64,000 nt of DNA from Agaricus subrufescens. Lineage: Eukaryota; Basidiomycota; Agaricomycetes; Agaricales; Agaricaceae. Under the pieces are notes generated by a model, which worked only from the letters and a program-made list of their open reading frames with translations, was not told where the DNA came from and did no database searches. Location of the stretch: assembly GCA_029945375.1 (NCBI GenBank), contig CM057062.1, forward strand, positions 62,001 to 126,000. The letters run 5' to 3'. This document shows positions 1-64,000 of the stretch, piece after piece; the stretch's first letter is position 1; every line of letters starts with the position of its first letter. A program made the translations under genes and the position numbers.

Positions 1-2
1 GA

Positions 3-2081
<2,079 letters not shown>

Positions 2082-2399
2082 TATCTACAAGGCTTCGTTA
2101 GAAGTTGATTCTTCGAAAATACTACATAAATTAGAAATTTTCAGAGGAAAACGCCTGCCTTTGCAGCACAGCCAATCGAAAAATAAAAACCGAGTCGTCT
2201 CCAATGGAAGCCTGTTACAAAACCAACTGTCTGACCTTGCCATTCCAAAAGTCATTGTACTAGACTTTTTTGTACACATACTGATGCACTCTTGAACCAT
2301 TGAAGATAAAAACTCGAGTATTGTCAAACCCAGACACAGTATTCGTCGTCACTGAGAATATCGTACAGACACGCGGAGACTGGGAAGCAATGATAGCGG

Positions 2400-3490
2400 C
2401 TATACCAGTGAGATATTTTCATGGAAATGACCCCGCTCCTCATCCTGTTTCCTTTCCCTGCCGGCTTCACTAACTTCCACATCATCCTTATCATCATTGA
2501 GAAGGTGCTCTCGCAACACCGCAATAACCCGACTCTGCTCTTCTGCAGAGAGCATATATCCACTATCTGCGAGAGATCTCCGACGTTGAAATAGGTGGAC
2601 GAGACCATATATTGATAATGGTTTAATCCCTGTATGGTGAATTTACAACCAGAGATCAGCGGCTGTACCAATGTACCCAAAAACTGTCGCCTACCAAAAA
2701 ACACCAAAAGTAAGTTGCATCCAAATATCGCGGCAAACACACCGCATACAAATGTCTATACACCTCCGAGGACAGCGAAGCCGCTAAGCACAGTACTACT
2801 AGACTGCTCTCGTCGAATTTCATACAAGTTTTGTGCGGGATATATAGCCCCTTGATATGTCAATCTCAATGTTGCGGTAGTACTATCCCAGGGTGAATTT
2901 GTAAAATCCGGGTCTGGTACAAGGGCTTGAACTTCCACCTTACCAGAGTCTCATCATAATTCTCCATAAAATCATAGGTTGACTTCATTGTCCTATACTT
3001 TGCTATCCGCAAATCCTGGAGCATTAGAATGAAAGAAGCAACAATAGATAGCCAAATGATTCCGCCACTGATAGCGGTCCCAATTGTAATGAAGTTACCC
3101 TCGTATATAACGCTCGCGGAGATGATTCCGGCAAGTAGGCACGGTGTAACTGGAATATACAAATCAAAGTCAGTTATCATCCCCTTTTGACATGCCCTGA
3201 TAGCTGAACTCACCGAGAACAAGTTCGAAAATAGAAAATATATATTCTGATCTGACTGTCCAGATTTTTCTTGGCCAAAGCCTAACAAATATTGCTACGG
3301 TGACTAACTATCGCTCACCTCAGGATATGATGTAATACCACCGGAGGTAGGAGGCAACTAGCAGCAACAGCAACAGCCCAGGACCCAAAACCCCCGTTTA
3401 AAAAGATTATGAATAAAGTGTTCACAATAAGTGCGCGTAGCAAGATTTTTCGTGTCGTAATGGATACAAAGGGAAATTACCCATTAGGAA
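2400..3490 (-). pseudogene. Broken copy of the Mem membrane-protein family
   Basis: Homologous to the intact Mem genes at 41,296-43,391 and 53,602-55,665. Reading the minus strand, it matches their first transmembrane block (RKILLRALIV), the exon-2 block (PRKIWTVRSEYIFSIFELV), the block ending STYDFMENYD, then directly VQALVPDPDFTNSP and GIKPLSIYGLVHLFQRRRSL. The middle is missing: the segment running from the loop after MENYD to the end of the luminal domain has been deleted. A tryptophan codon is now TAG at 2756-2758, and no ATG is in frame with the first membrane segment because of an indel of about 10 nt near 3,470. These three lesions make it a clear pseudogene. It lies next to an F-box relic on the same strand, the same order as in the intact module. 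Confidence 0.8.
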
Positions 3491-3499
3491 GCGGCACAA

Positions 3500-4500
3500 G
3501 AAATATGATGGGTCAAAAGAGAGTGAGGGAGAGAGGGTATGTTTAAGTACCATCGATTCGTCGACAGCTCTTCCATTTCTACATCATGCGGCCAGTGTCA
3601 GGAGCCCGTATGTAGTGTATCGCCCACTATCCTTTCAAACTGTCATCTCATGTCCATTAATCACATTAACGTCGTAATGCCTATGAATTATGATTCAAGA
3701 TTTTAAAATAAGGTCGTTGCTTTTTTTAACAGCACCAGTTTCGGCTGGAGAAGCAAAAACAGCCTCATCTTACTGGGTAATGACCGCAAGAGTAAATAGT
3801 GTCCAATCGGATTAGAACAGGCAAGTGTGAAATGATTTTGACTTGATCAAGCTACTCATAGTTTTCCTCCAACATTATCTATAGTTCTCCTTCTAATTAC
3901 GGCTGATATAAGGATGTAAAAGAGCTTGAGACCACTCAGAGCCAAAATGAGAATCCAACGACAAGTTAGTGATAGGCAAGACGTTCCCACTCGATAAGTT
4001 ACATTTATCTTTCACTTTTTATTTAGTGACTCGGCTGATCTTAGCAGTGGGAGTAGCTCTGCAAGTACATCTGACGTTATCTATACGATATCATTCAAGA
4101 TTAGAACGTGAGTAAAACACAGCATTTTTTATAAATGACTGTTCGGCATCTATGCGATTCATGCGACCTTAACGACGAACACTGCCCTCCAAGTTCACCT
4201 GGCCCATTAGACGGGACAAATTATCTATAAACCACCTTTACTTATCACTCATCATACACAGCTAATGAAGCTGTTTAGGACTTCTGACTTAGGTAAAGAA
4301 CAAACGACTGCGCAGCCAATCTCCAGGAAAAGACATCTGACATCATCCTGTCCAATAATTGATTCAAAGTTCCCAGCTAGCATAAAAGAATTCTTATTGA
4401 AGACACAAAATTGAACATATCACCGATGTTCAAAGGGGAAAAAAAGTCCTATTGTAAATGAGATACCTTATACTGACAAAAAAAGGGACTTCTTTTTTTG
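3500..4500. other. No gene recognised
   Basis: AT-rich sequence between the Mem pseudogene and the F-box relic. I see no convincing coding exon, RNA gene or repeat boundary. Confidence 0.5.
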
Positions 4501-4501
4501 C

Positions 4502-5470
4502 AACTAATTCATCCCATCCACCTGTCCAAACACCTCCGGATTCAATCCATCATCCTTCAAAGAGAAATCCCCCTCTCCCTCTCGTAGAAACCTAAACCGC
4601 AAGGCCAACTTCACTTGGTCGCCGCTTCTTCCAGTCGACTATGTGTAGGCCAATAGTCGTAGTTGACAAAATTGTTGATGGGGTAGTCGTCGTTGCTTTG
4701 GGACGTGGATGTAGCGGGGGTGGTGGTGGTTAAGAAAGGATGAGGGTTGATGGCGGGGCCGGGGAAGGGATTTTGTAGGAAGTAGTAATGAATCTGAAGA
4801 GGAATCTGAGTCAGCACCATATACAACAATTCATGAAGAATGCGCAAGTGAAGACCAATCAGGCGAGTAATCCAAGGTGACATCAAGGGACAACAAATCA
4901 AGGGCGGGCAGTACAGGGACCATAGGACGTATGCGGCACGAGCAGAGAATATCGAGAACATACTGACCTATCTGGATCCAGATCAAAAGTAGTGCCGAGA
5001 AATTTTGGAAGTAACTTTTAGCAGCGGAGCCGCCGCAGCTGATTGTAGCAAATAAAGGGTCTCTCCTCGGTATCCCTGTATGCCGTGAATCAGGGAGTGT
5101 GGACGGTGGAGAAGATCTCGAAAATGTCCAACATTTCCCGCAATGAATGGAAAACGGTGCACTCGAGGCTCTTCTTATGTCAGAGGAAGCTTTTCCAGAG
5201 GTTGGTGGCAGAGGGGGCGACAGCAGGATAGGGGGGTCTATGAGCTGCCGAGGATGAGGCGGTGAACCGGTGAAGCTTTTTGAAGATTAGAGAGAGACGT
5301 GTGGGAAGGTGACTGTAGGGAGTCGTGCAAGGGCCAAGGGCTGACTGACGCGCCATGAAGTCTGGGATCGAGGTAGACGGCGTGGGAGTGCTAGCTGGTG
5401 AAGAGGTTGGTGAAGAGGATCCGAGCGAGGGTTGCCATGGAGATGTTCGAGGAGCAGAGTCCAGCGGGTG
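4502..5470 (-). pseudogene. Decayed F-box protein copy
   Basis: A relic of the F-box gene that is intact at 38,799-40,595. On the minus strand it retains pieces of the middle (the block before LILGSS), the segment coding SPWITRLIGLH in a shifted frame, and the C-terminal block NNFVNYDYWPTHSRLEEA, which corresponds to NTFVDYDYWSTHTRLEEA of the intact protein. The pieces lie in different frames and the F-box end is not recognisable. Its order relative to the Mem pseudogene (F-box then Mem on one strand) matches the intact module, so both probably arrived together as an inverted copy. Confidence 0.7.
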
Positions 5471-5570
5471 GAAGATGAGGGCGGAAATTGCGCCAGTCTT
5501 TTCTCATGCATGATAGTGTTGCCAAACCATACCAGGGATCGGCGTGCCTCCCTTTCTCCAACCTCCAAAC

Positions 5571-6460
5571 AGCCTTCTTCAAGGATCTATCAGTCAAGCT
5601 TGAAGCTAACTATGAGTGACATGAAAATCTGACTGGGTTGTTATGTCTTCCTGGGACAGAAGCTACCGAGTCTGTTTTAATGAATCATATAATCATATTC
5701 GACAAGAGTGGAGGGATACCATGCTTGTTTTATCTGGAGATGGCGAGTAGTCGGGTTGGGTCATAGAACTTGCACACTGGTGAGGCACTGCCAGTTGCGC
5801 ATCGGCCATGATTGCTGAGAGTGGCGTGTCAACGCACGGCCGTAATGCGTGATATGTTAGCGCCAGATCAATTGGTTGATCCTTACTCATCAATCATATC
5901 GCTACCTGGCCTGACACAACCACAACCACTTTCCTTACCGGATGATGACTCCATACGCAAGCGATTCTCAAGTATTCTTCTGTATCATAGAAACTGGTAA
6001 TCCATCGTAAATGGAACGATTCAGGACCAAACCGTCTGAGTTTATGTTTGCGGGGCAAAAACAGCGCCCAGGTGAAACTGTAATCAGTTCATCCGGTATC
6101 GTTCTCAATTGTCTAATAAAAGAGTCTTACGTTCGGAATCATTGGCAACAGCACATGTTTAGATATCTGTTGTCCCTTTTTATTACTGTGACATTTACTC
6201 AATTCATCATGAGGATCAGCTTATTGATTATGCTCGAATATCAGGTTAACCTCCTTTGACCAGCAAGACATGAAACCTCGGGGAATAGGTTTAATATTGT
6301 ATGCTGTAAGTGACCGTTATCAACCCTGAATTACGAAACGTTACATCTGTTTCAGAGCTTGGTGGTAGTACTTAACCATAGATAGGTAAAGTGGCGGTGC
6401 ATGAGGAATATAAAGCATACGAGCTTCGAACTCGTCTTTTTCCACCCCATCAAAGTTGCA
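5571..6460. other. No gene recognised
   Basis: Only short overlapping open frames on both strands with no family resemblance. The last part is the upstream region of the next gene. Confidence 0.5.
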
Positions 6461-7635
6461 ATGGACAACGCTCAATCTGCCAATGATAGAGTGTCCGAGG
6501 CAGTCAACCTTATATCTGGTACAACAGTCTCAGGGGTTCTCTACACACTTGTAGTAGTGCTCTATTGCTTTTCGATTCGGTTGTCTTATTCGCAGCTTCG
6601 TAATTTTGATGGGAAAATCAAACGACCAACAGCCCTTACACTAATTTTGGCTTCAATTATGATAACATGCGCAACAATGGATGTTGTTCTTTCGAACCTC
6701 CAAAGGCGAATCACCTATATCGACTTTGGCACTCTACCTGGTGGACCACAGGGACTTCCGGCGTCTCTTCACGCAACAACGGTTGAAAGGGTGAGGTTTT
6801 TTGTGAGATTTTTGGACAATTCTCTGATATCAGGAGTGCTTGTGAGTATAAGGTATCTTCCGTAGGAACACTCCCTCATTTGTTCAGGTATGGCGTGTTC
6901 TGGTCCTCTGGAGTAGAAATCCTATTGTGAAGGTTATTACCGTATTCCTCTATGTCGTCCGAATTGGTGAGTATATCGTATAAAATTATAATTACATTTG
7001 TGAACATCATTTCCCCACATCCAGGAATCGCAATTACTGACTCCGTATTGCAATGGAAATTTTCAGGTCAAGTAATAAGTACATCAGATATCCCTCGATT
7101 ACCGCAAGTAACGTTTATAGTATCCATTACATTTGGGGCTGCAAACCTTATGTTTATGACCACGATGTTGGTTATACGTCTATTGTCTGCTCGGTGGCAA
7201 TATATAGGAACAATTGGTATGTATGTGACCCTGCAAAGCCTGCTCGTACCGAGAAGATTCAAAAGACTCACCAAATGCAGGAAAATCCGAAACTGCCGAT
7301 CACTATCTGAGTATTGTTGCTATATTAATCGAGTCCTACGCACTTGAGACTGCGTGGAACATCGCATTCTGCGTCTTTTGTGCCCTACAATACGTCCCTG
7401 TAAACGACTTCTTCGATGCTACTGTTACTCAGGTTGATGTGGGTCCTTGCATCTCTGTCATTGATTCTTTGGACTGACTCATGTGCGTCTTCTTGAGGTA
7501 CTTGCGAACCTTCTGGTTATCTATCGAGTGGCGTCGGGACGTACGTGGGAAAAGCAAAATCACGATGCAGTTAGCAGTTTACGATGGAACCGCAGTGCCC
7601 CATCCGGTGCGAATACCAGAACTTCAGACCTATGA
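6461..7635 (+). CDS. Seven-transmembrane-like protein, copy A (about 315 aa)
   Basis: Multi-pass membrane protein of unknown function; such families are expanded in Agaricomycetes. Five exons: 6461-6841, 6888-6966, 7025-7216, 7281-7438, 7498-7635, with introns in the same positions and phases as copies at 9,147 and 12,004. The start is the ATG in MDNAQSANDRVSEAVNLISG, which aligns with the paralogues; an ATG 60 nt upstream is in frame but not conserved. Shared landmarks are SGTTVSGVLYTLVVVLYCF (TM1), a hydrophobic stretch ending LQRRITYIDFGTLPGGP, LLSARWQ before the third intron, SYALETAWNIAFCVFCALQYVPV, and LLVIYRVASGRTWEKQ near the C-terminus. No stop or frameshift. Substitution of the conserved lysine-rich stretch near the end of exon 1 sets it apart from the others. 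Confidence 0.75.
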
Positions 7636-7984
7636 ACAACAGAGTTTCTTGAAGTAAAACCATGACGACGCCTTCTTTGTCAGTTTTTTCTCCTCCTAGT
7701 ATAACGTTAATATCTCTGGCTATACATCATATATCTTGATCTGCTTCCAGCTGCCGTATCGTGATGTCAAAAGCTTGATAATGCAGCTATACAAAGACCG
7801 TCGAGCGTAGGATGATTGCACTGTCATATATATATACCTGCAAAACGAGTCACAGCTAATTAATTGAGCTCGGCATACAATTCCTCTGTATCGCAATAGA
7901 ACGTAATTTGGAGCATCGCGCCACAGATAATTTCAGAAGGTACTGATTACGGGGGTTATGGTGCGCTTCACTTACATCTCATTT

Positions 7985-8769
7985 GGTATTTCAGCTTAGA
8001 TCAACCCAGGTATGGCGTGTCATAATCGTATAGAGTGGGATTCCATTATTTAGACCCATCACTCTATTCCTCTATGCAAGTAATACGGGTGAGCGAACCT
8101 TCAGACGTGTTCTTAGTCGCAATCATTTTTGGTGAAAATTAAATATACAATCTTCAGCGCTTGTGATTACATATTTGGTAATGGAATGGCCGGGTTCGGG
8201 ACAACGACTAGCAGTGGTGGCCGCCCCTGGCGTAGCGCACAGAACGTTCATTGCCTCAATTACATTTGGTACCGTCTTCCTGGTGGTCATGACTTTAATG
8301 CTGATTATACGATTGTTGTTCGCTCGGTGGCAACAGGCTAAAGTCCTAGGTATGTGTCACATTGACCGTTACTGGTCCAAAATTGAAGAAGGTTCACCCG
8401 AGGGCAGGAGAAACCGAAGTTGGAGATCAGTACTTGGGTATCGCCGCTATGTTGATTATCTTACGCTCTAGAGACGGCATGGAATGTTGCCTTCTGCATC
8501 TGTTGTTCGCTCGAGTACGTGCCTGTAGATAGGTTTTTCAATGCTACTCTTACACAAGTTGACGTGAGTCTACCTATTTTTGTTTGTTATTCTGTCCTGT
8601 TGGCACTAGCTCATCGGAGTGTTTTCAACAGATTCTTACGAACTTTCTTGTCATCTATCGAGTGATATCAAAGCGTGCGCAGGATAGGTTGACGCGTGAC
8701 CGGCTTACTACTATACAATGGAACCATCATAATGAATCTTCTGCAACTGTTGGAACTATCAACCCCTGA
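7985..8769 (+). pseudogene. 5'-truncated 7TM-like copy
   Basis: Matches exons 2-5 of the 7TM-like family; exon 1 is absent. It closely resembles the copy at 9,147-10,347. The exon-2 block beginning TATGGCGTGTC has a tryptophan changed to TAG about 24 nt in (TGG to TAG). In exon 4 a 2-nt deletion relative to the intact copy shifts the frame after the block GDQYLGIAAM. The rest, including MEWPGSGQRLAVVAAPGVAH and the C-terminal NFLVIYRVISKRAQDR, is still readable. The truncation point lies in what would be intron 1. Confidence 0.75.
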
Positions 8770-9146
8770 AAATAGGCTGGATCCATGTTGTTTAAATTAC
8801 CTTCACGTATGCACTCCTATTGTAAACTACCCTAGTCATTGTGACCAAATCCTTTCTCCCTCCGTTCTAGCACTCGACGCGGACCGGCATTCATGCGTAA
8901 ATCCTCACGTGAGCAAACCGTGGGACGGCATCTGCCACGGCCAGTTATCTTAGCACTCAGTACTCAGTGCTCATGATCATGATCATGATTTGCAACTGAT
9001 CCCACCTGCATCTAGGCAAATCAATCTTCTGGCATCAGCTGGCATCTTTCGGTAGCATTTGCGTGGCCGGCGCATATCTAGAGGACATGAAGGAAAAAAC
9101 ACATCAACTTCGAACTATTCCCTTCCGGTCGCCCACCAACCCTGCC

Positions 9147-10347
9147 ATGGAAAGCGCTCCAATCACCAGAAATAATCTGTCCGAAGCAGTAGACCTTTTC
9201 TCTGGTACAACCGTCGCAGGAGTACTCTACACTTTTGTGGCTGTGTTGTACTGCCTCATGTTCTACTCAGAGAGAAGGAGTCTTAGTGAAATCCTCCGAC
9301 TCCGACGTAGGGTCGCCGTATTCATCTTAATTTCATTTATGATGTTATGTGCCACAATGGACGTTACACTTCTGAACATCCAGAGGCGAATAACATTTGT
9401 TGATTATAACACTCTTCCTGGTGGGCCGCTGGGGTTGGCAGCATCTTTTCATGCATTAACGATCATGAAGCTGTTGCTTGTTACAAGACTGATCGAAAAG
9501 CTGTTGATTACTTGGTTGATGGTAAGCTTCGCCTGCATCTCATTCAGTATGTCAACTTATGCCCGCCCAGGTGTGGCGTGTCATACTCATATGGGATGGA
9601 TTCCCCTTAGCCAGGCCCATCGCTCTATTCCTCTATGCCAGTAACACAGGTGAGCAAATGAGTCTTCATGGTTGTTTTTTTTTTTTCGCGACGATTTTGA
9701 GCGAAAATTCAATATACGAGTTCAGGGCTTGCGATTACAGAGCTTGTGATGGAATGGCTGGGTTCGGGACCACTGGTCGCAGCTGTCGCTCCCTCTCGCG
9801 TAGCGCGCAGAATGTTTATTGCTTCAAGTACTTTCGATACCGGCTTCCTGGTGACTATGACCTTGATGTTGGTTATACGTCTGTTGTCCCTTCGGCGGCA
9901 ACAAGCTCAAATCCTAGGTATGTGCCGCATACACCATTACTGGACCAAAAGAAGGCTCACCCAAAGACAGGGGCACCTAGAGTTGGCGACCGATACTTGA
10001 GTATTGTCGCTATATTCATCCAATCGTATGTTCTAGAGGCGGCGTGGAATATTGCCTTTTGCATCTTTTGTTCCCTCAAGTACGTGCCTGTAGATAAGTT
10101 TTTCAATGCCACTCTTACACAAGTTGACGTGAGTCGATCTTTATTTTTGTTGTCCTCTCATTGGCACTAGTTCATCCGATGTTTTTTTTTAAAGATTCTC
10201 ACAAATTTTCTTGTCATCTATCGAATACTATTAGAAAGTGCGTGGGACAGGCAGATGCCTGACTCGCTTAGTAGTCTGCACTGGGACCATGATGATACTA
10301 CGGCCGTTGGAAAAACTATCAAGATGGGCCGGCTCCATGTTGTTTAA
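9147..10347 (+). CDS. Seven-transmembrane-like protein, copy B (about 315 aa)
   Basis: Intact member of the 7TM-like family. Exons: 9147-9521, 9571-9649, 9726-9917, 9971-10128, 10195-10347. Start chosen at MESAPITRNNLSEAVDLFSG because this is the point where paralogues begin to align; an in-frame ATG lies 84 nt upstream. Features: FSGTTVAGVLYTFVAVLYCL (TM1), VFILISFMMLCATMDVTLLN (TM2), LPGGPLGLAASFHALTIMKL leading into TM3, then MEWLGSGPLVAAVAPSRVAR between later membrane spans. The last intron ends in an unusual purine-rich acceptor (TTTTTTTTTAAAG). A TatD relic follows on the other strand, repeating the 7TM-to-TatD order seen elsewhere in the window. Function unknown; a transporter- or receptor-like role would be guesswork. 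Confidence 0.75.
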
Positions 10348-10349
10348 GT

Positions 10350-10856
10350 TACCTTCATCTATGCACTCCTATTGTAGGTTACTCTAGTGGTTGTCACCAA
10401 ATATTTTCTTCCTCCGTTCTAGTACTCGACGCGCACAAGCATTCGCGCATAAATCCTCGAATTCCCCCGATCAAGAAGACTTTCCACCCTCGAACTGCGG
10501 ATGGTCACGACACAAGATGAAACTCAACCGAGTTTAGACTGCAACGTTTCTCAACCGTGATGCCAAGTATTTCTGATCGTCCAGACCGGATGGTTGGTTT
10601 CGCTACCGCTGGTCCAATTTTAGACTTGGTCAAAATGTGATCGCACTGTCGTATCCACAAGAACTCCGAGGAGTTCAGTATCGCACCCCTCCACATGTTC
10701 ATTTTCTTGCCCGCATGAATTGCCTGTCTCCTGGGTCTACTCTTACACCCAAGGTTGATATATATGGTCATGCCACAGTTTAGACAGCCGTTGGCAGCTA
10801 CTTGCACTACGTAGATACATAATTACACAGAATTCTATGAGAGTAGGCGACCTCGG
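10350..10856. repeat. Module spacer, duplicated at 37,276-37,510
   Basis: Non-coding spacer between a 7TM-like gene and a TatD copy. Parts recur after the 7TM pseudogene at 37.3 kb, for example the runs GTTCATTTTCTTGCC and TCTTACACCCAAGGTT. It shows that the duplicated unit includes the intergenic DNA, not only the genes. Confidence 0.6.
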
Positions 10857-11190
10857 TTCCGTATACTTTTTTAGCAGTCTATTTCTCTCTCTTAGCAACC
10901 CTCTGCGTATCCCATTGACCATCAGTAGCAAAGATATCGACTGAATCAGATTGCCAGGAATATCACGGCAGTACGACAAATAAGGATCGGAAGTGATGCC
11001 ACGGACGTTGGTATAAGTGCCATTTGTGGAGCTTCTAGGGTACGAAATGCAAAGCGGGGATTGAGCCCATGTAGACATGTCTCTTATTACATTGACAATA
11101 TCAGCACCAGGGCAGTACGATATGTCACCTGAAATGATGGAGCTTAGAGCGACCAAGTGAACATAAAGACGAAAGACATGCATTTCCAAT
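10857..11190 (-). pseudogene. Ancient TatD-family relic (C-terminal exon)
   Basis: Read on the minus strand in broken frames, this segment matches the last exon of the TatD gene at 37,628-38,764: a block reading DIPW, then GQWDTQRVAKREK, one stop codon, then TAKKVYG, against IPWTAEFV, GQWDADRVMREARE and NAKKVYG in the intact protein. One base is missing after the IP codons and an in-frame TAG replaces a residue of the helix. A 148-aa open frame crosses the region in another frame but has no family resemblance. It is more diverged than the other TatD pseudogenes, so it probably records an older duplication. Confidence 0.55.
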
Positions 11191-12003
11191 GTGTAGATCC
11201 AAGAAAAAACTCACGGAGAGGCTATTAAAGCTCCAGTGGCTGATTGAAACGGAGTGTCTGACAAGCTTTCAGCTCGCCTATCAGTTCTCAACAAATCATG
11301 GGAGGGAAAGGGCTTGGCGTCATCTCAGGTCCTATCATTTCGATAGTTTAACACGCTTCTCGTGGGTGTGTAGTATTTGTAGAGCGGAATATAGATTCAG
11401 TAACACATGATATGAAGGCTGCGGTGATCAGGCGGGCCTTGATCTTGTCGGGTTTACATTGCACCTTGTAGAAGAATCATGTCAGGGGAAATCTTCAAGG
11501 ATGAATATCAATGATAGCTCACAAATAGTCTATTACCGATTTGTTGGTAGACAGTATGCGCGATTTTTAGAGTAGGGGGTGAGAGCTGGTCGAAAACACC
11601 TTGTTGAAGGTGATAGAATTCTGCAAGGGCGAGACGATAGTGAGCGTTGAAACAATGACACCGAAAAAAGACGTTTTTGATGAAAAACATACCAGAGCCA
11701 TGGACTGGGCAACTGAAACGACACTACTAGTAGGCATCGAGTCACCTGATACCGTAGTGACATTGGTGTGACTTCTGTACCAGCTTGATCGGACGGTCGA
11801 CTCTCACCCCACGCATCAGGATCGATTTGATTTCAACAGCGGCGTTGCGCTTCCTCGGTCTCAGGACAACTTCTCAAATCACAATGTTAACAAATATGGA
11901 ATGTGCGGTATAGTACACTTGGGTTGGTAAAAAGAAATAATCAACATTATAAAAACATGTCGACTTTTGAAACTAGACTCTATCGCCCGCAGAAAAACCA
12001 ACC
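11191..12003. other. No gene recognised
   Basis: No exon with family resemblance on either strand; the final ~100 nt is the upstream region of the next 7TM-like gene. Confidence 0.5.
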
Positions 12004-13163
12004 ATGGCAGGCCCACAGATTAACAGCAACCACAATAACGAAGCAGTAGATCTGTTCTCCGGTACAACGGTCGCGAGTGTTCTTTACACACTCGTAGTTG
12101 TACTCTATTGCTTCTCGAGCAGCCTGACCTACTCGCAGATCAAAAACCTCCATGGAAAGATTCAACGAGGAACGGTCTTTACATTCATCTTGGCTACGTT
12201 GATGATGATATTTGCGACTATGGATGTGACGTTGTTGAACCTCCAGAGGCGCATCACATATGTTGACTATGGTCATCTTCCTGGTGGTCCGCTGGCACTT
12301 GCGGCGTCTCAGCATGCGTCGACGATCATAAAACTATCGCTTGTTACCAGACTTGTCGAGAAGCTGCTCATTATAGCTGTTATGGTAAGCCTTCCTTGCA
12401 AGTTGTTTAGTTCGTGCATTGACTCACAGTTGACGTAGATATGGCGTGTCTTTGTGCTTTGGACTGGGGTTCCTCTAATCAAACCCGCTATCCTATTAAT
12501 CTATGTTGCTAATGCTGGTGAGTTACGATCCCCGCTTCAAGATGGCAAAGACTCAACATAGAACATCTAGCAATTTCAATCGCGGATCTGGTGTTGCAAT
12601 GGCCGGGTACAGGAAAGCTCATCACCATTGTACCGGCCCCGGTGGCCGAGCACAAAATGTTCCTCGTCGCAACTACATTCGGCACCGCCTTCCTGGCGTT
12701 CCTAACCCTCATGTTGGTCGTCCGTTTGTTGACCGCCCGATGGCAACTGGTCAAAGTCATGGGTATGTGTGCCGTGTATTCCAATACCATTGGGTCTCAC
12801 TGTAAAAAAACAGGGAAAACTGAAGCGGCGGACACATATCTGGGTGTCGTTGCTATATTGGTTGAATCCTACGCGCTGGAGACGGTTTGGAATATTATGT
12901 TCAGCATCTTTTGTTCGCTCAAGCTGGTGCCCGTGAAAAACTTTTTCGTTGCCACTGTTACTCAGATTGACGTGAGTGCATCTTTTTCAAGTCTTCTTTG
13001 GAGCTGGCTCATCGTTTTCGAACAGATTCTTACGAACCTTCTTGTCATCTATCGAGTGGTGTCAGGACGGGCGTGGGATAGACAGACGCATGGCCATGTT
13101 AGTACTTTACAGTGGAACCATCAGGGAGCGACTCGTGAGGCCACTGAATCTATCGATCAGTAA
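12004..13163 (+). CDS. Seven-transmembrane-like protein, copy C (about 315 aa)
   Basis: Intact 7TM-like family member. Exons 12004-12384, 12439-12517, 12571-12762, 12814-12971, 13026-13163; exon lengths 381, 79, 192, 158 and 138 nt equal those of copy A exactly, which supports both models. Landmarks: FSGTTVASVLYTLVVVLYCF (TM1), FTFILATLMMIFATMDVTLL (TM2), HLPGGPLALAASQHASTIIK, VWRVFVLW-like start of exon 2, TARWQLVKVMG before intron 3, SYALETVWNIMFSIFCSLKL, LLVIYRVVSGRAWDRQ. A TatD pseudogene and an F-box stub follow, so this is the 7TM member of a module copy whose other genes have died. Function unknown. Confidence 0.78.
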
Positions 13164-13390
13164 TTCAAGTATGTCTTCCGATGCTCGCTACTTGTGTAAA
13201 TAATTATCTGTTGTAACAAATGAAAGCTTACCTATTTGCTTGACACTCGATGATCATTCAGACTTCTAACTGTGATGCCAAGTTTTGAGCATAGAAACAA
13301 CAAAAGTCAAATTTCTTTTCGCAGGCCAATGATCACTCGTTGCATCCACGGCAACGCCGTATGCTAAGAATACGATCAAACACCACGTTG

Positions 13391-14260
13391 CTAAACCCCA
13401 TACACCTTTTTCGCATTTTCCCTCGCCTCTCTCATGAATATGTCGGCATCCCATTGACCGCCGGCAGCGATGCTGGCGACAAACTCGGCAGTCCAGGAAG
13501 TCATGGCAATGTGGCAGATGGGAAGTTTTTTGCCTTTGAGATCGGGGATGGAGTTGTAGACGTTTGCGGGGACCATGTAGGGGGCGTCCGTTTCGAGAAG
13601 GATTCAAAGAGGGGCTGTGGGATTTGAGGTGGACATGTTTTTATCGCGGCGGAGGTATTCGGGTTGGTGGAGTATGTGATAACGCCTGGAGGGAGATTTA
13701 GAAAGAAGATGATGGGCGAAGTGAATAACGAAACCTGTGATGCCGATGTAGAGATTGGGAAAATAGTCGAGAAGGCGCTGTGCAAAATCGGGCGAGTCGG
13801 TGAGACAATGGGTATGAACTGAGGAAGGTTGAGCGAATAGCACGAAAGATAGCGCAGGCGAGAACCCTGTGATCTTTTGGGACTTTGTCTTTTATTATGG
13901 ATGCGGTATCGTCATCTGCCTCGCGGGTGTGGATGGTTAGTGCCTTGCCCAGCTTGACGGCCTGTTTGAGTTGCCCGCGAAAGACGGCGCGCTGGATGTC
14001 GCGGGGAGAGTTATCGTAGTGATAGTCCAGACCCGTCTTGCCCCAGCCGACACAGCGGGGGTGGGACATGGCTTCTATGCTGAACACACGTCAGCATCGG
14101 GCGGCGATGGTGACCATGATGACGCACATTCCATTTTCGATTTCGTCGGTATAGTGCTGCACCTCGTGCCTGCAGCTGGGGTCGGCAGGGTAAAGACAGG
14201 TTGGAGAGAGACACGCACGGATGGACGCGTAACCGACGCCATGCTACGGTCGGGCGGCGG
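13391..14260 (-). pseudogene. TatD-type metal-dependent hydrolase copy, disabled
   Basis: Nearly all of the TatD gene of 37,628-38,764 can be traced here, with its introns: the blocks ending KKVYGV, AIKNMSTSNPTAPL, HCLTDSPDFAQRLLDYFP and SHPRCVGWGKTGLDYHYD. Two lesions disable it. The codon for arginine equivalent to residue 260 is TGA (13,604-13,606 on the plus strand reads TCA), where the intact gene has CGA. The 5' end has lost roughly 270-300 nt including the metal-binding HSH motif, joining the region just after GVHPCVS-like sequence directly to the upstream edge of the F-box start. The same TGA is found in the copy at 16.8 kb. Confidence 0.85.
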
Positions 14261-14278
14261 GCGAGCGTGGGAAGCCGG

Positions 14279-14344
14279 ATGGAGAAGATCTCGGTGGCCC
14301 GGCTGGACGCCGAGATCGAGGCCCTCAACGTGCGCCGGAGTTAG
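14279..14344 (+). pseudogene. F-box gene 5' stub
   Basis: Same start context as the intact F-box gene (38,799): ATGGAGAAGATCTC, then the coiled segment RLDAEIEALNVRR. It lacks about 15 nt early on and hits TAG after 21 codons, where the intact gene continues into the F-box. It sits divergently beside the TatD pseudogene as in the intact module. Confidence 0.75.
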
Positions 14345-14559
14345 GGGAGCCACCACACAACGTGCACGCATGTGTGCGAGCGGGGTTAGCTTAGGCTAGA
14401 GGTCTTTTAATTAGGTTACCATAGCCATGACTGTGACGTCATCTTGCGATGTGAATCAGATTGTTCTAGAACAAGAAAGCGCAATTAACATGCACATTGC
14501 AGGGGATCCAGAGGGGATCTGCTAAAACTACTTTCAGCGTAATTCAGGTGTCCTGTTTC

Positions 14560-14860
14560 ATGACCATTGTGCTTTATTGGTGCTTTACCTTGCCTTGCTT
14601 TATCCCATTGAGATTCAACCCTCCGTACTTTGAGAGATCTAGCAATCTCCCTCTCTCTCCCGCCAAAATCAAAACCAAAAGGACAACACTAAAACATCGT
14701 TTCTTCCAGCTGGGTATGCTTAGACAAGTAATCGGGAGGGGGAAGAGGGGCGGTGGCATAGGAGATGGTGGATCTGACGCGGGACCTGGATTAGCGCAAC
14801 ATACAACAATTGAAGATACAGAATCCGGAAGTGAAGACCAATCAGAGAAGGCGAGACCGC
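14560..14860 (-). pseudogene. F-box gene 3' fragment, inverted
   Basis: Minus-strand sequence matches the C-terminal end of the F-box gene, including the purine-rich stretch coding GERERE and the block before GGLNL. It lies in the opposite orientation to the 5' stub 200 nt away, so the internal part of this F-box copy was lost with an inversion or the fragment came from another copy. Confidence 0.6.
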
Positions 14861-15262
14861 GGTTATCACTGATCAGTGCTTATACTACGGTTATTTTTAT
14901 CTGGCTTTCGGCTATTTTTATCTGAACCTGAAGCAGGCCTTCGGCTCTTCGCACCTTCGCACCTTTGAGTCTGGAGTTTCCGACAAAAATTTTGCTGCTG
15001 CCGCTGCATGCCGTAGTAGCGGCTGCCATTTCTATTCAAAATTTTATCTCGTGATAAATGGAGATCTCAGTACACCCGCTCGGGTTACCACGATTGAAGC
15101 AAGCAAATTTGTCATATATATATGTATAATGGCACTTCAAGTTGGCCCTTATCTCTCCCATGCACATACAAAGCTATCAGGTAACTCTGAAGCTATTACT
15201 CTGTTGCATCCTGCTGACGCTCATCGGTGAATACTAGCACACTTACTCGAATCCGCTCAAAA

Positions 15263-15526
15263 ATGACCAAAACACAACGACACGAGGCAGGCGTCGAGCT
15301 CAATGCCTGCAATGCGTAGGTATATACTTCCATGACTCACATTCTCTCTTATAAATTGCTTACTCTCCTACCAGACCAGGGAATAAAATGTGACGGAGTA
15401 GAACCGTCCTGCAGCAACTGCATGGATGGGGGGAACACCTGCGTCTACGCAACTGGAGTGGAAGCTGGTTTAAATACTTTACCTGCTTGGTATGCTCGAT
15501 TTGATGAGGCGGGCCAGAAATATTGA
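15263..15526 (+). pseudogene. Remnant of a Zn(II)2Cys6 transcription factor
   Basis: The stretch KCDGVEPSCSNCMDGGNTC has the spacing C-X6-C-X2-C-X6-C, the second half of a fungal Zn2Cys6 binuclear cluster. Upstream, MTKTQRHEAGVELNACNA would supply the first cysteine across an apparent intron (15,317-15,378), but I cannot find a splice that restores the second cysteine and the CRxxK motif in frame. Translation stops shortly after the cluster, so the rest of a typical 500-800 aa regulator is missing. It is either a relic or part of a very degenerate gene. Confidence 0.4.
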
Positions 15527-15529
15527 AAT

Positions 15530-16320
15530 ATATGGACACGCACGCAGGCACTTGTCTGCGTCGAGCCGGTCTGTATCAGCCCTTTGAATGCATTCATACA
15601 TACCCTAGCTTGCCATATGGATACCCGCAAACAATCGCGATGGAACTAGCAGTGCCCTTCCACTTTGTTTCAAGTAGAAATGATCAATGCTACTAAGAGT
15701 TTATGACTCGGAAAGCTCCATTTTTCGGAGAAAAGGCGCCACGTGCTTACCTTGCACGGGCGGGTAAATGTTGCGCCACTGACGCACCGTTCATGGACTT
15801 TGTAATATAGTTTCTCCGAAAAGAATGGTATGTGTGTTTATGCACTGGGCCCGGGCCGGTGTCACAATAAGCCACGTGTCTTATTGAGTAAATATTGAAA
15901 AATTTGTGACCAAAGTCACCAAAAGTCACAACGGCCCAGTGTATGTCCTTACACCCCAACGTTGGATTATAAAATGCTAGTATGACAAGTAACGAGGGTC
16001 CAGACTCCGCGGCACAATACATGAGAACGAGACCCTGTCCTGGCATCTTCAGAGGTCCGACCATCCGAGAGACTTCAGCAGATCAGATCAGGACAAATCA
16101 GATCTGGAAGAGGTGCCAGGACAATGAACCGAGTAGGATACTGGGATCCCAATTTATATCCGAGGAAGAAAGTGGTGCAGGATATCTGCCCGTTGGCCCT
16201 AGTCAAGACAATAGACACACAGCAGCAATAAGCCTAGTGACATGTCGATCAGATATTCATCGGATATATTATGAGATTTCTTCGAGACTTGACAAAACAA
16301 ATACCATTCCAATCCCTCAA
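15530..16320. other. No gene recognised
   Basis: Contains only a 162-aa open frame that runs into the 7TM fragment; I see no protein family in its upstream part. Confidence 0.45.
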
Positions 16321-16755
16321 GTCAAGTTCTTTGCTACGGTCGTGAAGCTTTTGTTTGTTACAAGACTTATCCAAAAAGCTGTCGATTACTGGATTGAAGG
16401 TAAGTTTCGCCTGCATCTCATTCAGTATGTCCAGGTCAACTTATGTCCGCTCAGGTGTGGCATGTCATAATCATAACTATAAGCCTTGGAATGGAATGAT
16501 GGGAATCCCCTTACACTGCTATGACAAATCAATATGACAAGTAATATATAGATAAGTCATTAAAGTCAAATAATTGAACCTTGACCGTATTGTAGAGTCA
16601 ATTATTTGACTTGGATTATTTATCAATATGACACATGCTTTATTCGTTTCTTGGCCAGTGCTTAGTCAAGCCCGTCACTCTGGTTACATAGAGCAAATCT
16701 TCAGGGCTGTGTTTTTGATTCAGGGCTTGCGATCACGGAGCTAGTGATGGACCCT
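16321..16755 (+). pseudogene. 7TM-like fragment
   Basis: Retains the end of exon 1 (VVKLLFVTRLIQKAVDYW), the following intron, the opening of exon 2 (GTGTGGCATGTCATAATC) and the start of exon 3 (GGCTTGCGATCACGGAGCTA), then breaks off into spacer sequence. The break is the same as in the 7TM pseudogene at 36.75-37.28 kb. Followed by a TatD pseudogene, as in the module. Confidence 0.7.
16563..16612. repeat. Perfect 15-bp inverted repeat flanked by 12-bp direct repeats
   Basis: AAGTCAAATAATTGA at 16,563-16,577 is the exact reverse complement of 16,598-16,612, with a 20-nt loop. The 12-mer ATCAATATGACA occurs on both sides (near 16,528 and 16,622). It could be a small palindromic insertion inside the 7TM fragment. 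Confidence 0.6.
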
Positions 16756-16791
16756 GCACAAACCACGATGCCAACTATTTCTCCTTAAGAC

Positions 16792-17261
16792 TTGCCCGGT
16801 AGCGATTTAGACTTGCCTGGTAGCGATAATGGCGACAAAATCGGCAGTCCAGGGAATCATGGCAGTGTGACACCTGGGAAGTTTCTTGCCTTTGAGATCG
16901 GGGATGGAGTTGTAGATGTTTGCGGGGGCCAGGCGGGGACCATGTATGGGGTGTCTGTTTCGAGAAGGATTCAAAGAGGGGCTGTGGGATTCGAGGTGGA
17001 CATGTTTTTATCACGGCGGAGGTATTGGGGTTGGTGGAGTATGTGATAACGCCTGGAGGGAGATTTAGAAAGAAGAATGGATCTGAGGAAGGTTGACTTG
17101 TGGTCCTTTGGTAGTTTGTCTCTTAATATGGATTCGGTGTCGTGGTCGGCTTCGCGGGTGTTGATGGTCAAGTGTTTGCCGAGCTTGATGGCCTGTTTGA
17201 GTTGTCTGCGAAAGACGGCGCATTGGATGTCGCAGGGAGAGTTGTTGTAGTGCATCAGCAA
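16792..17261 (-). pseudogene. Truncated TatD copy next to the hAT insertion
   Basis: Shares with the 13.4 kb copy the CGA-to-TGA nonsense codon (plus strand TCA at 16,971-16,973). It has also lost exon 3 and flanking DNA: sequence jumps from the acceptor of the last exon (GGCGTTATCACATA on the minus strand) to the block coding LPKDHK. The 5' part ends near SPCDIQ, 18 nt before the target duplication of the hAT element. The C-terminal 30 codons are also missing. Confidence 0.8.
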
Positions 17262-17278
17262 TCCGGCTCAAAGATTGC

Positions 17279-17286
17279 AGTGATTG
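17279..17286. repeat. hAT target-site duplication, left
   Basis: AGTGATTG, identical to 35,980-35,987. Eight base pairs is the usual hAT duplication length. Confidence 0.88.
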
Positions 17287-17297
17287 CAGTGTTGTGC
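17287..17297 (+). repeat. hAT terminal inverted repeat, left
   Basis: CAGTGTTGTGC; reverse complement is found at 35,969-35,979. Confidence 0.88.
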
Positions 17298-17596
17298 GAA
17301 TCAATGACTAGTCACTGTCATCAGGTGCCAGTCAATGACGGTCACTTGACTAGTCAATTGACTGATACTGATGTCGGCTATACCGCTTTTGGTATAGTCA
17401 AGGAAATGCGCCGCTTATTCAAAGTTGATTGACCTACAATTTCTTTCCAAAATCATAGATATGCCAGTAATAAATTTGCATGAACTTGTGAAAGCGTGAA
17501 ATTTTGAGGGATAGCTGGTAGTATATACTATGACTAGCAAATACAAAAATCAATTCATCAAAAGGGCTGTATAGACATCAAAAACTGAATTTTCGT

Positions 17597-20500
17597 TTAT
17601 GAAACTAATAATTGCTCAATTGTCGCATCAACTCCGAAATCGGTATCATCGTCATCATTAGAGCTCCAGCCACTATTCAGAAGATCATAGAGTGATAGTT
17701 CTGCCTCTTCTGAGTGCTCTGCGCTGTCAGAGATAAGTTTAAGCCACGTAGGATTCTCGTAATTGAAGAGGTCAGAGATTGGAATAAGAGGGAACCTCGT
17801 TATGGAACTTGGTTGGGGTGGTGGAATTGTTGAGGGCACCGAAGTTGAAGGATTGATGGTAGAAGTCGAAGGTAGAGAAGAATTGGATACTGGTGTTGCT
17901 TGAATAGGAAATACCGGATTATTGTCTCTTGCATCATCAATCAGTTGGGATTGATAAGAATCGATTAAATCCCGGATTATTGAAGGTGGCGATGTTTCAT
18001 TTGCATTATCGGTATCTGTTGATAGTCCATCCTCTTGGGATATATCATTAAAACCACTCAGTAGTGGAGGATCAGACGATGGCAGACTGGATGCTGACCC
18101 TACTGGTGCAAGGGGCCTTGTTGCATCAGTTGTGGCCGGGTTTTGATCTCGAAGTCGCTTTGTCAACCACTCTCTTCTATTTTTTTCCCAAAGATGCTCG
18201 TCACAAACCTGAAGAGCAAGCTCACTAAGATTGGAAAGGGTACTGTTTCCCATGCGGTTGCGAAGTTTTGTGAGTGTGTTTCCGAATTTACTGAATAATC
18301 GTTCACAGGATGCGGAGTTGGCCGTGATGGAGAAAAGACGGCGTGCAAAGATTAGGAACGATGATTCCGGACTTCCACCGAGATGGAAACTTTGAAGAAT
18401 AGCATTTGGATTTGGTGCACAATGCTAGATAACAGGTATCAGCTAACGTCTATGAAATTTTGTGATGTATTTACCTCATGGGAAGCAATTGTAAACTCAA
18501 TATCAATTGAGTCTTGGAGGTTTGCGAAGTTATTGGTACGCCGTAAATAATTTACAGCATCCACAGCAAACTCGATAGATGGATCAGCAGAAAAGAAGCG
18601 CTTGTAGAGCCGCTTCAATAGGCCCAAGGCACTAGCGAGATGGAGGCCAGAGGATTTGGAAAATGGAGTAAGCTGGTAAAAAGGATGGACAATAATAGCT
18701 GCGATAAATGGTTCTTGATCAGCTTTTGCCCACCGAGCCTCCAAACTTTGAAGAATTGTTTGACATGCACGCATGTCTTCAGAGCTTTCAACTTGAAGGT
18801 CGCTATAGATATAGTGCAGATATCCAAATGTGAGAATCACCGTGTCGAGACAACAAAATGCTGCCTGAACTGTATTTATGGCTGCTCCAAGTGGTTCAAG
18901 ATGACGAATAACTCTAAAAATAAAAATAAGTATCTCGAACAGGTAAAACATTGAATGTAATTGCATACTGTCGCATACTATCCCAGAAGATTGGATCTCT
19001 GATAATCGCTACCATCTGAGCGGCTTTATCTTTTGCCGTCTTGTCACCCCTGATAAAAAGCCGATCCTTTTCCGATCTCCCCATTTCTGTAGCAATGACC
19101 GCACAAAGTAGACTTTCAATCGCTACAAGTCGCTGATAAGCACGAAGATGGGCAGTCCATCTTGTGAGAACCGGTCGAATGATTGTAGTTGGGTGTTTAT
19201 TTTGTCGAACCTGCTCTTCTTGAATCAAACCGAGTAAAAGTGTTTTGCTTCGGAGCCAGGTGATCAGATGCTTGGCATTTTCAGTGTGTTTGATATGTGC
19301 GCAACCGTTCTTGAAATAATCACCAACAATCAAATTTATCTGTAGACAGAATAAGAAAGTGAACTACAAAGTACAGGTAGCACTGACCTGGTGGGCGTAG
19401 CAGTCAAGTACAACCACACTCGGGAATTTCTTGACAAAATCACGCCGAGCTTGCCTTGTCTCACCAGACGCATCCGTGGTGATTGCTACGACTACAACAT
19501 TCCAATCTTTCTCAACCTCATGGTAGACAGCGGTGAGAATCTCTAAAAATATTTTTGCTGTCTTGCGACGAGTGGTTACATCAACGACTTTGACAGTGTA
19601 TATCTATTTTAGTCCAAAGATTGTATTAGCACAATTCAATACCTATATTCTGATTGGTAGATGTACCTTTGTAATGAGAGTGATCATGAACGCAATAAAA
19701 TGGCGGTTGTTTTTTGCTGTCCATCCATCAGCCTGTAAGGTTACAAAACCACCGGTTGTAGATTTCTTGTTGATAGCTTGAATGTGCTTGACAAGACCAG
19801 GAATTATTCGGTTTGTCAAAACTTTACGAGAAGGTATTTGTGCTGCCGGAGCAAGTTCTTCAATGAGTGCAATAAATTCCATGTTCTCGATCCAAGACAG
19901 TGATAACCCAGCTGAGGCAGTGATACGAGCGAGCCGGTATTCAAACACCTGCTGTCGTTCTGCAGTCCACGGAATGCTAGGGCTTTGGAGATGGATATTT
20001 GAATTAGAACCTGATCGAGTGAGGCTACGTGAACTTGCAAAGTTCATGATCGAGCTTGATATATGAGGTGATGGTTGCGGTGTTGAACGTCCTGACAAAA
20101 GTAGTGGACTCAAATCGGGAGTAAAATGCAAACTTGAGCTACTGTTGGAGCCGAGAACCTGAACAGCCGGGGTTGAGATTGGCGGAGTAGAGGTAGAAAC
20201 TGAGGGGGTAGAAGATGGGAGTGATACCGCAGATGTTTGTACTGTTAAAGGAGGGGTTGAAACAAGTGACTCGGAGGGTGTACTTGGAATAGTTGGGAAT
20301 GATGGGACCGATGGTATAAATCCACTCGAAGGACCCCCACCAGCCTGCCAGTGCGTCTGAAGTGAGGAATGAGCCAGGGCCATCTGAAGACTCCTTCCAA
20401 CACGTCGAGTGCGGACAGGTGAGTGTCCGGTTGATTTTGTTGCAGATGGGGAGTAATATGCGGCCAAGCGGACTTCGGTCTCTTGCAGTGGACAGTTAGC

Positions 20501-20924
20501 AATGTGATTCAACAAAGTTGAGGCAGCAGAACGACGCCATCCGCGGCCAATTTGGCTTGAGTGGTCCTCTGCCTTTATAGACCATACTAGAACGTCATTT
20601 AATGTGAAAACATCGTTAAAAAAGCAATAATACTGGTTGCTTACAGTATGACTCAATACCAGCCCGGTTTTGCGGCATGTTAAGAGTAATCCCATTTTGA
20701 GATGCCACCTCATTTTCATTCTCTACAGCTAAGATATGCGACTCAAAACAGCGCATACAATAAACCTTCCATTTATCACCAGTCCGGGCAGCCTGGCTGC
20801 GTATTTTGCGACCAGGATGGTCATAGTAAAACTGATTCCACCAACCAGCAACAGTGGTGGTGCGTATTGGAAATGCAGTAGCAGGGGTTGTATAAAGCGG
20901 TGTTGGGGCGTCGTAAGGATGCAT
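17597..20924 (-). CDS. hAT transposase (1017 aa)
   Basis: Cuts and moves hAT elements. Six exons on the minus strand: 20924-20645, 20586-19667, 19603-19388, 19339-18969, 18913-18475, 18424-17597; phases join without a stop. N-terminus has a BED-type zinc finger (WWNQFYYDH, then CMRC, then HIANC after the first intron). A Ser/Pro/Thr-rich linker follows, then the RNase H-like core: LQADGWT (D about 381) and ITTDASGETRQAR (D about 444), VVLDCYAHQ, VLTRWTAHLRAY. The C-terminal dimerisation block ANSASCERLFSKFGNTLTKL is at about 777-797, followed by the short IPISDLFNYENPTWLKLI motif. The gene is complete, but the nested element lies only 173 bp upstream of its start codon, so its promoter has probably been replaced. 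Confidence 0.9.
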
Positions 20925-21095
20925 TCTCGAAGAGGTGAAACGGTGAACTATCACCCTTCTATTTAAAATTGGGGCACAGGGGATAGAGATGGTTCTCAAT
21001 TCTTATCAAACTATATCTGTCACATCGGATAATTTCACAAAGTACATCGAAGCTACGGATGCCGAGTGTAACCTAATAACTGTTTCTCGATTGGC

Positions 21096-21097
21096 TA
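21096..21097. repeat. Inner-element target duplication, left (TA)
   Basis: TA here and at 35,747-35,748 flank the inner inverted repeats. An equally good reading is AT with the element starting one base further in. Confidence 0.55.
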
Positions 21098-21110
21098 TGT
21101 CGGAAATTTC
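21098..21110 (+). repeat. Inner terminal inverted repeat, left
   Basis: TGTCGGAAATTTC, exact inverse of 35,734-35,746. It is followed within 90 bp by TATTTAGGTAAC and TACCTAAATAG-like motifs that recall the TTAGG motifs of the right end. Confidence 0.75.
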
Positions 21111-21480
21111 TAAACGGGGTATTTAGGTAACACCCCCTGAATTACCCTTTAAAGGCCTTGCCGGCCAGCATGAGTACCTAAATAGTTACCGTAACTACAA
21201 TAACGTCTTTTTACCAGACTGTACGTACAATAATGTTTGGTCCTGGCTAAATAGATCTTATTAGAGTAAACAGACCTTAATAGTACATTTGTTTTCAATC
21301 AATGTCACAATGTATGATGTTCGCATCACGTATATTTAAAACATTGTAAATAGACGTATGATAATATTCCAAAAAAAGATACCGCTGCAAGCTACAAGTC
21401 TTCTCCTTAGATCCATAAACCAAGCATAAAATTCAACGGAAAGGTATGATGCAGGCTCTACACAGGTCAATCAAGACGAC

Positions 21481-22146
21481 CTAGTGTGAAAGATATACGG
21501 AGAATGCATAATTTCCTTCAACTTGTTGTTCCCCATGATAGGATGCCTTTTTTATACCTCCTTGGAAAGACGCTGGGAGATTCAAATCCTTTGGTGCGTG
21601 TATGCCCCCCACATGGCGACCGTGGTTGTCAAACACCCGAAGCGTTGCGTGCGAGTGGTTCGAGACGGAACAGAGGGAACCAGAGCGGTGAAACCCACAT
21701 CTGGTAGAAGATACGTGACAATGATAAAAAAAAAGACTAGAGCGAACGACGAACCTGATTTGGGCCCAAAGAATGCCCGAAACCTTTTTTTTACTCGCGT
21801 ACTTCGCGACCTTTGGCCACATCTCCTTTATAGAACGCGTGATAGCGTCATCCAACTCTGCCGTGTCTGTGCTCGTTGTCGTAATTCGATAAACCCGGAT
21901 GATTCGCTGTTCCGGTCCAGCCGTCGATATAGGGACCGAAGTGAATGAAGCCCAGCGAATGAGATGTCGTGGGACTCTGTATGAGTGTGTGCGGACAAGT
22001 TTGTAGAGGTCTCGCATTGTGTGCGGCGTGGAGGAGCCAAGCGACAGTCGATCTGCGTGTGAGGAAAGAGAATGACAAACACCAGTACGCACCTTAAGTT
22101 TTAATAAAGACCCAAACAATGGCGTACAAACGTCGCCAAGAACCAT
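21481..22146 (-). CDS. Hypothetical small protein inside the inner element
   Basis: A 221-codon open frame starting MVLGDVCTPLFGSLLK. An internal stretch of about 100 residues (RVPRHLIRWASF to KKVSGILWAQIR) looks protein-like, and a candidate intron (about 21,705-21,765 on the plus strand) joins it in frame to CGFHRSGSLCSVSNHSH. The start region is less convincing: another GT-AG pair (GTGCGT..ACGCAG) would shift the frame. I do not recognise a family. It may be a real cargo gene, a degenerate gene, or chance. Confidence 0.35.
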   Translation of the reverse strand: MVLGDVCTPLFGSLLKLKVRTGVCHSLSSHADRLSLGSSTPHTMRDLYKLVRTHSYRVPRHLIRWASFTSVPISTAGPEQRIIRVYRITTTSTDTAELDDAITRSIKEMWPKVAKYASKKKVSGILWAQIRFVVRSSLFFYHCHVSSTRCGFHRSGSLCSVSNHSHATLRVFDNHGRHVGGIHAPKDLNLPASFQGGIKKASYHGEQQVEGNYAFSVYLSH

Positions 22147-22880
22147 GCTAACCCTTCAGTTTTCCAGATCCCTTATGGAAGCTAACCAACCCACAGTTCA
22201 GCCTTCGTTACATGTGTTTTGTACAACTACGGCGGCGCAGCGACGAGGACACAAGAAAAGGTGCGCGATTTGGTCGTTCAGAATTAGAACAACGCTTCGC
22301 AAAGAATATCCAGTGTGTATTTGCTTAGCAGGTTACTTTGAAAGAGTTGAGGGCGACTCGGAAGGCTAATTCATACGCTCTATGGGGCAATAAGAGCCAT
22401 GGAGGGAGCGCTTCGAGGGTACACGCCGGAAGTGAATTTGATACCAGTGTTTATATTCACCTAAACGGCCAAAGCAGTCAGCATTTTTAAACAGGAAAAG
22501 GACTTACATTACCAACATGCGAGTACGTTTGGCCTCTTGAACTCAGGAAATCAAACGCGAACGTTCATAGGGTTCAAGGCCAGCTTATAGCACCACTTCC
22601 GCTGTCGCTTGCTGAAGACCTGCCAAGTACTATATTTAACATTGTGTAATTACTAGAGAAAGATATAAGAGACATTAGCAGAAGATGAGGTGAATTGAGC
22701 TGAACAATACAAACTTACCACAAGTGACAATGCATTGAATGCGTCTGGTGAATATTATGATAGTAACTACGGCATTAAACAAGTACTAGTTTTAAATTAC
22801 CCCGAGTCTACATGTAAAAACGCCGGCCAAACAGTCCAAGAGAAAACGAACACGTAACGAATATACAATGATCCCAAGCT
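22147..22880. other. No gene recognised
   Basis: Between the small open frame and the end of the 893-aa gene; AT-rich, nothing identified. Confidence 0.5.
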
Positions 22881-25665
22881 TTAACCACAGTATGTATTGA
22901 TAAAATCCGTTGACCACCTTTCAACAGCTGCAGTGACCCTTCTACCTTCCCCAAATCCTCGCGTGTTGACCCGCCACTGCGTCGCTGTTAACAGAAGCCT
23001 GGAATTAATTACATTTCCTTCATTGATGATCGAAGCCTCGCGCTCCTTGAATTGATGCTCTAACCGCGCATGCCAGCGTCCTTGATCGGCCCCGCCACCT
23101 TCAAACGTGCTAACGAGAGGAAACCACGATTGCTTCTTGATGTTATTACCAGACCCTACAGCATACGTCAGTATTAAATGCTAAGTGTTAATGCATTTCT
23201 GAACTTACCAGGAAAGCTTTGGTAGATACCACACAGGAGGTCAAGTTCATCAACAGTGAGGTCATCGTCGACATATTCTTTTCCGTCTTTATCCCACGCA
23301 CAAAAATTCAAGGCGGGATTTTGGTGCAACCCCGAAGGCCCTTTCAATGCTTCGCTAACCCCCACGCCCTCCGCCAAAGCTAACCGACGAACATAGCCAC
23401 CGCGTAAAACTGCGGCACGGCCGCGCCAAGATAGTAAAATAGACTCGCACCTCTGCTTCCAGAAGTCATAATCGTTGCGGGTGAATACGTGATCCGAGAA
23501 TACCATTGAAATCATGGAGCATGGCAAGTCATCACGCAAAACCTTGAGACCAATTCGTCTGGATAAAGTGCGAAACGGGACTCCTGCCAGAACCAGCTCG
23601 ACAGCAATGTCCTGGTCATTGTAAGTTTCGGGAAGACGACAGATCATGAGGGCGGCGGTAGCGGTGTACACGGCAATGCTCCAAGTGACAGTTGACAAAT
23701 CACCAAAATCAAACATATAGAGGTTTGTCTCGCCCCCTCGAACCCGTTTGATGGATCGCAAGCGGCGGCAAAACTTGAGAGGAGCAGGGGAATTGGGAGC
23801 CAAGTCCCAAACAGCGGCAGGGGGGGTTCTTCTTTCCTTGTTGTCTAACTGTAGCGCGAATTCAATGAAAGCTTTGCCCATAGGTGTCGCCCATAGGGCG
23901 CTGTTGATTTTGACGAGGGTTGTACCGGTGATGGCAAGGAGGACTTTGATGTCGGCGAGTGGCGCCAGTAGACCTTCCTGCATTGACAGCCCATGGGGGG
24001 GTATGAACCCATAGAACTTGGTAAGTATTTCCAGCACTTCCAGACGCGACCGTTCCTTCTCATGCACAGGCACGGGCACCATCGCATTGTGCAGAGAGGG
24101 AGGGGGAATTGCTGAGCCAGCAGTAGATGGTGGAGGGAATGCAGAGCTGGATGTAATCAGAGGAGCCTTCGCCGGTGTGGGGATTGGGGATTCGTGCCGC
24201 TCAGCCGAAGCTGACTCACGGTCTCCTACAGTTAATGTGGCGGATAAAGCCTGCTCTTCTTCGTCTGAAGACTCGTAAGTATCATCGACCCATTCTTCGC
24301 AGATATTCCACTCATTGCAGAAGGCATCGTAGCGGGCCTCTCCCGGACGGGCATCTTCCAAGGTCTCACCGCGGTCACGCTTGGGAACCAGAGTTCGTGT
24401 GAACTTCGGCGGAGTATCCAAGTTCCAGTCCCAAACATACACTGCAGCACTTGCAGTAGGAGGTGTTCTTTCGCGGTTGAGCCTACTTTGACGAGCTGCC
24501 GGGCTTTCTTTGAGGAGCATCTTTTCATGACGCTCTTCATGCTCGCGTAGAAACGGTCCCCAAACAGCTTCTCCTGACTTGACAACGGATCGGAGCCGAC
24601 CATCCTTCCAAACTACTTTGCTCAGTTGGGAAGGAGAAGACGGGTGCGGAGAGGAGGAGCGGATAGGAGCGGAATCTGTGGCGGTAACAGGAGGTGGGCT
24701 GACCGGCATGTACTGATACTCTGTCGGAACATATGAGAAGATTGTAAACTTAAGACCACCAAAGACGTACCGTTCAAGAGCATGTCGTCCCATTCATTTT
24801 GAGTACTGTAGACAAACGAAGGCGGGGCAGGGGATATGACGGTTGTAGCGGCTTGAAGTATTTCAGGAGGGGGTGTCATAAACGGGAAGTTGAGATGCTG
24901 GCTTTGTGCAACCTCTCTACGACCCCAGCGATACCATACCGGTACTCCGCAATGGTCCAACCACGATGGCGACGGTTGAGAGGGTTGATCATCGGGGTTA
25001 TGTAGAAAAACACCTGCCCTATTTGCATCCCAAAAGCGCTGGAGTAAAGGGGCACAGCGCAAAGACTCCCAAACGCTGATTCGACTCTTATCCCACATCA
25101 CCAAGATTTTGTACCACTCTGTCGGAGAGATACCCTCCAGGTATTTTGGATCTTCCGGTACCATCTTGAGCATCCAGTACAACAAGGCGATCCACATCGC
25201 GAACCAATCGCGTCCTTGATGGGCGTAGTGCCACGTCTCGCCCTCTGAAGGATGACTACTCGTATATCCCCATTTTTGTGTTGAATATGGCGCCAGGTAT
25301 TCTATATTCCACCGCCGAGACAAAATGCCCAATACTTCAGTAATTAACGTCTCAACGGCCAACCATCGGTTCTGAGAAAGAAACGGCAGCATGCGTTGGG
25401 TATTTTCAGTATTTACGAGCAAGTGTCGGGGCATGTAGCCGAGGTCTTCCACTAAGGCGCCATTCCAGCACACAGGGCGACGCGGCACAAAACCTAACCA
25501 CGGCATCTTGGGCGACCACCAATACGGCTCCTCAAATTTATCCACGCCAACGTTATTAAAAATTTTGATGTCGTCTTCAAGCAGTTCACCAGGTAACTGC
25601 ACATCTCTGCTACAGTTGGGCGAGTAGTATATATCGCCCCCAATAAGATAAGCGCGGCCTGGCAT
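22881..25665 (-). CDS. Conserved Agaricomycete protein of unknown function (893 aa)
   Basis: Three exons: 25665-24771, 24720-23209, 23155-22881; phases join cleanly and total 894 codons. I recognise the pattern of a large, lineage-expanded Agaricomycete family with no known function: an N-terminal region rich in Trp and aromatic residues (PYWWSPKMPWLGFVPRR, HYAHQGRDWFAMW), a basic stretch ARQSRLNRERTPP with VYVWDW, ARYDAFCNEWNICEEW followed by an acidic run, and C-terminal motifs NLYMFDFGDLSTVTW, DIAVELVLAGVPFRTL, GRAAVLRGGYVRRLAL, KGPSGLH, YVDDDLTVDELDLLCGIY, WFPLVSTFEGGGADQGRW. No catalytic motif is evident. It lies divergently from the TET/JBP gene, 834 bp away, inside the transposon, so it is probably cargo or an accessory transposition protein. 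The family assignment is from memory and was not searched. Confidence 0.8.
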
Positions 25666-26499
25666 CTCGCAGCACTTTTACAGCTATGATTTCCTTGAGA
25701 GTGGTCGTTCGCAGACAGCCCGAGAACGAAAGGTGGTTGTAGTTCGCGGAAGCCCGTGAACTTGGTTATAATGGTGATCCCAGAAGCCCGAGATCAATGA
25801 GAGTGCGGGTGTACGGTGATTGCGCGTTGTGAAAGCGATCGCTACACCGACAGATGGCAGAGCGCGGTAAAGAGGGCTGCCATCAAGCAATGATCGGAAC
25901 GCACGTGGTCCGTTTCGTTGATCCGGCCCGAGGCATACGTGACGAGTGACCGCAATCATTGCTCTCTGTGTATGCCTCGATGCACGTCCTCTCACCCCCG
26001 ATTTCACTACCCTCTGGTAGCCCTGGTATATACAACTTACCGTCTATATCTATAACGCACACTCACCCTCTCCTGCCCCTAGAATATATCCCTGGCCGAC
26101 GTGGATCATCATGGCGGTGCTAACCGTCATTTTCCTTCATTTTCTGGCGCTGGGCTTCCAGTGTCTCACATTGACTATAGCGGGCTTCTGCTATAACACT
26201 CTCCTTTCAACCTTTCAAGCACGCTTGAATCTGGATCACACGTTGCGGCAGTCCACGTCTCCTGATATCTCGGTCTTGTTCGCCTCCACGCAACGATCAC
26301 CGATGCGGACGCAATGTGGATGACGTAGCGGGCGATGATGGCCGCATTTTTCTTTACATCAACGCCCGTGTAAGTGGTATAAAAGTTGTGGTAGTATTGA
26401 CACACATTGCACCCTCAGCTGACCAAAGACTACTCCTCGGACCTAGTCAGCCATTGCACCGGTGCAGTGTGTGGATATCTACTACTACAGTCCTACCGC
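25666..26499. promoter_or_regulatory. Divergent intergenic region of the 893-aa and TET/JBP genes
   Basis: 834 bp separating two divergent start codons. TATA-like runs lie near 26,020-26,055 and 26,081. A 70-codon open frame begins at 26,111 but lacks coding character. Shared promoter function is an inference from layout. Confidence 0.4.
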
Positions 26500-28042
26500 A
26501 TGACATCCACACCGCAATATGTAGTCAGCACGGTCAGTTCCATTATCATTCGATGCTCTTTAGGTTATATTGATAGAGTACTTTCATAGACCCGTCGCGG
26601 GCGTGAATATGCGGGAACCGTGTGCTACACGACTTTCCCAAAGCAGCATCTCGTCCACCTTCTGCAAAAAGCGGTCGAGTTAGAGGACTCTACAGCGGAG
26701 TTTCTCGCCCGTGAAGATGCCGCACCACTGAGGAAAAGAGCTCCATCCCCAACCCCGTTAGATGACAATGAGGCCCAACGAGAACCGCTTAATGATTTAT
26801 CGCCCCCCACTGCTCGAAAGAAAAACGGTTCACACTTACGTCGCCAAAAGAAAAAAATGTTGAGGATGGATGTCCTACGTAAAGAAACGCTTGTGCTCAG
26901 TGCACCGCCAATGAAATCGACGGTGTCTTACAATGCAGACCACATGAAAGTTCAATCTACCGGTTATTGTGCCATGACAGGACAGGAGTCTTGTACGCCG
27001 ATGGATTTGGAAGGATTACGAAATGCAGGATACGTCGTTCAATCTTGGGATGGTACGCTTTAAGTTTCTATACAGCTGGCCCCCCGTCTTACTTTTAAGC
27101 AGGTATACAGCCTCTACCCCTAACCGATGATAGCGGCACCATATATGCCGTTTTTGCTGGGAGACCGAACGCTGAAGACTACCTCGACTGTTGTCACCGC
27201 GTGTTTGAGGCTCTTGCGGACATGCCAGACCGCATCAACTTTTCTGCTAAACAGCTCTACCATCGCCGGGGTAACTACCCCTCGGCAGATTTCGGAATCA
27301 CGGCTGATCAAGGCCAGCCTGAACCGGTAAACTTACATGTTCCGTCGAACATCTCCGAAAGGGCCGGTCGTATAAGTAATTGTCTGGAGATGGCGAGAAT
27401 TGTGAAGTTCTGTGACAGTAGGTGGATCCCTCTTATTTGCTCATACTATCACTGACGCCTTATTTAGCCTCTTTCCAAAAATGGGCCCCACGTTTGCATG
27501 CCTATTACGGGGAAACAATGAACAAGCTAGTCAAGCATCCAAAATATAGCCAGCTCACAAAACCTAGTCCACATTCCGTCTTCAGCTCTATGTCTCACAA
27601 CTATGGCCGTTCCGTGGTTACAGTTCCCCACCGTGATTACAAAAATTTGGCTTTTGGATGGTGTGCGATAGTAGCTTTAGGAGAGTTCGACAGCCAAAGC
27701 GGCGGCCATTTAGTGCTTCACGAACCGCGCTTAGTGGTAGAATTTCCCGCAGGCTCAACCGCTTTGATTCCGTCCGCGGTTTTAACCCACAGTAATGTTG
27801 CCATTGGGCCTACTGAGTGCAGAGCGTCGGTGACGTTTTATAGCTCTGGCAGCGTCTTCCGGTTTGTGGAGAACGATTTCCAGACGCTCACTTCACTCAA
27901 GACTCATGATGTAGGAGAATATGAAAGACGGCGGGGAGAAATGAAAGGCAAATCCGGCAAGGGACGGTGGGAGATGGGCTTAGAATTATATAGTACAATA
28001 GATCAGTTGAAGGATGGTGTCTTTGGGACACTATCTTTGTAG
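26500..28042 (+). CDS. TET/JBP-family 2-oxoglutarate/Fe(II) dioxygenase (461 aa)
   Basis: Fungal TET/JBP enzymes oxidise 5-methylcytosine in DNA using Fe(II) and 2-oxoglutarate. Exons: 26500-26532, 26590-27052, 27103-27417, 27468-28042; total 462 codons. The first exon is only 33 nt (MTSTPQYVVST); I propose it because the large second exon has a stop upstream and no ATG in frame, and the splice restores an open frame at phase 0. The catalytic double-stranded beta-helix is complete: VPHRDY gives H325 and D327, LTHSNV gives H378, and R389 in ECRASVTFYSSG is placed to bind 2-oxoglutarate. SGGHLVL and VVEFPAGSTALIPSAV are the typical strands between. The N-terminal third is basic and low in similarity (RKKNGSHLRRQKKK), perhaps for DNA binding. 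Association of such genes with KDZ-type transposons is described for Agaricomycetes; here the neighbour is a Plavaka-type transposase. Confidence 0.87.
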
Positions 28043-28234
28043 GGTAGCCTATCGGTCACCCACCAAGTAATAGTCATTTCAACAATGGACGCTTATTGTC
28101 CAAGGTATCCCGGCCTTCCTCTGTCTGACAGCCTTTCGCTCACGCTATCATAATATCTAATCGATGTGGCAGTATCAGCAATCAGTCACGCGCCCATTTC
28201 TTACGCTTGTTCTTCACAATACTACGCTATCAAA
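28043..28234. other. Short spacer between TET/JBP and the transposase
   Basis: 192 bp, same-strand neighbours. Presumed terminator of one gene and promoter of the next; nothing specific recognised. Confidence 0.4.
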
Positions 28235-31200
28235 ATGGAGCGCCGCTGCGACTTGTGTAACAAACGTTTCAATGCTCAAGGGTATGGCAGACATCGCGTA
28301 GCCTGTCTCAGGGCCAAGAACAATGAAAAGGCCGCAAATGCCCTCAGAGAAGAAGGTACGCTAACTATCTGCGTAATGGTTCATTTTTGGGATTTACTGA
28401 GTGGCAATGCATAGGTAAAGCACATACATATTCAATTAGAATCAACACTCTCATCTTGAAAAGGAATTATCGGAGCGATCAACGATGGTAGGGAGCCAAG
28501 CATGCCATCGTCGCGCTCTAACCCAGTTGAGTATCTAAGAGGAGGTACGATGTATGAGTAAGTCATTCTATCGAATCGTTGCTTCAGTCGATACTAATCG
28601 TTATTTTTTCCATCCGTACAAGAAACTCCAATTCAGTTTTCAGTCCGTTTGGCCTAGATCTAGCAGCTGCACAATTCCAGAATGTCGGTGAACATCATGA
28701 TAGAGGCAATACGGTAGATTGTACTACAGTAGATCAAAACCCGATTGACTGTAAGTCAAAATGAAACGGTTAGCTGCTATGTAAATTAATATGTTCCAGA
28801 TGATGCGGCCCAAGAAGATCTGCCGTGCTATCCTTCCGGAAAGGTAATGGAAGACATTCCAGAGATTGATTCTATCTACACCGAGTACCACCCCTCTTCC
28901 GGGCGGTCACCAGAAGTCAAACCACTGCACAAGTACAACTATAGACGATTTCCAAAAACGGTTCCAGTTGACCAGCCATGGAAGCCATTCAGGACGCGCC
29001 TGGATTTTGAAGTTCTAGAGTTAGCGATGGAATTGGGATTAAATGACCAACAACTCAAAAAATACATCAGTCTTTTTCATCGAGCCATAGCGGCAGCCGG
29101 GAATGAGGAGGAGAAGTTTACGGTGCAAAGTTCAAAAGAAGCGACTAACCTATGGGCGCTGGCATCTGTTAGACTTGTGAAGGTAAGTATCAAACAATCT
29201 GTGTTATTTTTTCTCTGTTGCTTACGCATTATCCAGTTTCAAAAAGTCATAATTGAGCAACAGTATCAACAGGAGAAAGAACCACGGTCGTTCCAGTTCT
29301 GGTACCGGGAACCATGGGACTGGGCACTGGAGATAATAACTGAACCTCGTTTCAAAAATCATATTGTCTGGGATCCGGAGAGGAACTACAAGTGGGACGG
29401 GGCGACTTGGGAGCGTATTTATGATGAACCATGGTCTGGCGATGCGTGGTGGCGTGCTCAGGTGAGTCTCTAAACGATTTATTGATGTCAAATCGGTTAA
29501 CAACAAAGTGATTAGACGATGCTAATAGACAGTGGAGCGCCAGAAGGATCTAAGCTTGTACCGCTAATTCTGTATGCTGATAAAAGCAAGCTATCATCAT
29601 TTGGTACCACAATGGGCCACCCAATTATTGCTCGCCTGGCTAGTCTTCCTGCTTCAATCCGGAACAACGTGGGTGTTGGGGGAGGAAGTGTAGTCGGTTG
29701 GCTTCCAATTGTATGTATTGTTTACTAAACATGAGACTAAGTGTCAGCTTTTTTGCTCTAGGTCAAAGAAATGACATCCGAAACCGGAAAACCTGCCTTT
29801 GTCCAATTCAAGCATGCGGTATACCATTCGTCCTTCAAAAAATTTCTTGAAAATGTTGCTAGGCTGTCAAACGTGGGCTCGAATACTAAGTGCGGCGATG
29901 AGATATTCCGCTCTTTGTGGCCGTTCATCCTCATATTGGCGGCGGACTATGAAGAATTGTAAGTAATTTTGCCCTCATCCATTGTTTGCAGCTCCGACCT
30001 TACATCGTACAGTTCAGTTATGACCCTCATTCGTGGGCATCAAGGTCTATTTCCCTGCCCCGTGTGCCTCGTTCCAAAGAAAAATCAATGGAACCTGTCA
30101 CTCAACTTTGAGTCACGCACGCAAGAAGACACGAAGAACTTTTTTTTTGAAGGAATCACTTTACCAACACGAGAGTTGCGGGAGCAACATTTCAAATCAA
30201 AATCACTTCGCCCTGTCGAGGTATGTGTTGCACTAAATACGATCAAATCAATTTAATACGATGGTCGATTAATAGAATGCCTTCTGGTCTGTCAACTTGA
30301 CAGATTTACACTCAGCAGTATCTTATGACTGCCTACATTCGGATGATAACGGGTTATGGGAAGATCATCTATTTCCCATCTTCAAGAACCTTGCAAAGGA
30401 ACTCGGCCGTGCGGCAACATCTAGTATTGATGCTCAGTAAGTCCCTCATTGCGATTTTGTCCACCTTTACCCTAACTTCTCGTTAGTTTCCGTTCAGTAC
30501 CCCGATGGAACAATTTGAATCATTTCGATTCTGTGATGAACATCACGTTTAACGATGGATCTAAAAACAAGGATATATCAAAGGTATGAATGAAATCAAT
30601 GAGCGTTTTCAATAGCTTCTTACAAATCCTTTTTAAAAGATCTTTTTGTATGCGTCGCAAGCTATTTTTACCCGCGACCGAAACTCTGCAGGATATTACC
30701 TTCTTCGCTGCCTTCGACATTATTTGAATGTCAGGATGTATGCCGATTTTGATTTACACACTGAGTCGTCACTGGCTGCCGCTCAAGTTGAACTCGAACA
30801 AAACCTTCACCTTGCTCTCACGGTAGTCAAATTCGTTTGGTCTTCAAATGGCATCTACTTACTCCTTCATCAGGACTACTTTAAATTCATCGGAATCTTT
30901 GATGCTTTGACCGCTGGGGTTATGGATGAGCAAACTGATCAGAAATCATGGAACTTTCCAAAAATACATCTCCGAAAACATCTTGTTCACGATATCCGTG
31001 ATAAAGGAGTAACAAGAAATTACAGTACCAAACCAAATGAGAAGATGCATGGTCCAATTCGAAAAATCTATCACCGCCGAACCAACTTCAAAGATGTATC
31101 CGATCAGGTATCTAACATTGATCTTGACTAACCCTGTTCAATGTTCTAACTCATTAACAAATGACAGATTCTTCGCGCTGTCCATCACATTAGCGTTTCC

Positions 31201-32178
31201 CAGTCCATACGTAACGAGCTGAACCTCCTAGATGATTGTCACAAGTCAGAGAGCTCTTCTACTGCCGATAGTTCATCAGAATCTGATTCAGGTTCGTATC
31301 ACTACTTCCACTGAGTAGATGAATCATTGAAACGATTTTAGATGATGAAGACTTGACGTCAAGCTCAACTTCCCTGACACGTCAGCTCAATTACCAGGAC
31401 TTTACGAACTACCGCAAGCTCAAAGCACCTCAACCATTATGCTCATTTGATGAATTTGAGGCGTTACATAAGAGCGACGCATTTTTGTCATTCCGGACGC
31501 GTCTAGCTAGCTATTTGAGGAGCAATCTTTTAACGTTCGGCATCACCTTACCAATTGGGGCACAAAGATTGGTGTTAAAAGGTTCCGACAAGGTAAGACT
31601 TTTGGAATATATATATAATTACACTCATCGTCTGATATCTAATCAGTTAATGGAATGGCATTCACTTGAAGTTCAGTATACCTGTTCTGCGGATTGGGAA
31701 CTCAAAGCAGACATTTTGAGGTGTAACCCTTGCTTCCATCATCATCCGCGATATGATTGCATCCTTGTTCAAAAGAGTCCAATTGACTCATTTTTTGCCC
31801 GGCTCCTGGCTCTATTCACGATCACTATCAATGATCATAATCTTAACCTAGCCTTGGTTTCACCATTTGAGCCTGTATACAAACACCGAAACCGTAAAAT
31901 AAGCGACAGGGAACTAGAACTACTTCGACTTCGAGAAACTTCGGCAGCCAACACCACATTTGTGTCTATTTACTCAATCATTCGAGGCGCCGTCATAATC
32001 CCATCTGGAGAAGAAGCTACTAGTCATGCTTCGGACCATCTTCTATTTGATGTGCTAGATGCTGATATGTTTTTACGCAGTCGGGAGATCTTGGGAACGT
32101 AAGTTTGCAATTTATTTGATATTGATCATACGATAATTCAATATTGTCAGTCTTCAAACAAGCGCAGCAAATGATTGA
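28235..32178 (+). CDS. Plavaka-type transposase (about 1043 aa)
   Basis: DNA transposase of the fungal Plavaka group, related to CMC/KDZ transposases. Fifteen exons: 28235-28355, 28464-28557, 28623-28750, 28800-29182, 29237-29461, 29516-29710, 29762-29958, 30013-30220, 30276-30436, 30487-30583, 30640-31107, 31168-31291, 31342-31592, 31647-32098, 32151-32178. Every junction keeps the frame. N-terminal zinc finger with C5, C8, H20 and C24. Group landmarks: WDWALEIITEPRF, LYADKSKLSSFGTTMGHP (D339), VVGWLPIV, FVQFKHAVYHSSFKKFL, ILAADYEE, LIRGHQGLFPCPVCLVP, NAFWSVNLTDLHSAVSYDCL with LHSDDNGLWEDHLF, PRWNNLNHFDSVMNITFNDG, and NEKMHGPIRKIY near residue 740. The acidic residues in these motifs are likely metal ligands (inference). 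The C-terminal exon is least certain. Confidence 0.88.
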
Positions 32179-32701
32179 TCAGGATAAAGTTGACGGAGGA
32201 TTTATTGTTGTGAGTTCCCTTCCCACGTAAAATCACTTGATACATTTTCTAAGCATAACGTGCAGACCATGCAGCCGTTTAGATAATAATAAGATTGATA
32301 TCATGACATTAATGAAACTGGCAAAATATTGACTACCATAGCTCGGTAAGAGTTTTGGAGGTAGTTTTATGTCAAAGCTTGTGCGCATTAGGGGTCATTT
32401 AGCTCCCTTGACAGTAAGAATGTTATCGAAGATCTTAACTCATTTGAATAATCCGCTTACAGCGGGCATGTAATGCCATTACTATACACGCAAATCAGTG
32501 AGATCTCACTGATATGCGGAAACGCCAGAGGTAATTGTATTGACAGGTGAGTAGGTTGGGACACTGATATTACTCCCGCTCCCACCTAACGGCCCGAGTG
32601 TCGCACGTAGATGCCGGGGAAAACTATTTAAGAACGTTCAAGATCATGTCAGCCAGTGCCCATTCTCACATCACAGTCGCACTTTGGAACGTACACACGC
32701 A
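32179..32701. other. Spacer, no gene recognised
   Basis: Follows the transposase stop. An open phase reading FKQAQQMIDQDKVDGGF overlaps the transposase's last exon in another frame; a small indel there could have changed the natural C-terminus. The rest is upstream sequence of the 595-aa gene. Confidence 0.4.
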
Positions 32702-34847
32702 ATGCCTGTGTCCAGTACCGCATCAAGCTCTCAAACAGCAACAACAATTGCAAACTTGCGAGCTGTATGTCCCATTCCATGGGTTTTGATCTTGATTGGA
32801 AACATACTTACCGACATTTGTTGACAGGCCTTGATGGATTCGCAAGCTGCTGCTAGCATTTCAAACGAGGAAGTCCAGTCTCTTCGTCTGATGAACGCTA
32901 AGCTAGAAGCAGAGGCCGCAGCGGGTCCCAAGAAAGGCAAGGGAAATAAGAAGCTTGCTCCCAGCTCTGTTCTTGAAGAGTATTCCGACGAACTTCGTAA
33001 ATTTGCAAACATGTTTACGCTAATGGACTTTCCTTGGGTTGAGCCCAAAGCATTTTTGCAGCCCCGCCCTCTAGTCCCAACCTTACCACCTGATCAACGC
33101 TATCAAGACGATGCCTCGACACTGTTGCACATACGACACCGCCTCTATGATAGTTGTCCATCTCACTTATGTATCTACATTGAGAAATTAGGTGACTTTG
33201 GTAGCAATGTAAGTGCAAGTTTCGAATTCGCTGAGCTTGTTTATTGACATTTTGTTCTCTTAGTTCTTGTTGTATCAATCAATCCAGCGTTCAAATGCGA
33301 TAACAAAGATTCACCGACATGCATATGATATTCTCTCCTCCCAGTTTCCCGACATTACTCGAGATCTATGTGGTACCGCAGCTCATGGGTCCCGCGCTGC
33401 AAGTGACGTCTGCAAAACCCTATACTTACATAAAGATTCAAGGGGAAACTTTAGCTTCAAAGAAATCCTGGCACCGATCATATACAAGGAGTGTATAGTT
33501 GACGCAAAAAATATCTTCCAAAATGAAGTTCTTTTTCAAGTATGTTTATTTATTTGTTAGTTTCATTGATAATTCTTAACAAATTCATTTCTCTCATTGG
33601 ATTAGATCGGCCTTCTAACCCTTTTCGGTCCTTCGGCTCTTGCTGGTACAATTGCGAAGAACAGCCAAGGCCGGAGATGGAAACTCAAAGGAGTTTCTTC
33701 GGGATTCATTGCATGGTGTTGTATTGTGGTAAGTAATTTGTATTGTCATATCTGTAGATAGTCTGTAATACTGACATTCTCTAATAGGCGATATATATAT
33801 TATCACCCGATCGTCAATTCGAGGAACATGGACCAGACACAGATATTGATTATAATGCTGCCTTCCTGGAATACAAGGAACGGATCGAGAAACACGAAAA
33901 CACCGCCCTTTTTGGCCAGATCTTCCAGAAATGGAATCGGCGACTCTTCAACTATGAGGAATCCGCCACTGCTGACGAGCATCCTTTAGAGGCGGAAGAC
34001 ATTACTGCACAATCCACTATGATTGATGCTGCTTTAGCTGGGGACAATGTTGAAATGGAAACGACTAACACCCACTTTTCTTTTGAAGATGCCAATTCTG
34101 GTATATCCTTCCGGTCTGGACCGCGTGGTGAGTACTTCCTTGTTTCAGCTGAGAATTTCTTTCATTTTGACACGGTTATTAAAATCTAGAAACAACCTGT
34201 ATTCACTTACCCCCCCAATCTGGGGTAAATGAACCTCCTGCATGCGCCACACCCGTCACACCTGCCACACCTACCACACCTACCACATCCGCCGCATCCA
34301 TTGCATCTGCACCCATCGCACCTATCGCGTCTGCCGCACCCGCTACATCAGCGAGTGCTGCGTTAGTATCATCGTATATGCAGTCCATTGCTCCTTCACT
34401 TCTTCCGTCGCGGTCAGGATCCGTCATCTCACTCAATGACCATGAGCCAGATGATTTATCAGGTGATGATTCTGGATCCGATACTAGATCCAACGCCGAT
34501 AAACAAGGTAAGTCTTTGTCATCGCTGATTTCAATTTGATCAGAATCTCAATTCCATTAGATACGGTGGTCACCCGCAACCCGGGTTTGCCCTTCAACGC
34601 TGCCCCTATCGTGCCTCCGCGTCGTCTTACTCCTTCTCTTCCTACTGCTCACTCAATCTCTCAAATGGGCAACCAGCATATCAATGTTACTCTCAGTGCC
34701 CAAATGAACAACTTGACGGTGGTTACACCAGAGGATAATGCCATTGAAAAGCAACCTCGTAAGGGAAGGAAGCCGTCAAAGAGAGGTGGTGGTATCACAA
34801 ATCAGCAGACCAGGCGCAGCACCCGCATTAACAATTTGCCTAATTAG
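32702..34847 (+). CDS. Transposon-associated protein of unknown function (595 aa, DUF6698-like)
   Basis: Seven exons: 32702-32764, 32828-33208, 33264-33539, 33606-33728, 33788-34127, 34190-34507, 34561-34847; 596 codons, all phases consistent. N-terminal basic linker (GPKKGKGNKK), then a globular region of about 300 residues with ILAPIIYKECIVDAKNIFQN, LLTLFGPSALAGTIAKN, VSSGFIAWCCIVAIYILSPD, YNAAFLEYKERIEKH and WNRRLF. This layout recalls Agaricomycete proteins grouped as DUF6698, an assignment from memory. An Ala/Pro/Thr repeat region (34,240-34,350) and a basic tail (RKGRKPSKRGG, RRSTRI) follow; the tail could be a nuclear localisation signal. It is the last gene before the right end of the inner element and is co-oriented with the transposase, so it may be an accessory protein. 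Confidence 0.75.
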
Positions 34848-35746
34848 TCGATATTGTAACCCAATGTGATTGGATTTGATTTGATTTGATCATGATTTAT
34901 AAGCCTGGGAAGATCAGGGCTTGTGGGAATTTATGTTGAACAACTCGGGTATTTTAGGTTGTTCGTCTTTTCGCTCCTTCTTTCACCATCTCCACCGTCC
35001 CCCACTTCTTTTTGACCACTTACCTTCTCTGTCTTCTCCCCATGTCAGTAAGTTCAACATCCTATGATACAAATCTATTATCCTGATTGTTGTTTTTAAT
35101 AGTGCACTATTTTGCCTTCACCACGCACAATGAGGAAAACTAGGTACGTCTTCACCCACTGTAAAATGCTCAATACTAATATAATGTTGTTAGGTACGTC
35201 CTTCCATTTGAACTTGTCTATGTCAAAGTCAGCATCACATCCATGTCGTTGTAGTCAGCAGTTGCTTATTGTTGAGTACCGTGAAGCATGTATTTAAATA
35301 TTATATAATCTGGAGAAAATAAAAAATATTATGTAATATGGAGCAACCAAAACATTATATAATCTGGAGGCGGCACAAAAAAAATACCCGACATTTATAT
35401 AGGCCCTGAAACATAAGCTAAACAAATGCCATTATGGTGGGCTGTTTAGGCCTTTTTAGGCTTTCATGATATCGGATAAAACATCTTATTAGGGCCATTT
35501 TAGATGTCGTACTTGGCTTATTAGGCAACCTCCAGAAATGAAAAGGGTCTTATTAGGGTCCTACTGACCATTTTAGATGGCCTACCCGACATATTAGGTA
35601 CTCATACACCTTATTGGGCAACCCCTGTCACTAAATAGGGCTCTTGGAATTCTAAAGAGGAAACGTTTTGCTGTTTAAGCCTAAAAAGACCCTTAACCTA
35701 AAAAGGCTTAATTAGGCCTAATCACGTTGTTAGGAAATTTCCGACA
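34848..35746. repeat. Non-coding right end of the inner element with subterminal repeats
   Basis: No gene. Contains ATTATATAATCTGGAG twice (near 35,302 and 35,353), CTTATTAGG-type motifs at 35,485, 35,517, 35,549 and related ones at 35,591 and 35,609, CCATTTTAGATG at about 35,496 and 35,569, and CCTTTTTAGGC with its inverse CCTAAAAAGG. These are spaced by about 30-75 bp and suit a transposase-binding array. Confidence 0.65.
35734..35746 (-). repeat. Inner terminal inverted repeat, right
   Basis: GAAATTTCCGACA, inverse of 21,098-21,110; followed by TA, the presumed target duplication. Confidence 0.75.
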
Positions 35747-35968
35747 TAGGTAGCCTAGGCACAATTCTAGGGACAAAATTCGGGTGAAACGGTTGTCCAC
35801 CTTGCTGAACTTCTATCTTATCACCCAAATCAGGTTCAATCAATATATTCAGAGTCCGTGGAAACATCAACTCGTTAGTTGATGGTGGCATCGGTCATTG
35901 ACTAGTCAACGGTAAAATGAACCAGTCACGTTGACCTATCAATTGCCAGGTGACTGGTCAGTGACCGA

Positions 35969-35979
35969 GCACAACACTG
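35969..35979 (-). repeat. hAT terminal inverted repeat, right
   Basis: GCACAACACTG, exact inverse of the left end. Confidence 0.88.
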
Positions 35980-35987
35980 AGTGATTG
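35980..35987. repeat. hAT target-site duplication, right
   Basis: AGTGATTG, matches 17,279-17,286. Confidence 0.88.
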
Positions 35988-36749
35988 TAGATGCTGTAGA
36001 CATTACATGCACAAGAAGGACATTACATAGCTCATTTTTGAGAGCTTATGGTAAAACTAGATAATTACGACACAATCTTCATCAATACAATCTTTGTCGT
36101 TGGGAGGTTTCAATGCTTGAACTATATATATACACTCTAGCAGTTTGATAGTTCCTTTGACTGAACGATTAAAGCGCCCTATGCTTGTGGAGAGGCTGTG
36201 TGTTTGACTCCTGACGAAGTTAGCCCACCTGATCAGTCATGTACGGTATAATTACATGGACTATTTTTGTCATCCACACCCCAAAGATGGCAATCTTCCT
36301 AACAGCTTGGAACGAATGTATCCTCTTCTATAAAAAAATGTATTGCAAATTAAAATATCTCACTAATCGACTTGACCATAGCACATGATCACTTATTCCT
36401 TCGCCTCTCGCCTGCTCACACTCCTGCAAAAAAATATTCGCCCCTCCCACCTCTTCCCTTAGTGGTGTGGCACAACCTCCTGGCTCTTGTTTTGTGCGGC
36501 CAGGCGGCATCACCTTTCGCTTAGGCCCCAGCGTCTCCAAAATTTTAGAAATTAATAATTCCCTTTGCTTTTCCATTTTATTTGAACCCTCGGACACCCG
36601 TCTTTCAGGGGCCCTCCTCTTTGCAAACCAAATCTCTGTTTCCCTAGTTATGAATACATTCAGAATAAAAAATTTCGATCCGATTGGCAGAAGAATGCCG
36701 ATCACATCAACTTTGAACTAAGCACTTCCTGTCGCCCACCAACCCTGCC
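35988..36749. other. No gene recognised
   Basis: Right flank of the hAT element up to the 7TM pseudogene. A 125-codon minus-strand open frame (36,328-36,705) has no family resemblance. Confidence 0.45.
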
Positions 36750-37275
36750 ATGGAAAGCGCTCCAATCGCCAGAAACAATCTGTCCGAAGGAGTAGACCAT
36801 TTCTCTGGTACAACCGTCGAAGGAGTGCTCTACACCTTTGTGGCTGTGTTGTACTGCCATCTGAGAAGGAGTCTTAGGGAAATCCTCCGACGTAAGGTCG
36901 GTGTGTTCATCTTGGCTTCACTGATGACGCTGTGTGCCATGATGGTTGTTGCACTTCTGAACATCCGGAGGCGAATAACATTTTTTTTAATCATAACACT
37001 CTTCCTGGTGGGCCGCTGGGGTTGGCGGCACCTTTTCATGCGCCAACAGTCGTGAAGCTGTTGCTTGTCACAAGACTTCTCGAAAAGCTGTTGGTTACTG
37101 GATTGATGGTAAGCTTCGCATGCATCTCATCTTGTGTCCGCTCAGGTGTGGCGTGTCATAATCATAAGGGTTGGGAACCCGTCACTCTATTTCTCTACGT
37201 CAGTATGTCATAACACAGAGCAAATCTTCATCGTTGTTTTTCGATTCAGAGCTCGCGATTACGTAGCTAGTGATG
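36750..37275 (+). pseudogene. 7TM-like pseudogene, 7TM member of the main module
   Basis: Starts like copy B (MESAPIARNNLSEGVDHFSG) and is colinear through exon 1, but a run of T replaces the sequence after RRRITF and shifts the frame, and codons for several residues of the first loop are missing. Exon 2 is partial and exon 3 stops after about 25 nt (AGCTAGTGATGAACC) at a junction with spacer DNA. The same junction is present at 16.75 kb. Exons 4 and 5 are absent. Confidence 0.8.
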
Positions 37276-37627
37276 AACCACGATGCCAACTATTTCTCCT
37301 TTAAACTTGATCAACATGATTGCACTGTCGTAGCATCCGCCCTCATGTTCATTTTCTTGCCTGCATGGTTTTCCTGTCTCCTGGGTCCACTCTTACACCC
37401 AAGGTTAATATAGACGGTCATGCCACAGATTAGATGATGTTCTTCAACCGTTGAGCGCCGCCTGCACTACATAGGCACGTAAGTCCACAGAGTTCTATTC
37501 TATGAGTGTAACCTGGGTGGGGTAAAAACCGTTACACCAAAAGGGTAATAACGGATTATCTTAGATACAATCATGAATGAACATCGGCCTAATTATGGCA
37601 CCACGAGCATGTGTTCCTAAGAAGTTG
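37276..37627. repeat. Module spacer between 7TM and TatD
   Basis: Non-coding; parts match 10,530-10,860 (see that entry). Confidence 0.6.
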
Positions 37628-38764
37628 CTAAACCCCATACACCTTTTTCGCATTTTCCCTCGCCTCTCTCATGACTCTGTCGGCATCCCATTGACCACCG
37701 GTAGCGATGCTGGCGACAAACTCTGCAGTCCAGGGAATCATGGCGGTGTGGCAGATGGGAAGCCTTTTGCCTTTGAGGTCGGGGATGGAGTTGTAGATGT
37801 TTGCGGGGACCATGTAGGGGGCGTCTGTTTCGAGAAGGATTCGAAGGGGGGCTGTGGGATTTGAGGTGGACATGTTTTTGATCACGGCGGAGGTATTCGG
37901 GTTGGTGGAATATGTGATAACGCCTGGAGGGGGATTTAGAAAGAAGATGATGGGTGAAATGAACTACGAAACCTGTGATGCCGATGTAGAGATTGGGAAA
38001 ATAGTCAAGCAGACGCTGTGCAAAGTCGGGCGAGTCGGTGAAGCAATGGATATGAATCTGAAAAAGGTTGAGTGAATCGCACGAAAGATAGCGCAGGCGA
38101 GAACCTTGTGATCTTTTGGGACCTCTTCTTTTAATATGGATTCGGTATCGTCATCGGCCTCGCGGGTGTGGATGGTGAGCGGCTTGCCGAGCTTGACGGC
38201 CTGTTTGAGTTGCCTGCGAAAGACGGCGCGCTGGATGTCGCGGGGAGAGTTGTCGTAGTGATAGTCCAGACCCGTCTCGCCCCAGCCGACACAGCGGGGG
38301 TGGGACATGGCTTCCATGCTGAACACACGTCAGCATCGGGCGGCGATGGTGGCAGCGATGACGCACATTTCATTTTCGATTTCGTCGGTATAGTGCTGGG
38401 CCTCGTGCCTGCAGCTGGGGTAAGCGATATGGAGAACGGCTTTGGGAGACACGCACGGATGGACGCCCATGACGAACCAGTAGCCAATGCCGTGCCACTG
38501 GTCGGGCGAGTCGGCAAACTCGCGCCAGAGGCGGCGGACGGGGGCCTCGCACCAGACGTCGATGACGGCGTCGACGTTCCGGCCGGCGTAGAGGGCGCGG
38601 ATCATGTCAAAGACGGTGTGATGGGTGCCCTGCTTGTAGCGGGCGCGGTAGGCCTCGAAGGTGGACGCGACGTGGGAGTGGGTGTCGAGGATGCCCGTCG
38701 TCGTCGGCGGCGCGGGGAGGAGGAGCAGGCCCTCGGGCGGCGTGGAGGACTTCTTGCGGGGCAT
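37628..38764 (-). CDS. TatD-family metal-dependent hydrolase/DNase (330 aa)
   Basis: TatD-type amidohydrolase-fold enzyme; family members are metal-dependent nucleases, and fungal relatives include Scn1-like proteins. Four exons: 38764-38367, 38318-38105, 38057-37973, 37923-37628. The first intron (GTGCGT..TTCAG, 48 nt) removes an in-frame TGA and gives the expected order HYTDEIENEIMEAMSHPR. Metal ligands are all present: H29 and H31 in DTHSHV, E147 in GWGETGLDYHYD, H183 in TIHTRE, H208 in IHIHCFTD and D266 in LETDAPYM. The start ATG lies 34 bp from the divergent F-box start. An in-frame ATG about 36 nt upstream would overlap the F-box coding start, so I prefer the shorter form. It is the only intact TatD of at least four copies in the window. 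Confidence 0.87.
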
Positions 38765-38798
38765 GGAGGCGAGGCGGCGGGCGAGCGTGGGAAGCCGC
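38765..38798. promoter_or_regulatory. 34-bp gap between divergent TatD and F-box start codons
   Basis: GC-rich and far too short for two separate promoters, so the transcripts must start inside each other's coding regions or one start codon lies further in. The same arrangement is preserved in the copy at 14.26 kb. Confidence 0.5.
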
Positions 38799-40595
38799 AT
38801 GGAGGAGATCTCGTTCGTGACTGCGACGGTGGCCCGGCTGGACGCCGAGATCGAGGCCCTCAACGTGCGCCGCGCCGCGCTCCTCCGCCGGCTCAACGCG
38901 ATCCGCCCGCCGTCGCGCGTGCTCCCGCCGGAGACGCTCGCCCTCGTCTTCCACTTCGCCGCCCAGCACGCCCCCGACGCCTTCCCCTTCAAACGCCCGC
39001 CCCGCTCGTCCCCGCTCGTCCTCGGCTCCGTCTGCGCCCACTGGCGCGCCGTCGCCTGGTCCACCCCCCGCCTCTGGACCTACGTCGACCCCGTCCCCAT
39101 CCGCCGCAACGCCCAACTCTCCGACGCCGCCCTCCTCCGCCTCTACTTTGCCAACGCCCGCGCCCTCCCCGTCGCCCTCCAGATCAAGCTCGACCGCCTC
39201 TCCTCCTCGCCCTCGGCTGCCTCTGAGGAGATCCTCCGCGCCGTCTTTCTCGAAAACTCGCGCAGCATCGGCGTCCTCGTCTGCACCTCCAAGTCCTCGC
39301 TCCGCCAGCGATGGGCCATGCTCGCCCCCACCCTCGCCCAGTCCCACTTTCCCAACCTCCAGCGCCTCGAGATCAACCTCCGCGGCGCCCCCCTCTCCCG
39401 CTTCGAGCGCCCCATGTTTGCCCACGCCCCCAACCTCTCCCGCGTCCTCTTTTCCGGCTACCAGCTCCCGCACGAGACCTTTTGGGAGCAGATCACCGTC
39501 CTCGAGCTCAGCTCGCTCCCTGTCAGCCAGTGTCTCGAGTCTCTTGTCCGCTGTCCCAACCTCGTCGACTTTCGCTGCACCAGCCCAAGGCCCTCACACA
39601 AGCCCCTGGACTCGGCGATGGACGGCCTCGCTCCAGTCACCTTTCCACATCTCACAAAGTTTGAGTGGATCGGCTCGCTCGCAGAGTGGGATGTCTTTCT
39701 CTACACCTACGTCCGTCTCCCTAATCTACACCACCTCATCCTCGGCAGCTCCCACCCCCTCTCCAGGCCCCTTGATCCCACTGTGCCTCCCTCTGCCACC
39801 GATGTCCCCACCACCTGTCCAGAACTCTGGAAAGGCTTCCTCCGACATATGAAATGTCTGTCCATCCTCGAGTGCACCGTTTTCCACTCATCGCAGGAAT
39901 GGCTCGACATCTTCGACATCTTCTCCTCCACTGTTCACACCCTCCGATTCACCGCATTCAGGGATGCCGAGGAGACTGTCCATCTTTTACGGGCCCTCCA
40001 AATCAACTATGGTGGCTCCGCTGCTAAAAATTACTTGCCAAATTTAAAATCTCTCACCGCCACTCTTGATCTCCATCCAGATCGGTCTAAGCATGTTCTC
40101 GACATTCTCTGTTCACGTCGCATACGCCCTATGGTTCCCGTGCCACCCACTCCTGACTCGCTCTCCCTCAACGTCACCCTGGATTCCTCATCTGATTGGT
40201 CTTCACTTTCAGATTCTGTACCTTCAATTGTCGTATATGACGCCGACTCGGATTCCTCTTCGAATCCACCGCTACCCATACCACCGCCCCCTCCTCCCCC
40301 ACCACCACTGCCTTCCGACGAAATCTCCTCCCCGGCCTCATCATCAACCCTCGTACCTTCTCCACCACCACCCCCGCTACCTCCACGCCCACGAGCCGCA
40401 AACGACTACCTCATCAACACGTTTGTCGATTACGACTACTGGTCTACCCATACTCGACTGGAAGAGGCGACAATCAAATGTTGGCCTTTTGGTTTTGATT
40501 TCGGCGAGAGGGAGAGGGAGATCGCTAGATCTCTCAAGGATGGTGGATTGAATCTTGAAGTGTTTGGCCAGGCGGATAGGGTCAATTGGTTGTAA
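38799..40595 (+). CDS. F-box-like protein (598 aa)
   Basis: Intronless. F-box proteins recruit substrates to SCF ubiquitin ligases; this subtype is expanded in Agaricomycetes. Start chosen at MEEISFVTATVARLDAEIEA because a coiled segment (residues 8-35) leads straight into the F-box-like domain, IRPPSRVLPPETLALVFHFA to VCAHWRAVAWSTPRLWTYV (36-96). Residues 100-440 show leucine-rich-repeat-like periodicity (for example RLEINLRGAPLSRF, LEISSLPVSQ-like segments). The C-terminal part is acidic and then proline-rich (a run of ten Pro), ending FVDYDYWSTHTRLEEA and GGLNLEVFGQADRVNWL. The first third is strongly GC-rich, unlike the surrounding DNA, so large antisense frames exist over it. At least five relics of this gene occur in the window. 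Confidence 0.85.
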   Translation: MEEISFVTATVARLDAEIEALNVRRAALLRRLNAIRPPSRVLPPETLALVFHFAAQHAPDAFPFKRPPRSSPLVLGSVCAHWRAVAWSTPRLWTYVDPVPIRRNAQLSDAALLRLYFANARALPVALQIKLDRLSSSPSAASEEILRAVFLENSRSIGVLVCTSKSSLRQRWAMLAPTLAQSHFPNLQRLEINLRGAPLSRFERPMFAHAPNLSRVLFSGYQLPHETFWEQITVLELSSLPVSQCLESLVRCPNLVDFRCTSPRPSHKPLDSAMDGLAPVTFPHLTKFEWIGSLAEWDVFLYTYVRLPNLHHLILGSSHPLSRPLDPTVPPSATDVPTTCPELWKGFLRHMKCLSILECTVFHSSQEWLDIFDIFSSTVHTLRFTAFRDAEETVHLLRALQINYGGSAAKNYLPNLKSLTATLDLHPDRSKHVLDILCSRRIRPMVPVPPTPDSLSLNVTLDSSSDWSSLSDSVPSIVVYDADSDSSSNPPLPIPPPPPPPPPLPSDEISSPASSSTLVPSPPPPPLPPRPRAANDYLINTFVDYDYWSTHTRLEEATIKCWPFGFDFGEREREIARSLKDGGLNLEVFGQADRVNWL

Positions 40596-41295
40596 AAAAA
40601 AAGTGCCCTCTCTTTTTTTCGTTGGTTTAGTGTATCTCATTATCGGACTCTTTTGTTCAATTTTGTCTTTTCAATAAGAATTCCTCTGTGCTGGTTGGGA
40701 ATTTGAATCCAATTATTGGATAGAATGATGAAAGATAGTGTCAGTGGGGTGGTTTATGGATAATGCCGTTGTGGCATCTGATAGATGGTGTCATGCCAAC
40801 TTGGAGTATTTGCGAACAAGGTCGCACCAGTTGCTTGAGGAGCGAATCACGGTTCATGGAAGAAGGACGATACTGGAGCCATTCCATAAGGATGGCAACG
40901 TACCGCATTGAAGCCACTCATGTCGACGAATGGTTCCCTGCTTAATATACTTGACAGCCTATCTTTGTGAGATTCTGCCATCGACTAGTATATCCCCTAT
41001 CAGCCTATGCTTACAAAAGACAGTGTGATTGACTTTTGAATGTCAGTTTACTGGTAGTATGACGTTCGTGTGATTGATGAGCAAAAAATCATATGGAGAG
41101 GGCAGTATGAAACGATAATGTACTATATTTAAGTTTCTGTTACGGGCTGACCGTGCAACCCACATCAACGAATTAATGCTATTTAATCCCCACTTTTTAC
41201 ACTCATTGCATACCGTTCCCCCCAACGGCCTCCCTCACCGTCGTTCCCGTGTTCATTGCTTCGCAGACATCAGAAATCACTCTCATTGCTTCCAG
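40596..41295. repeat. Module spacer between F-box and Mem
   Basis: Non-coding; aligned in order with 52,771-53,601 (for example GTATATC near both ends and CATTGCATACC.TTCCCCCCAAC before the Mem start). Likely contains the Mem promoter. Confidence 0.6.
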
Positions 41296-43391
41296 ATGGC
41301 GAACCCAACCCAACCTTACTCCGCATCTCTTACAATACGAAAAATCCTGCTACGCGTAGTCGTTGCAAGCGGCTTACCTGCAATTGCAATAAATATTTCT
41401 ATCGGAGTCATGATGCTCAATTCACTTCACTCTGCCCCGACTAGGATTGGGGCCGATTTGGTTTATACAAAGTCAATGAGGGAGACCACCTACATCCTTA
41501 TTTTTACTAGTGCGGGTGTTTCTTTTATTATTGCTTCTGTCCTCGTAATTTCGATCTTATTGCATCATGTCCTAAGGTAAGTAGTATTTAGTTTGCTGTA
41601 TTGTATTTTCCCACTAATTTTTCCTGTTTCCTTGTTAGACTTTGTCCGAGAAAAAAATGGACAGTCAGGTCAGAGTTTATATATTCTATCGTCGAACTCG
41701 TTTTTGGTGAGTCCATTCACTGGCATGGCAGACTAAAACAGGATAATGGCTCACATGATTTTCTGAACCCCAGTCACAGGGTACTTAATTCTCGAAACCT
41801 TTCTCAGGCCTCAAATATTTGGCAGCGGTATCATTGGTATCATCGATGCAGTACTCCTTTGGCTATCCGTCGTCGCCCTTTTCATTATCATGGTTCGAGA
41901 TTTACACATAACGAAATATCAAACACTGAAATCCACCTATAATTTTATGGAAAATTATGATGATGTAGTGTCAAGTTGGAGGAGATTAGGATCGGGGAAA
42001 TGGTCACTCTTGTTTGGAGAAAATGTTTTCAGGAAACGATTCGGGTTAGTACTCCTTTTTTCAATAAGAAAACCTGATTCGGAATTCCTTAAATTTTTCA
42101 TAGAATGGATCGAGTTTTTGTTAGGGGGTTAAGAGCGGGAATAGCTATTATCTGCGTTCTCGCAATGGTAGCACTTGCTATCCGGGTCTTGATCGTTCAA
42201 CCTATACAACAAGAACCTGTTTTTAAAAAGGTGCGGACGACGAATGCTTGGGATTATATATATCCGAATAAGAATATAACGATGAGACTGCTACCGGTAA
42301 GCCTAGTAGTCCTTGTTTTCGGACCTTTGCGCTTGATTATTGATATGTTGTAGGCCATAGAGGGCTTTTTCAACGAGCCGTGGATTTTCATGTCAGATGA
42401 TATGGACATCAGATGGCTGCCCGAATCACAACCTGGTGTGTCATGAATGCTTCCTAATACGATGGGAAATTAAGTATTTTTGTTTCTAGTCCAATGTGAC
42501 GATAACACCATTTTTGGACTAACTTGCGTTGTACCTTCCCCTCTCTTTCAAACTTCGCCACATTATCTTATTATCCAAGCCAACTATACAAGTATCCCAG
42601 AGGAATTACGCATATCATCCCAAACTAATGTATACCTGGATTTCCCACCTAATCCGGCGGAAATTTCTTTCCCTACCACCAAGCCAATACCACTGTACCC
42701 GGGTTTTCATCTCCTTGGTATAACATCTTACTCATTCAAAGACACTTTTGCTGGTACAAGTGATCTTGCCCTAGGAATACCTCGGGTTTGTAACTCAATT
42801 TATTCCGACTGCCTCTTTCTACTTGCCTTACTAATTTACGAGTGTGACAGTATACTCATGAATTGATTGCGAATATTCAAACCTTGTTGCCAGACCCCGA
42901 ATTTACAAGTTTACCATCGGATAACAACACTGCAACATTAAGATTGACGTATGCAAGGGCTCAATCTTTTGTACAGCCTTGGTTTGACGTTCAACAAGAG
43001 CAGTCTACTAACACTGTTCTCAGCGGATTTGCTGTTCTTGGAGGTGCATGGACTTTTATAAGCGGAGTGTTTGCAATGATATTTGGGTGTAAATTGCTCT
43101 TGGTTCTTTTTGGTAAACAACATTTTTTTTGGCACAGTTTTACAGTCGCTGATCGATATTTTTAATGCAGGGATTAAACCATTATCAATATATGGTCTCA
43201 TTCACGTGTTTCAACGTCGGAGGTCCCTTGCAGATGATGGATATATACTCTCTGCGGAGGAGCAAAGTCGCACTATTGCGGTGTTGCGAGCGCACCTTCT
43301 TGATGATGATGACGTGGAAGCTAATGGGGCCAATAAGGAATGTGATCTAGATGAGGAGCGGAGTCACCTCAATCAAAGTACTGCGGCCTAG
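41296..43391 (+). CDS. Mem multi-pass membrane protein, copy 1 (557 aa)
   Basis: Unknown function. Eight exons: 41296-41576, 41639-41706, 41774-42044, 42104-42296, 42354-42435, 42490-42785, 42851-43112, 43171-43391; 558 codons, and each boundary matches the paralogue at 53,602. Predicted membrane spans: about 17-41, 65-92, 105-128, 134-160, 215-240 and 453-484. Between spans 5 and 6 is a roughly 200-residue domain with several N-glycosylation sequons (for example NYTS), so it is probably luminal or extracellular. The block FAVLGGAWTFISGVFAMIFG and the tail GIKPLSIYGLIHVFQRRRSL with an acidic end are shared with many Agaricomycete hypothetical proteins. It directly follows the F-box gene in the complete module. 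Confidence 0.82.
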
Positions 43392-43675
43392 TCTCCGTTT
43401 CATGCGATGCTTTCTTTCTGTACCATTGCCTGCCAAGATTAATCAATCGACCATTGCTATTCTTTTGTGAGAAAACTACCACAATGACCACGAAAAGACT
43501 ATGGGTGGGGTTGTATCCGCTGACAGTACACCTCAAATTGTGTATCCCAGATATTCGTAAAAAAACAAATAGTCAAACAAGATCGTATCTATCTGTTTTC
43601 ACGCCCTAAGTTTTTGGGCTCAATTCGTTAGTCACACAAGATCGCAAATATCTATTTTCATGCCTCAATTCATGC

Positions 43676-44080
43676 ATGACGTCCAACGAGAGCAATCTAC
43701 TGACTCTGTTCTCAGCGGATTTGCTGTTCTTGGAGGTGTATGGACTTTTGTGAGCAGCGTATTTGCGACAATATTTGGATGTAACTTACTGTTGGTTCTT
43801 TTTGGTAAGTGACATCTTTCAAGTACGTTTTACGGTCGCTGATCGCCTCTAAATAGGGATTAGACCACTATCAATATACGGTCTGATTCACCTGTTTCAA
43901 CAACGGAGGTCCCTTGCAGATGCAGGATATGCGCTTTCTGCAGAAGAGCAAAGTCGGACTGTCGGGGTGTTGCGAGAGCACCTTCTTGATGATGATGGTG
44001 ATGTGGAAGCCGGCGAAGTTGATGAGGGAGGGGACAGAGATGAGGAACGGAGGCACCTCCATCCCAGCATAGCTGCCTGA
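43676..44080 (+). pseudogene. Mem 3' fragment (mosaic)
   Basis: Begins in exon 7 at DVQREQSTDSVLSGFAVLGG, continues through the last intron and exon 8 (GIRPLSIYGLIHLFQQRRSL to HPSIAA) to a stop at 44,078. The first ~70 nt match the gene at 53.6-55.7 kb, the rest matches the copy interrupted by Copia at 57-62.7 kb. No 5' part is present. Confidence 0.75.
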
Positions 44081-44350
44081 TCTTCATCGCTACTTGCCTA
44101 GTCTTCAATTTTTGTATACTATCACCCATGAGATCGATTGATCTACTGGGGCTACATGAAGATGCTACTGCAAACATATATCTGGGCCCCTGCCGACCAT
44201 CAATGACTATTTGTAGGATTCAAAGCGAGCCGACAACACACCTAGACTGCTTCGTTTCCCAGGTAATCATAGAAGTAGCCGAACATGATCATATTTGTCT
44301 ACTGTTTAGTGCTCGGCCTTCTTTGATGTTGTCTGCAGTTTTCTTGTGGT
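44081..44350. repeat. Segment duplicated at 62,709-62,985
   Basis: Downstream flank of the Mem fragment, nearly identical to the flank after the Copia-split copy; includes a 78-codon open frame conserved only because the DNA was copied. Confidence 0.75.
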
Positions 44351-44374
44351 GTCTATTCCAATAACATATTTTTC

Positions 44375-44830
44375 TCAGGGCAGGGTGTTAAACATGGTGA
44401 ACGGTCATCAACTCATTCTCGAGACCAGATGCTCAAGCGCAACTCAAATGCGGAATGGTGGCGAGTTTACGTGTACGACCCTTTGGTAGTGCAACTTGGA
44501 TCGGAATATATGCTGTTGAATGTGATGAATGAGGTACATAAGTGGTTATTCACTGAGAGTAGGAGAGCCGAAGCCGAAATTTTCGGAGCTCACGGGCGGT
44601 GGTGACTCCAAACGGGTGGTATGGCAGTGATTATGTGAGTCACTCGATTGACTTAAGAGGTATGCAAGGTGATCATAAAACATCCAGGCGTCCCTGACGC
44701 ACCACACAAGCACATGACTACATACCAGAATCTCACAAGCCGCCCCGCTGTTGGTGAGTGACTTAAAACTCAGGTTTCCAATAAGTTGGGTAATCTCTCA
44801 GGATAATTTAGCCAAGAGGACGCGACATTA
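44375..44830. repeat. Segment duplicated at about 49,735-50,200
   Basis: Shared blocks in order: GTGAACGGTCATCAACTC, AGTAGGAGAGCC, TTTCGGAGCTCACGGGCGG (with changes), GGTATGGCAGT. Non-coding as far as I can see; age intermediate, with many small differences. Confidence 0.6.
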
Positions 44831-45059
44831 ACGCACAAAAATCACTGATATCTTTCCAAGTTTTGAATGTGGTCTGACCACATGTGACCCAATATCATCC
44901 ACTGCACTGCCAAATATTACATAATTTCCCCCACTCATTTGCTTTATTCGTTTCTTCTCCTCCATCTCCATCACCACCTCTCTTTCTTAGCTCCACCCAC
45001 ACCTCTCAGAAAATCACTCTGCGCTATTTCTAATGAGGAGTTCTTTGACTCCTTATTTC

Positions 45060-46950
45060 CTTTCCCTTGCAGTGCGAAACTCGTACTACGTCTCCTCGTA
45101 AGCTATCTATTCGCTGTTGTCGCATATCTGATAATTGGGATTCAAGATATAGTCATAAGAAATGGTTGGTTCGATCTGATCTCATATATTCTGCTGTCGA
45201 GTTCGTTATCGGTGAGCCCAAATACGGTAGGCTGAATAACAATGCTTAACGGCTTTCACATTACATAGTTACAGGATGCCCGATTGCTGAATACTTATTG
45301 AGGGCACTCGGTGTCATAACGATAGGTATCGTTGCAGAAGCAATTCTCGGGCTCTCAGCCAGGATTTCTTTCTTCCTCACAATCTGAAGACTGCACGCCT
45401 CGCAATATCGGACTTTTGGGTCTACATATGATTTCGTGGATGACGACGGTCGTACATCGGTGACACGTCAGAGAGGACTGAAAGGTGGACAATGGTCTTT
45501 GGTATTTGGAGTGAATATGTTCAGGAGGCGATTCAGGTTAGTGTCTTTGTGTTTTATTTGGCAAGATAAGTAATCTAATTGGCACTCGGCCTTCTTTTTA
45601 CAGCACAGATTGAGTATTTGTTAGAGGGCTGAGAGGAGTAATCTCCATTCTTTGCCTTCTGGGTATGACAGCGCTTGGATACCTGGTTTTAATTCTTCAA
45701 CCAATTCAACAACAAGGCTATTTCCGGAGCACACAGGTGTCTTCGCAGGATCGGGGATATACAAATGGCAAGGTGACGCTAGGCGTGGATCCTGTGAGTA
45801 TGGCATTTCTGGAACTAACCCTTATCTAATGGCCGTGTAGTTCACATCAACATTGGACAACCCCTTTTTTCCGCCTTTTTTTCATTTGATTTCGGCATCA
45901 CATGGCGACCTGAATCACAGCATGGTACGCTGCAAAAGTTTCTCTTGATAATCAAAGGCTGAATGCGTTTCACTCCGAGTTCCATGTAAGGATCTTGGCG
46001 GGTCGTACAATGGTCTAGCTTGCGATGTGTGGTCCTCTGTCTCTGAATCGGCGTCCAACAACCTCATCATCAAATTCAATTTCACTCGCGCATTGCAAGA
46101 ATATCCGACGACTGACCTTCGAACTATACTGATTCGCAGGAAGCTCGAGACATCGTCCCTATACCAATACCGTTATACCCAGGCTTCCATCTCTTTGGAA
46201 CGACGTTCCATTCGTTTAGAAACAAGTATGCAAATTCACAGGACCTCACATTTGGAATACCCCAAGGTCCGTCAGAATGATGCTTTCCATATGTTTTATT
46301 GATTCACAATCAATACAGTATGGTTGTCATTTAGTTATGAATGCCCAGGCTCTCGTATCGAATCCCGACTTTGCAAATTCAAAACCGGACAACGCCACAG
46401 CGACGTTAAGATTGACGTATCAGGGAAATTTAGAATCCATACAGTGTAAATATGAAGTTCAGAAAGAGCAATCCAGTGATTCAGTAGTCAATGGTTTCGT
46501 GTTGGTTGGAGGTGCATGGACTTTTATCAATGGTGTTTTCGCGACGGTGTTTGGATGTAGGTTACTCTTGGTTATTTTTGGTAAGCAGTGTAGTTTTCTT
46601 CAGTGCGGTTATATAGGTTCTGAGTTCTTGATGCAGGCATCAAACCGTTGCCGATATATGGACTAGTCCATATATTTCAACATCGCGAATCCCTCGTCGA
46701 TAGTGGATACACACTTTCTGCAGAAGAACAAAACCGGATCATTGCTGTGTTGAGAGCAATAATCATGATGATAGTGAAGGTCCAAGAACGATATTGGCTA
46801 ATCAGGAAAGAGGCCCAGATGAAACACGAGAAGATGAGGGACAAGAGTAAGGTCTGGTTCATGACACGGCACGAAAACATCTCGTTGATGATAATGGCGG
46901 CTTGGAGGCTGGTGCTGCTTCCGAGGAGAGTAAACGAGGCATGGAGCTGA
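45060..46950 (+). pseudogene. Diverged Mem copy with two CGA-to-TGA stops
   Basis: All main Mem blocks can be aligned: HKKWLVRSDLIYSAVEFVIG, VTGCPIAEYLLRALGV, GGQWSLVFGVNMFRRRF, GVISILCLLGMTALGYLVLI, GTTFHSF, then NAQALVSNPDFANSKPDN, GGAWTFINGVFATVFGCRLL and GIKPLPIYGLVHIFQHRESL. TGA at 45,385-45,387 and 45,611-45,613 both stand where the intact genes have CGA (arginine). Exon 1 is poorly preserved and the C-terminal tail is changed. It is the most diverged Mem member here. Confidence 0.75.
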
Positions 46951-47389
46951 GGAACCTACGCACCATTGTTCAGTAGTGATTTTCAGTTTTGCTTTTTTAC
47001 TGCCGATATTGTCTAATTATAATTATTCTGATCTCAGGAAATTAGGTAACATTATATTCACTCGTTTGAGATGATTAATGTGAAGCGACACGTAGTATGT
47101 TATTATCGTGAATATAGTAGGTTGTTTAGGTAACGATCCTGTCCATATCTCGGGACTTTCAGCACGACCTAGCATTGACTTGGTGATGCCAAGTCGAATT
47201 CGCCATGGCTCCGACGGCGTCAGGTTGGGTTGCCCCTCAACCAGATCTGGCATTACACCTGGACCCTGCCATCCGAAATTCCCGCTCATGATCGCCTTCT
47301 ACCTGACCAACGTGAGAAGGGCCCTTAGATAACCTCGCAATCGAGTATCTGATGCAATATTTGACACACCATGACTCGTCACAGACTTT
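46951..47389. other. No gene recognised
   Basis: Spacer between the Mem pseudogene and an F-box relic. Confidence 0.45.
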
Positions 47390-47610
47390 GTCTCGAAGAG
47401 AAGTACCCATCTTGCTTGGTTTCTCCTGCTGGTCGCCAGCGTGGTCCACACCCTTTCTTCCAACCAACATCTACGCCCAGCACTCCGATACCACCCTCTT
47501 CCACCTCTACTTTCAGAATGCCTCTACTCTCCCTGCTGCTCTCGAAAAAAACTCGACCATCTCTATTCACTGCTTCTGAAGATCTCTGGACTGCTTTCCT
47601 GAATAGTTCT
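47390..47610 (+). pseudogene. F-box gene fragment
   Basis: Frame-shifted match to residues 75-150 of the F-box protein: a WSTP-like block, then DTTLFHLYFQNASTLPAALE, matching DAALLRLYFANARALPVALQ. Neither end of the gene is present. Confidence 0.55.
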
Positions 47611-48040
47611 TGTAGTGCCATCTGTATGTTCCTTTGCTTTTGCATCTGCGGCTGCTTCTGACGTTGTTAGTGACACCTTGACAAAAACTTATAGCCTTTA
47701 TCTCTTCCGCAGTCAATTGACCATCTTGGCTCCCAATGTCTCCAGACGTTGCGATCAACCATGTCGGTGTCGGCACTCTGATCTCCTCTTTCGGCAGATC
47801 AGGATGTCGGATACGGGAATGATGGAGGGATGAACTTTTGAGGATGAGTGAGGGTGCGAGTAGAGGATAGCATTCGAGATTCATGACATAATCTGATGGT
47901 GACTGCTTCTTGTACTCGTATGCCTGTCTTCTTTCTCGTTGGAGAGGTAGTAGCAGTCAACCAAAGCATTCCAGATATGCTTGTTGTTTTCGTGCGACTG
48001 CTATGAGCGCTGCCTCTGTACTATCGTTTATTATAGTCTC
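47611..48040. other. No gene recognised
   Basis: No exon with family resemblance. Confidence 0.4.
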
Positions 48041-48300
48041 GATTAGTTTGAGAAAGATTTATGGGGGAAAGTGAGGGGTGAAAGTGAAAGTGAAAGTGAG
48101 ATTGACGTCCACGGGCCCCCGTTGACATCAAGCTGTGACCTCCTCCTGTAACACACATGCAGCCGGGCATCTGGACCGATGCAGAAGCCTTCATCGTTGG
48201 ACAGCGGAACGCTTGTCTTTCCTGTTATCTGGGCCAGGTCGTCGGCATGAGGAGGGCTTCTTCGCACCGTTGTCTAACAAAGCCGAGCAGTCGTAAACGT
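48041..48300 (-). pseudogene. Unidentified relic, copy 1 of 3
   Basis: Minus strand reads HADDLAQITGKTSVPLSND and EGFCIG, a diverged form of the block at 48,830-49,060. Preceded by a short GTGAAA tandem repeat near 48,075. Family not recognised. Confidence 0.4.
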
Positions 48301-48829
48301 TGGGCATAGGTAGGCCACAGTGTGGAGGAAGTGCATTGTGGCCACTTTGCTGGCGATGGTGTAGGGCTTGGGGACTGTGATGGGTATGGGATGTGGGCTA
48401 CCATCTAGAAGCCGACATGCATGGTGATGAGGAAAATCCGGTCGAGGCCGCCCTCGGTGAGCTTCACGAATGTGTCAACGTCTTGAGACGTCCGCCCAAC
48501 AGACTGCGCCGCGAGTCGACAAAGTTCACCAACCTCAAAGTTTGCGCTCTGCAAGTAGAACTTCATGGTTGACACTGAGAACAAGATGTGCCGGAGAGTG
48601 TGACGACAAGAGAAACCTGGAGAAGAGCCTTGAACGCCCTAAAGAGTACAGCACAGAAGTATGTGCGCAGAGTATGGGAAAGGGGGATCAAAAGACTGGC
48701 CAAGTGCAAGGATAGAAAACAAACGCACCTTCCGCTCTCGACTCACAGCCAGCCCAACAAGAAAACCATCCTGACTTTGAGGCCGGCCTGCCGTAAGCGT
48801 GTGTCGAGCTGCGCACACTTGCGATTATG

Positions 48830-49240
48830 TCACGAGCCAATTTAGCACTCCTGAGAATTCTTGCCAAAAACAACCGCTCACACTGTGACCTCCTCCACCA
48901 AAGCAGAAGCCTTTGTCGTCATGCAGCGGAATGCCCGTCCTCTCTGCTATCTTGGCGAGGTCGTCTGCATGATAGAGGCTTCCATCAGCCGGAATCATGC
49001 GAGATTCCAACTCAACAGTCTGGCGCAAGACGTAAGCAATAACCGGCCGTCCACGCATCGCTGAGCTTCTCTGCTTCTAGGCGGCCTGTTATCGGCCACT
49101 CTCCCCAAATAGACGCAATCCCAACTGTCTTTTTCTGCCTTGTTGCCACATTGGAAGATATTCTACACAGTCGGCTTCCTCGAATTCTCGCAGTATCAGG
49201 ATCCTGATACGTCTGTGCAACTGTACCATTCAATTTCTTG
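48830..49240 (-). pseudogene. Unidentified relic, copy 2 of 3
   Basis: Minus strand: RQTVELESRMIPADGSLYHA then DDLAKIAERTGIPLHDDKGF and CFGGGGHS, the best preserved copy; upstream AEKLSDAWTAGY lies in another frame. The block looks like a fragment of a real protein, but I do not recognise the family and the frame is broken on both sides. Confidence 0.4.
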
Positions 49241-50499
49241 AACGAAGTAAAGATAGCACTGGTTTTTTGAAGGCCAGTTGAATCAACTACGCAAACTACA
49301 CCACTAAGGGTAACATTCCAATTTGAAATGTTTCAGCTCGGTCCTCAGCCTCAGCTTTCACCTAGGTCCATGTTTGTGACATTCTCTACTCCAGTTATAT
49401 GCGCGCTCGATCTCTAATCTTCCCGCCTGCAATTTGTGATTCCTCAATGTAATGTTGGGTTTGGGAACTTTCGACGCGATATATTATGCTAATTCGGATT
49501 ACTATCCAGTTCACCACCACGAATACCGCTTCGGCCATCGTCTCAAACTGCTTCTCAAAAGTCCACTGATTCGCCATCCAGCTCCGTTTTCGGGGAGAGT
49601 GAGATTATTTGATATTTAAAGATGGGTGAATGGACGTTGGAGGCGTTTAGACAGGAGAGCAAGTGCGTTGGTCGTAACGTGCTTGTTGCAGCGTCTATTG
49701 TTACACTCAATAATTCGTTTTCGTCTGGACAGGGTGTTAGACATCTTGTTAGTGGTGAACGGTCATCAACTCGCTCTCGAGACAAGATTCTCAAGTGCAA
49801 TTCGAATGCCAGATAATGGTGAGTTGATGTGTATGATCTTTTGTGTAGTGTAATTTGAATTGAATTATTTGGTGTTAAATGTGAGGAGTGAGGCACATGA
49901 ACGATTATTAATTGAGTGGAACTAACCGGAAAAGATCCTGAGTAGGAGAGCCAAAGTTTCCGGAGCTCACAGGCGGTGGTAACCCAGAATGGGTGGGGTA
50001 TGGCAGTAATAATAATGTGAGTAATATGATTGACTTAACAATGGTGTGCAAGGTAATCATGACCACATACCAGAATACCACAAGCTACGATCGATTGTCC
50101 TGCTATTGGTCGGTGACCTCAAACTCAGGTTTCTAGTAAGTTGGACAATCTCTCAAGATGATTTAGCTAAGAGCTATTTTTCTATAGGACACGACATTAA
50201 CGAACGAAAATCATCATTATTACTCAAAGCTTCCGGTGTGGTCTGACCAGAGTACAGCATCGACCCGTATATATCAGGAGAGTGTACATCTGGTGTACAT
50301 CTAGTTCCTTCTGTGTAGACCGAAATCGAAATGTCCTGTACTTTAAATTGTCACTAACTAATCAATGAACTTCTACTCTTCCTATTAGTCACAATCGCTC
50401 GTGTAAGGATAGACCGTTATCATAATCAGAGAAGGCGGTGGGCTACCTTCTTCAAATATGTTGAGAAGGATCTGAATGTGAAGAACTTTTGATCATCAA
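49241..50499. other. Spacer, partly duplicated
   Basis: 49,735-50,200 duplicates 44,375-44,830. The rest has no recognisable gene. Confidence 0.45.
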
Positions 50500-50778
50500 A
50501 TGATAATGCGCGTGAAGGCACTAGTGTGTTTGAGCTGCGCGCTGCGCAGTGGAAGGGCACATACACCCCTCCCACATGCCAGAGAAGCTGTAATTGATTA
50601 TTTCATCAGCGCTGCTGGTGATGATTGTTATTGGTCTTCCTATCTCCATCTTGAAGAAGCGACTATTGAACTTCGTGATGGCGATATTGGAGAGCAGGAG
50701 TGTACGGTTGTTATGATCTTGAAGGAAAATGGACCGAACTTAGAGGTCATTGTAGACACGTGTAGTGCGTGTTGGTAG
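50500..50778 (+). pseudogene. F-box C-terminal relic
   Basis: An open frame whose end, YWSSYLHLEEATIELRDGDI and LKENGPNLEV, parallels YWSTHTRLEEATIKCWPFGF and LKDGGLNLEV of the F-box protein. It lies just upstream of another F-box pseudogene, so it belongs to a separate, older copy. Confidence 0.5.
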
Positions 50779-51149
50779 TTGTGATTCATGGCAAGGGCCC
50801 GTTTATTTACCGGTTTCAATAAGCACATATTGTTTCATTTGTGTCTGGACTGGAGTTGTCAAGATGCCAATCATTAATACATATATCCTAAACACGTTCG
50901 TTCAATGTGGCTTGATCTCATATCGAAGTTTGATTGTTCGATGTTCTCGATGCATGTCATTGATGTGCCGGGGAGGACACACTGACAAGGGACATCCACC
51001 AATGTGGCTCTCGCAAGACAGCAACAGCAGGTCCACACGGCTGTTGTTTCTGAGAAATGAGCTAGAGGGAGGCCGTGTGAGTTTTCGTGTCCATGGTGAG
51101 AAAACGGCGAGATAGCTCCATTCCTGAGGCAGCCTGTTCACGTACGCAG

Positions 51150-52770
51150 AAGGTTCTGCAGTCAAATGTGGGCTGCTGGCAGGAAGCACCCAGCCAGAAG
51201 CAGCCGCTATCTGGGCTCTGCCACCGGAGATCCTCACCCTCGTCTTCTGCCGAGCCAAGCATCACCCCTCACCGGACCACTGGTTCTGTTTCCCGCAGGA
51301 GATGAACTCGCATGCCTCCACTAGTGCCTGGTTGCGTCTGCTCACACAGCCTGAACAACGCCCTGCTCTGGACCTACGTTGACCACGTTCCCATCCGCCA
51401 GAGTGTACAGCACTCTGACGCTGCCCTCCTCTGCCTTCGAAAATGCGCATACTCACACCGTCTCCCTCCACATAACGCACGATCGGCTACCCTCCTCTCG
51501 CTGTGCCGCCTTTCTCCGCCAGCAATGGGTAATGTTTGCCCCGAACCTCGCCCAGTCCCTCTTTCCCAACCCTCACCACCTCAAGACCAACCTCCACGGC
51601 GCCCATGTTTGCACATGCCCCCAACCTCTCCCGCGTCCTCTTTTCTGGCTACCAGCTCCCGCACGAGACCTTCTGGGAGCAGATCACCGTCCTCGAGCTC
51701 AGATCCCTCCCCATCAGTCAGTGTCTCGAGTCTCTTCTCCGCTGTCCCAACATCGTCGACTTCCGCTGCACCAGTCCTCGACCCTCGCACAAGCTCCTAG
51801 ACGCGGCTATCGATGGCCTTGCCTCCGTCACCTTCACCCACCTCACAAAGTCCGAGTGGAACAGCTCGATCACAGAGTGAGATGTCTTTCTCTACACCTA
51901 TATTTGCTTCGCTAATCTACACCACCTCACCCTCGGCAGCTCCCGTCCCCTCCCCAGGCCCCCCGATCCCTCCCTCCGCTACCGATGTTCCACCACCTGT
52001 CCAGAACTATAGAAAGGCTTCCTCCAACATATGAAATGTCTGTCCATCCTCGAGTGCACTGTTTTCCACTCATCTCAGGAATGGTTGGACATCTTAGACA
52101 TTTTCTCCTCTACCATCAACACCCCCCGATTCACCGCATTCATGGATGCCGAGGGAACCTTCCATCTTTCACGAGCCGTCCAAATCAACTATAATGGCTC
52201 CGTCGCTAATAATTACCTGCCAAATCTAAAATCTCTCACTGCCACTCTTGATCGCCATCCGGACAGGTCTAAGCATGTTCTCGACATTCTCTGTTCACGT
52301 TGCATACACCCTATTGTTCACGTGCCACCCACTCCTGGCTTGCTCTCTCTCAACGTCACCCTGGATTCCCCATCTGATTGGTCTTCGCTGTCAGATTCTG
52401 TACCTTCAATCGCCGTATATGACGCCGACTCGGATTCCTCCTCGAATCCATCGCTACCCATACCGCCCCCCACCGTCCACCACCACCGTCCCACGAAATC
52501 CCCTCCCCGGCCTCGTCGTCCACCCTCATAACTTCTCCACCACCACCCCCACTACCTCCACGCCCAAGAGCGGCAAACGACTACCTCATCAACACCTTTG
52601 TTGATTACGACTACTGGTCTACACATACCCGACTGGAAGAAGCAACAATCAAGTGCTGGCCTTTTGGCTTTGATTTCGGCGAGAGGGAGAGGGATATTGC
52701 TAGGTCTCTCAAGGACGGCGGATTGAATCTCGAGGTGTTTGGCCATGCGGATAGGGTCAGTTGGTTGTAA
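51150..52770 (+). pseudogene. F-box pseudogene upstream of the second Mem gene
   Basis: Colinear with the intact F-box gene from the F-box (ALPPEILTLVFCRAK) to the last residues (GGLNLEVFGHADRVSWL), but in at least three frames. Intact-looking stretches: MFAHAPNLSRVLFSGYQLPH, FTHLTKSEW, then a TGA replacing a residue before DVFLYTY, and MKCLSILECTVFHSSQEWLD to YDADSDSSSN. The 3' half is about 90 percent similar by eye. It precedes the intact Mem gene at 53,602 exactly as in the main module. Confidence 0.85.
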
Positions 52771-53601
52771 AAAAAAGCGTGCCCTCTTTTTTTTCGGTTG
52801 GTTTAGTGTACCTCATTTTCAATCGGACTCTTTTGTTCAATTTTGTCTTTTTACAATACGAAAATTTTCATGCTAGCGGGGAACTTTAACTCAATTGTTG
52901 GATAGAATGATGTCGGATTTTTTTTCAAGAGAAGCCCTGAACAGCCTCACGGGTTGTGTATGGTGACCGATGATATGGGCTACAGCAAACACGAGGAGTC
53001 TGGGCGGGGAAATGGGTTACACGCGGACCAACACGAGGGGTTACGGATGAGTGAGGGTTGTATATGGGCTAGAGGAAGCCCCCAATAATATCGTTGTTTA
53101 CAAGAAGGGCAGTGTTTGCTGTTATGTTCGCTTGAGTAACTAAGAAGCCCGATGTGATCGATTGACGAAAGACGCTACTGGGGTCATTCTAGAATGTTGG
53201 CAACGTACCGTATTCAAGCTACTCACATCACCGAACTGTTCCCTACCTAATAGACTTGACAGCTTATCTTGTGACATTCTGTCAACAACTAGTATATCGG
53301 CTTTAAACTTATGCCTACACAAGGCGATGTGATTTCATTTTGAATGACAGTTCATTGGTAGCATGTTCTTCGTGTGATTGATCAGTGAGAAATCATACCT
53401 AGAAGACAGCACAAGGCGATGATGATGTCCTGCGTTTGAGCTTCTATTACATGGGTTGACCGTGCAACACATTAAATAATCAATGGTATTTAATCCCCCC
53501 ATTGCATACCATTCCCCCCAACAACCTCTCTCACCCTTTCCTCACTGTCATTCCCGTGTCACTGCTTCGCAGACAACAGAAATCGCTCTTGTTGCTTCCA
53601 A
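52771..53601. repeat. Module spacer between F-box and Mem, second copy
   Basis: Homologous to 40,596-41,295, with an extra GC-rich insertion near 52,930-53,100. Confidence 0.6.
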
Positions 53602-55665
53602 ATGGAGAAGCCACCCCAACCTTACTTCGCATCTCTTGCAATACGAAAAATCCTGCTACGCATAGTTGTTGCGAGCGGTTTACCCGCAATTGCGATAAAT
53701 ATTTTTGCAGCACTCAATGGTGACATCGGGGCAGAATGGCCCTCAATCCAGGACAATCCGGATGCCGAGTTCCGTTTCTGGATTTGTATCATCGTTTTTT
53801 GTATTGTTGCTTCTGTCCTCGTAAGTTCGGTTTTGTTGCATCATATCCTAAGGTAAGTAGTAGGTGGTCGCTGTACTATATTTGCCCGTTAATTTTTTTA
53901 TTGTTTTCTTATTAGACTTTGGCCGAGAAAAATATGGACAGTCAGATCAGAATTTATATATTCTATCGTCGAACTCATTTGTGGTGAGTCCAACCATGGC
54001 AGACTAAGACATATGGCCAACTTGATTTTCTGTATTCCAGTCACAGGGTACCTAATTTTCGAATTCTTTGCGAGGCCCCTGATACTCGGCAACTCCATTG
54101 TTGGTATCATGGATGCAGTATTGCTTTGGCTATCCATCGTTGCCCTTTTCATTATCATGGTCTGGGATTTACACATATCAAAATACCAAACAATGAAGTC
54201 CACCTATAATTTCATGGAAAATTATGATGATGTAGTGTCAAGTTGGAGGAGATTAGGAATTGGGCGATGGTCGCTCTTGTTTGGAGAAAATGTTTTCAGG
54301 AGACGATTTGGGTTAGTACTCTTTTTTTCAATGAAGGTTATGGAAAGAAGAAAACCTGATTCGGAATTCCTTAATTTTTTTATAGAATGGATCGAGTTTT
54401 TGTTAGGGTGTTAAGAGCGGGAATATCTTTTCTCTGTGTTTTCGCAATGGTAGCACTCGCCATCCGGGTCTTGATTCTTCGGCCTATACAGCAAGAACCT
54501 GTTTTTAAAAGCATGCAAACTAATGATATTTTGACCGGGTATAATACTAGTATGACAATGAGACTGCATATAGTAAGTCTAGTAGTCCTTGTTTTCAAAC
54601 ATTTGCGCTTATTTATTGAGGATGTTACAGGTCAGAGGCAATGGGTGGGAGCCAATGCCGTTTTTAGGGATTCGCTATGTGAGCATTGAATGGCAGCCTG
54701 GATCACAACCTGGTGTGTCATAACTGCGTCTCAATACAATCAGAAATTAAGTATCTTTGACCTTAGCCAACTGTACTAGTGACAGTGACGGGTTCAACGG
54801 GATAACTTGCAGTGTACCATCCCCTTTCTCTGAATCTGCACCCGAATATCTTATTATCAAAATCAACTATACAAGTGCCCCTGTAGCGTCACCCCGAACT
54901 GGTGTATACTTAGATTTCTCTCCTCATCCAACGAACGTTTTATCTGATGCCACAAAGCCAATACCACTATACCCGGGTTTACATCTCTTTGGTATAACAT
55001 CTTACTCATTCAAAGACACTTTTGCTAGTACAAGTGATCTTGCACTAGGAATCCCTCGGGTTCGTAACTCAATTCATTCCAATTACTTCTTCCATTTACC
55101 TTACTAATTTACGAGCACGACAGTACAATCATGAATTGGTTGCAAAAATACAAGCTTTGTTACCAGACCCTGAATTTACAAGTTTATCACCGGATAATAC
55201 CACTGCGACGTTAAAATTGACGTATCAAGACAGTTCACTGTCTGCGCAACCCATATATGACGTCCAACGAGAGCAATCTACTGACTCTGTTCTCAGCGGA
55301 TTTGCTGTTCTTGGAGGTGCATGGACTTTTATAAGCGGCGTGTTTGCGATGGTATTTGGATGTAAATTGCTGTTGGTTCTTTTTGGTAAACATTTTTCGG
55401 CACGAACATACAGTTGCTGATTGAGACTTTGAATACAGGGATTAAACCATTATCAATATATGGTCTTATTCACGTGTTTCAAAGTCGGAGGTCCCTTGCA
55501 GATGGTGGATATACACTTTCTGCGGAGGAGCAAAGTCGTACTATCGCGGTGTTGCGAGCGCACCTTCTTGATGATGATGATGACGATGTGGAAGCTAATG
55601 GGGCCAACAAGGAATGTGATTCAGATGAGGAGCGGAGTCACCTCCATCGAGATCCTGCGGCGTAA
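53602..55665 (+). CDS. Mem multi-pass membrane protein, copy 2 (546 aa)
   Basis: Intact paralogue of the gene at 41,296. Exons 53602-53852, 53916-53983, 54041-54311, 54386-54572, 54631-54712, 54767-55059, 55124-55385, 55439-55665; 547 codons. It begins MEKPPQPYFASLAIRKILLR and differs from copy 1 mainly in the first loop (shorter), the luminal domain (for example ISAPVASPRTGVYLDF-like region) and a longer acidic tail with six Asp. Conserved: STYNFMENYDDVVSSWRRLG, SLLFGENVFRRRFG, MVALAIRVLILRPIQQEPVF, FAVLGGAWTFISGVFAMVFG, GIKPLSIYGLIHVFQSRRSL. Same predicted topology. Function unknown; the intact state in two copies suggests recent duplication or selection. Confidence 0.82.
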
Positions 55666-55898
55666 CCTCAGTTTTGTGTGTGATGCTTTCTTTCCGGACC
55701 GGTGCTACTCTTCCGGGACACATCTACCAGAAAGATATTTTGGCTGTCAACCGGCAAAGATTATATGTAGGGTTATGTCCACTGATAGTACACCTGGAAT
55801 TGTTTGTCCCAGATAATTATAAGATCAAACAGAATCATATTTATCTATTTGAATGCCTTAAGAGCCCGGGCTCAATTCGTCGTACTTTGTCTTTCACC

Positions 55899-56098
55899 AT
55901 GGCGTCAAGCCCACCTGCTTGCCTCTCCTCCTTTGACACCTTCACAGCTTCTCTCACGCGGGTCCTCTTCACCGGTTGGCGCTCCCACGCCAAAACCTCG
56001 GGATGTATATTGTCTGCCTCGCTCGTGACGCATCAGTTATCCCGTAATCCTTACACAAGCCCCTACATGAACGATGGTATCATGGTGGTGGATTTATG
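55899..56098 (+). repeat. MASSPP-type open frame, repeated at 56,617
   Basis: A 66-codon frame starting MASSPPACLSSFDTF, with LFTGWRSHAKTSGCI. The copy at 56,617-56,832 reads MASSPPTDLSSFNASM and LFTSWCSHAKNSGCI. Short, no family; may be eroded exons or plain duplicated DNA. Confidence 0.4.
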
Positions 56099-56195
56099 AG
56101 AAGAGCAGTGTTTGCTATTAAGATTGCATGAGTCGCTGGGAAACCAAATGTGATTGATGGAAGGAAGACAATACTGGGATGAGACTAGTGATAGC

Positions 56196-56600
56196 AACGT
56201 ACTATCGCGGTGCTGAGAGCACACCTCCTTGATGATGATGACGTGGAAGCTAAAGGAGCCAATAAGGAATATGATCTAGATGAGGAGCGGAGTCACCTCA
56301 ATCAAAGTACTGCGGCTTAGTCTCCGTTTCATGTGATGCTTTTCTTTCTGTACCATTGCCTGCTAAGATTAATCAATCGACTATTGCTACTCTTTTATGA
56401 GAAAAGTACCACAATGACCACGGAAAACTATGGGCGGGGTTGTATCCGCTGACAGTACACATCAAATTGTATATCCCAGATATTCGTAAAAGAACAAATA
56501 GTCAAAAAAGATCGCATCTATCTGTTTTCACGCCTTAAATTTTTAGGCTCAGTTCGTTAGTCACACAAGATTGCATCTATCTATTTTCATGCCTTAAGTA
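56196..56600 (+). repeat. Mem tail plus downstream DNA, duplicate of about 43,270-43,670
   Basis: Starts inside Mem exon 8 (LRAHLLDDDDVEAKGANKEY in a readable frame) and runs through the stop and about 260 nt of 3' flank, nearly identical to the region after Mem copy 1. Confidence 0.75.
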
Positions 56601-56616
56601 TTTGGGCTAAATAACC

Positions 56617-56832
56617 ATGGCGTCAAGCCCACCCACTGACCTCTCCTCCTTTAACGCCTCCATGGCAAAACTTGCCTGGGTCCTCTTCACCAGCTGGTGC
56701 TCCCATGCCAAAAATTCAGGGTGCATCATACTTTCTGCCTCACTCATGACGCATCAGTCAGCTCATAATCCTCACACGAACACCCAGATGAACAATTGTA
56801 TCCTTTTGGTGGTTAACGAGAATTGCTGTTAA
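56617..56832 (+). repeat. Second MASSPP-type open frame
   Basis: 71 codons; see the entry at 55,899. Both are placed after Mem-derived DNA. Confidence 0.4.
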
Positions 56833-57565
56833 GGTCGCATAGGGCCGGCGAGGAGCCAGACATAATATTCACTAATAAGAAATAACAAGCTCAGTGACCA
56901 CGTACACGCGCCTTAGAACTATTACCTACATCAGCACTTCGAACTGGTGTATATCTGAATTTTTTCCCTCATCCGTCAGGGGCTCTCTCCCTTGACACGA
57001 GAGCAATACAGCTATACCCAGGTTCTCATCTCTTTGGTACGACGTTTTACTCGTTCAGAGACACGTTTACTAGTATGAACGATCTCGCACTCGGAATACC
57101 TCGGGTGTGTAACTTATCCTTTTCTTCCGCTTGTTTTGCTAATTTAACAGTAAGACAGTACAATCGAGCGTTGATTTCAAACATTCAAGCACTGATACCC
57201 GACCCTGAATACACAAGTTCGCCCTCTGCAAGTACAACTGCAACACTGAGGTTGACTTATCAAGGCGGGGCACTTTCCGTACAAGATGTATATGACCTTC
57301 AGCGAGAGCAATCTGGCAGCACGGTGTTGGGCGGATTTACCGTTCTTGGAGGTGCATGGACTTTTGTGAGCGGTGTATTTGCGACAATATTTGGATGTAA
57401 CTTATTGCTAGTTCTTTTTGGTAAGTGGCATCTTTCAAGTACGTTTTACGGTCACTGATCGCCTCTAAATAGGGATTAGACCACTATCAATATACGGTCT
57501 GATTCACCTGTTTCAACAACGGAGGTCCCTTGCAGATGCAGGATATGCGCTTTCTGCAGAAGAGC

Positions 57566-57570
57566 AAAGT
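57566..57570. repeat. Copia target-site duplication (AAAGT), left
   Basis: AAAGT here and at 62,578-62,582 flank the element; 5 bp is the normal LTR-element length. Confidence 0.92.
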
Positions 57571-57885
57571 TGTCGAGACATTACGCAGATAGGATATTGA
57601 TCGGTCCAAAACGGAATATCAATCGAGCTGAGAGCGCGAGTTAATGAAACTATATTTGGAAAATAGATAATTTACCTGAGAGCGCGAGTTAATGAAACTG
57701 GGCTCTCAGTACATTTTACTAGACTTATATACTACGAGTAAAACAGTATTATAAACATTATATCATAGAGAAACATGTCGAAAACATTATATCATTATTA
57801 CAAAGGATGACGGCACAATGAATCAGAAACAAAAAAAGGAGAAAAATTAAACCTTAGTGAGATATTTCAGCGTCATATTTCGACA
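57571..57885 (-). repeat. 3' LTR of the Copia element
   Basis: 315 bp, TGTCGAGACA to TTTCGACA. Contains a 24-bp direct repeat beginning CTGAGAGCGCGAG at 57,628 and 57,676. Confidence 0.95.
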
Positions 57886-60800
57886 CTCCCACTCGCAGTA
57901 ATATCTCGGACTACACCGAGTTGATCCCGAAAATTTTCAAAGACTTCCCGAGGAAGAGCTTTAGTGAAAATGTCGGCGAGCATTTGTTTCGTCGTTACAA
58001 AATTAAGCTTGATGGTCTTTTTGGCCACATGATCACGTATAAAGTGATAACGAATGTCGATGTGCTTGGCGCGTGTGTGTGAAATCGGATTTCCAGCTAG
58101 AGCAATACACCCGAGATTATCCGCATTGATAATAGTCGAAGTGGGTTGTGGAAAATCCAATTCATCAAGGAGTGAGCGAAGCCAAATAGCCTCTTTGGTA
58201 GCATTCGAAGATGCTATGTACTCTGCTTCGAGTGTTGACGTGGCAATATTCGTCTGCTTCTTTGATGACCAGGAAACCGAACTGTTGTCAATGGAAAACA
58301 CATAACCACTAACTGACCGTCTGGTGTCTGAATCCTGTGCCCAACTAGCATCACTCCATCCTACAAGGTTTACCGCTCCCGCACTTCGTTTGCCAAGCTC
58401 TAATCGAAAATTTGAAGTCCCTTTAAGATATCGAAGAATTCTCTTGCAAGCGCTCAGGTGTGAAATGCCTGGATTCTTCGAAAATTGTGAAACGAGTCCG
58501 ACCGCGAATTGTATGTCTGGACGAGTTTGTGTAGCGAAAATTAATGAACCGACCAAGGATAAGTAATGAATGCCACGAGAATACTCCTTGTATTCATCGA
58601 GCTCTGTTGACGTCGTGGGAGATCCAGCTATAGATAGATTATGATTGACAGCGAGTGGTGTGGAAACTGGATGTGCATCCTTCATTCCAAAACGGTCGAG
58701 CATTGATTCAATGTAGGAAGTTTGACTGAGATAAATGAGACCGCTGGTTCGGTTACGAACAACACGAAGCCCAAGAATATACTTTAATTCTCCAAGGTCT
58801 GTGATTTCAAAATTGCTTGCCAAATTGTGTTTGAATGTGACGATCCTGTCGAAACCCGGTCCGGTGACAGCCATGTCATCAACGTAAACGAGAACAATAA
58901 GGACAATGTCCCCTTTCTCGCGCAAGATATAAAGGCAATCGTCTGACCTTGTGCGCTCAAAACCTAATTTCATCAAAACTTCGTCTAACCGTTCTTTCCA
59001 TTTCCTACCCGCTTGCTTCAAACCGTACAGTGCCTTCTTTAACCGCCAAAATGTTCCGCTACTTTTGACACCTTTAGGAACCTTCATGTATATTTCTTCA
59101 TCCAAATTCCCTTCGAGATATGCTCCAACAACGTCAATCTGTTGAATATCCCAATTGTGGATTGCCGCGAGAGTGAGAAAAATTCGGAGTGAAGTAAATT
59201 TGGCAACCGATGAAAATGTTTCCGTAAAGTCGATTCCAGGAATTTGTGAGAACCCTTGTGCGACAATTCGGGCCTTGAACTTGGCATGATTTCCAAACTC
59301 GTCCAACTTCTCCTTTAATACAACTTTACCTCCCACTGCTTTCTTTCCCTCCGGTATGCCATTAACATCCTCAATTACTCCCCTGTTGACGAGTTGCTTA
59401 TATTCAGTATTGATTGCCCTTTGCCAATCCCTAGCGTTTGAGGAGTTTAATGCTTCATCGAGAGACGGTCCACTTGCAATAAATGCCATGTGAGTACTTT
59501 CACCATACCGTTCCGTTCGCTTTCTCAAACGAGTAGAAGCATCACGTTTGGGTAAATCAACCCATTTCTTCGATTTTCGAGGTGCAGGTGGAACGTTGAA
59601 AACAGGACCAACATCGGAAATAGAATTTTCCTCTCTAGCTGTGACAAAGTCAACTTCAGACGATGCCGAAGAGGGAACGTGAGGGGATGTGTCTTCTCTA
59701 TTAGATGTTTTGGGAGGTGTTACTGGCAGGGTTTCAATAGGAGGAAGGGATGCGGTTCGAGTTTTTGTTAAAGGTAAGCGATAATTTTCATCGTCATATT
59801 CCATTGCTGAATCAATCATTTCGTTAACTTCCTCTTCGTTAGATTGAGTGAGGCCCAAATCGAATGTAGCCAGCTCGCTAGGCATGTCGTCCTCGCTGAA
59901 GTCAACATCAACAGAAGTGATTAACTTTCCTGATTCCAGATCTTCGAGACGATATCCCTTTGTTTCATCTGTCCACCATCCAAGCATACGAACTCGAACA
60001 GCCCTAGATTCCAATTTCCCTTCACGAACTTCCTTCGGAACTGTGGCCCAACCCAGAGATCCAAAAATTCGAAGATGCGATATATCAGGTTTTCGTCCAG
60101 TCCATGCTTCGTAGGGAACTTTCCCTTTGAGGGCGGAGGTCGGAGTGACGGAACGAATGTGAACAGCATACATAAATGCTTCACCCCAATAACGTTTGTC
60201 GATTTTGGATGAATGAATCATGCTTCTAACCATTTCGAATATGATGGCTATGGCACGTTCGGCAATTCCGTTCTGTTGGGGTTTAAAAGGTACAGTAGTT
60301 TCGTGAAGTATACCATTTATGCGGCAAAATTCATTCATTTGCTTGTTCACGAATTCCCGTCCGTTGTCAGATCGCAATTTCTTGACTTTAAGGCCCGATT
60401 GCCGTTCGAGAATAGCAACAAGATCGCGAACAGTTGATCCAACTTCGTCTTTTCCTTTCAACAATCTCCCCATTGGATAACGACAACTCGCCTCAACAAC
60501 TACGAGAGCATACCTATACCCATCCCATGTCGGTGGATCAAAAGGACCAGTCAAATCCATGACAACCATTTCCATTTTTGAAAATTCTGTGGTACTGGAT
60601 TTTGGAAGGGTGAAATGTGGAGCACGAGATTGAACACATCCACCACAGAGACGATCATAGTCTCGTGGTACCTGTACGTCAAGTCCTTTAACCAATTTGC
60701 GACTGACCATTTCGCTAATACGATCAGGATGAATATGACCTAATCTCCGGTGCCATAAACGCATTGACTTTGCACTGGCGACGTAAGCAATATGTTGCTT

Positions 60801-62273
60801 GAGTGCAGGATTGAACGTTTGACATTGAATGCGATAAAGTGTTCCTTCATCACCTATAAGCATAGCGTTCAAGAATTCTTGACCTTTATAATTGAGGCAA
60901 AGTCCAAGGTTGGTGCTTCCAAAAGATGCTCCCATTCGTTGCAATGATCCCAGGCTGACCAAATTTGCGCCTAGGTGAGGAATGTGGAGTACGTCATTAA
61001 GGCAGACGTTCCGAGTTCCATTAGAAAGAATTGCTTGGAAGACAACAGATCCAATTCCTGCAACAGGAACTTGATGGTGACCACCAACATCGATAAACTG
61101 TCCGTTTATGGGACTATAGTCGGAGAACAGGCTTCGTTGTGACATCATATGACATGTCGCAGCACTGTCAAGTATCAATCCCGATGGCATACCTTCTGGA
61201 TTATTTACGGCCATAAACACCTGTCCGACATTCCTTGGTTTTTCATCGTCATGATCCTTCCCATTATCCCCAACAGCTAAATTCGCTCTACCCGTAACTT
61301 TAGGTTTCTTCGGCTTGGGGCAGTCAGGTCTCCAATGGCCTTTCTCACCACAGTTATGACAAATGTCATCTGGTTTGGGTTCACGCTTCTTCGGCTTCCC
61401 ATTTCCTCGCTGACCATTTTGTTTAGGTTTATTAGAATTGCGACTTTGATTATTATTTTGATTGCCTTGTTCGTTTGAATATAAAGCCAGTTGTCGAGTC
61501 TTCTTATTTGAATCCCGAGAGATACGCTCATATGCGGATAAAAGTTCCGATGAAACAATATCAAGGGTTAAACTAGTTCCACGAGAAAGGAGACTTTGTT
61601 TTACGACATCCCAAGAAGCCGAAGATGGAAGTGATGAGAGTAATGTGTGAACAACAAGTGTTTCGTCAACAATCTGTCCAGAATCCATTATTTTTCGGCG
61701 GATGCTGAGGACATTACCAATGTGGTCAGATATAGACGAATATCCATCCCACTTAATCGAGTAAAGTTCTTGAAGATAATAGTGAACGTTTGTAGAGCCT
61801 CGTTGTGTGACGTATAGATTATGCAAGTGGTTCCACATATCCTCAGAGGTTGGGAACTGATCTATATGTTGACGTTGAGCAAACTCAACAGCACCCAGGA
61901 TCAAACCTTGAGCCGCATCATCGGCTCGTAACCATTTGTTATGCTTCTCCATGTTTATCTCCCAACTTTTATACTCCGGGGATTCAGGATCTATAACACC
62001 AGTGGCAGCCGTTGAAGATGCTGCTTTCGCACCAGAAGATGACGGTTTTGTGGATGTAGCCTGAGAGGAAGATGTTTGTGATAATCGAGAAGTTAAAGAT
62101 GGTTTGGGTGGACAAATTTCTCGTCCAGAGACGATACCCCACAAATACTTCGATTGTAGAGCAGCTTTCATGCTCGATGACCACGTATAGTAATTTGAAC
62201 CATTCAACTTCGGAAACTGCAAAGTTTCCGCAGTCGATTCACGCCCATCGGGGCCCATAACCTGTCGAGACAT
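57873..62273 (-). CDS. Copia Gag-Pol polyprotein (1466 aa)
   Basis: One frame for all retrotransposon functions. Order PR-IN-RT-RH identifies Ty1/Copia. Gag: residues 1-330, with the CCHC knuckle CHNCGEKGHWRPDC at about 307-320. Protease: LILDSAATCH (D about 366; DSA in place of the more usual DSG). GAG-pre-integrase block LWHRRLGHIHPDRISEM and integrase with VVMDLTGPF, LRSDNGREFVN (about 633) and a later Glu in QQNGIAERA. Reverse transcriptase: KARIVAQGFSQIPGIDF, QIDVVGAYLEG and YVDDMAVTG (about 1128). RNase H: GWSDASWAQDSDTRRSVSGY (about 1304) and LEAEYIASSNATKEAIWL. The frame starts with ATG inside the 5' LTR edge and ends inside the 3' LTR. No frameshift, so probably competent. Confidence 0.96.
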   Translation of the reverse strand: MSRQVMGPDGRESTAETLQFPKLNGSNYYTWSSSMKAALQSKYLWGIVSGREICPPKPSLTSRLSQTSSSQATSTKPSSSGAKAASSTAATGVIDPESPEYKSWEINMEKHNKWLRADDAAQGLILGAVEFAQRQHIDQFPTSEDMWNHLHNLYVTQRGSTNVHYYLQELYSIKWDGYSSISDHIGNVLSIRRKIMDSGQIVDETLVVHTLLSSLPSSASWDVVKQSLLSRGTSLTLDIVSSELLSAYERISRDSNKKTRQLALYSNEQGNQNNNQSRNSNKPKQNGQRGNGKPKKREPKPDDICHNCGEKGHWRPDCPKPKKPKVTGRANLAVGDNGKDHDDEKPRNVGQVFMAVNNPEGMPSGLILDSAATCHMMSQRSLFSDYSPINGQFIDVGGHHQVPVAGIGSVVFQAILSNGTRNVCLNDVLHIPHLGANLVSLGSLQRMGASFGSTNLGLCLNYKGQEFLNAMLIGDEGTLYRIQCQTFNPALKQHIAYVASAKSMRLWHRRLGHIHPDRISEMVSRKLVKGLDVQVPRDYDRLCGGCVQSRAPHFTLPKSSTTEFSKMEMVVMDLTGPFDPPTWDGYRYALVVVEASCRYPMGRLLKGKDEVGSTVRDLVAILERQSGLKVKKLRSDNGREFVNKQMNEFCRINGILHETTVPFKPQQNGIAERAIAIIFEMVRSMIHSSKIDKRYWGEAFMYAVHIRSVTPTSALKGKVPYEAWTGRKPDISHLRIFGSLGWATVPKEVREGKLESRAVRVRMLGWWTDETKGYRLEDLESGKLITSVDVDFSEDDMPSELATFDLGLTQSNEEEVNEMIDSAMEYDDENYRLPLTKTRTASLPPIETLPVTPPKTSNREDTSPHVPSSASSEVDFVTAREENSISDVGPVFNVPPAPRKSKKWVDLPKRDASTRLRKRTERYGESTHMAFIASGPSLDEALNSSNARDWQRAINTEYKQLVNRGVIEDVNGIPEGKKAVGGKVVLKEKLDEFGNHAKFKARIVAQGFSQIPGIDFTETFSSVAKFTSLRIFLTLAAIHNWDIQQIDVVGAYLEGNLDEEIYMKVPKGVKSSGTFWRLKKALYGLKQAGRKWKERLDEVLMKLGFERTRSDDCLYILREKGDIVLIVLVYVDDMAVTGPGFDRIVTFKHNLASNFEITDLGELKYILGLRVVRNRTSGLIYLSQTSYIESMLDRFGMKDAHPVSTPLAVNHNLSIAGSPTTSTELDEYKEYSRGIHYLSLVGSLIFATQTRPDIQFAVGLVSQFSKNPGISHLSACKRILRYLKGTSNFRLELGKRSAGAVNLVGWSDASWAQDSDTRRSVSGYVFSIDNSSVSWSSKKQTNIATSTLEAEYIASSNATKEAIWLRSLLDELDFPQPTSTIINADNLGCIALAGNPISHTRAKHIDIRYHFIRDHVAKKTIKLNFVTTKQMLADIFTKALPREVFENFRDQLGVVRDITASGSVEI
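57886..57894 (-). other. Polypurine tract
   Basis: GAGTGGGAG on the element strand, directly beside the 3' LTR; primes plus-strand DNA synthesis. Confidence 0.75.
62251..62262 (-). other. Primer-binding site (initiator-Met half-tRNA type)
   Basis: GGTTATGGGCCC on the element strand, directly beside the 5' LTR. It is complementary to the anticodon stem-loop of eukaryotic initiator tRNA-Met rather than to a tRNA 3' end, the half-molecule priming known for Drosophila copia. Confidence 0.7.
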
Positions 62274-62577
62274 TACGCAGATAGGATATTGATCGGTCCA
62301 AAACGGAATATCAATCGAGCTGAGAGCGCGAGTTAATGAAACTATATTTGGAAAATAGATAATTTACCTGAGAGCGCGAGTTAATGAAACTGGGCTCTCA
62401 GTACATTTTACTAGACTTATATACTACGAGTAAAACAGTATTATAAACATTATATCATAGAGAAACATGTCGAAAACATTATATCATTATTACAAAGGAT
62501 GACGGCACAATGAATCAGAAACAAAAAAAGGAGAAAAATTAAACCTTAGTGAGATATTTCAGCGTCATATTTCGACA
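62263..62577 (-). repeat. 5' LTR of the Copia element
   Basis: 315 bp, same sequence as 57,571-57,885 on reading both. Confidence 0.95.
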
Positions 62578-62582
62578 AAAGT
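62578..62582. repeat. Copia target-site duplication (AAAGT), right
   Basis: Matches 57,566-57,570; joining them restores Mem exon 8. Confidence 0.92.
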
Positions 62583-62708
62583 CGGACTGTCGGGGTGTTG
62601 CGAGTGCACCTTCTTGATGATGATGGTGATGCGGAAGCCGGCGAAGTTGATGAGGAAGGGGACAGAGATGAGGAACGGAGGCACCTCCATCCCAACATAG
62701 CTGCCTGA

Positions 62709-62985
62709 TCATCATCGCTACTTGCCTAGTCTTCTATTTTTGTATACTATCACCCATGAGATCGATTGATCTGCTGGGGCTACATGAAGATGCTACCGCA
62801 AACATATATCTGGGCCCCTGCCGACCATCAATGACTATTTGTAGGATTCAAAGCGAGCCGACAACACACCTAGAATGCTTCGTTTCCCAGGTAATCATAA
62901 AAGTAGCCGAACATGATCATATTTGTCTACTGTTTAGTGCTTGGCCTTCTTTGATGTTGTCTGCGGTTTTCTTATTGCTTGCGTG
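62709..62985. repeat. Duplicate of 44,081-44,350
   Basis: Flank following the Mem copy; see that entry. Similarity stops near 62,985. Confidence 0.75.
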
Positions 62986-63550
62986 TTAAGCATGCGGAAC
63001 CATCATGGCCATAGTGACAGGTGTAAAAGGAGTAGTTGTCATACACCATTGTCGTCAGATGATGGGCGGAATGAACTTGACAGTTCATCATTTTGCATGG
63101 TACAGAGTATGAGAAAGATCACGCTAAGTTAAGGGACTGCAGGTGAATAACGGACTGACCATCTCGCGTTTGAGTTTCGTAGTATCTTGTGACCTAGGTC
63201 GTTATCTTGGGGTGGCAGTAATGAATTTATTATATATGGATAACAATAGCAGCACGCAATGATATGACAATAGATTTCTTACGTGTAATCCTCCTCGTCC
63301 ATACCATCCAAGAAGTAGTTCGTCTCAGCTATAGATTGAGCTTCCCCTTCAGAATTTTCATCAGCGCCCTCAGCTTTCGCGGCTCACCTCACGCGTTGGC
63401 CTTTTCACAATGTTCATTGGATAGCCCTGTCTTGAAACCTTGAACCATGGCTCGACACGCCTCGAGGTTGCGTCAGTTAAGTGCAGCCGTTTGTTCAGCA
63501 CCTCCGTCTTCCACAGATCATTGGGCGCAAAGTCGACTGGACGCGGCACC
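62986..63550. other. No gene recognised
   Basis: No exon or repeat identified. Confidence 0.4.
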
Positions 63551-63558
63551 ATGCCCTT

Positions 63559-63990
63559 TTACTCTCTCATGAGGTGCGCCCACGACTCCATTGCTTGTAT
63601 TTGTCTGAGCTTGAACACGTGTGTCTTGCCCTCCATAAGAGCTCTGACCTCGTCGAAAAGACAGCGGATGAGGTGGATCAGGCGGAGCATTGTGATAGAG
63701 CCCGCGTTCTTGGCGTAGTGGAAGTGGATGAGACAGCGGTGATAGAGTCCAATTGCGTCAGCCTCCTCGTCTGTGTCTGTACCGTCAGTCGAGCAGGCTG
63801 GGTCTGACGAGGCGGAAATCATAGGGGATGATGGGCGAGGGTGGTCTGACTGTGCGCGTGAGAAAGTGACGTACATGGCCTCTTCTGCCTTCGTCGTCGT
63901 GCCCATCCTCTCTTCTATCATCGGCATCATAGAGGATCATGCGGGACTCCAACTCATCAAGCTGGCGCTTCCGGCCCTCCACGCGTCGCT
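63559..63990 (-). pseudogene. Unidentified relic, copy 3 of 3, at the window edge
   Basis: Minus strand opens with LSDAWRA-like sequence, then QLDELESRMI, corresponding to VELESRMI of 48,830-49,060. A 123-codon frame inside (63,559-63,930) begins MMPMIEERMG and ends SWAHLMRE. It may be the edge of a real gene continuing beyond 64,000; too little is visible to say. Confidence 0.35.
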
Positions 63991-64000
63991 GAGCTTGGCA

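Follow-up and report, generated by a model that had tools for sequence, protein, structure and literature searches.

General features of the element

The window, a 64,000-bp stretch of Agaricus subrufescens contig CM057062.1, contains a complete transposon with the following features (TSD, target-site duplication).

21096-21097: left TSD, TA (sequence)
21098-21110, forward strand: left terminal inverted repeat TGTCGGAAATTTC (sequence match)
21098-35746: complete Plavaka-type transposon, 14,649 bp without TSDs (ends and four further full-length genome copies)
22881-25665, reverse strand: gene A, unknown protein, 893 aa, exons 25665-24771, 24720-23209 and 23155-22881 (splice model)
26500-28042, forward strand: TET/JBP-like dioxygenase, 461 aa, exons 26500-26532, 26590-27052, 27103-27417 and 27468-28042, HRDYKN motif (splice model, fold search with homologue)
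28235-32102, forward strand: Plavaka transposase, PF18759, CPVC motif, 1015 aa in a 15-exon model, very likely 16 exons and 998 aa (splice model, Pfam)
32702-34847, forward strand: gene D, 587 aa, seven exons, DUF6698, PF20414, E 2.3e-7 (splice model, Pfam)
35349-35748: subterminal TTAGG/CCTAA cluster with 11 of the element's 25 motifs (motif count)
35734-35746, reverse strand: right terminal inverted repeat (sequence match)
35747-35748: right TSD, TA (sequence and copy comparison)

The earlier note had placed two further genes beside a TET and a transposase gene, and the four recur together in all five full-length copies of the genome (the window copy W and copies C3, C5, C9a and C9b) in one order, namely gene A on the reverse strand, the TET/JBP-fold dioxygenase (hereafter TET), the Plavaka transposase and the DUF6698-coding gene D. 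The splice models were made from the sequence, without transcripts, by a finder that avoids stops by adding introns; they give three exons for A, four for TET, 16 for the transposase and seven for D in the window, where all four large multi-exon genes are open, as had been claimed. The genes are open in four copies, C9b being damaged by two stops each in A and the transposase and by a change of frame towards the end of TET; in C3, C5 and C9a gene A was modelled as one 835-aa frame.

The transposase matches PF18759 with an E-value of 5.1e-50, passing the cut-off, which bears out the Plavaka assignment, and KDZ (PF18758) was absent among its Pfam matches at E ≤ 1. Exon 12 of the 15-exon model (30640-31107) very likely holds an extra 51-bp GT..AG intron at 30823-30873; the transposases of C3, C5 and C9a seem frame-shifted relative to this model and are open once the intron is included. 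The 1015-aa protein used in the Pfam and homologue searches and in the tree includes those 17 intron residues. A 221-aa reverse-strand frame at 21481-22146 was rejected as a fifth gene: it is alike in C3 and has 0.44-0.53 identity to C9b, with several frames equally alike.

Ends, target sites and copies

The 13-bp inverted termini proposed earlier are exact at both ends and the TA on their outer sides is present, but TA belongs to the window copy only. The other four copies carry perfect 2-bp TSDs reading CA, AG, GA and CA, so TA was rejected as a fixed target, while a 2-bp TSD is found in five of five full-length copies. With up to two mismatches the terminus occurs four times in the window versus 2.24 expected, an unremarkable count, so the case for a mobile element rests on the copies. 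In the 44.65-Mb genome the exact 13-mer was found seven times versus two for its reversed control, six of the seven sites being ends of the element family, and the genome search thus showed that the termini are not unique and brought out four more full-length copies, of 16.2-16.5 kb. The termini read TGTCGG..CCGACA in W, C3, C5 and C9a and TGTTGG..CCGACA in C9b.

The large size and the several multi-exon genes could also be expected if a host locus with transposase-like genes had been segmentally duplicated. This was rejected as extremely improbable, as the copies stop at the defined ends with a perfect 2-bp repeat, the ten 200-bp flanks of the five copies show no mutual similarity at 1e-3, and one copy interrupts the kinase domain of one gene of a kinase cluster, at a point where the paralogues of that gene run on uninterrupted. 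The latter provides, for the empty-site check that had been suggested, a filled site beside unbroken paralogues, and one mobile unit with defined ends is upheld. Two of the full-length copies are 99.86% identical to each other; such near-identical copies, as a pointer to mobility, suggest that the element has been recently active.

TET-like dioxygenase

Neither the full TET model searched against Pfam (zero matches at E ≤ 1) nor the PDB sequence search (no TET among the matches) identified the protein, whereas the fold search, performed with the predicted fold of a homologue from A. bisporus (38% identical to the query across 66% of its length) rather than of the window protein itself, clearly supports a TET/JBP fold and so the earlier assignment. 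The closest solved structure is CcTet, to which it aligns by fold at about 12% identity. The HxD..H metal triad and the 2OG-binding Arg are present in the TET models of all five copies.

Among 53 sequences the position of the HxD aspartate is occupied by D in 51, N in two and E in none, so the HxE hallmark of PE-type TETs is lacking. At the positions of the AG-type hallmark (Gly/Ser at CcTet 331, Asp at 337) there are Asn and Cys in all 53. Judged by these residues, the element TET fits neither published hallmark. Counted from the HxD motif, the Asn is D+3 and corresponds to Asn1387 of human TET2, the residue with which TET2 binds 5mC and excludes 6mA (PMC11040006). The most likely job of this predicted enzyme is to change or remove 5mC carried by the element.

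It is possible, if rather doubtful, that TET is a real DNA dioxygenase acting on another substrate or leaving a lasting protective mark (5hmC, oxidised 6mA, a glyceryl or base-J-like modification) rather than removing 5mC. Among the TET-fold relatives in the fold search are CMD1, which transfers glyceryl, and CcTet, which acts on 5mC and 6mA, and both the D+9 Cys and the R+8 residue, which is neither His nor Arg, are unlike those of TET2 and CcTet. The invariant D+3 Asn argues against this, as does the lack of any glycosyltransferase Pfam match at E ≤ 1 in the four proteins, though A matches nothing.

Transposase core and A/TET add-on

Genome loci were merged by hand from matches, all resulting numbers being lower bounds: 28 loci for TET (from 30), 62 for gene A (from 72), 70 for Plavaka (from 135) and 65 for KDZ (from 94). 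AG-type TETs have been described from Kyakuja and Zisupton elements in Agaricomycetes (PMC12730594), so the TET might belong to a KDZ (Kyakuja/Zisupton) element nested here. However, none of the 28 TET loci lies within 5 kb of any KDZ locus (one within 15 kb versus 1.2 expected) and ten have a Plavaka domain at most 2 kb away versus 0.25 expected by permutation, the loci being partly mutual copies of each other. The window-to-C3 identity also runs from TET into the transposase without a step (0.78-0.97 per bin), and KDZ nesting was rejected as very improbable.

Gene D is the constant partner of the window transposase clade, found there at 14 of 15 D loci (unmerged). This clade comprises 17 loci, merged from 23 of 43 transposase-exon matches at ≥45% identity (20 at 29-37% were dropped), ten of which have no TET within 15 kb. 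Gene A has homologues by sequence search and no Pfam match at E ≤ 1, and its homologue P0050 gave no convincing fold match in the PDB or BFVD; most gene A loci of the genome lie apart from TET and Plavaka. In one copy the A+TET part shows a different history from the rest of the element. A and TET seem to be an add-on to a transposase/D core, exchanged in one copy.

A second family of this genome, family 2 (five near-identical copies, right end at C10:611540), also has a TET, 1.4 kb upstream of its Plavaka domain, and lacks A up to 8 kb from the TET and D up to 8 kb from the transposase. Its TET falls into one supported clade with the window TET (SH-aLRT 98, long branches flagged) in a tree of all 47 homologues and four element proteins, where family 2 is represented by one exon only. 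Its right end reads TGATG, PlavakaB-like and unlike the window family, and its transposase lies across the deepest split of the tree from that of the window (end branch 2.2, placement unsure). The transposase tree has 62 rows (four elements of the genome, 18 of 30 fetched Plavaka loci with a longest frame of ≥390 aa, and 40 homologues chosen from the best 120 of 321 in the database) and is biased, as all homologues were found using the window protein.

Selection and CpG content

The element genes are under purifying selection, with dN/dS of 0.08-0.19 between diverged copies. Poorly aligned codons were dropped and the C9b models skip its stops; of the shorter protein, pairs of W, C3 and C9b kept 663-797 of 830-835 codons in A, 309-411 of 441-461 in TET, 867-934 of 960-1015 in the transposase and 436-546 of 542-573 in D. 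Among near-identical copies the values are noisy (0.28-0.92 for C3-C9a, with TET lacking silent change, and 0.10-0.36 for C3-C5).

These values bear on whether the element picked up A and TET as passengers that bring it no benefit, which the TET-less loci of the same clade and the two stops in gene A of C9b might indicate. This appears improbable, given dN/dS of 0.08-0.15 for A and TET at dS of 0.5-2.2, both genes being open in four of five full-length copies, and the recurrence of TET beside a distant Plavaka transposase in family 2. CpG content is 0.87-0.93 in the element family (0.69 in C9b) and reaches 0.98 around some Plavaka genes that lack TET; by this measure the family shows no sign of protection.

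Comparison with known elements

The subterminal repeats and the two-protein core recall En/Spm (CACTA), which has TnpA, a transposase and subterminal repeats, suggesting by analogy that gene D may correspond to TnpA, while the ends and the D sequence differ.

Plavaka elements bearing TET have been published from Agaricus bisporus and Gymnopus confluens, and all TET-positive Plavaka families of that study are PlavakaB, with CATCA..TGATG ends, a 2-3 bp TSD and a PE-type TET (Kojima 2025, PMC12730594). Like the window element, they combine a Plavaka transposase with a TET/JBP dioxygenase in a single transposon of Agaricales, but the window family, by the published description, is set apart by TGT..ACA ends, a 2-bp TSD and HxD with the D+3 Asn. 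In ends and TSD it agrees with PlavakaA, whose families have 5'-TGT..ACA-3' termini and a 2-bp TSD (Kojima 2025, PMC12730594), and differs from them in carrying a TET. The AG-type TETs of Kyakuja and Zisupton and CcTet share the TET fold and the HxD metal motif with the window TET (PMC12730594, PMC11040006), which has Asn instead of Gly/Ser and Cys instead of Asp and adjoins Plavaka, not KDZ.

This TET type in a PlavakaA-type carrier was not found in the searchable literature. The earlier suggestion that such an element may not have been described therefore holds for this variant and not for TET with Plavaka as such; the novelty is limited to PlavakaA-type ends, another TET type and the A+TET add-on.

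Proposed function

The explanation we consider likely is a recently active cut-and-paste Plavaka transposon that has ends of the PlavakaA type and is built of a core and an add-on, and we infer that it is probably autonomous. In the core, gene D would probably help the transposase at the repeat-rich ends. The add-on would be the divergently transcribed pair A and TET joined to this core, with 5-methylcytosine as the probable, predicted substrate of TET; its oxidation would free the element, and perhaps other repeats as well, from silencing by methylation, so that the element genes are expressed. Gene A would probably serve the same anti-silencing purpose, perhaps as a partner or targeting protein. 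The existence of TET-less elements in the same transposase clade speaks against this explanation, as do the damage in C9b, the unremarkable CpG content, the position of most gene A loci apart from TET and Plavaka, the D+9 Cys and R+8 residues and the noisy dN/dS among near-identical copies.

More tentatively, A and TET could form a self-contained anti-silencing module, passed from one transposon to another by recombination, in which A would bring a TET2-like 5mC oxidase to the DNA of the element itself; fungi would then have a parallel to the plant Vandal transposons, whose anti-silencing proteins are element-specific.

The transposons with a putative methylation eraser of their own thus gain another Plavaka branch and a TET type whose substrate residue is TET2-like, and the eraser part has apparently been exchanged between elements inside one genome. 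As TET-bearing near-identical copies and TET-less and CpG-decayed relatives share this one genome, the anti-silencing idea is directly testable there.

Ends, copies and insertion sites

The inverted 13-bp termini with TA at both sides reported in the earlier note are exact in the window copy, and a search of the genome (44.65 Mb, 44 contigs; the window is C6:62001-126000) with both ends, as had been proposed, returned this copy and four further full-length copies, named here after their contigs.

21098-21110 and 35734-35746: exact 13-bp inverted ends of the window copy, TA outside both
C3: full-length copy, 16,498 bp
C5: full-length copy, 16,528 bp
C9a: full-length copy, 16,498 bp
C9b: full-length copy, 16,199 bp

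All five have perfect target site duplications (TSDs), but TA is not a shared flank as had been supposed, since the duplication is TA only in the window copy and CA, AG, GA and CA in the others. No similarity was found among the ten 200-bp flanks. C3 is 99.86% identical to C9a and 99.1% to C5, and the window copy shares 84% identity with C3 over the longest aligned stretch. The element is real and complete, and apparently recently mobile.

The same search located two left ends without a partner right end (C38:1879 and C5:2339575). An identical 13-bp terminus is also present at C4:1113466-1113478 (locus L002), where the interior sequence is different and the one pattern tried found no partner end within 20 kb. 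Outside the element, the window contains a hAT C-terminal dimerisation region (17600-18424, minus strand) and a Copia-type retrotransposon with a single open 1496-aa gag-pol frame (57876-62363, minus strand).

C9a lies inside a protein kinase gene, with the halves of the kinase motif at C9:292055-292144 and C9:308639-308704. Four nearby same-strand paralogues align unbroken through the junction, and the rejoined 50 residues flanking C9a match PF00069 (3e-08), so that the suggested empty-site check was made as a comparison of the filled site with intact paralogues within one genome, not with a second strain. The region C9:287727-313270 is a single-strand cluster of protein kinase genes, one member of which is split by a full-length element copy.

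Gene content

Four large, open multi-exon genes lie between the termini of the window copy, as had been noted, and were modelled with our own splice models (introns GT..AG).

Gene A, minus strand: 893 aa, 3 exons
TET (TET/JBP-fold dioxygenase), plus strand: 461 aa, 4 exons
Plavaka transposase, plus strand: 15 exons, 1015 aa, or 16 exons, 998 aa with intron 30823-30873
Gene D, plus strand: 587 aa, 7 exons

The transposase matches PF18759 (5.1e-50) and D matches DUF6698 (2.3e-7), and no Pfam family was found for A and TET at E ≤ 1. The top protein matches come from Agaricus bisporus, at 59% for the transposase, 61% for A and 48% for TET. Given intron 30823-30873, C3, C5 and C9a show no frame breaks or stops against the window exons, the indels in TET exon 2 of C9a totalling a multiple of three. 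C9b carries two stops in A, two in the transposase and a late frame change in TET; D is open in all four non-window copies. For every gene dN/dS is 0.08-0.19 (window copy, C3 and C9b; own Nei-Gojobori script), values among near-identical copies being too noisy for use, and the ratios therefore indicate that all four genes have been maintained by selection. A putative coding frame of 221 aa near the left end (21481-22146, minus strand) is alike in C3 and of low identity in C9b.

Core of the element and the A-TET part

The transposase clade, defined by at least 45% identity to one exon, comprises 17 loci. At 14 of the 15 D loci, D lies downstream of a clade transposase on the same strand, and it is near none of the 57 other Plavaka loci, whereas TET is within 3 kb of a clade transposase only in the five family members and within 15 kb at two more of the 17 loci; the core is therefore transposase plus D. 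In the three copies tested, TTAGG repeats cluster towards the right end (10-12 in the last 400 bp, of 25-28 per element); together with D, and purely by analogy, they suggest a TnpA-like helper.

Of the 28 TET loci, 10 have A no more than 5 kb upstream and oppositely oriented, against 0.5 expected by permutation (a contrast inflated by copies), and five of these ten pairs fall outside the window-element family. A without TET also precedes another Plavaka set by about 3.3 kb, on the same strand, at five loci (C2:3778265, C10:2234971, C11:324075, C3:1859562 and C3:3857165), and A is present at many loci with neither TET nor Plavaka. It is a high-copy family of about 62 loci, with some 25 copies at ~70% identity, mostly without a TET or Plavaka domain close by.

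In 300-column bins, identity between the window copy and C9b is 0.51-0.82 at 23.2-28.3 kb (A and TET), climbs immediately downstream of TET and is 0.78-0.92 at 28.6-35.6 kb (transposase, D and right end), compared with 0.76-0.89 and 0.76-0.97 against C3. Likewise, dS between the window copy and C9b is 1.33 for A, 2.20 for TET, 0.44 for the transposase and 0.45 for D, compared with 0.52, 0.61, 0.40 and 0.39 against C3; with the high values close to saturation and C9b carrying damage, the safe reading is limited to the contrast. The A-TET part of C9b therefore seems to have a history separate from its core, through exchange between elements.

A second TET-bearing family and published elements

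At five further loci (family 2), TET precedes a Plavaka domain by 1.4 kb, in a shared unit that is 96-99% identical and terminates at ...GCTGATG, the PlavakaB end in the available part of Kojima 2025 (PMC12730594); a left end was looked for and not found. The family 2 sequence runs from C10:611540 to past 627000 (L060-L062), with copies on C7, C5, C14 and C2. Its TET has HxD too, and groups with two A. bisporus proteins and the TET of the window copy in a single clade (SH-aLRT support 98, with long branches flagged), but the two families' transposases are far apart. Both Plavaka branches therefore seem to carry TETs of one clade.

In the same part of PMC12730594, TET-bearing Plavaka are reported only as PlavakaB, with PE-type TET having HxE; PlavakaA has TGT..ACA ends and a 2-bp TSD, and AG-type TET shows no transfer between superfamilies. 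Among the listed papers mentioning Plavaka, this is by title the only one that concerns TET and Plavaka together; PMC8290104 assigns the Marasmius oreades KDZ and Plavaka ends to a supplementary figure. The earlier suggestion that such an element may not have been described thus holds for the variant, which is new, but not for TET-bearing Plavaka as a kind, already known from PMC12730594.

Some Plavaka loci in the genome show CG loss with TG and CA gain, the pattern that CpG methylation directed at transposons would leave, pointing to probable methylation-linked mutation. The Plavaka loci L046, L047 and L038 are strongly CpG-depleted with TG/CA excess (CG 0.06 in L046). Transposon TETs are described as yet to be functionally characterised in a 2026 review (PMC13297926). 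A transposon-borne 5mC oxidase would counter CpG methylation of transposons.
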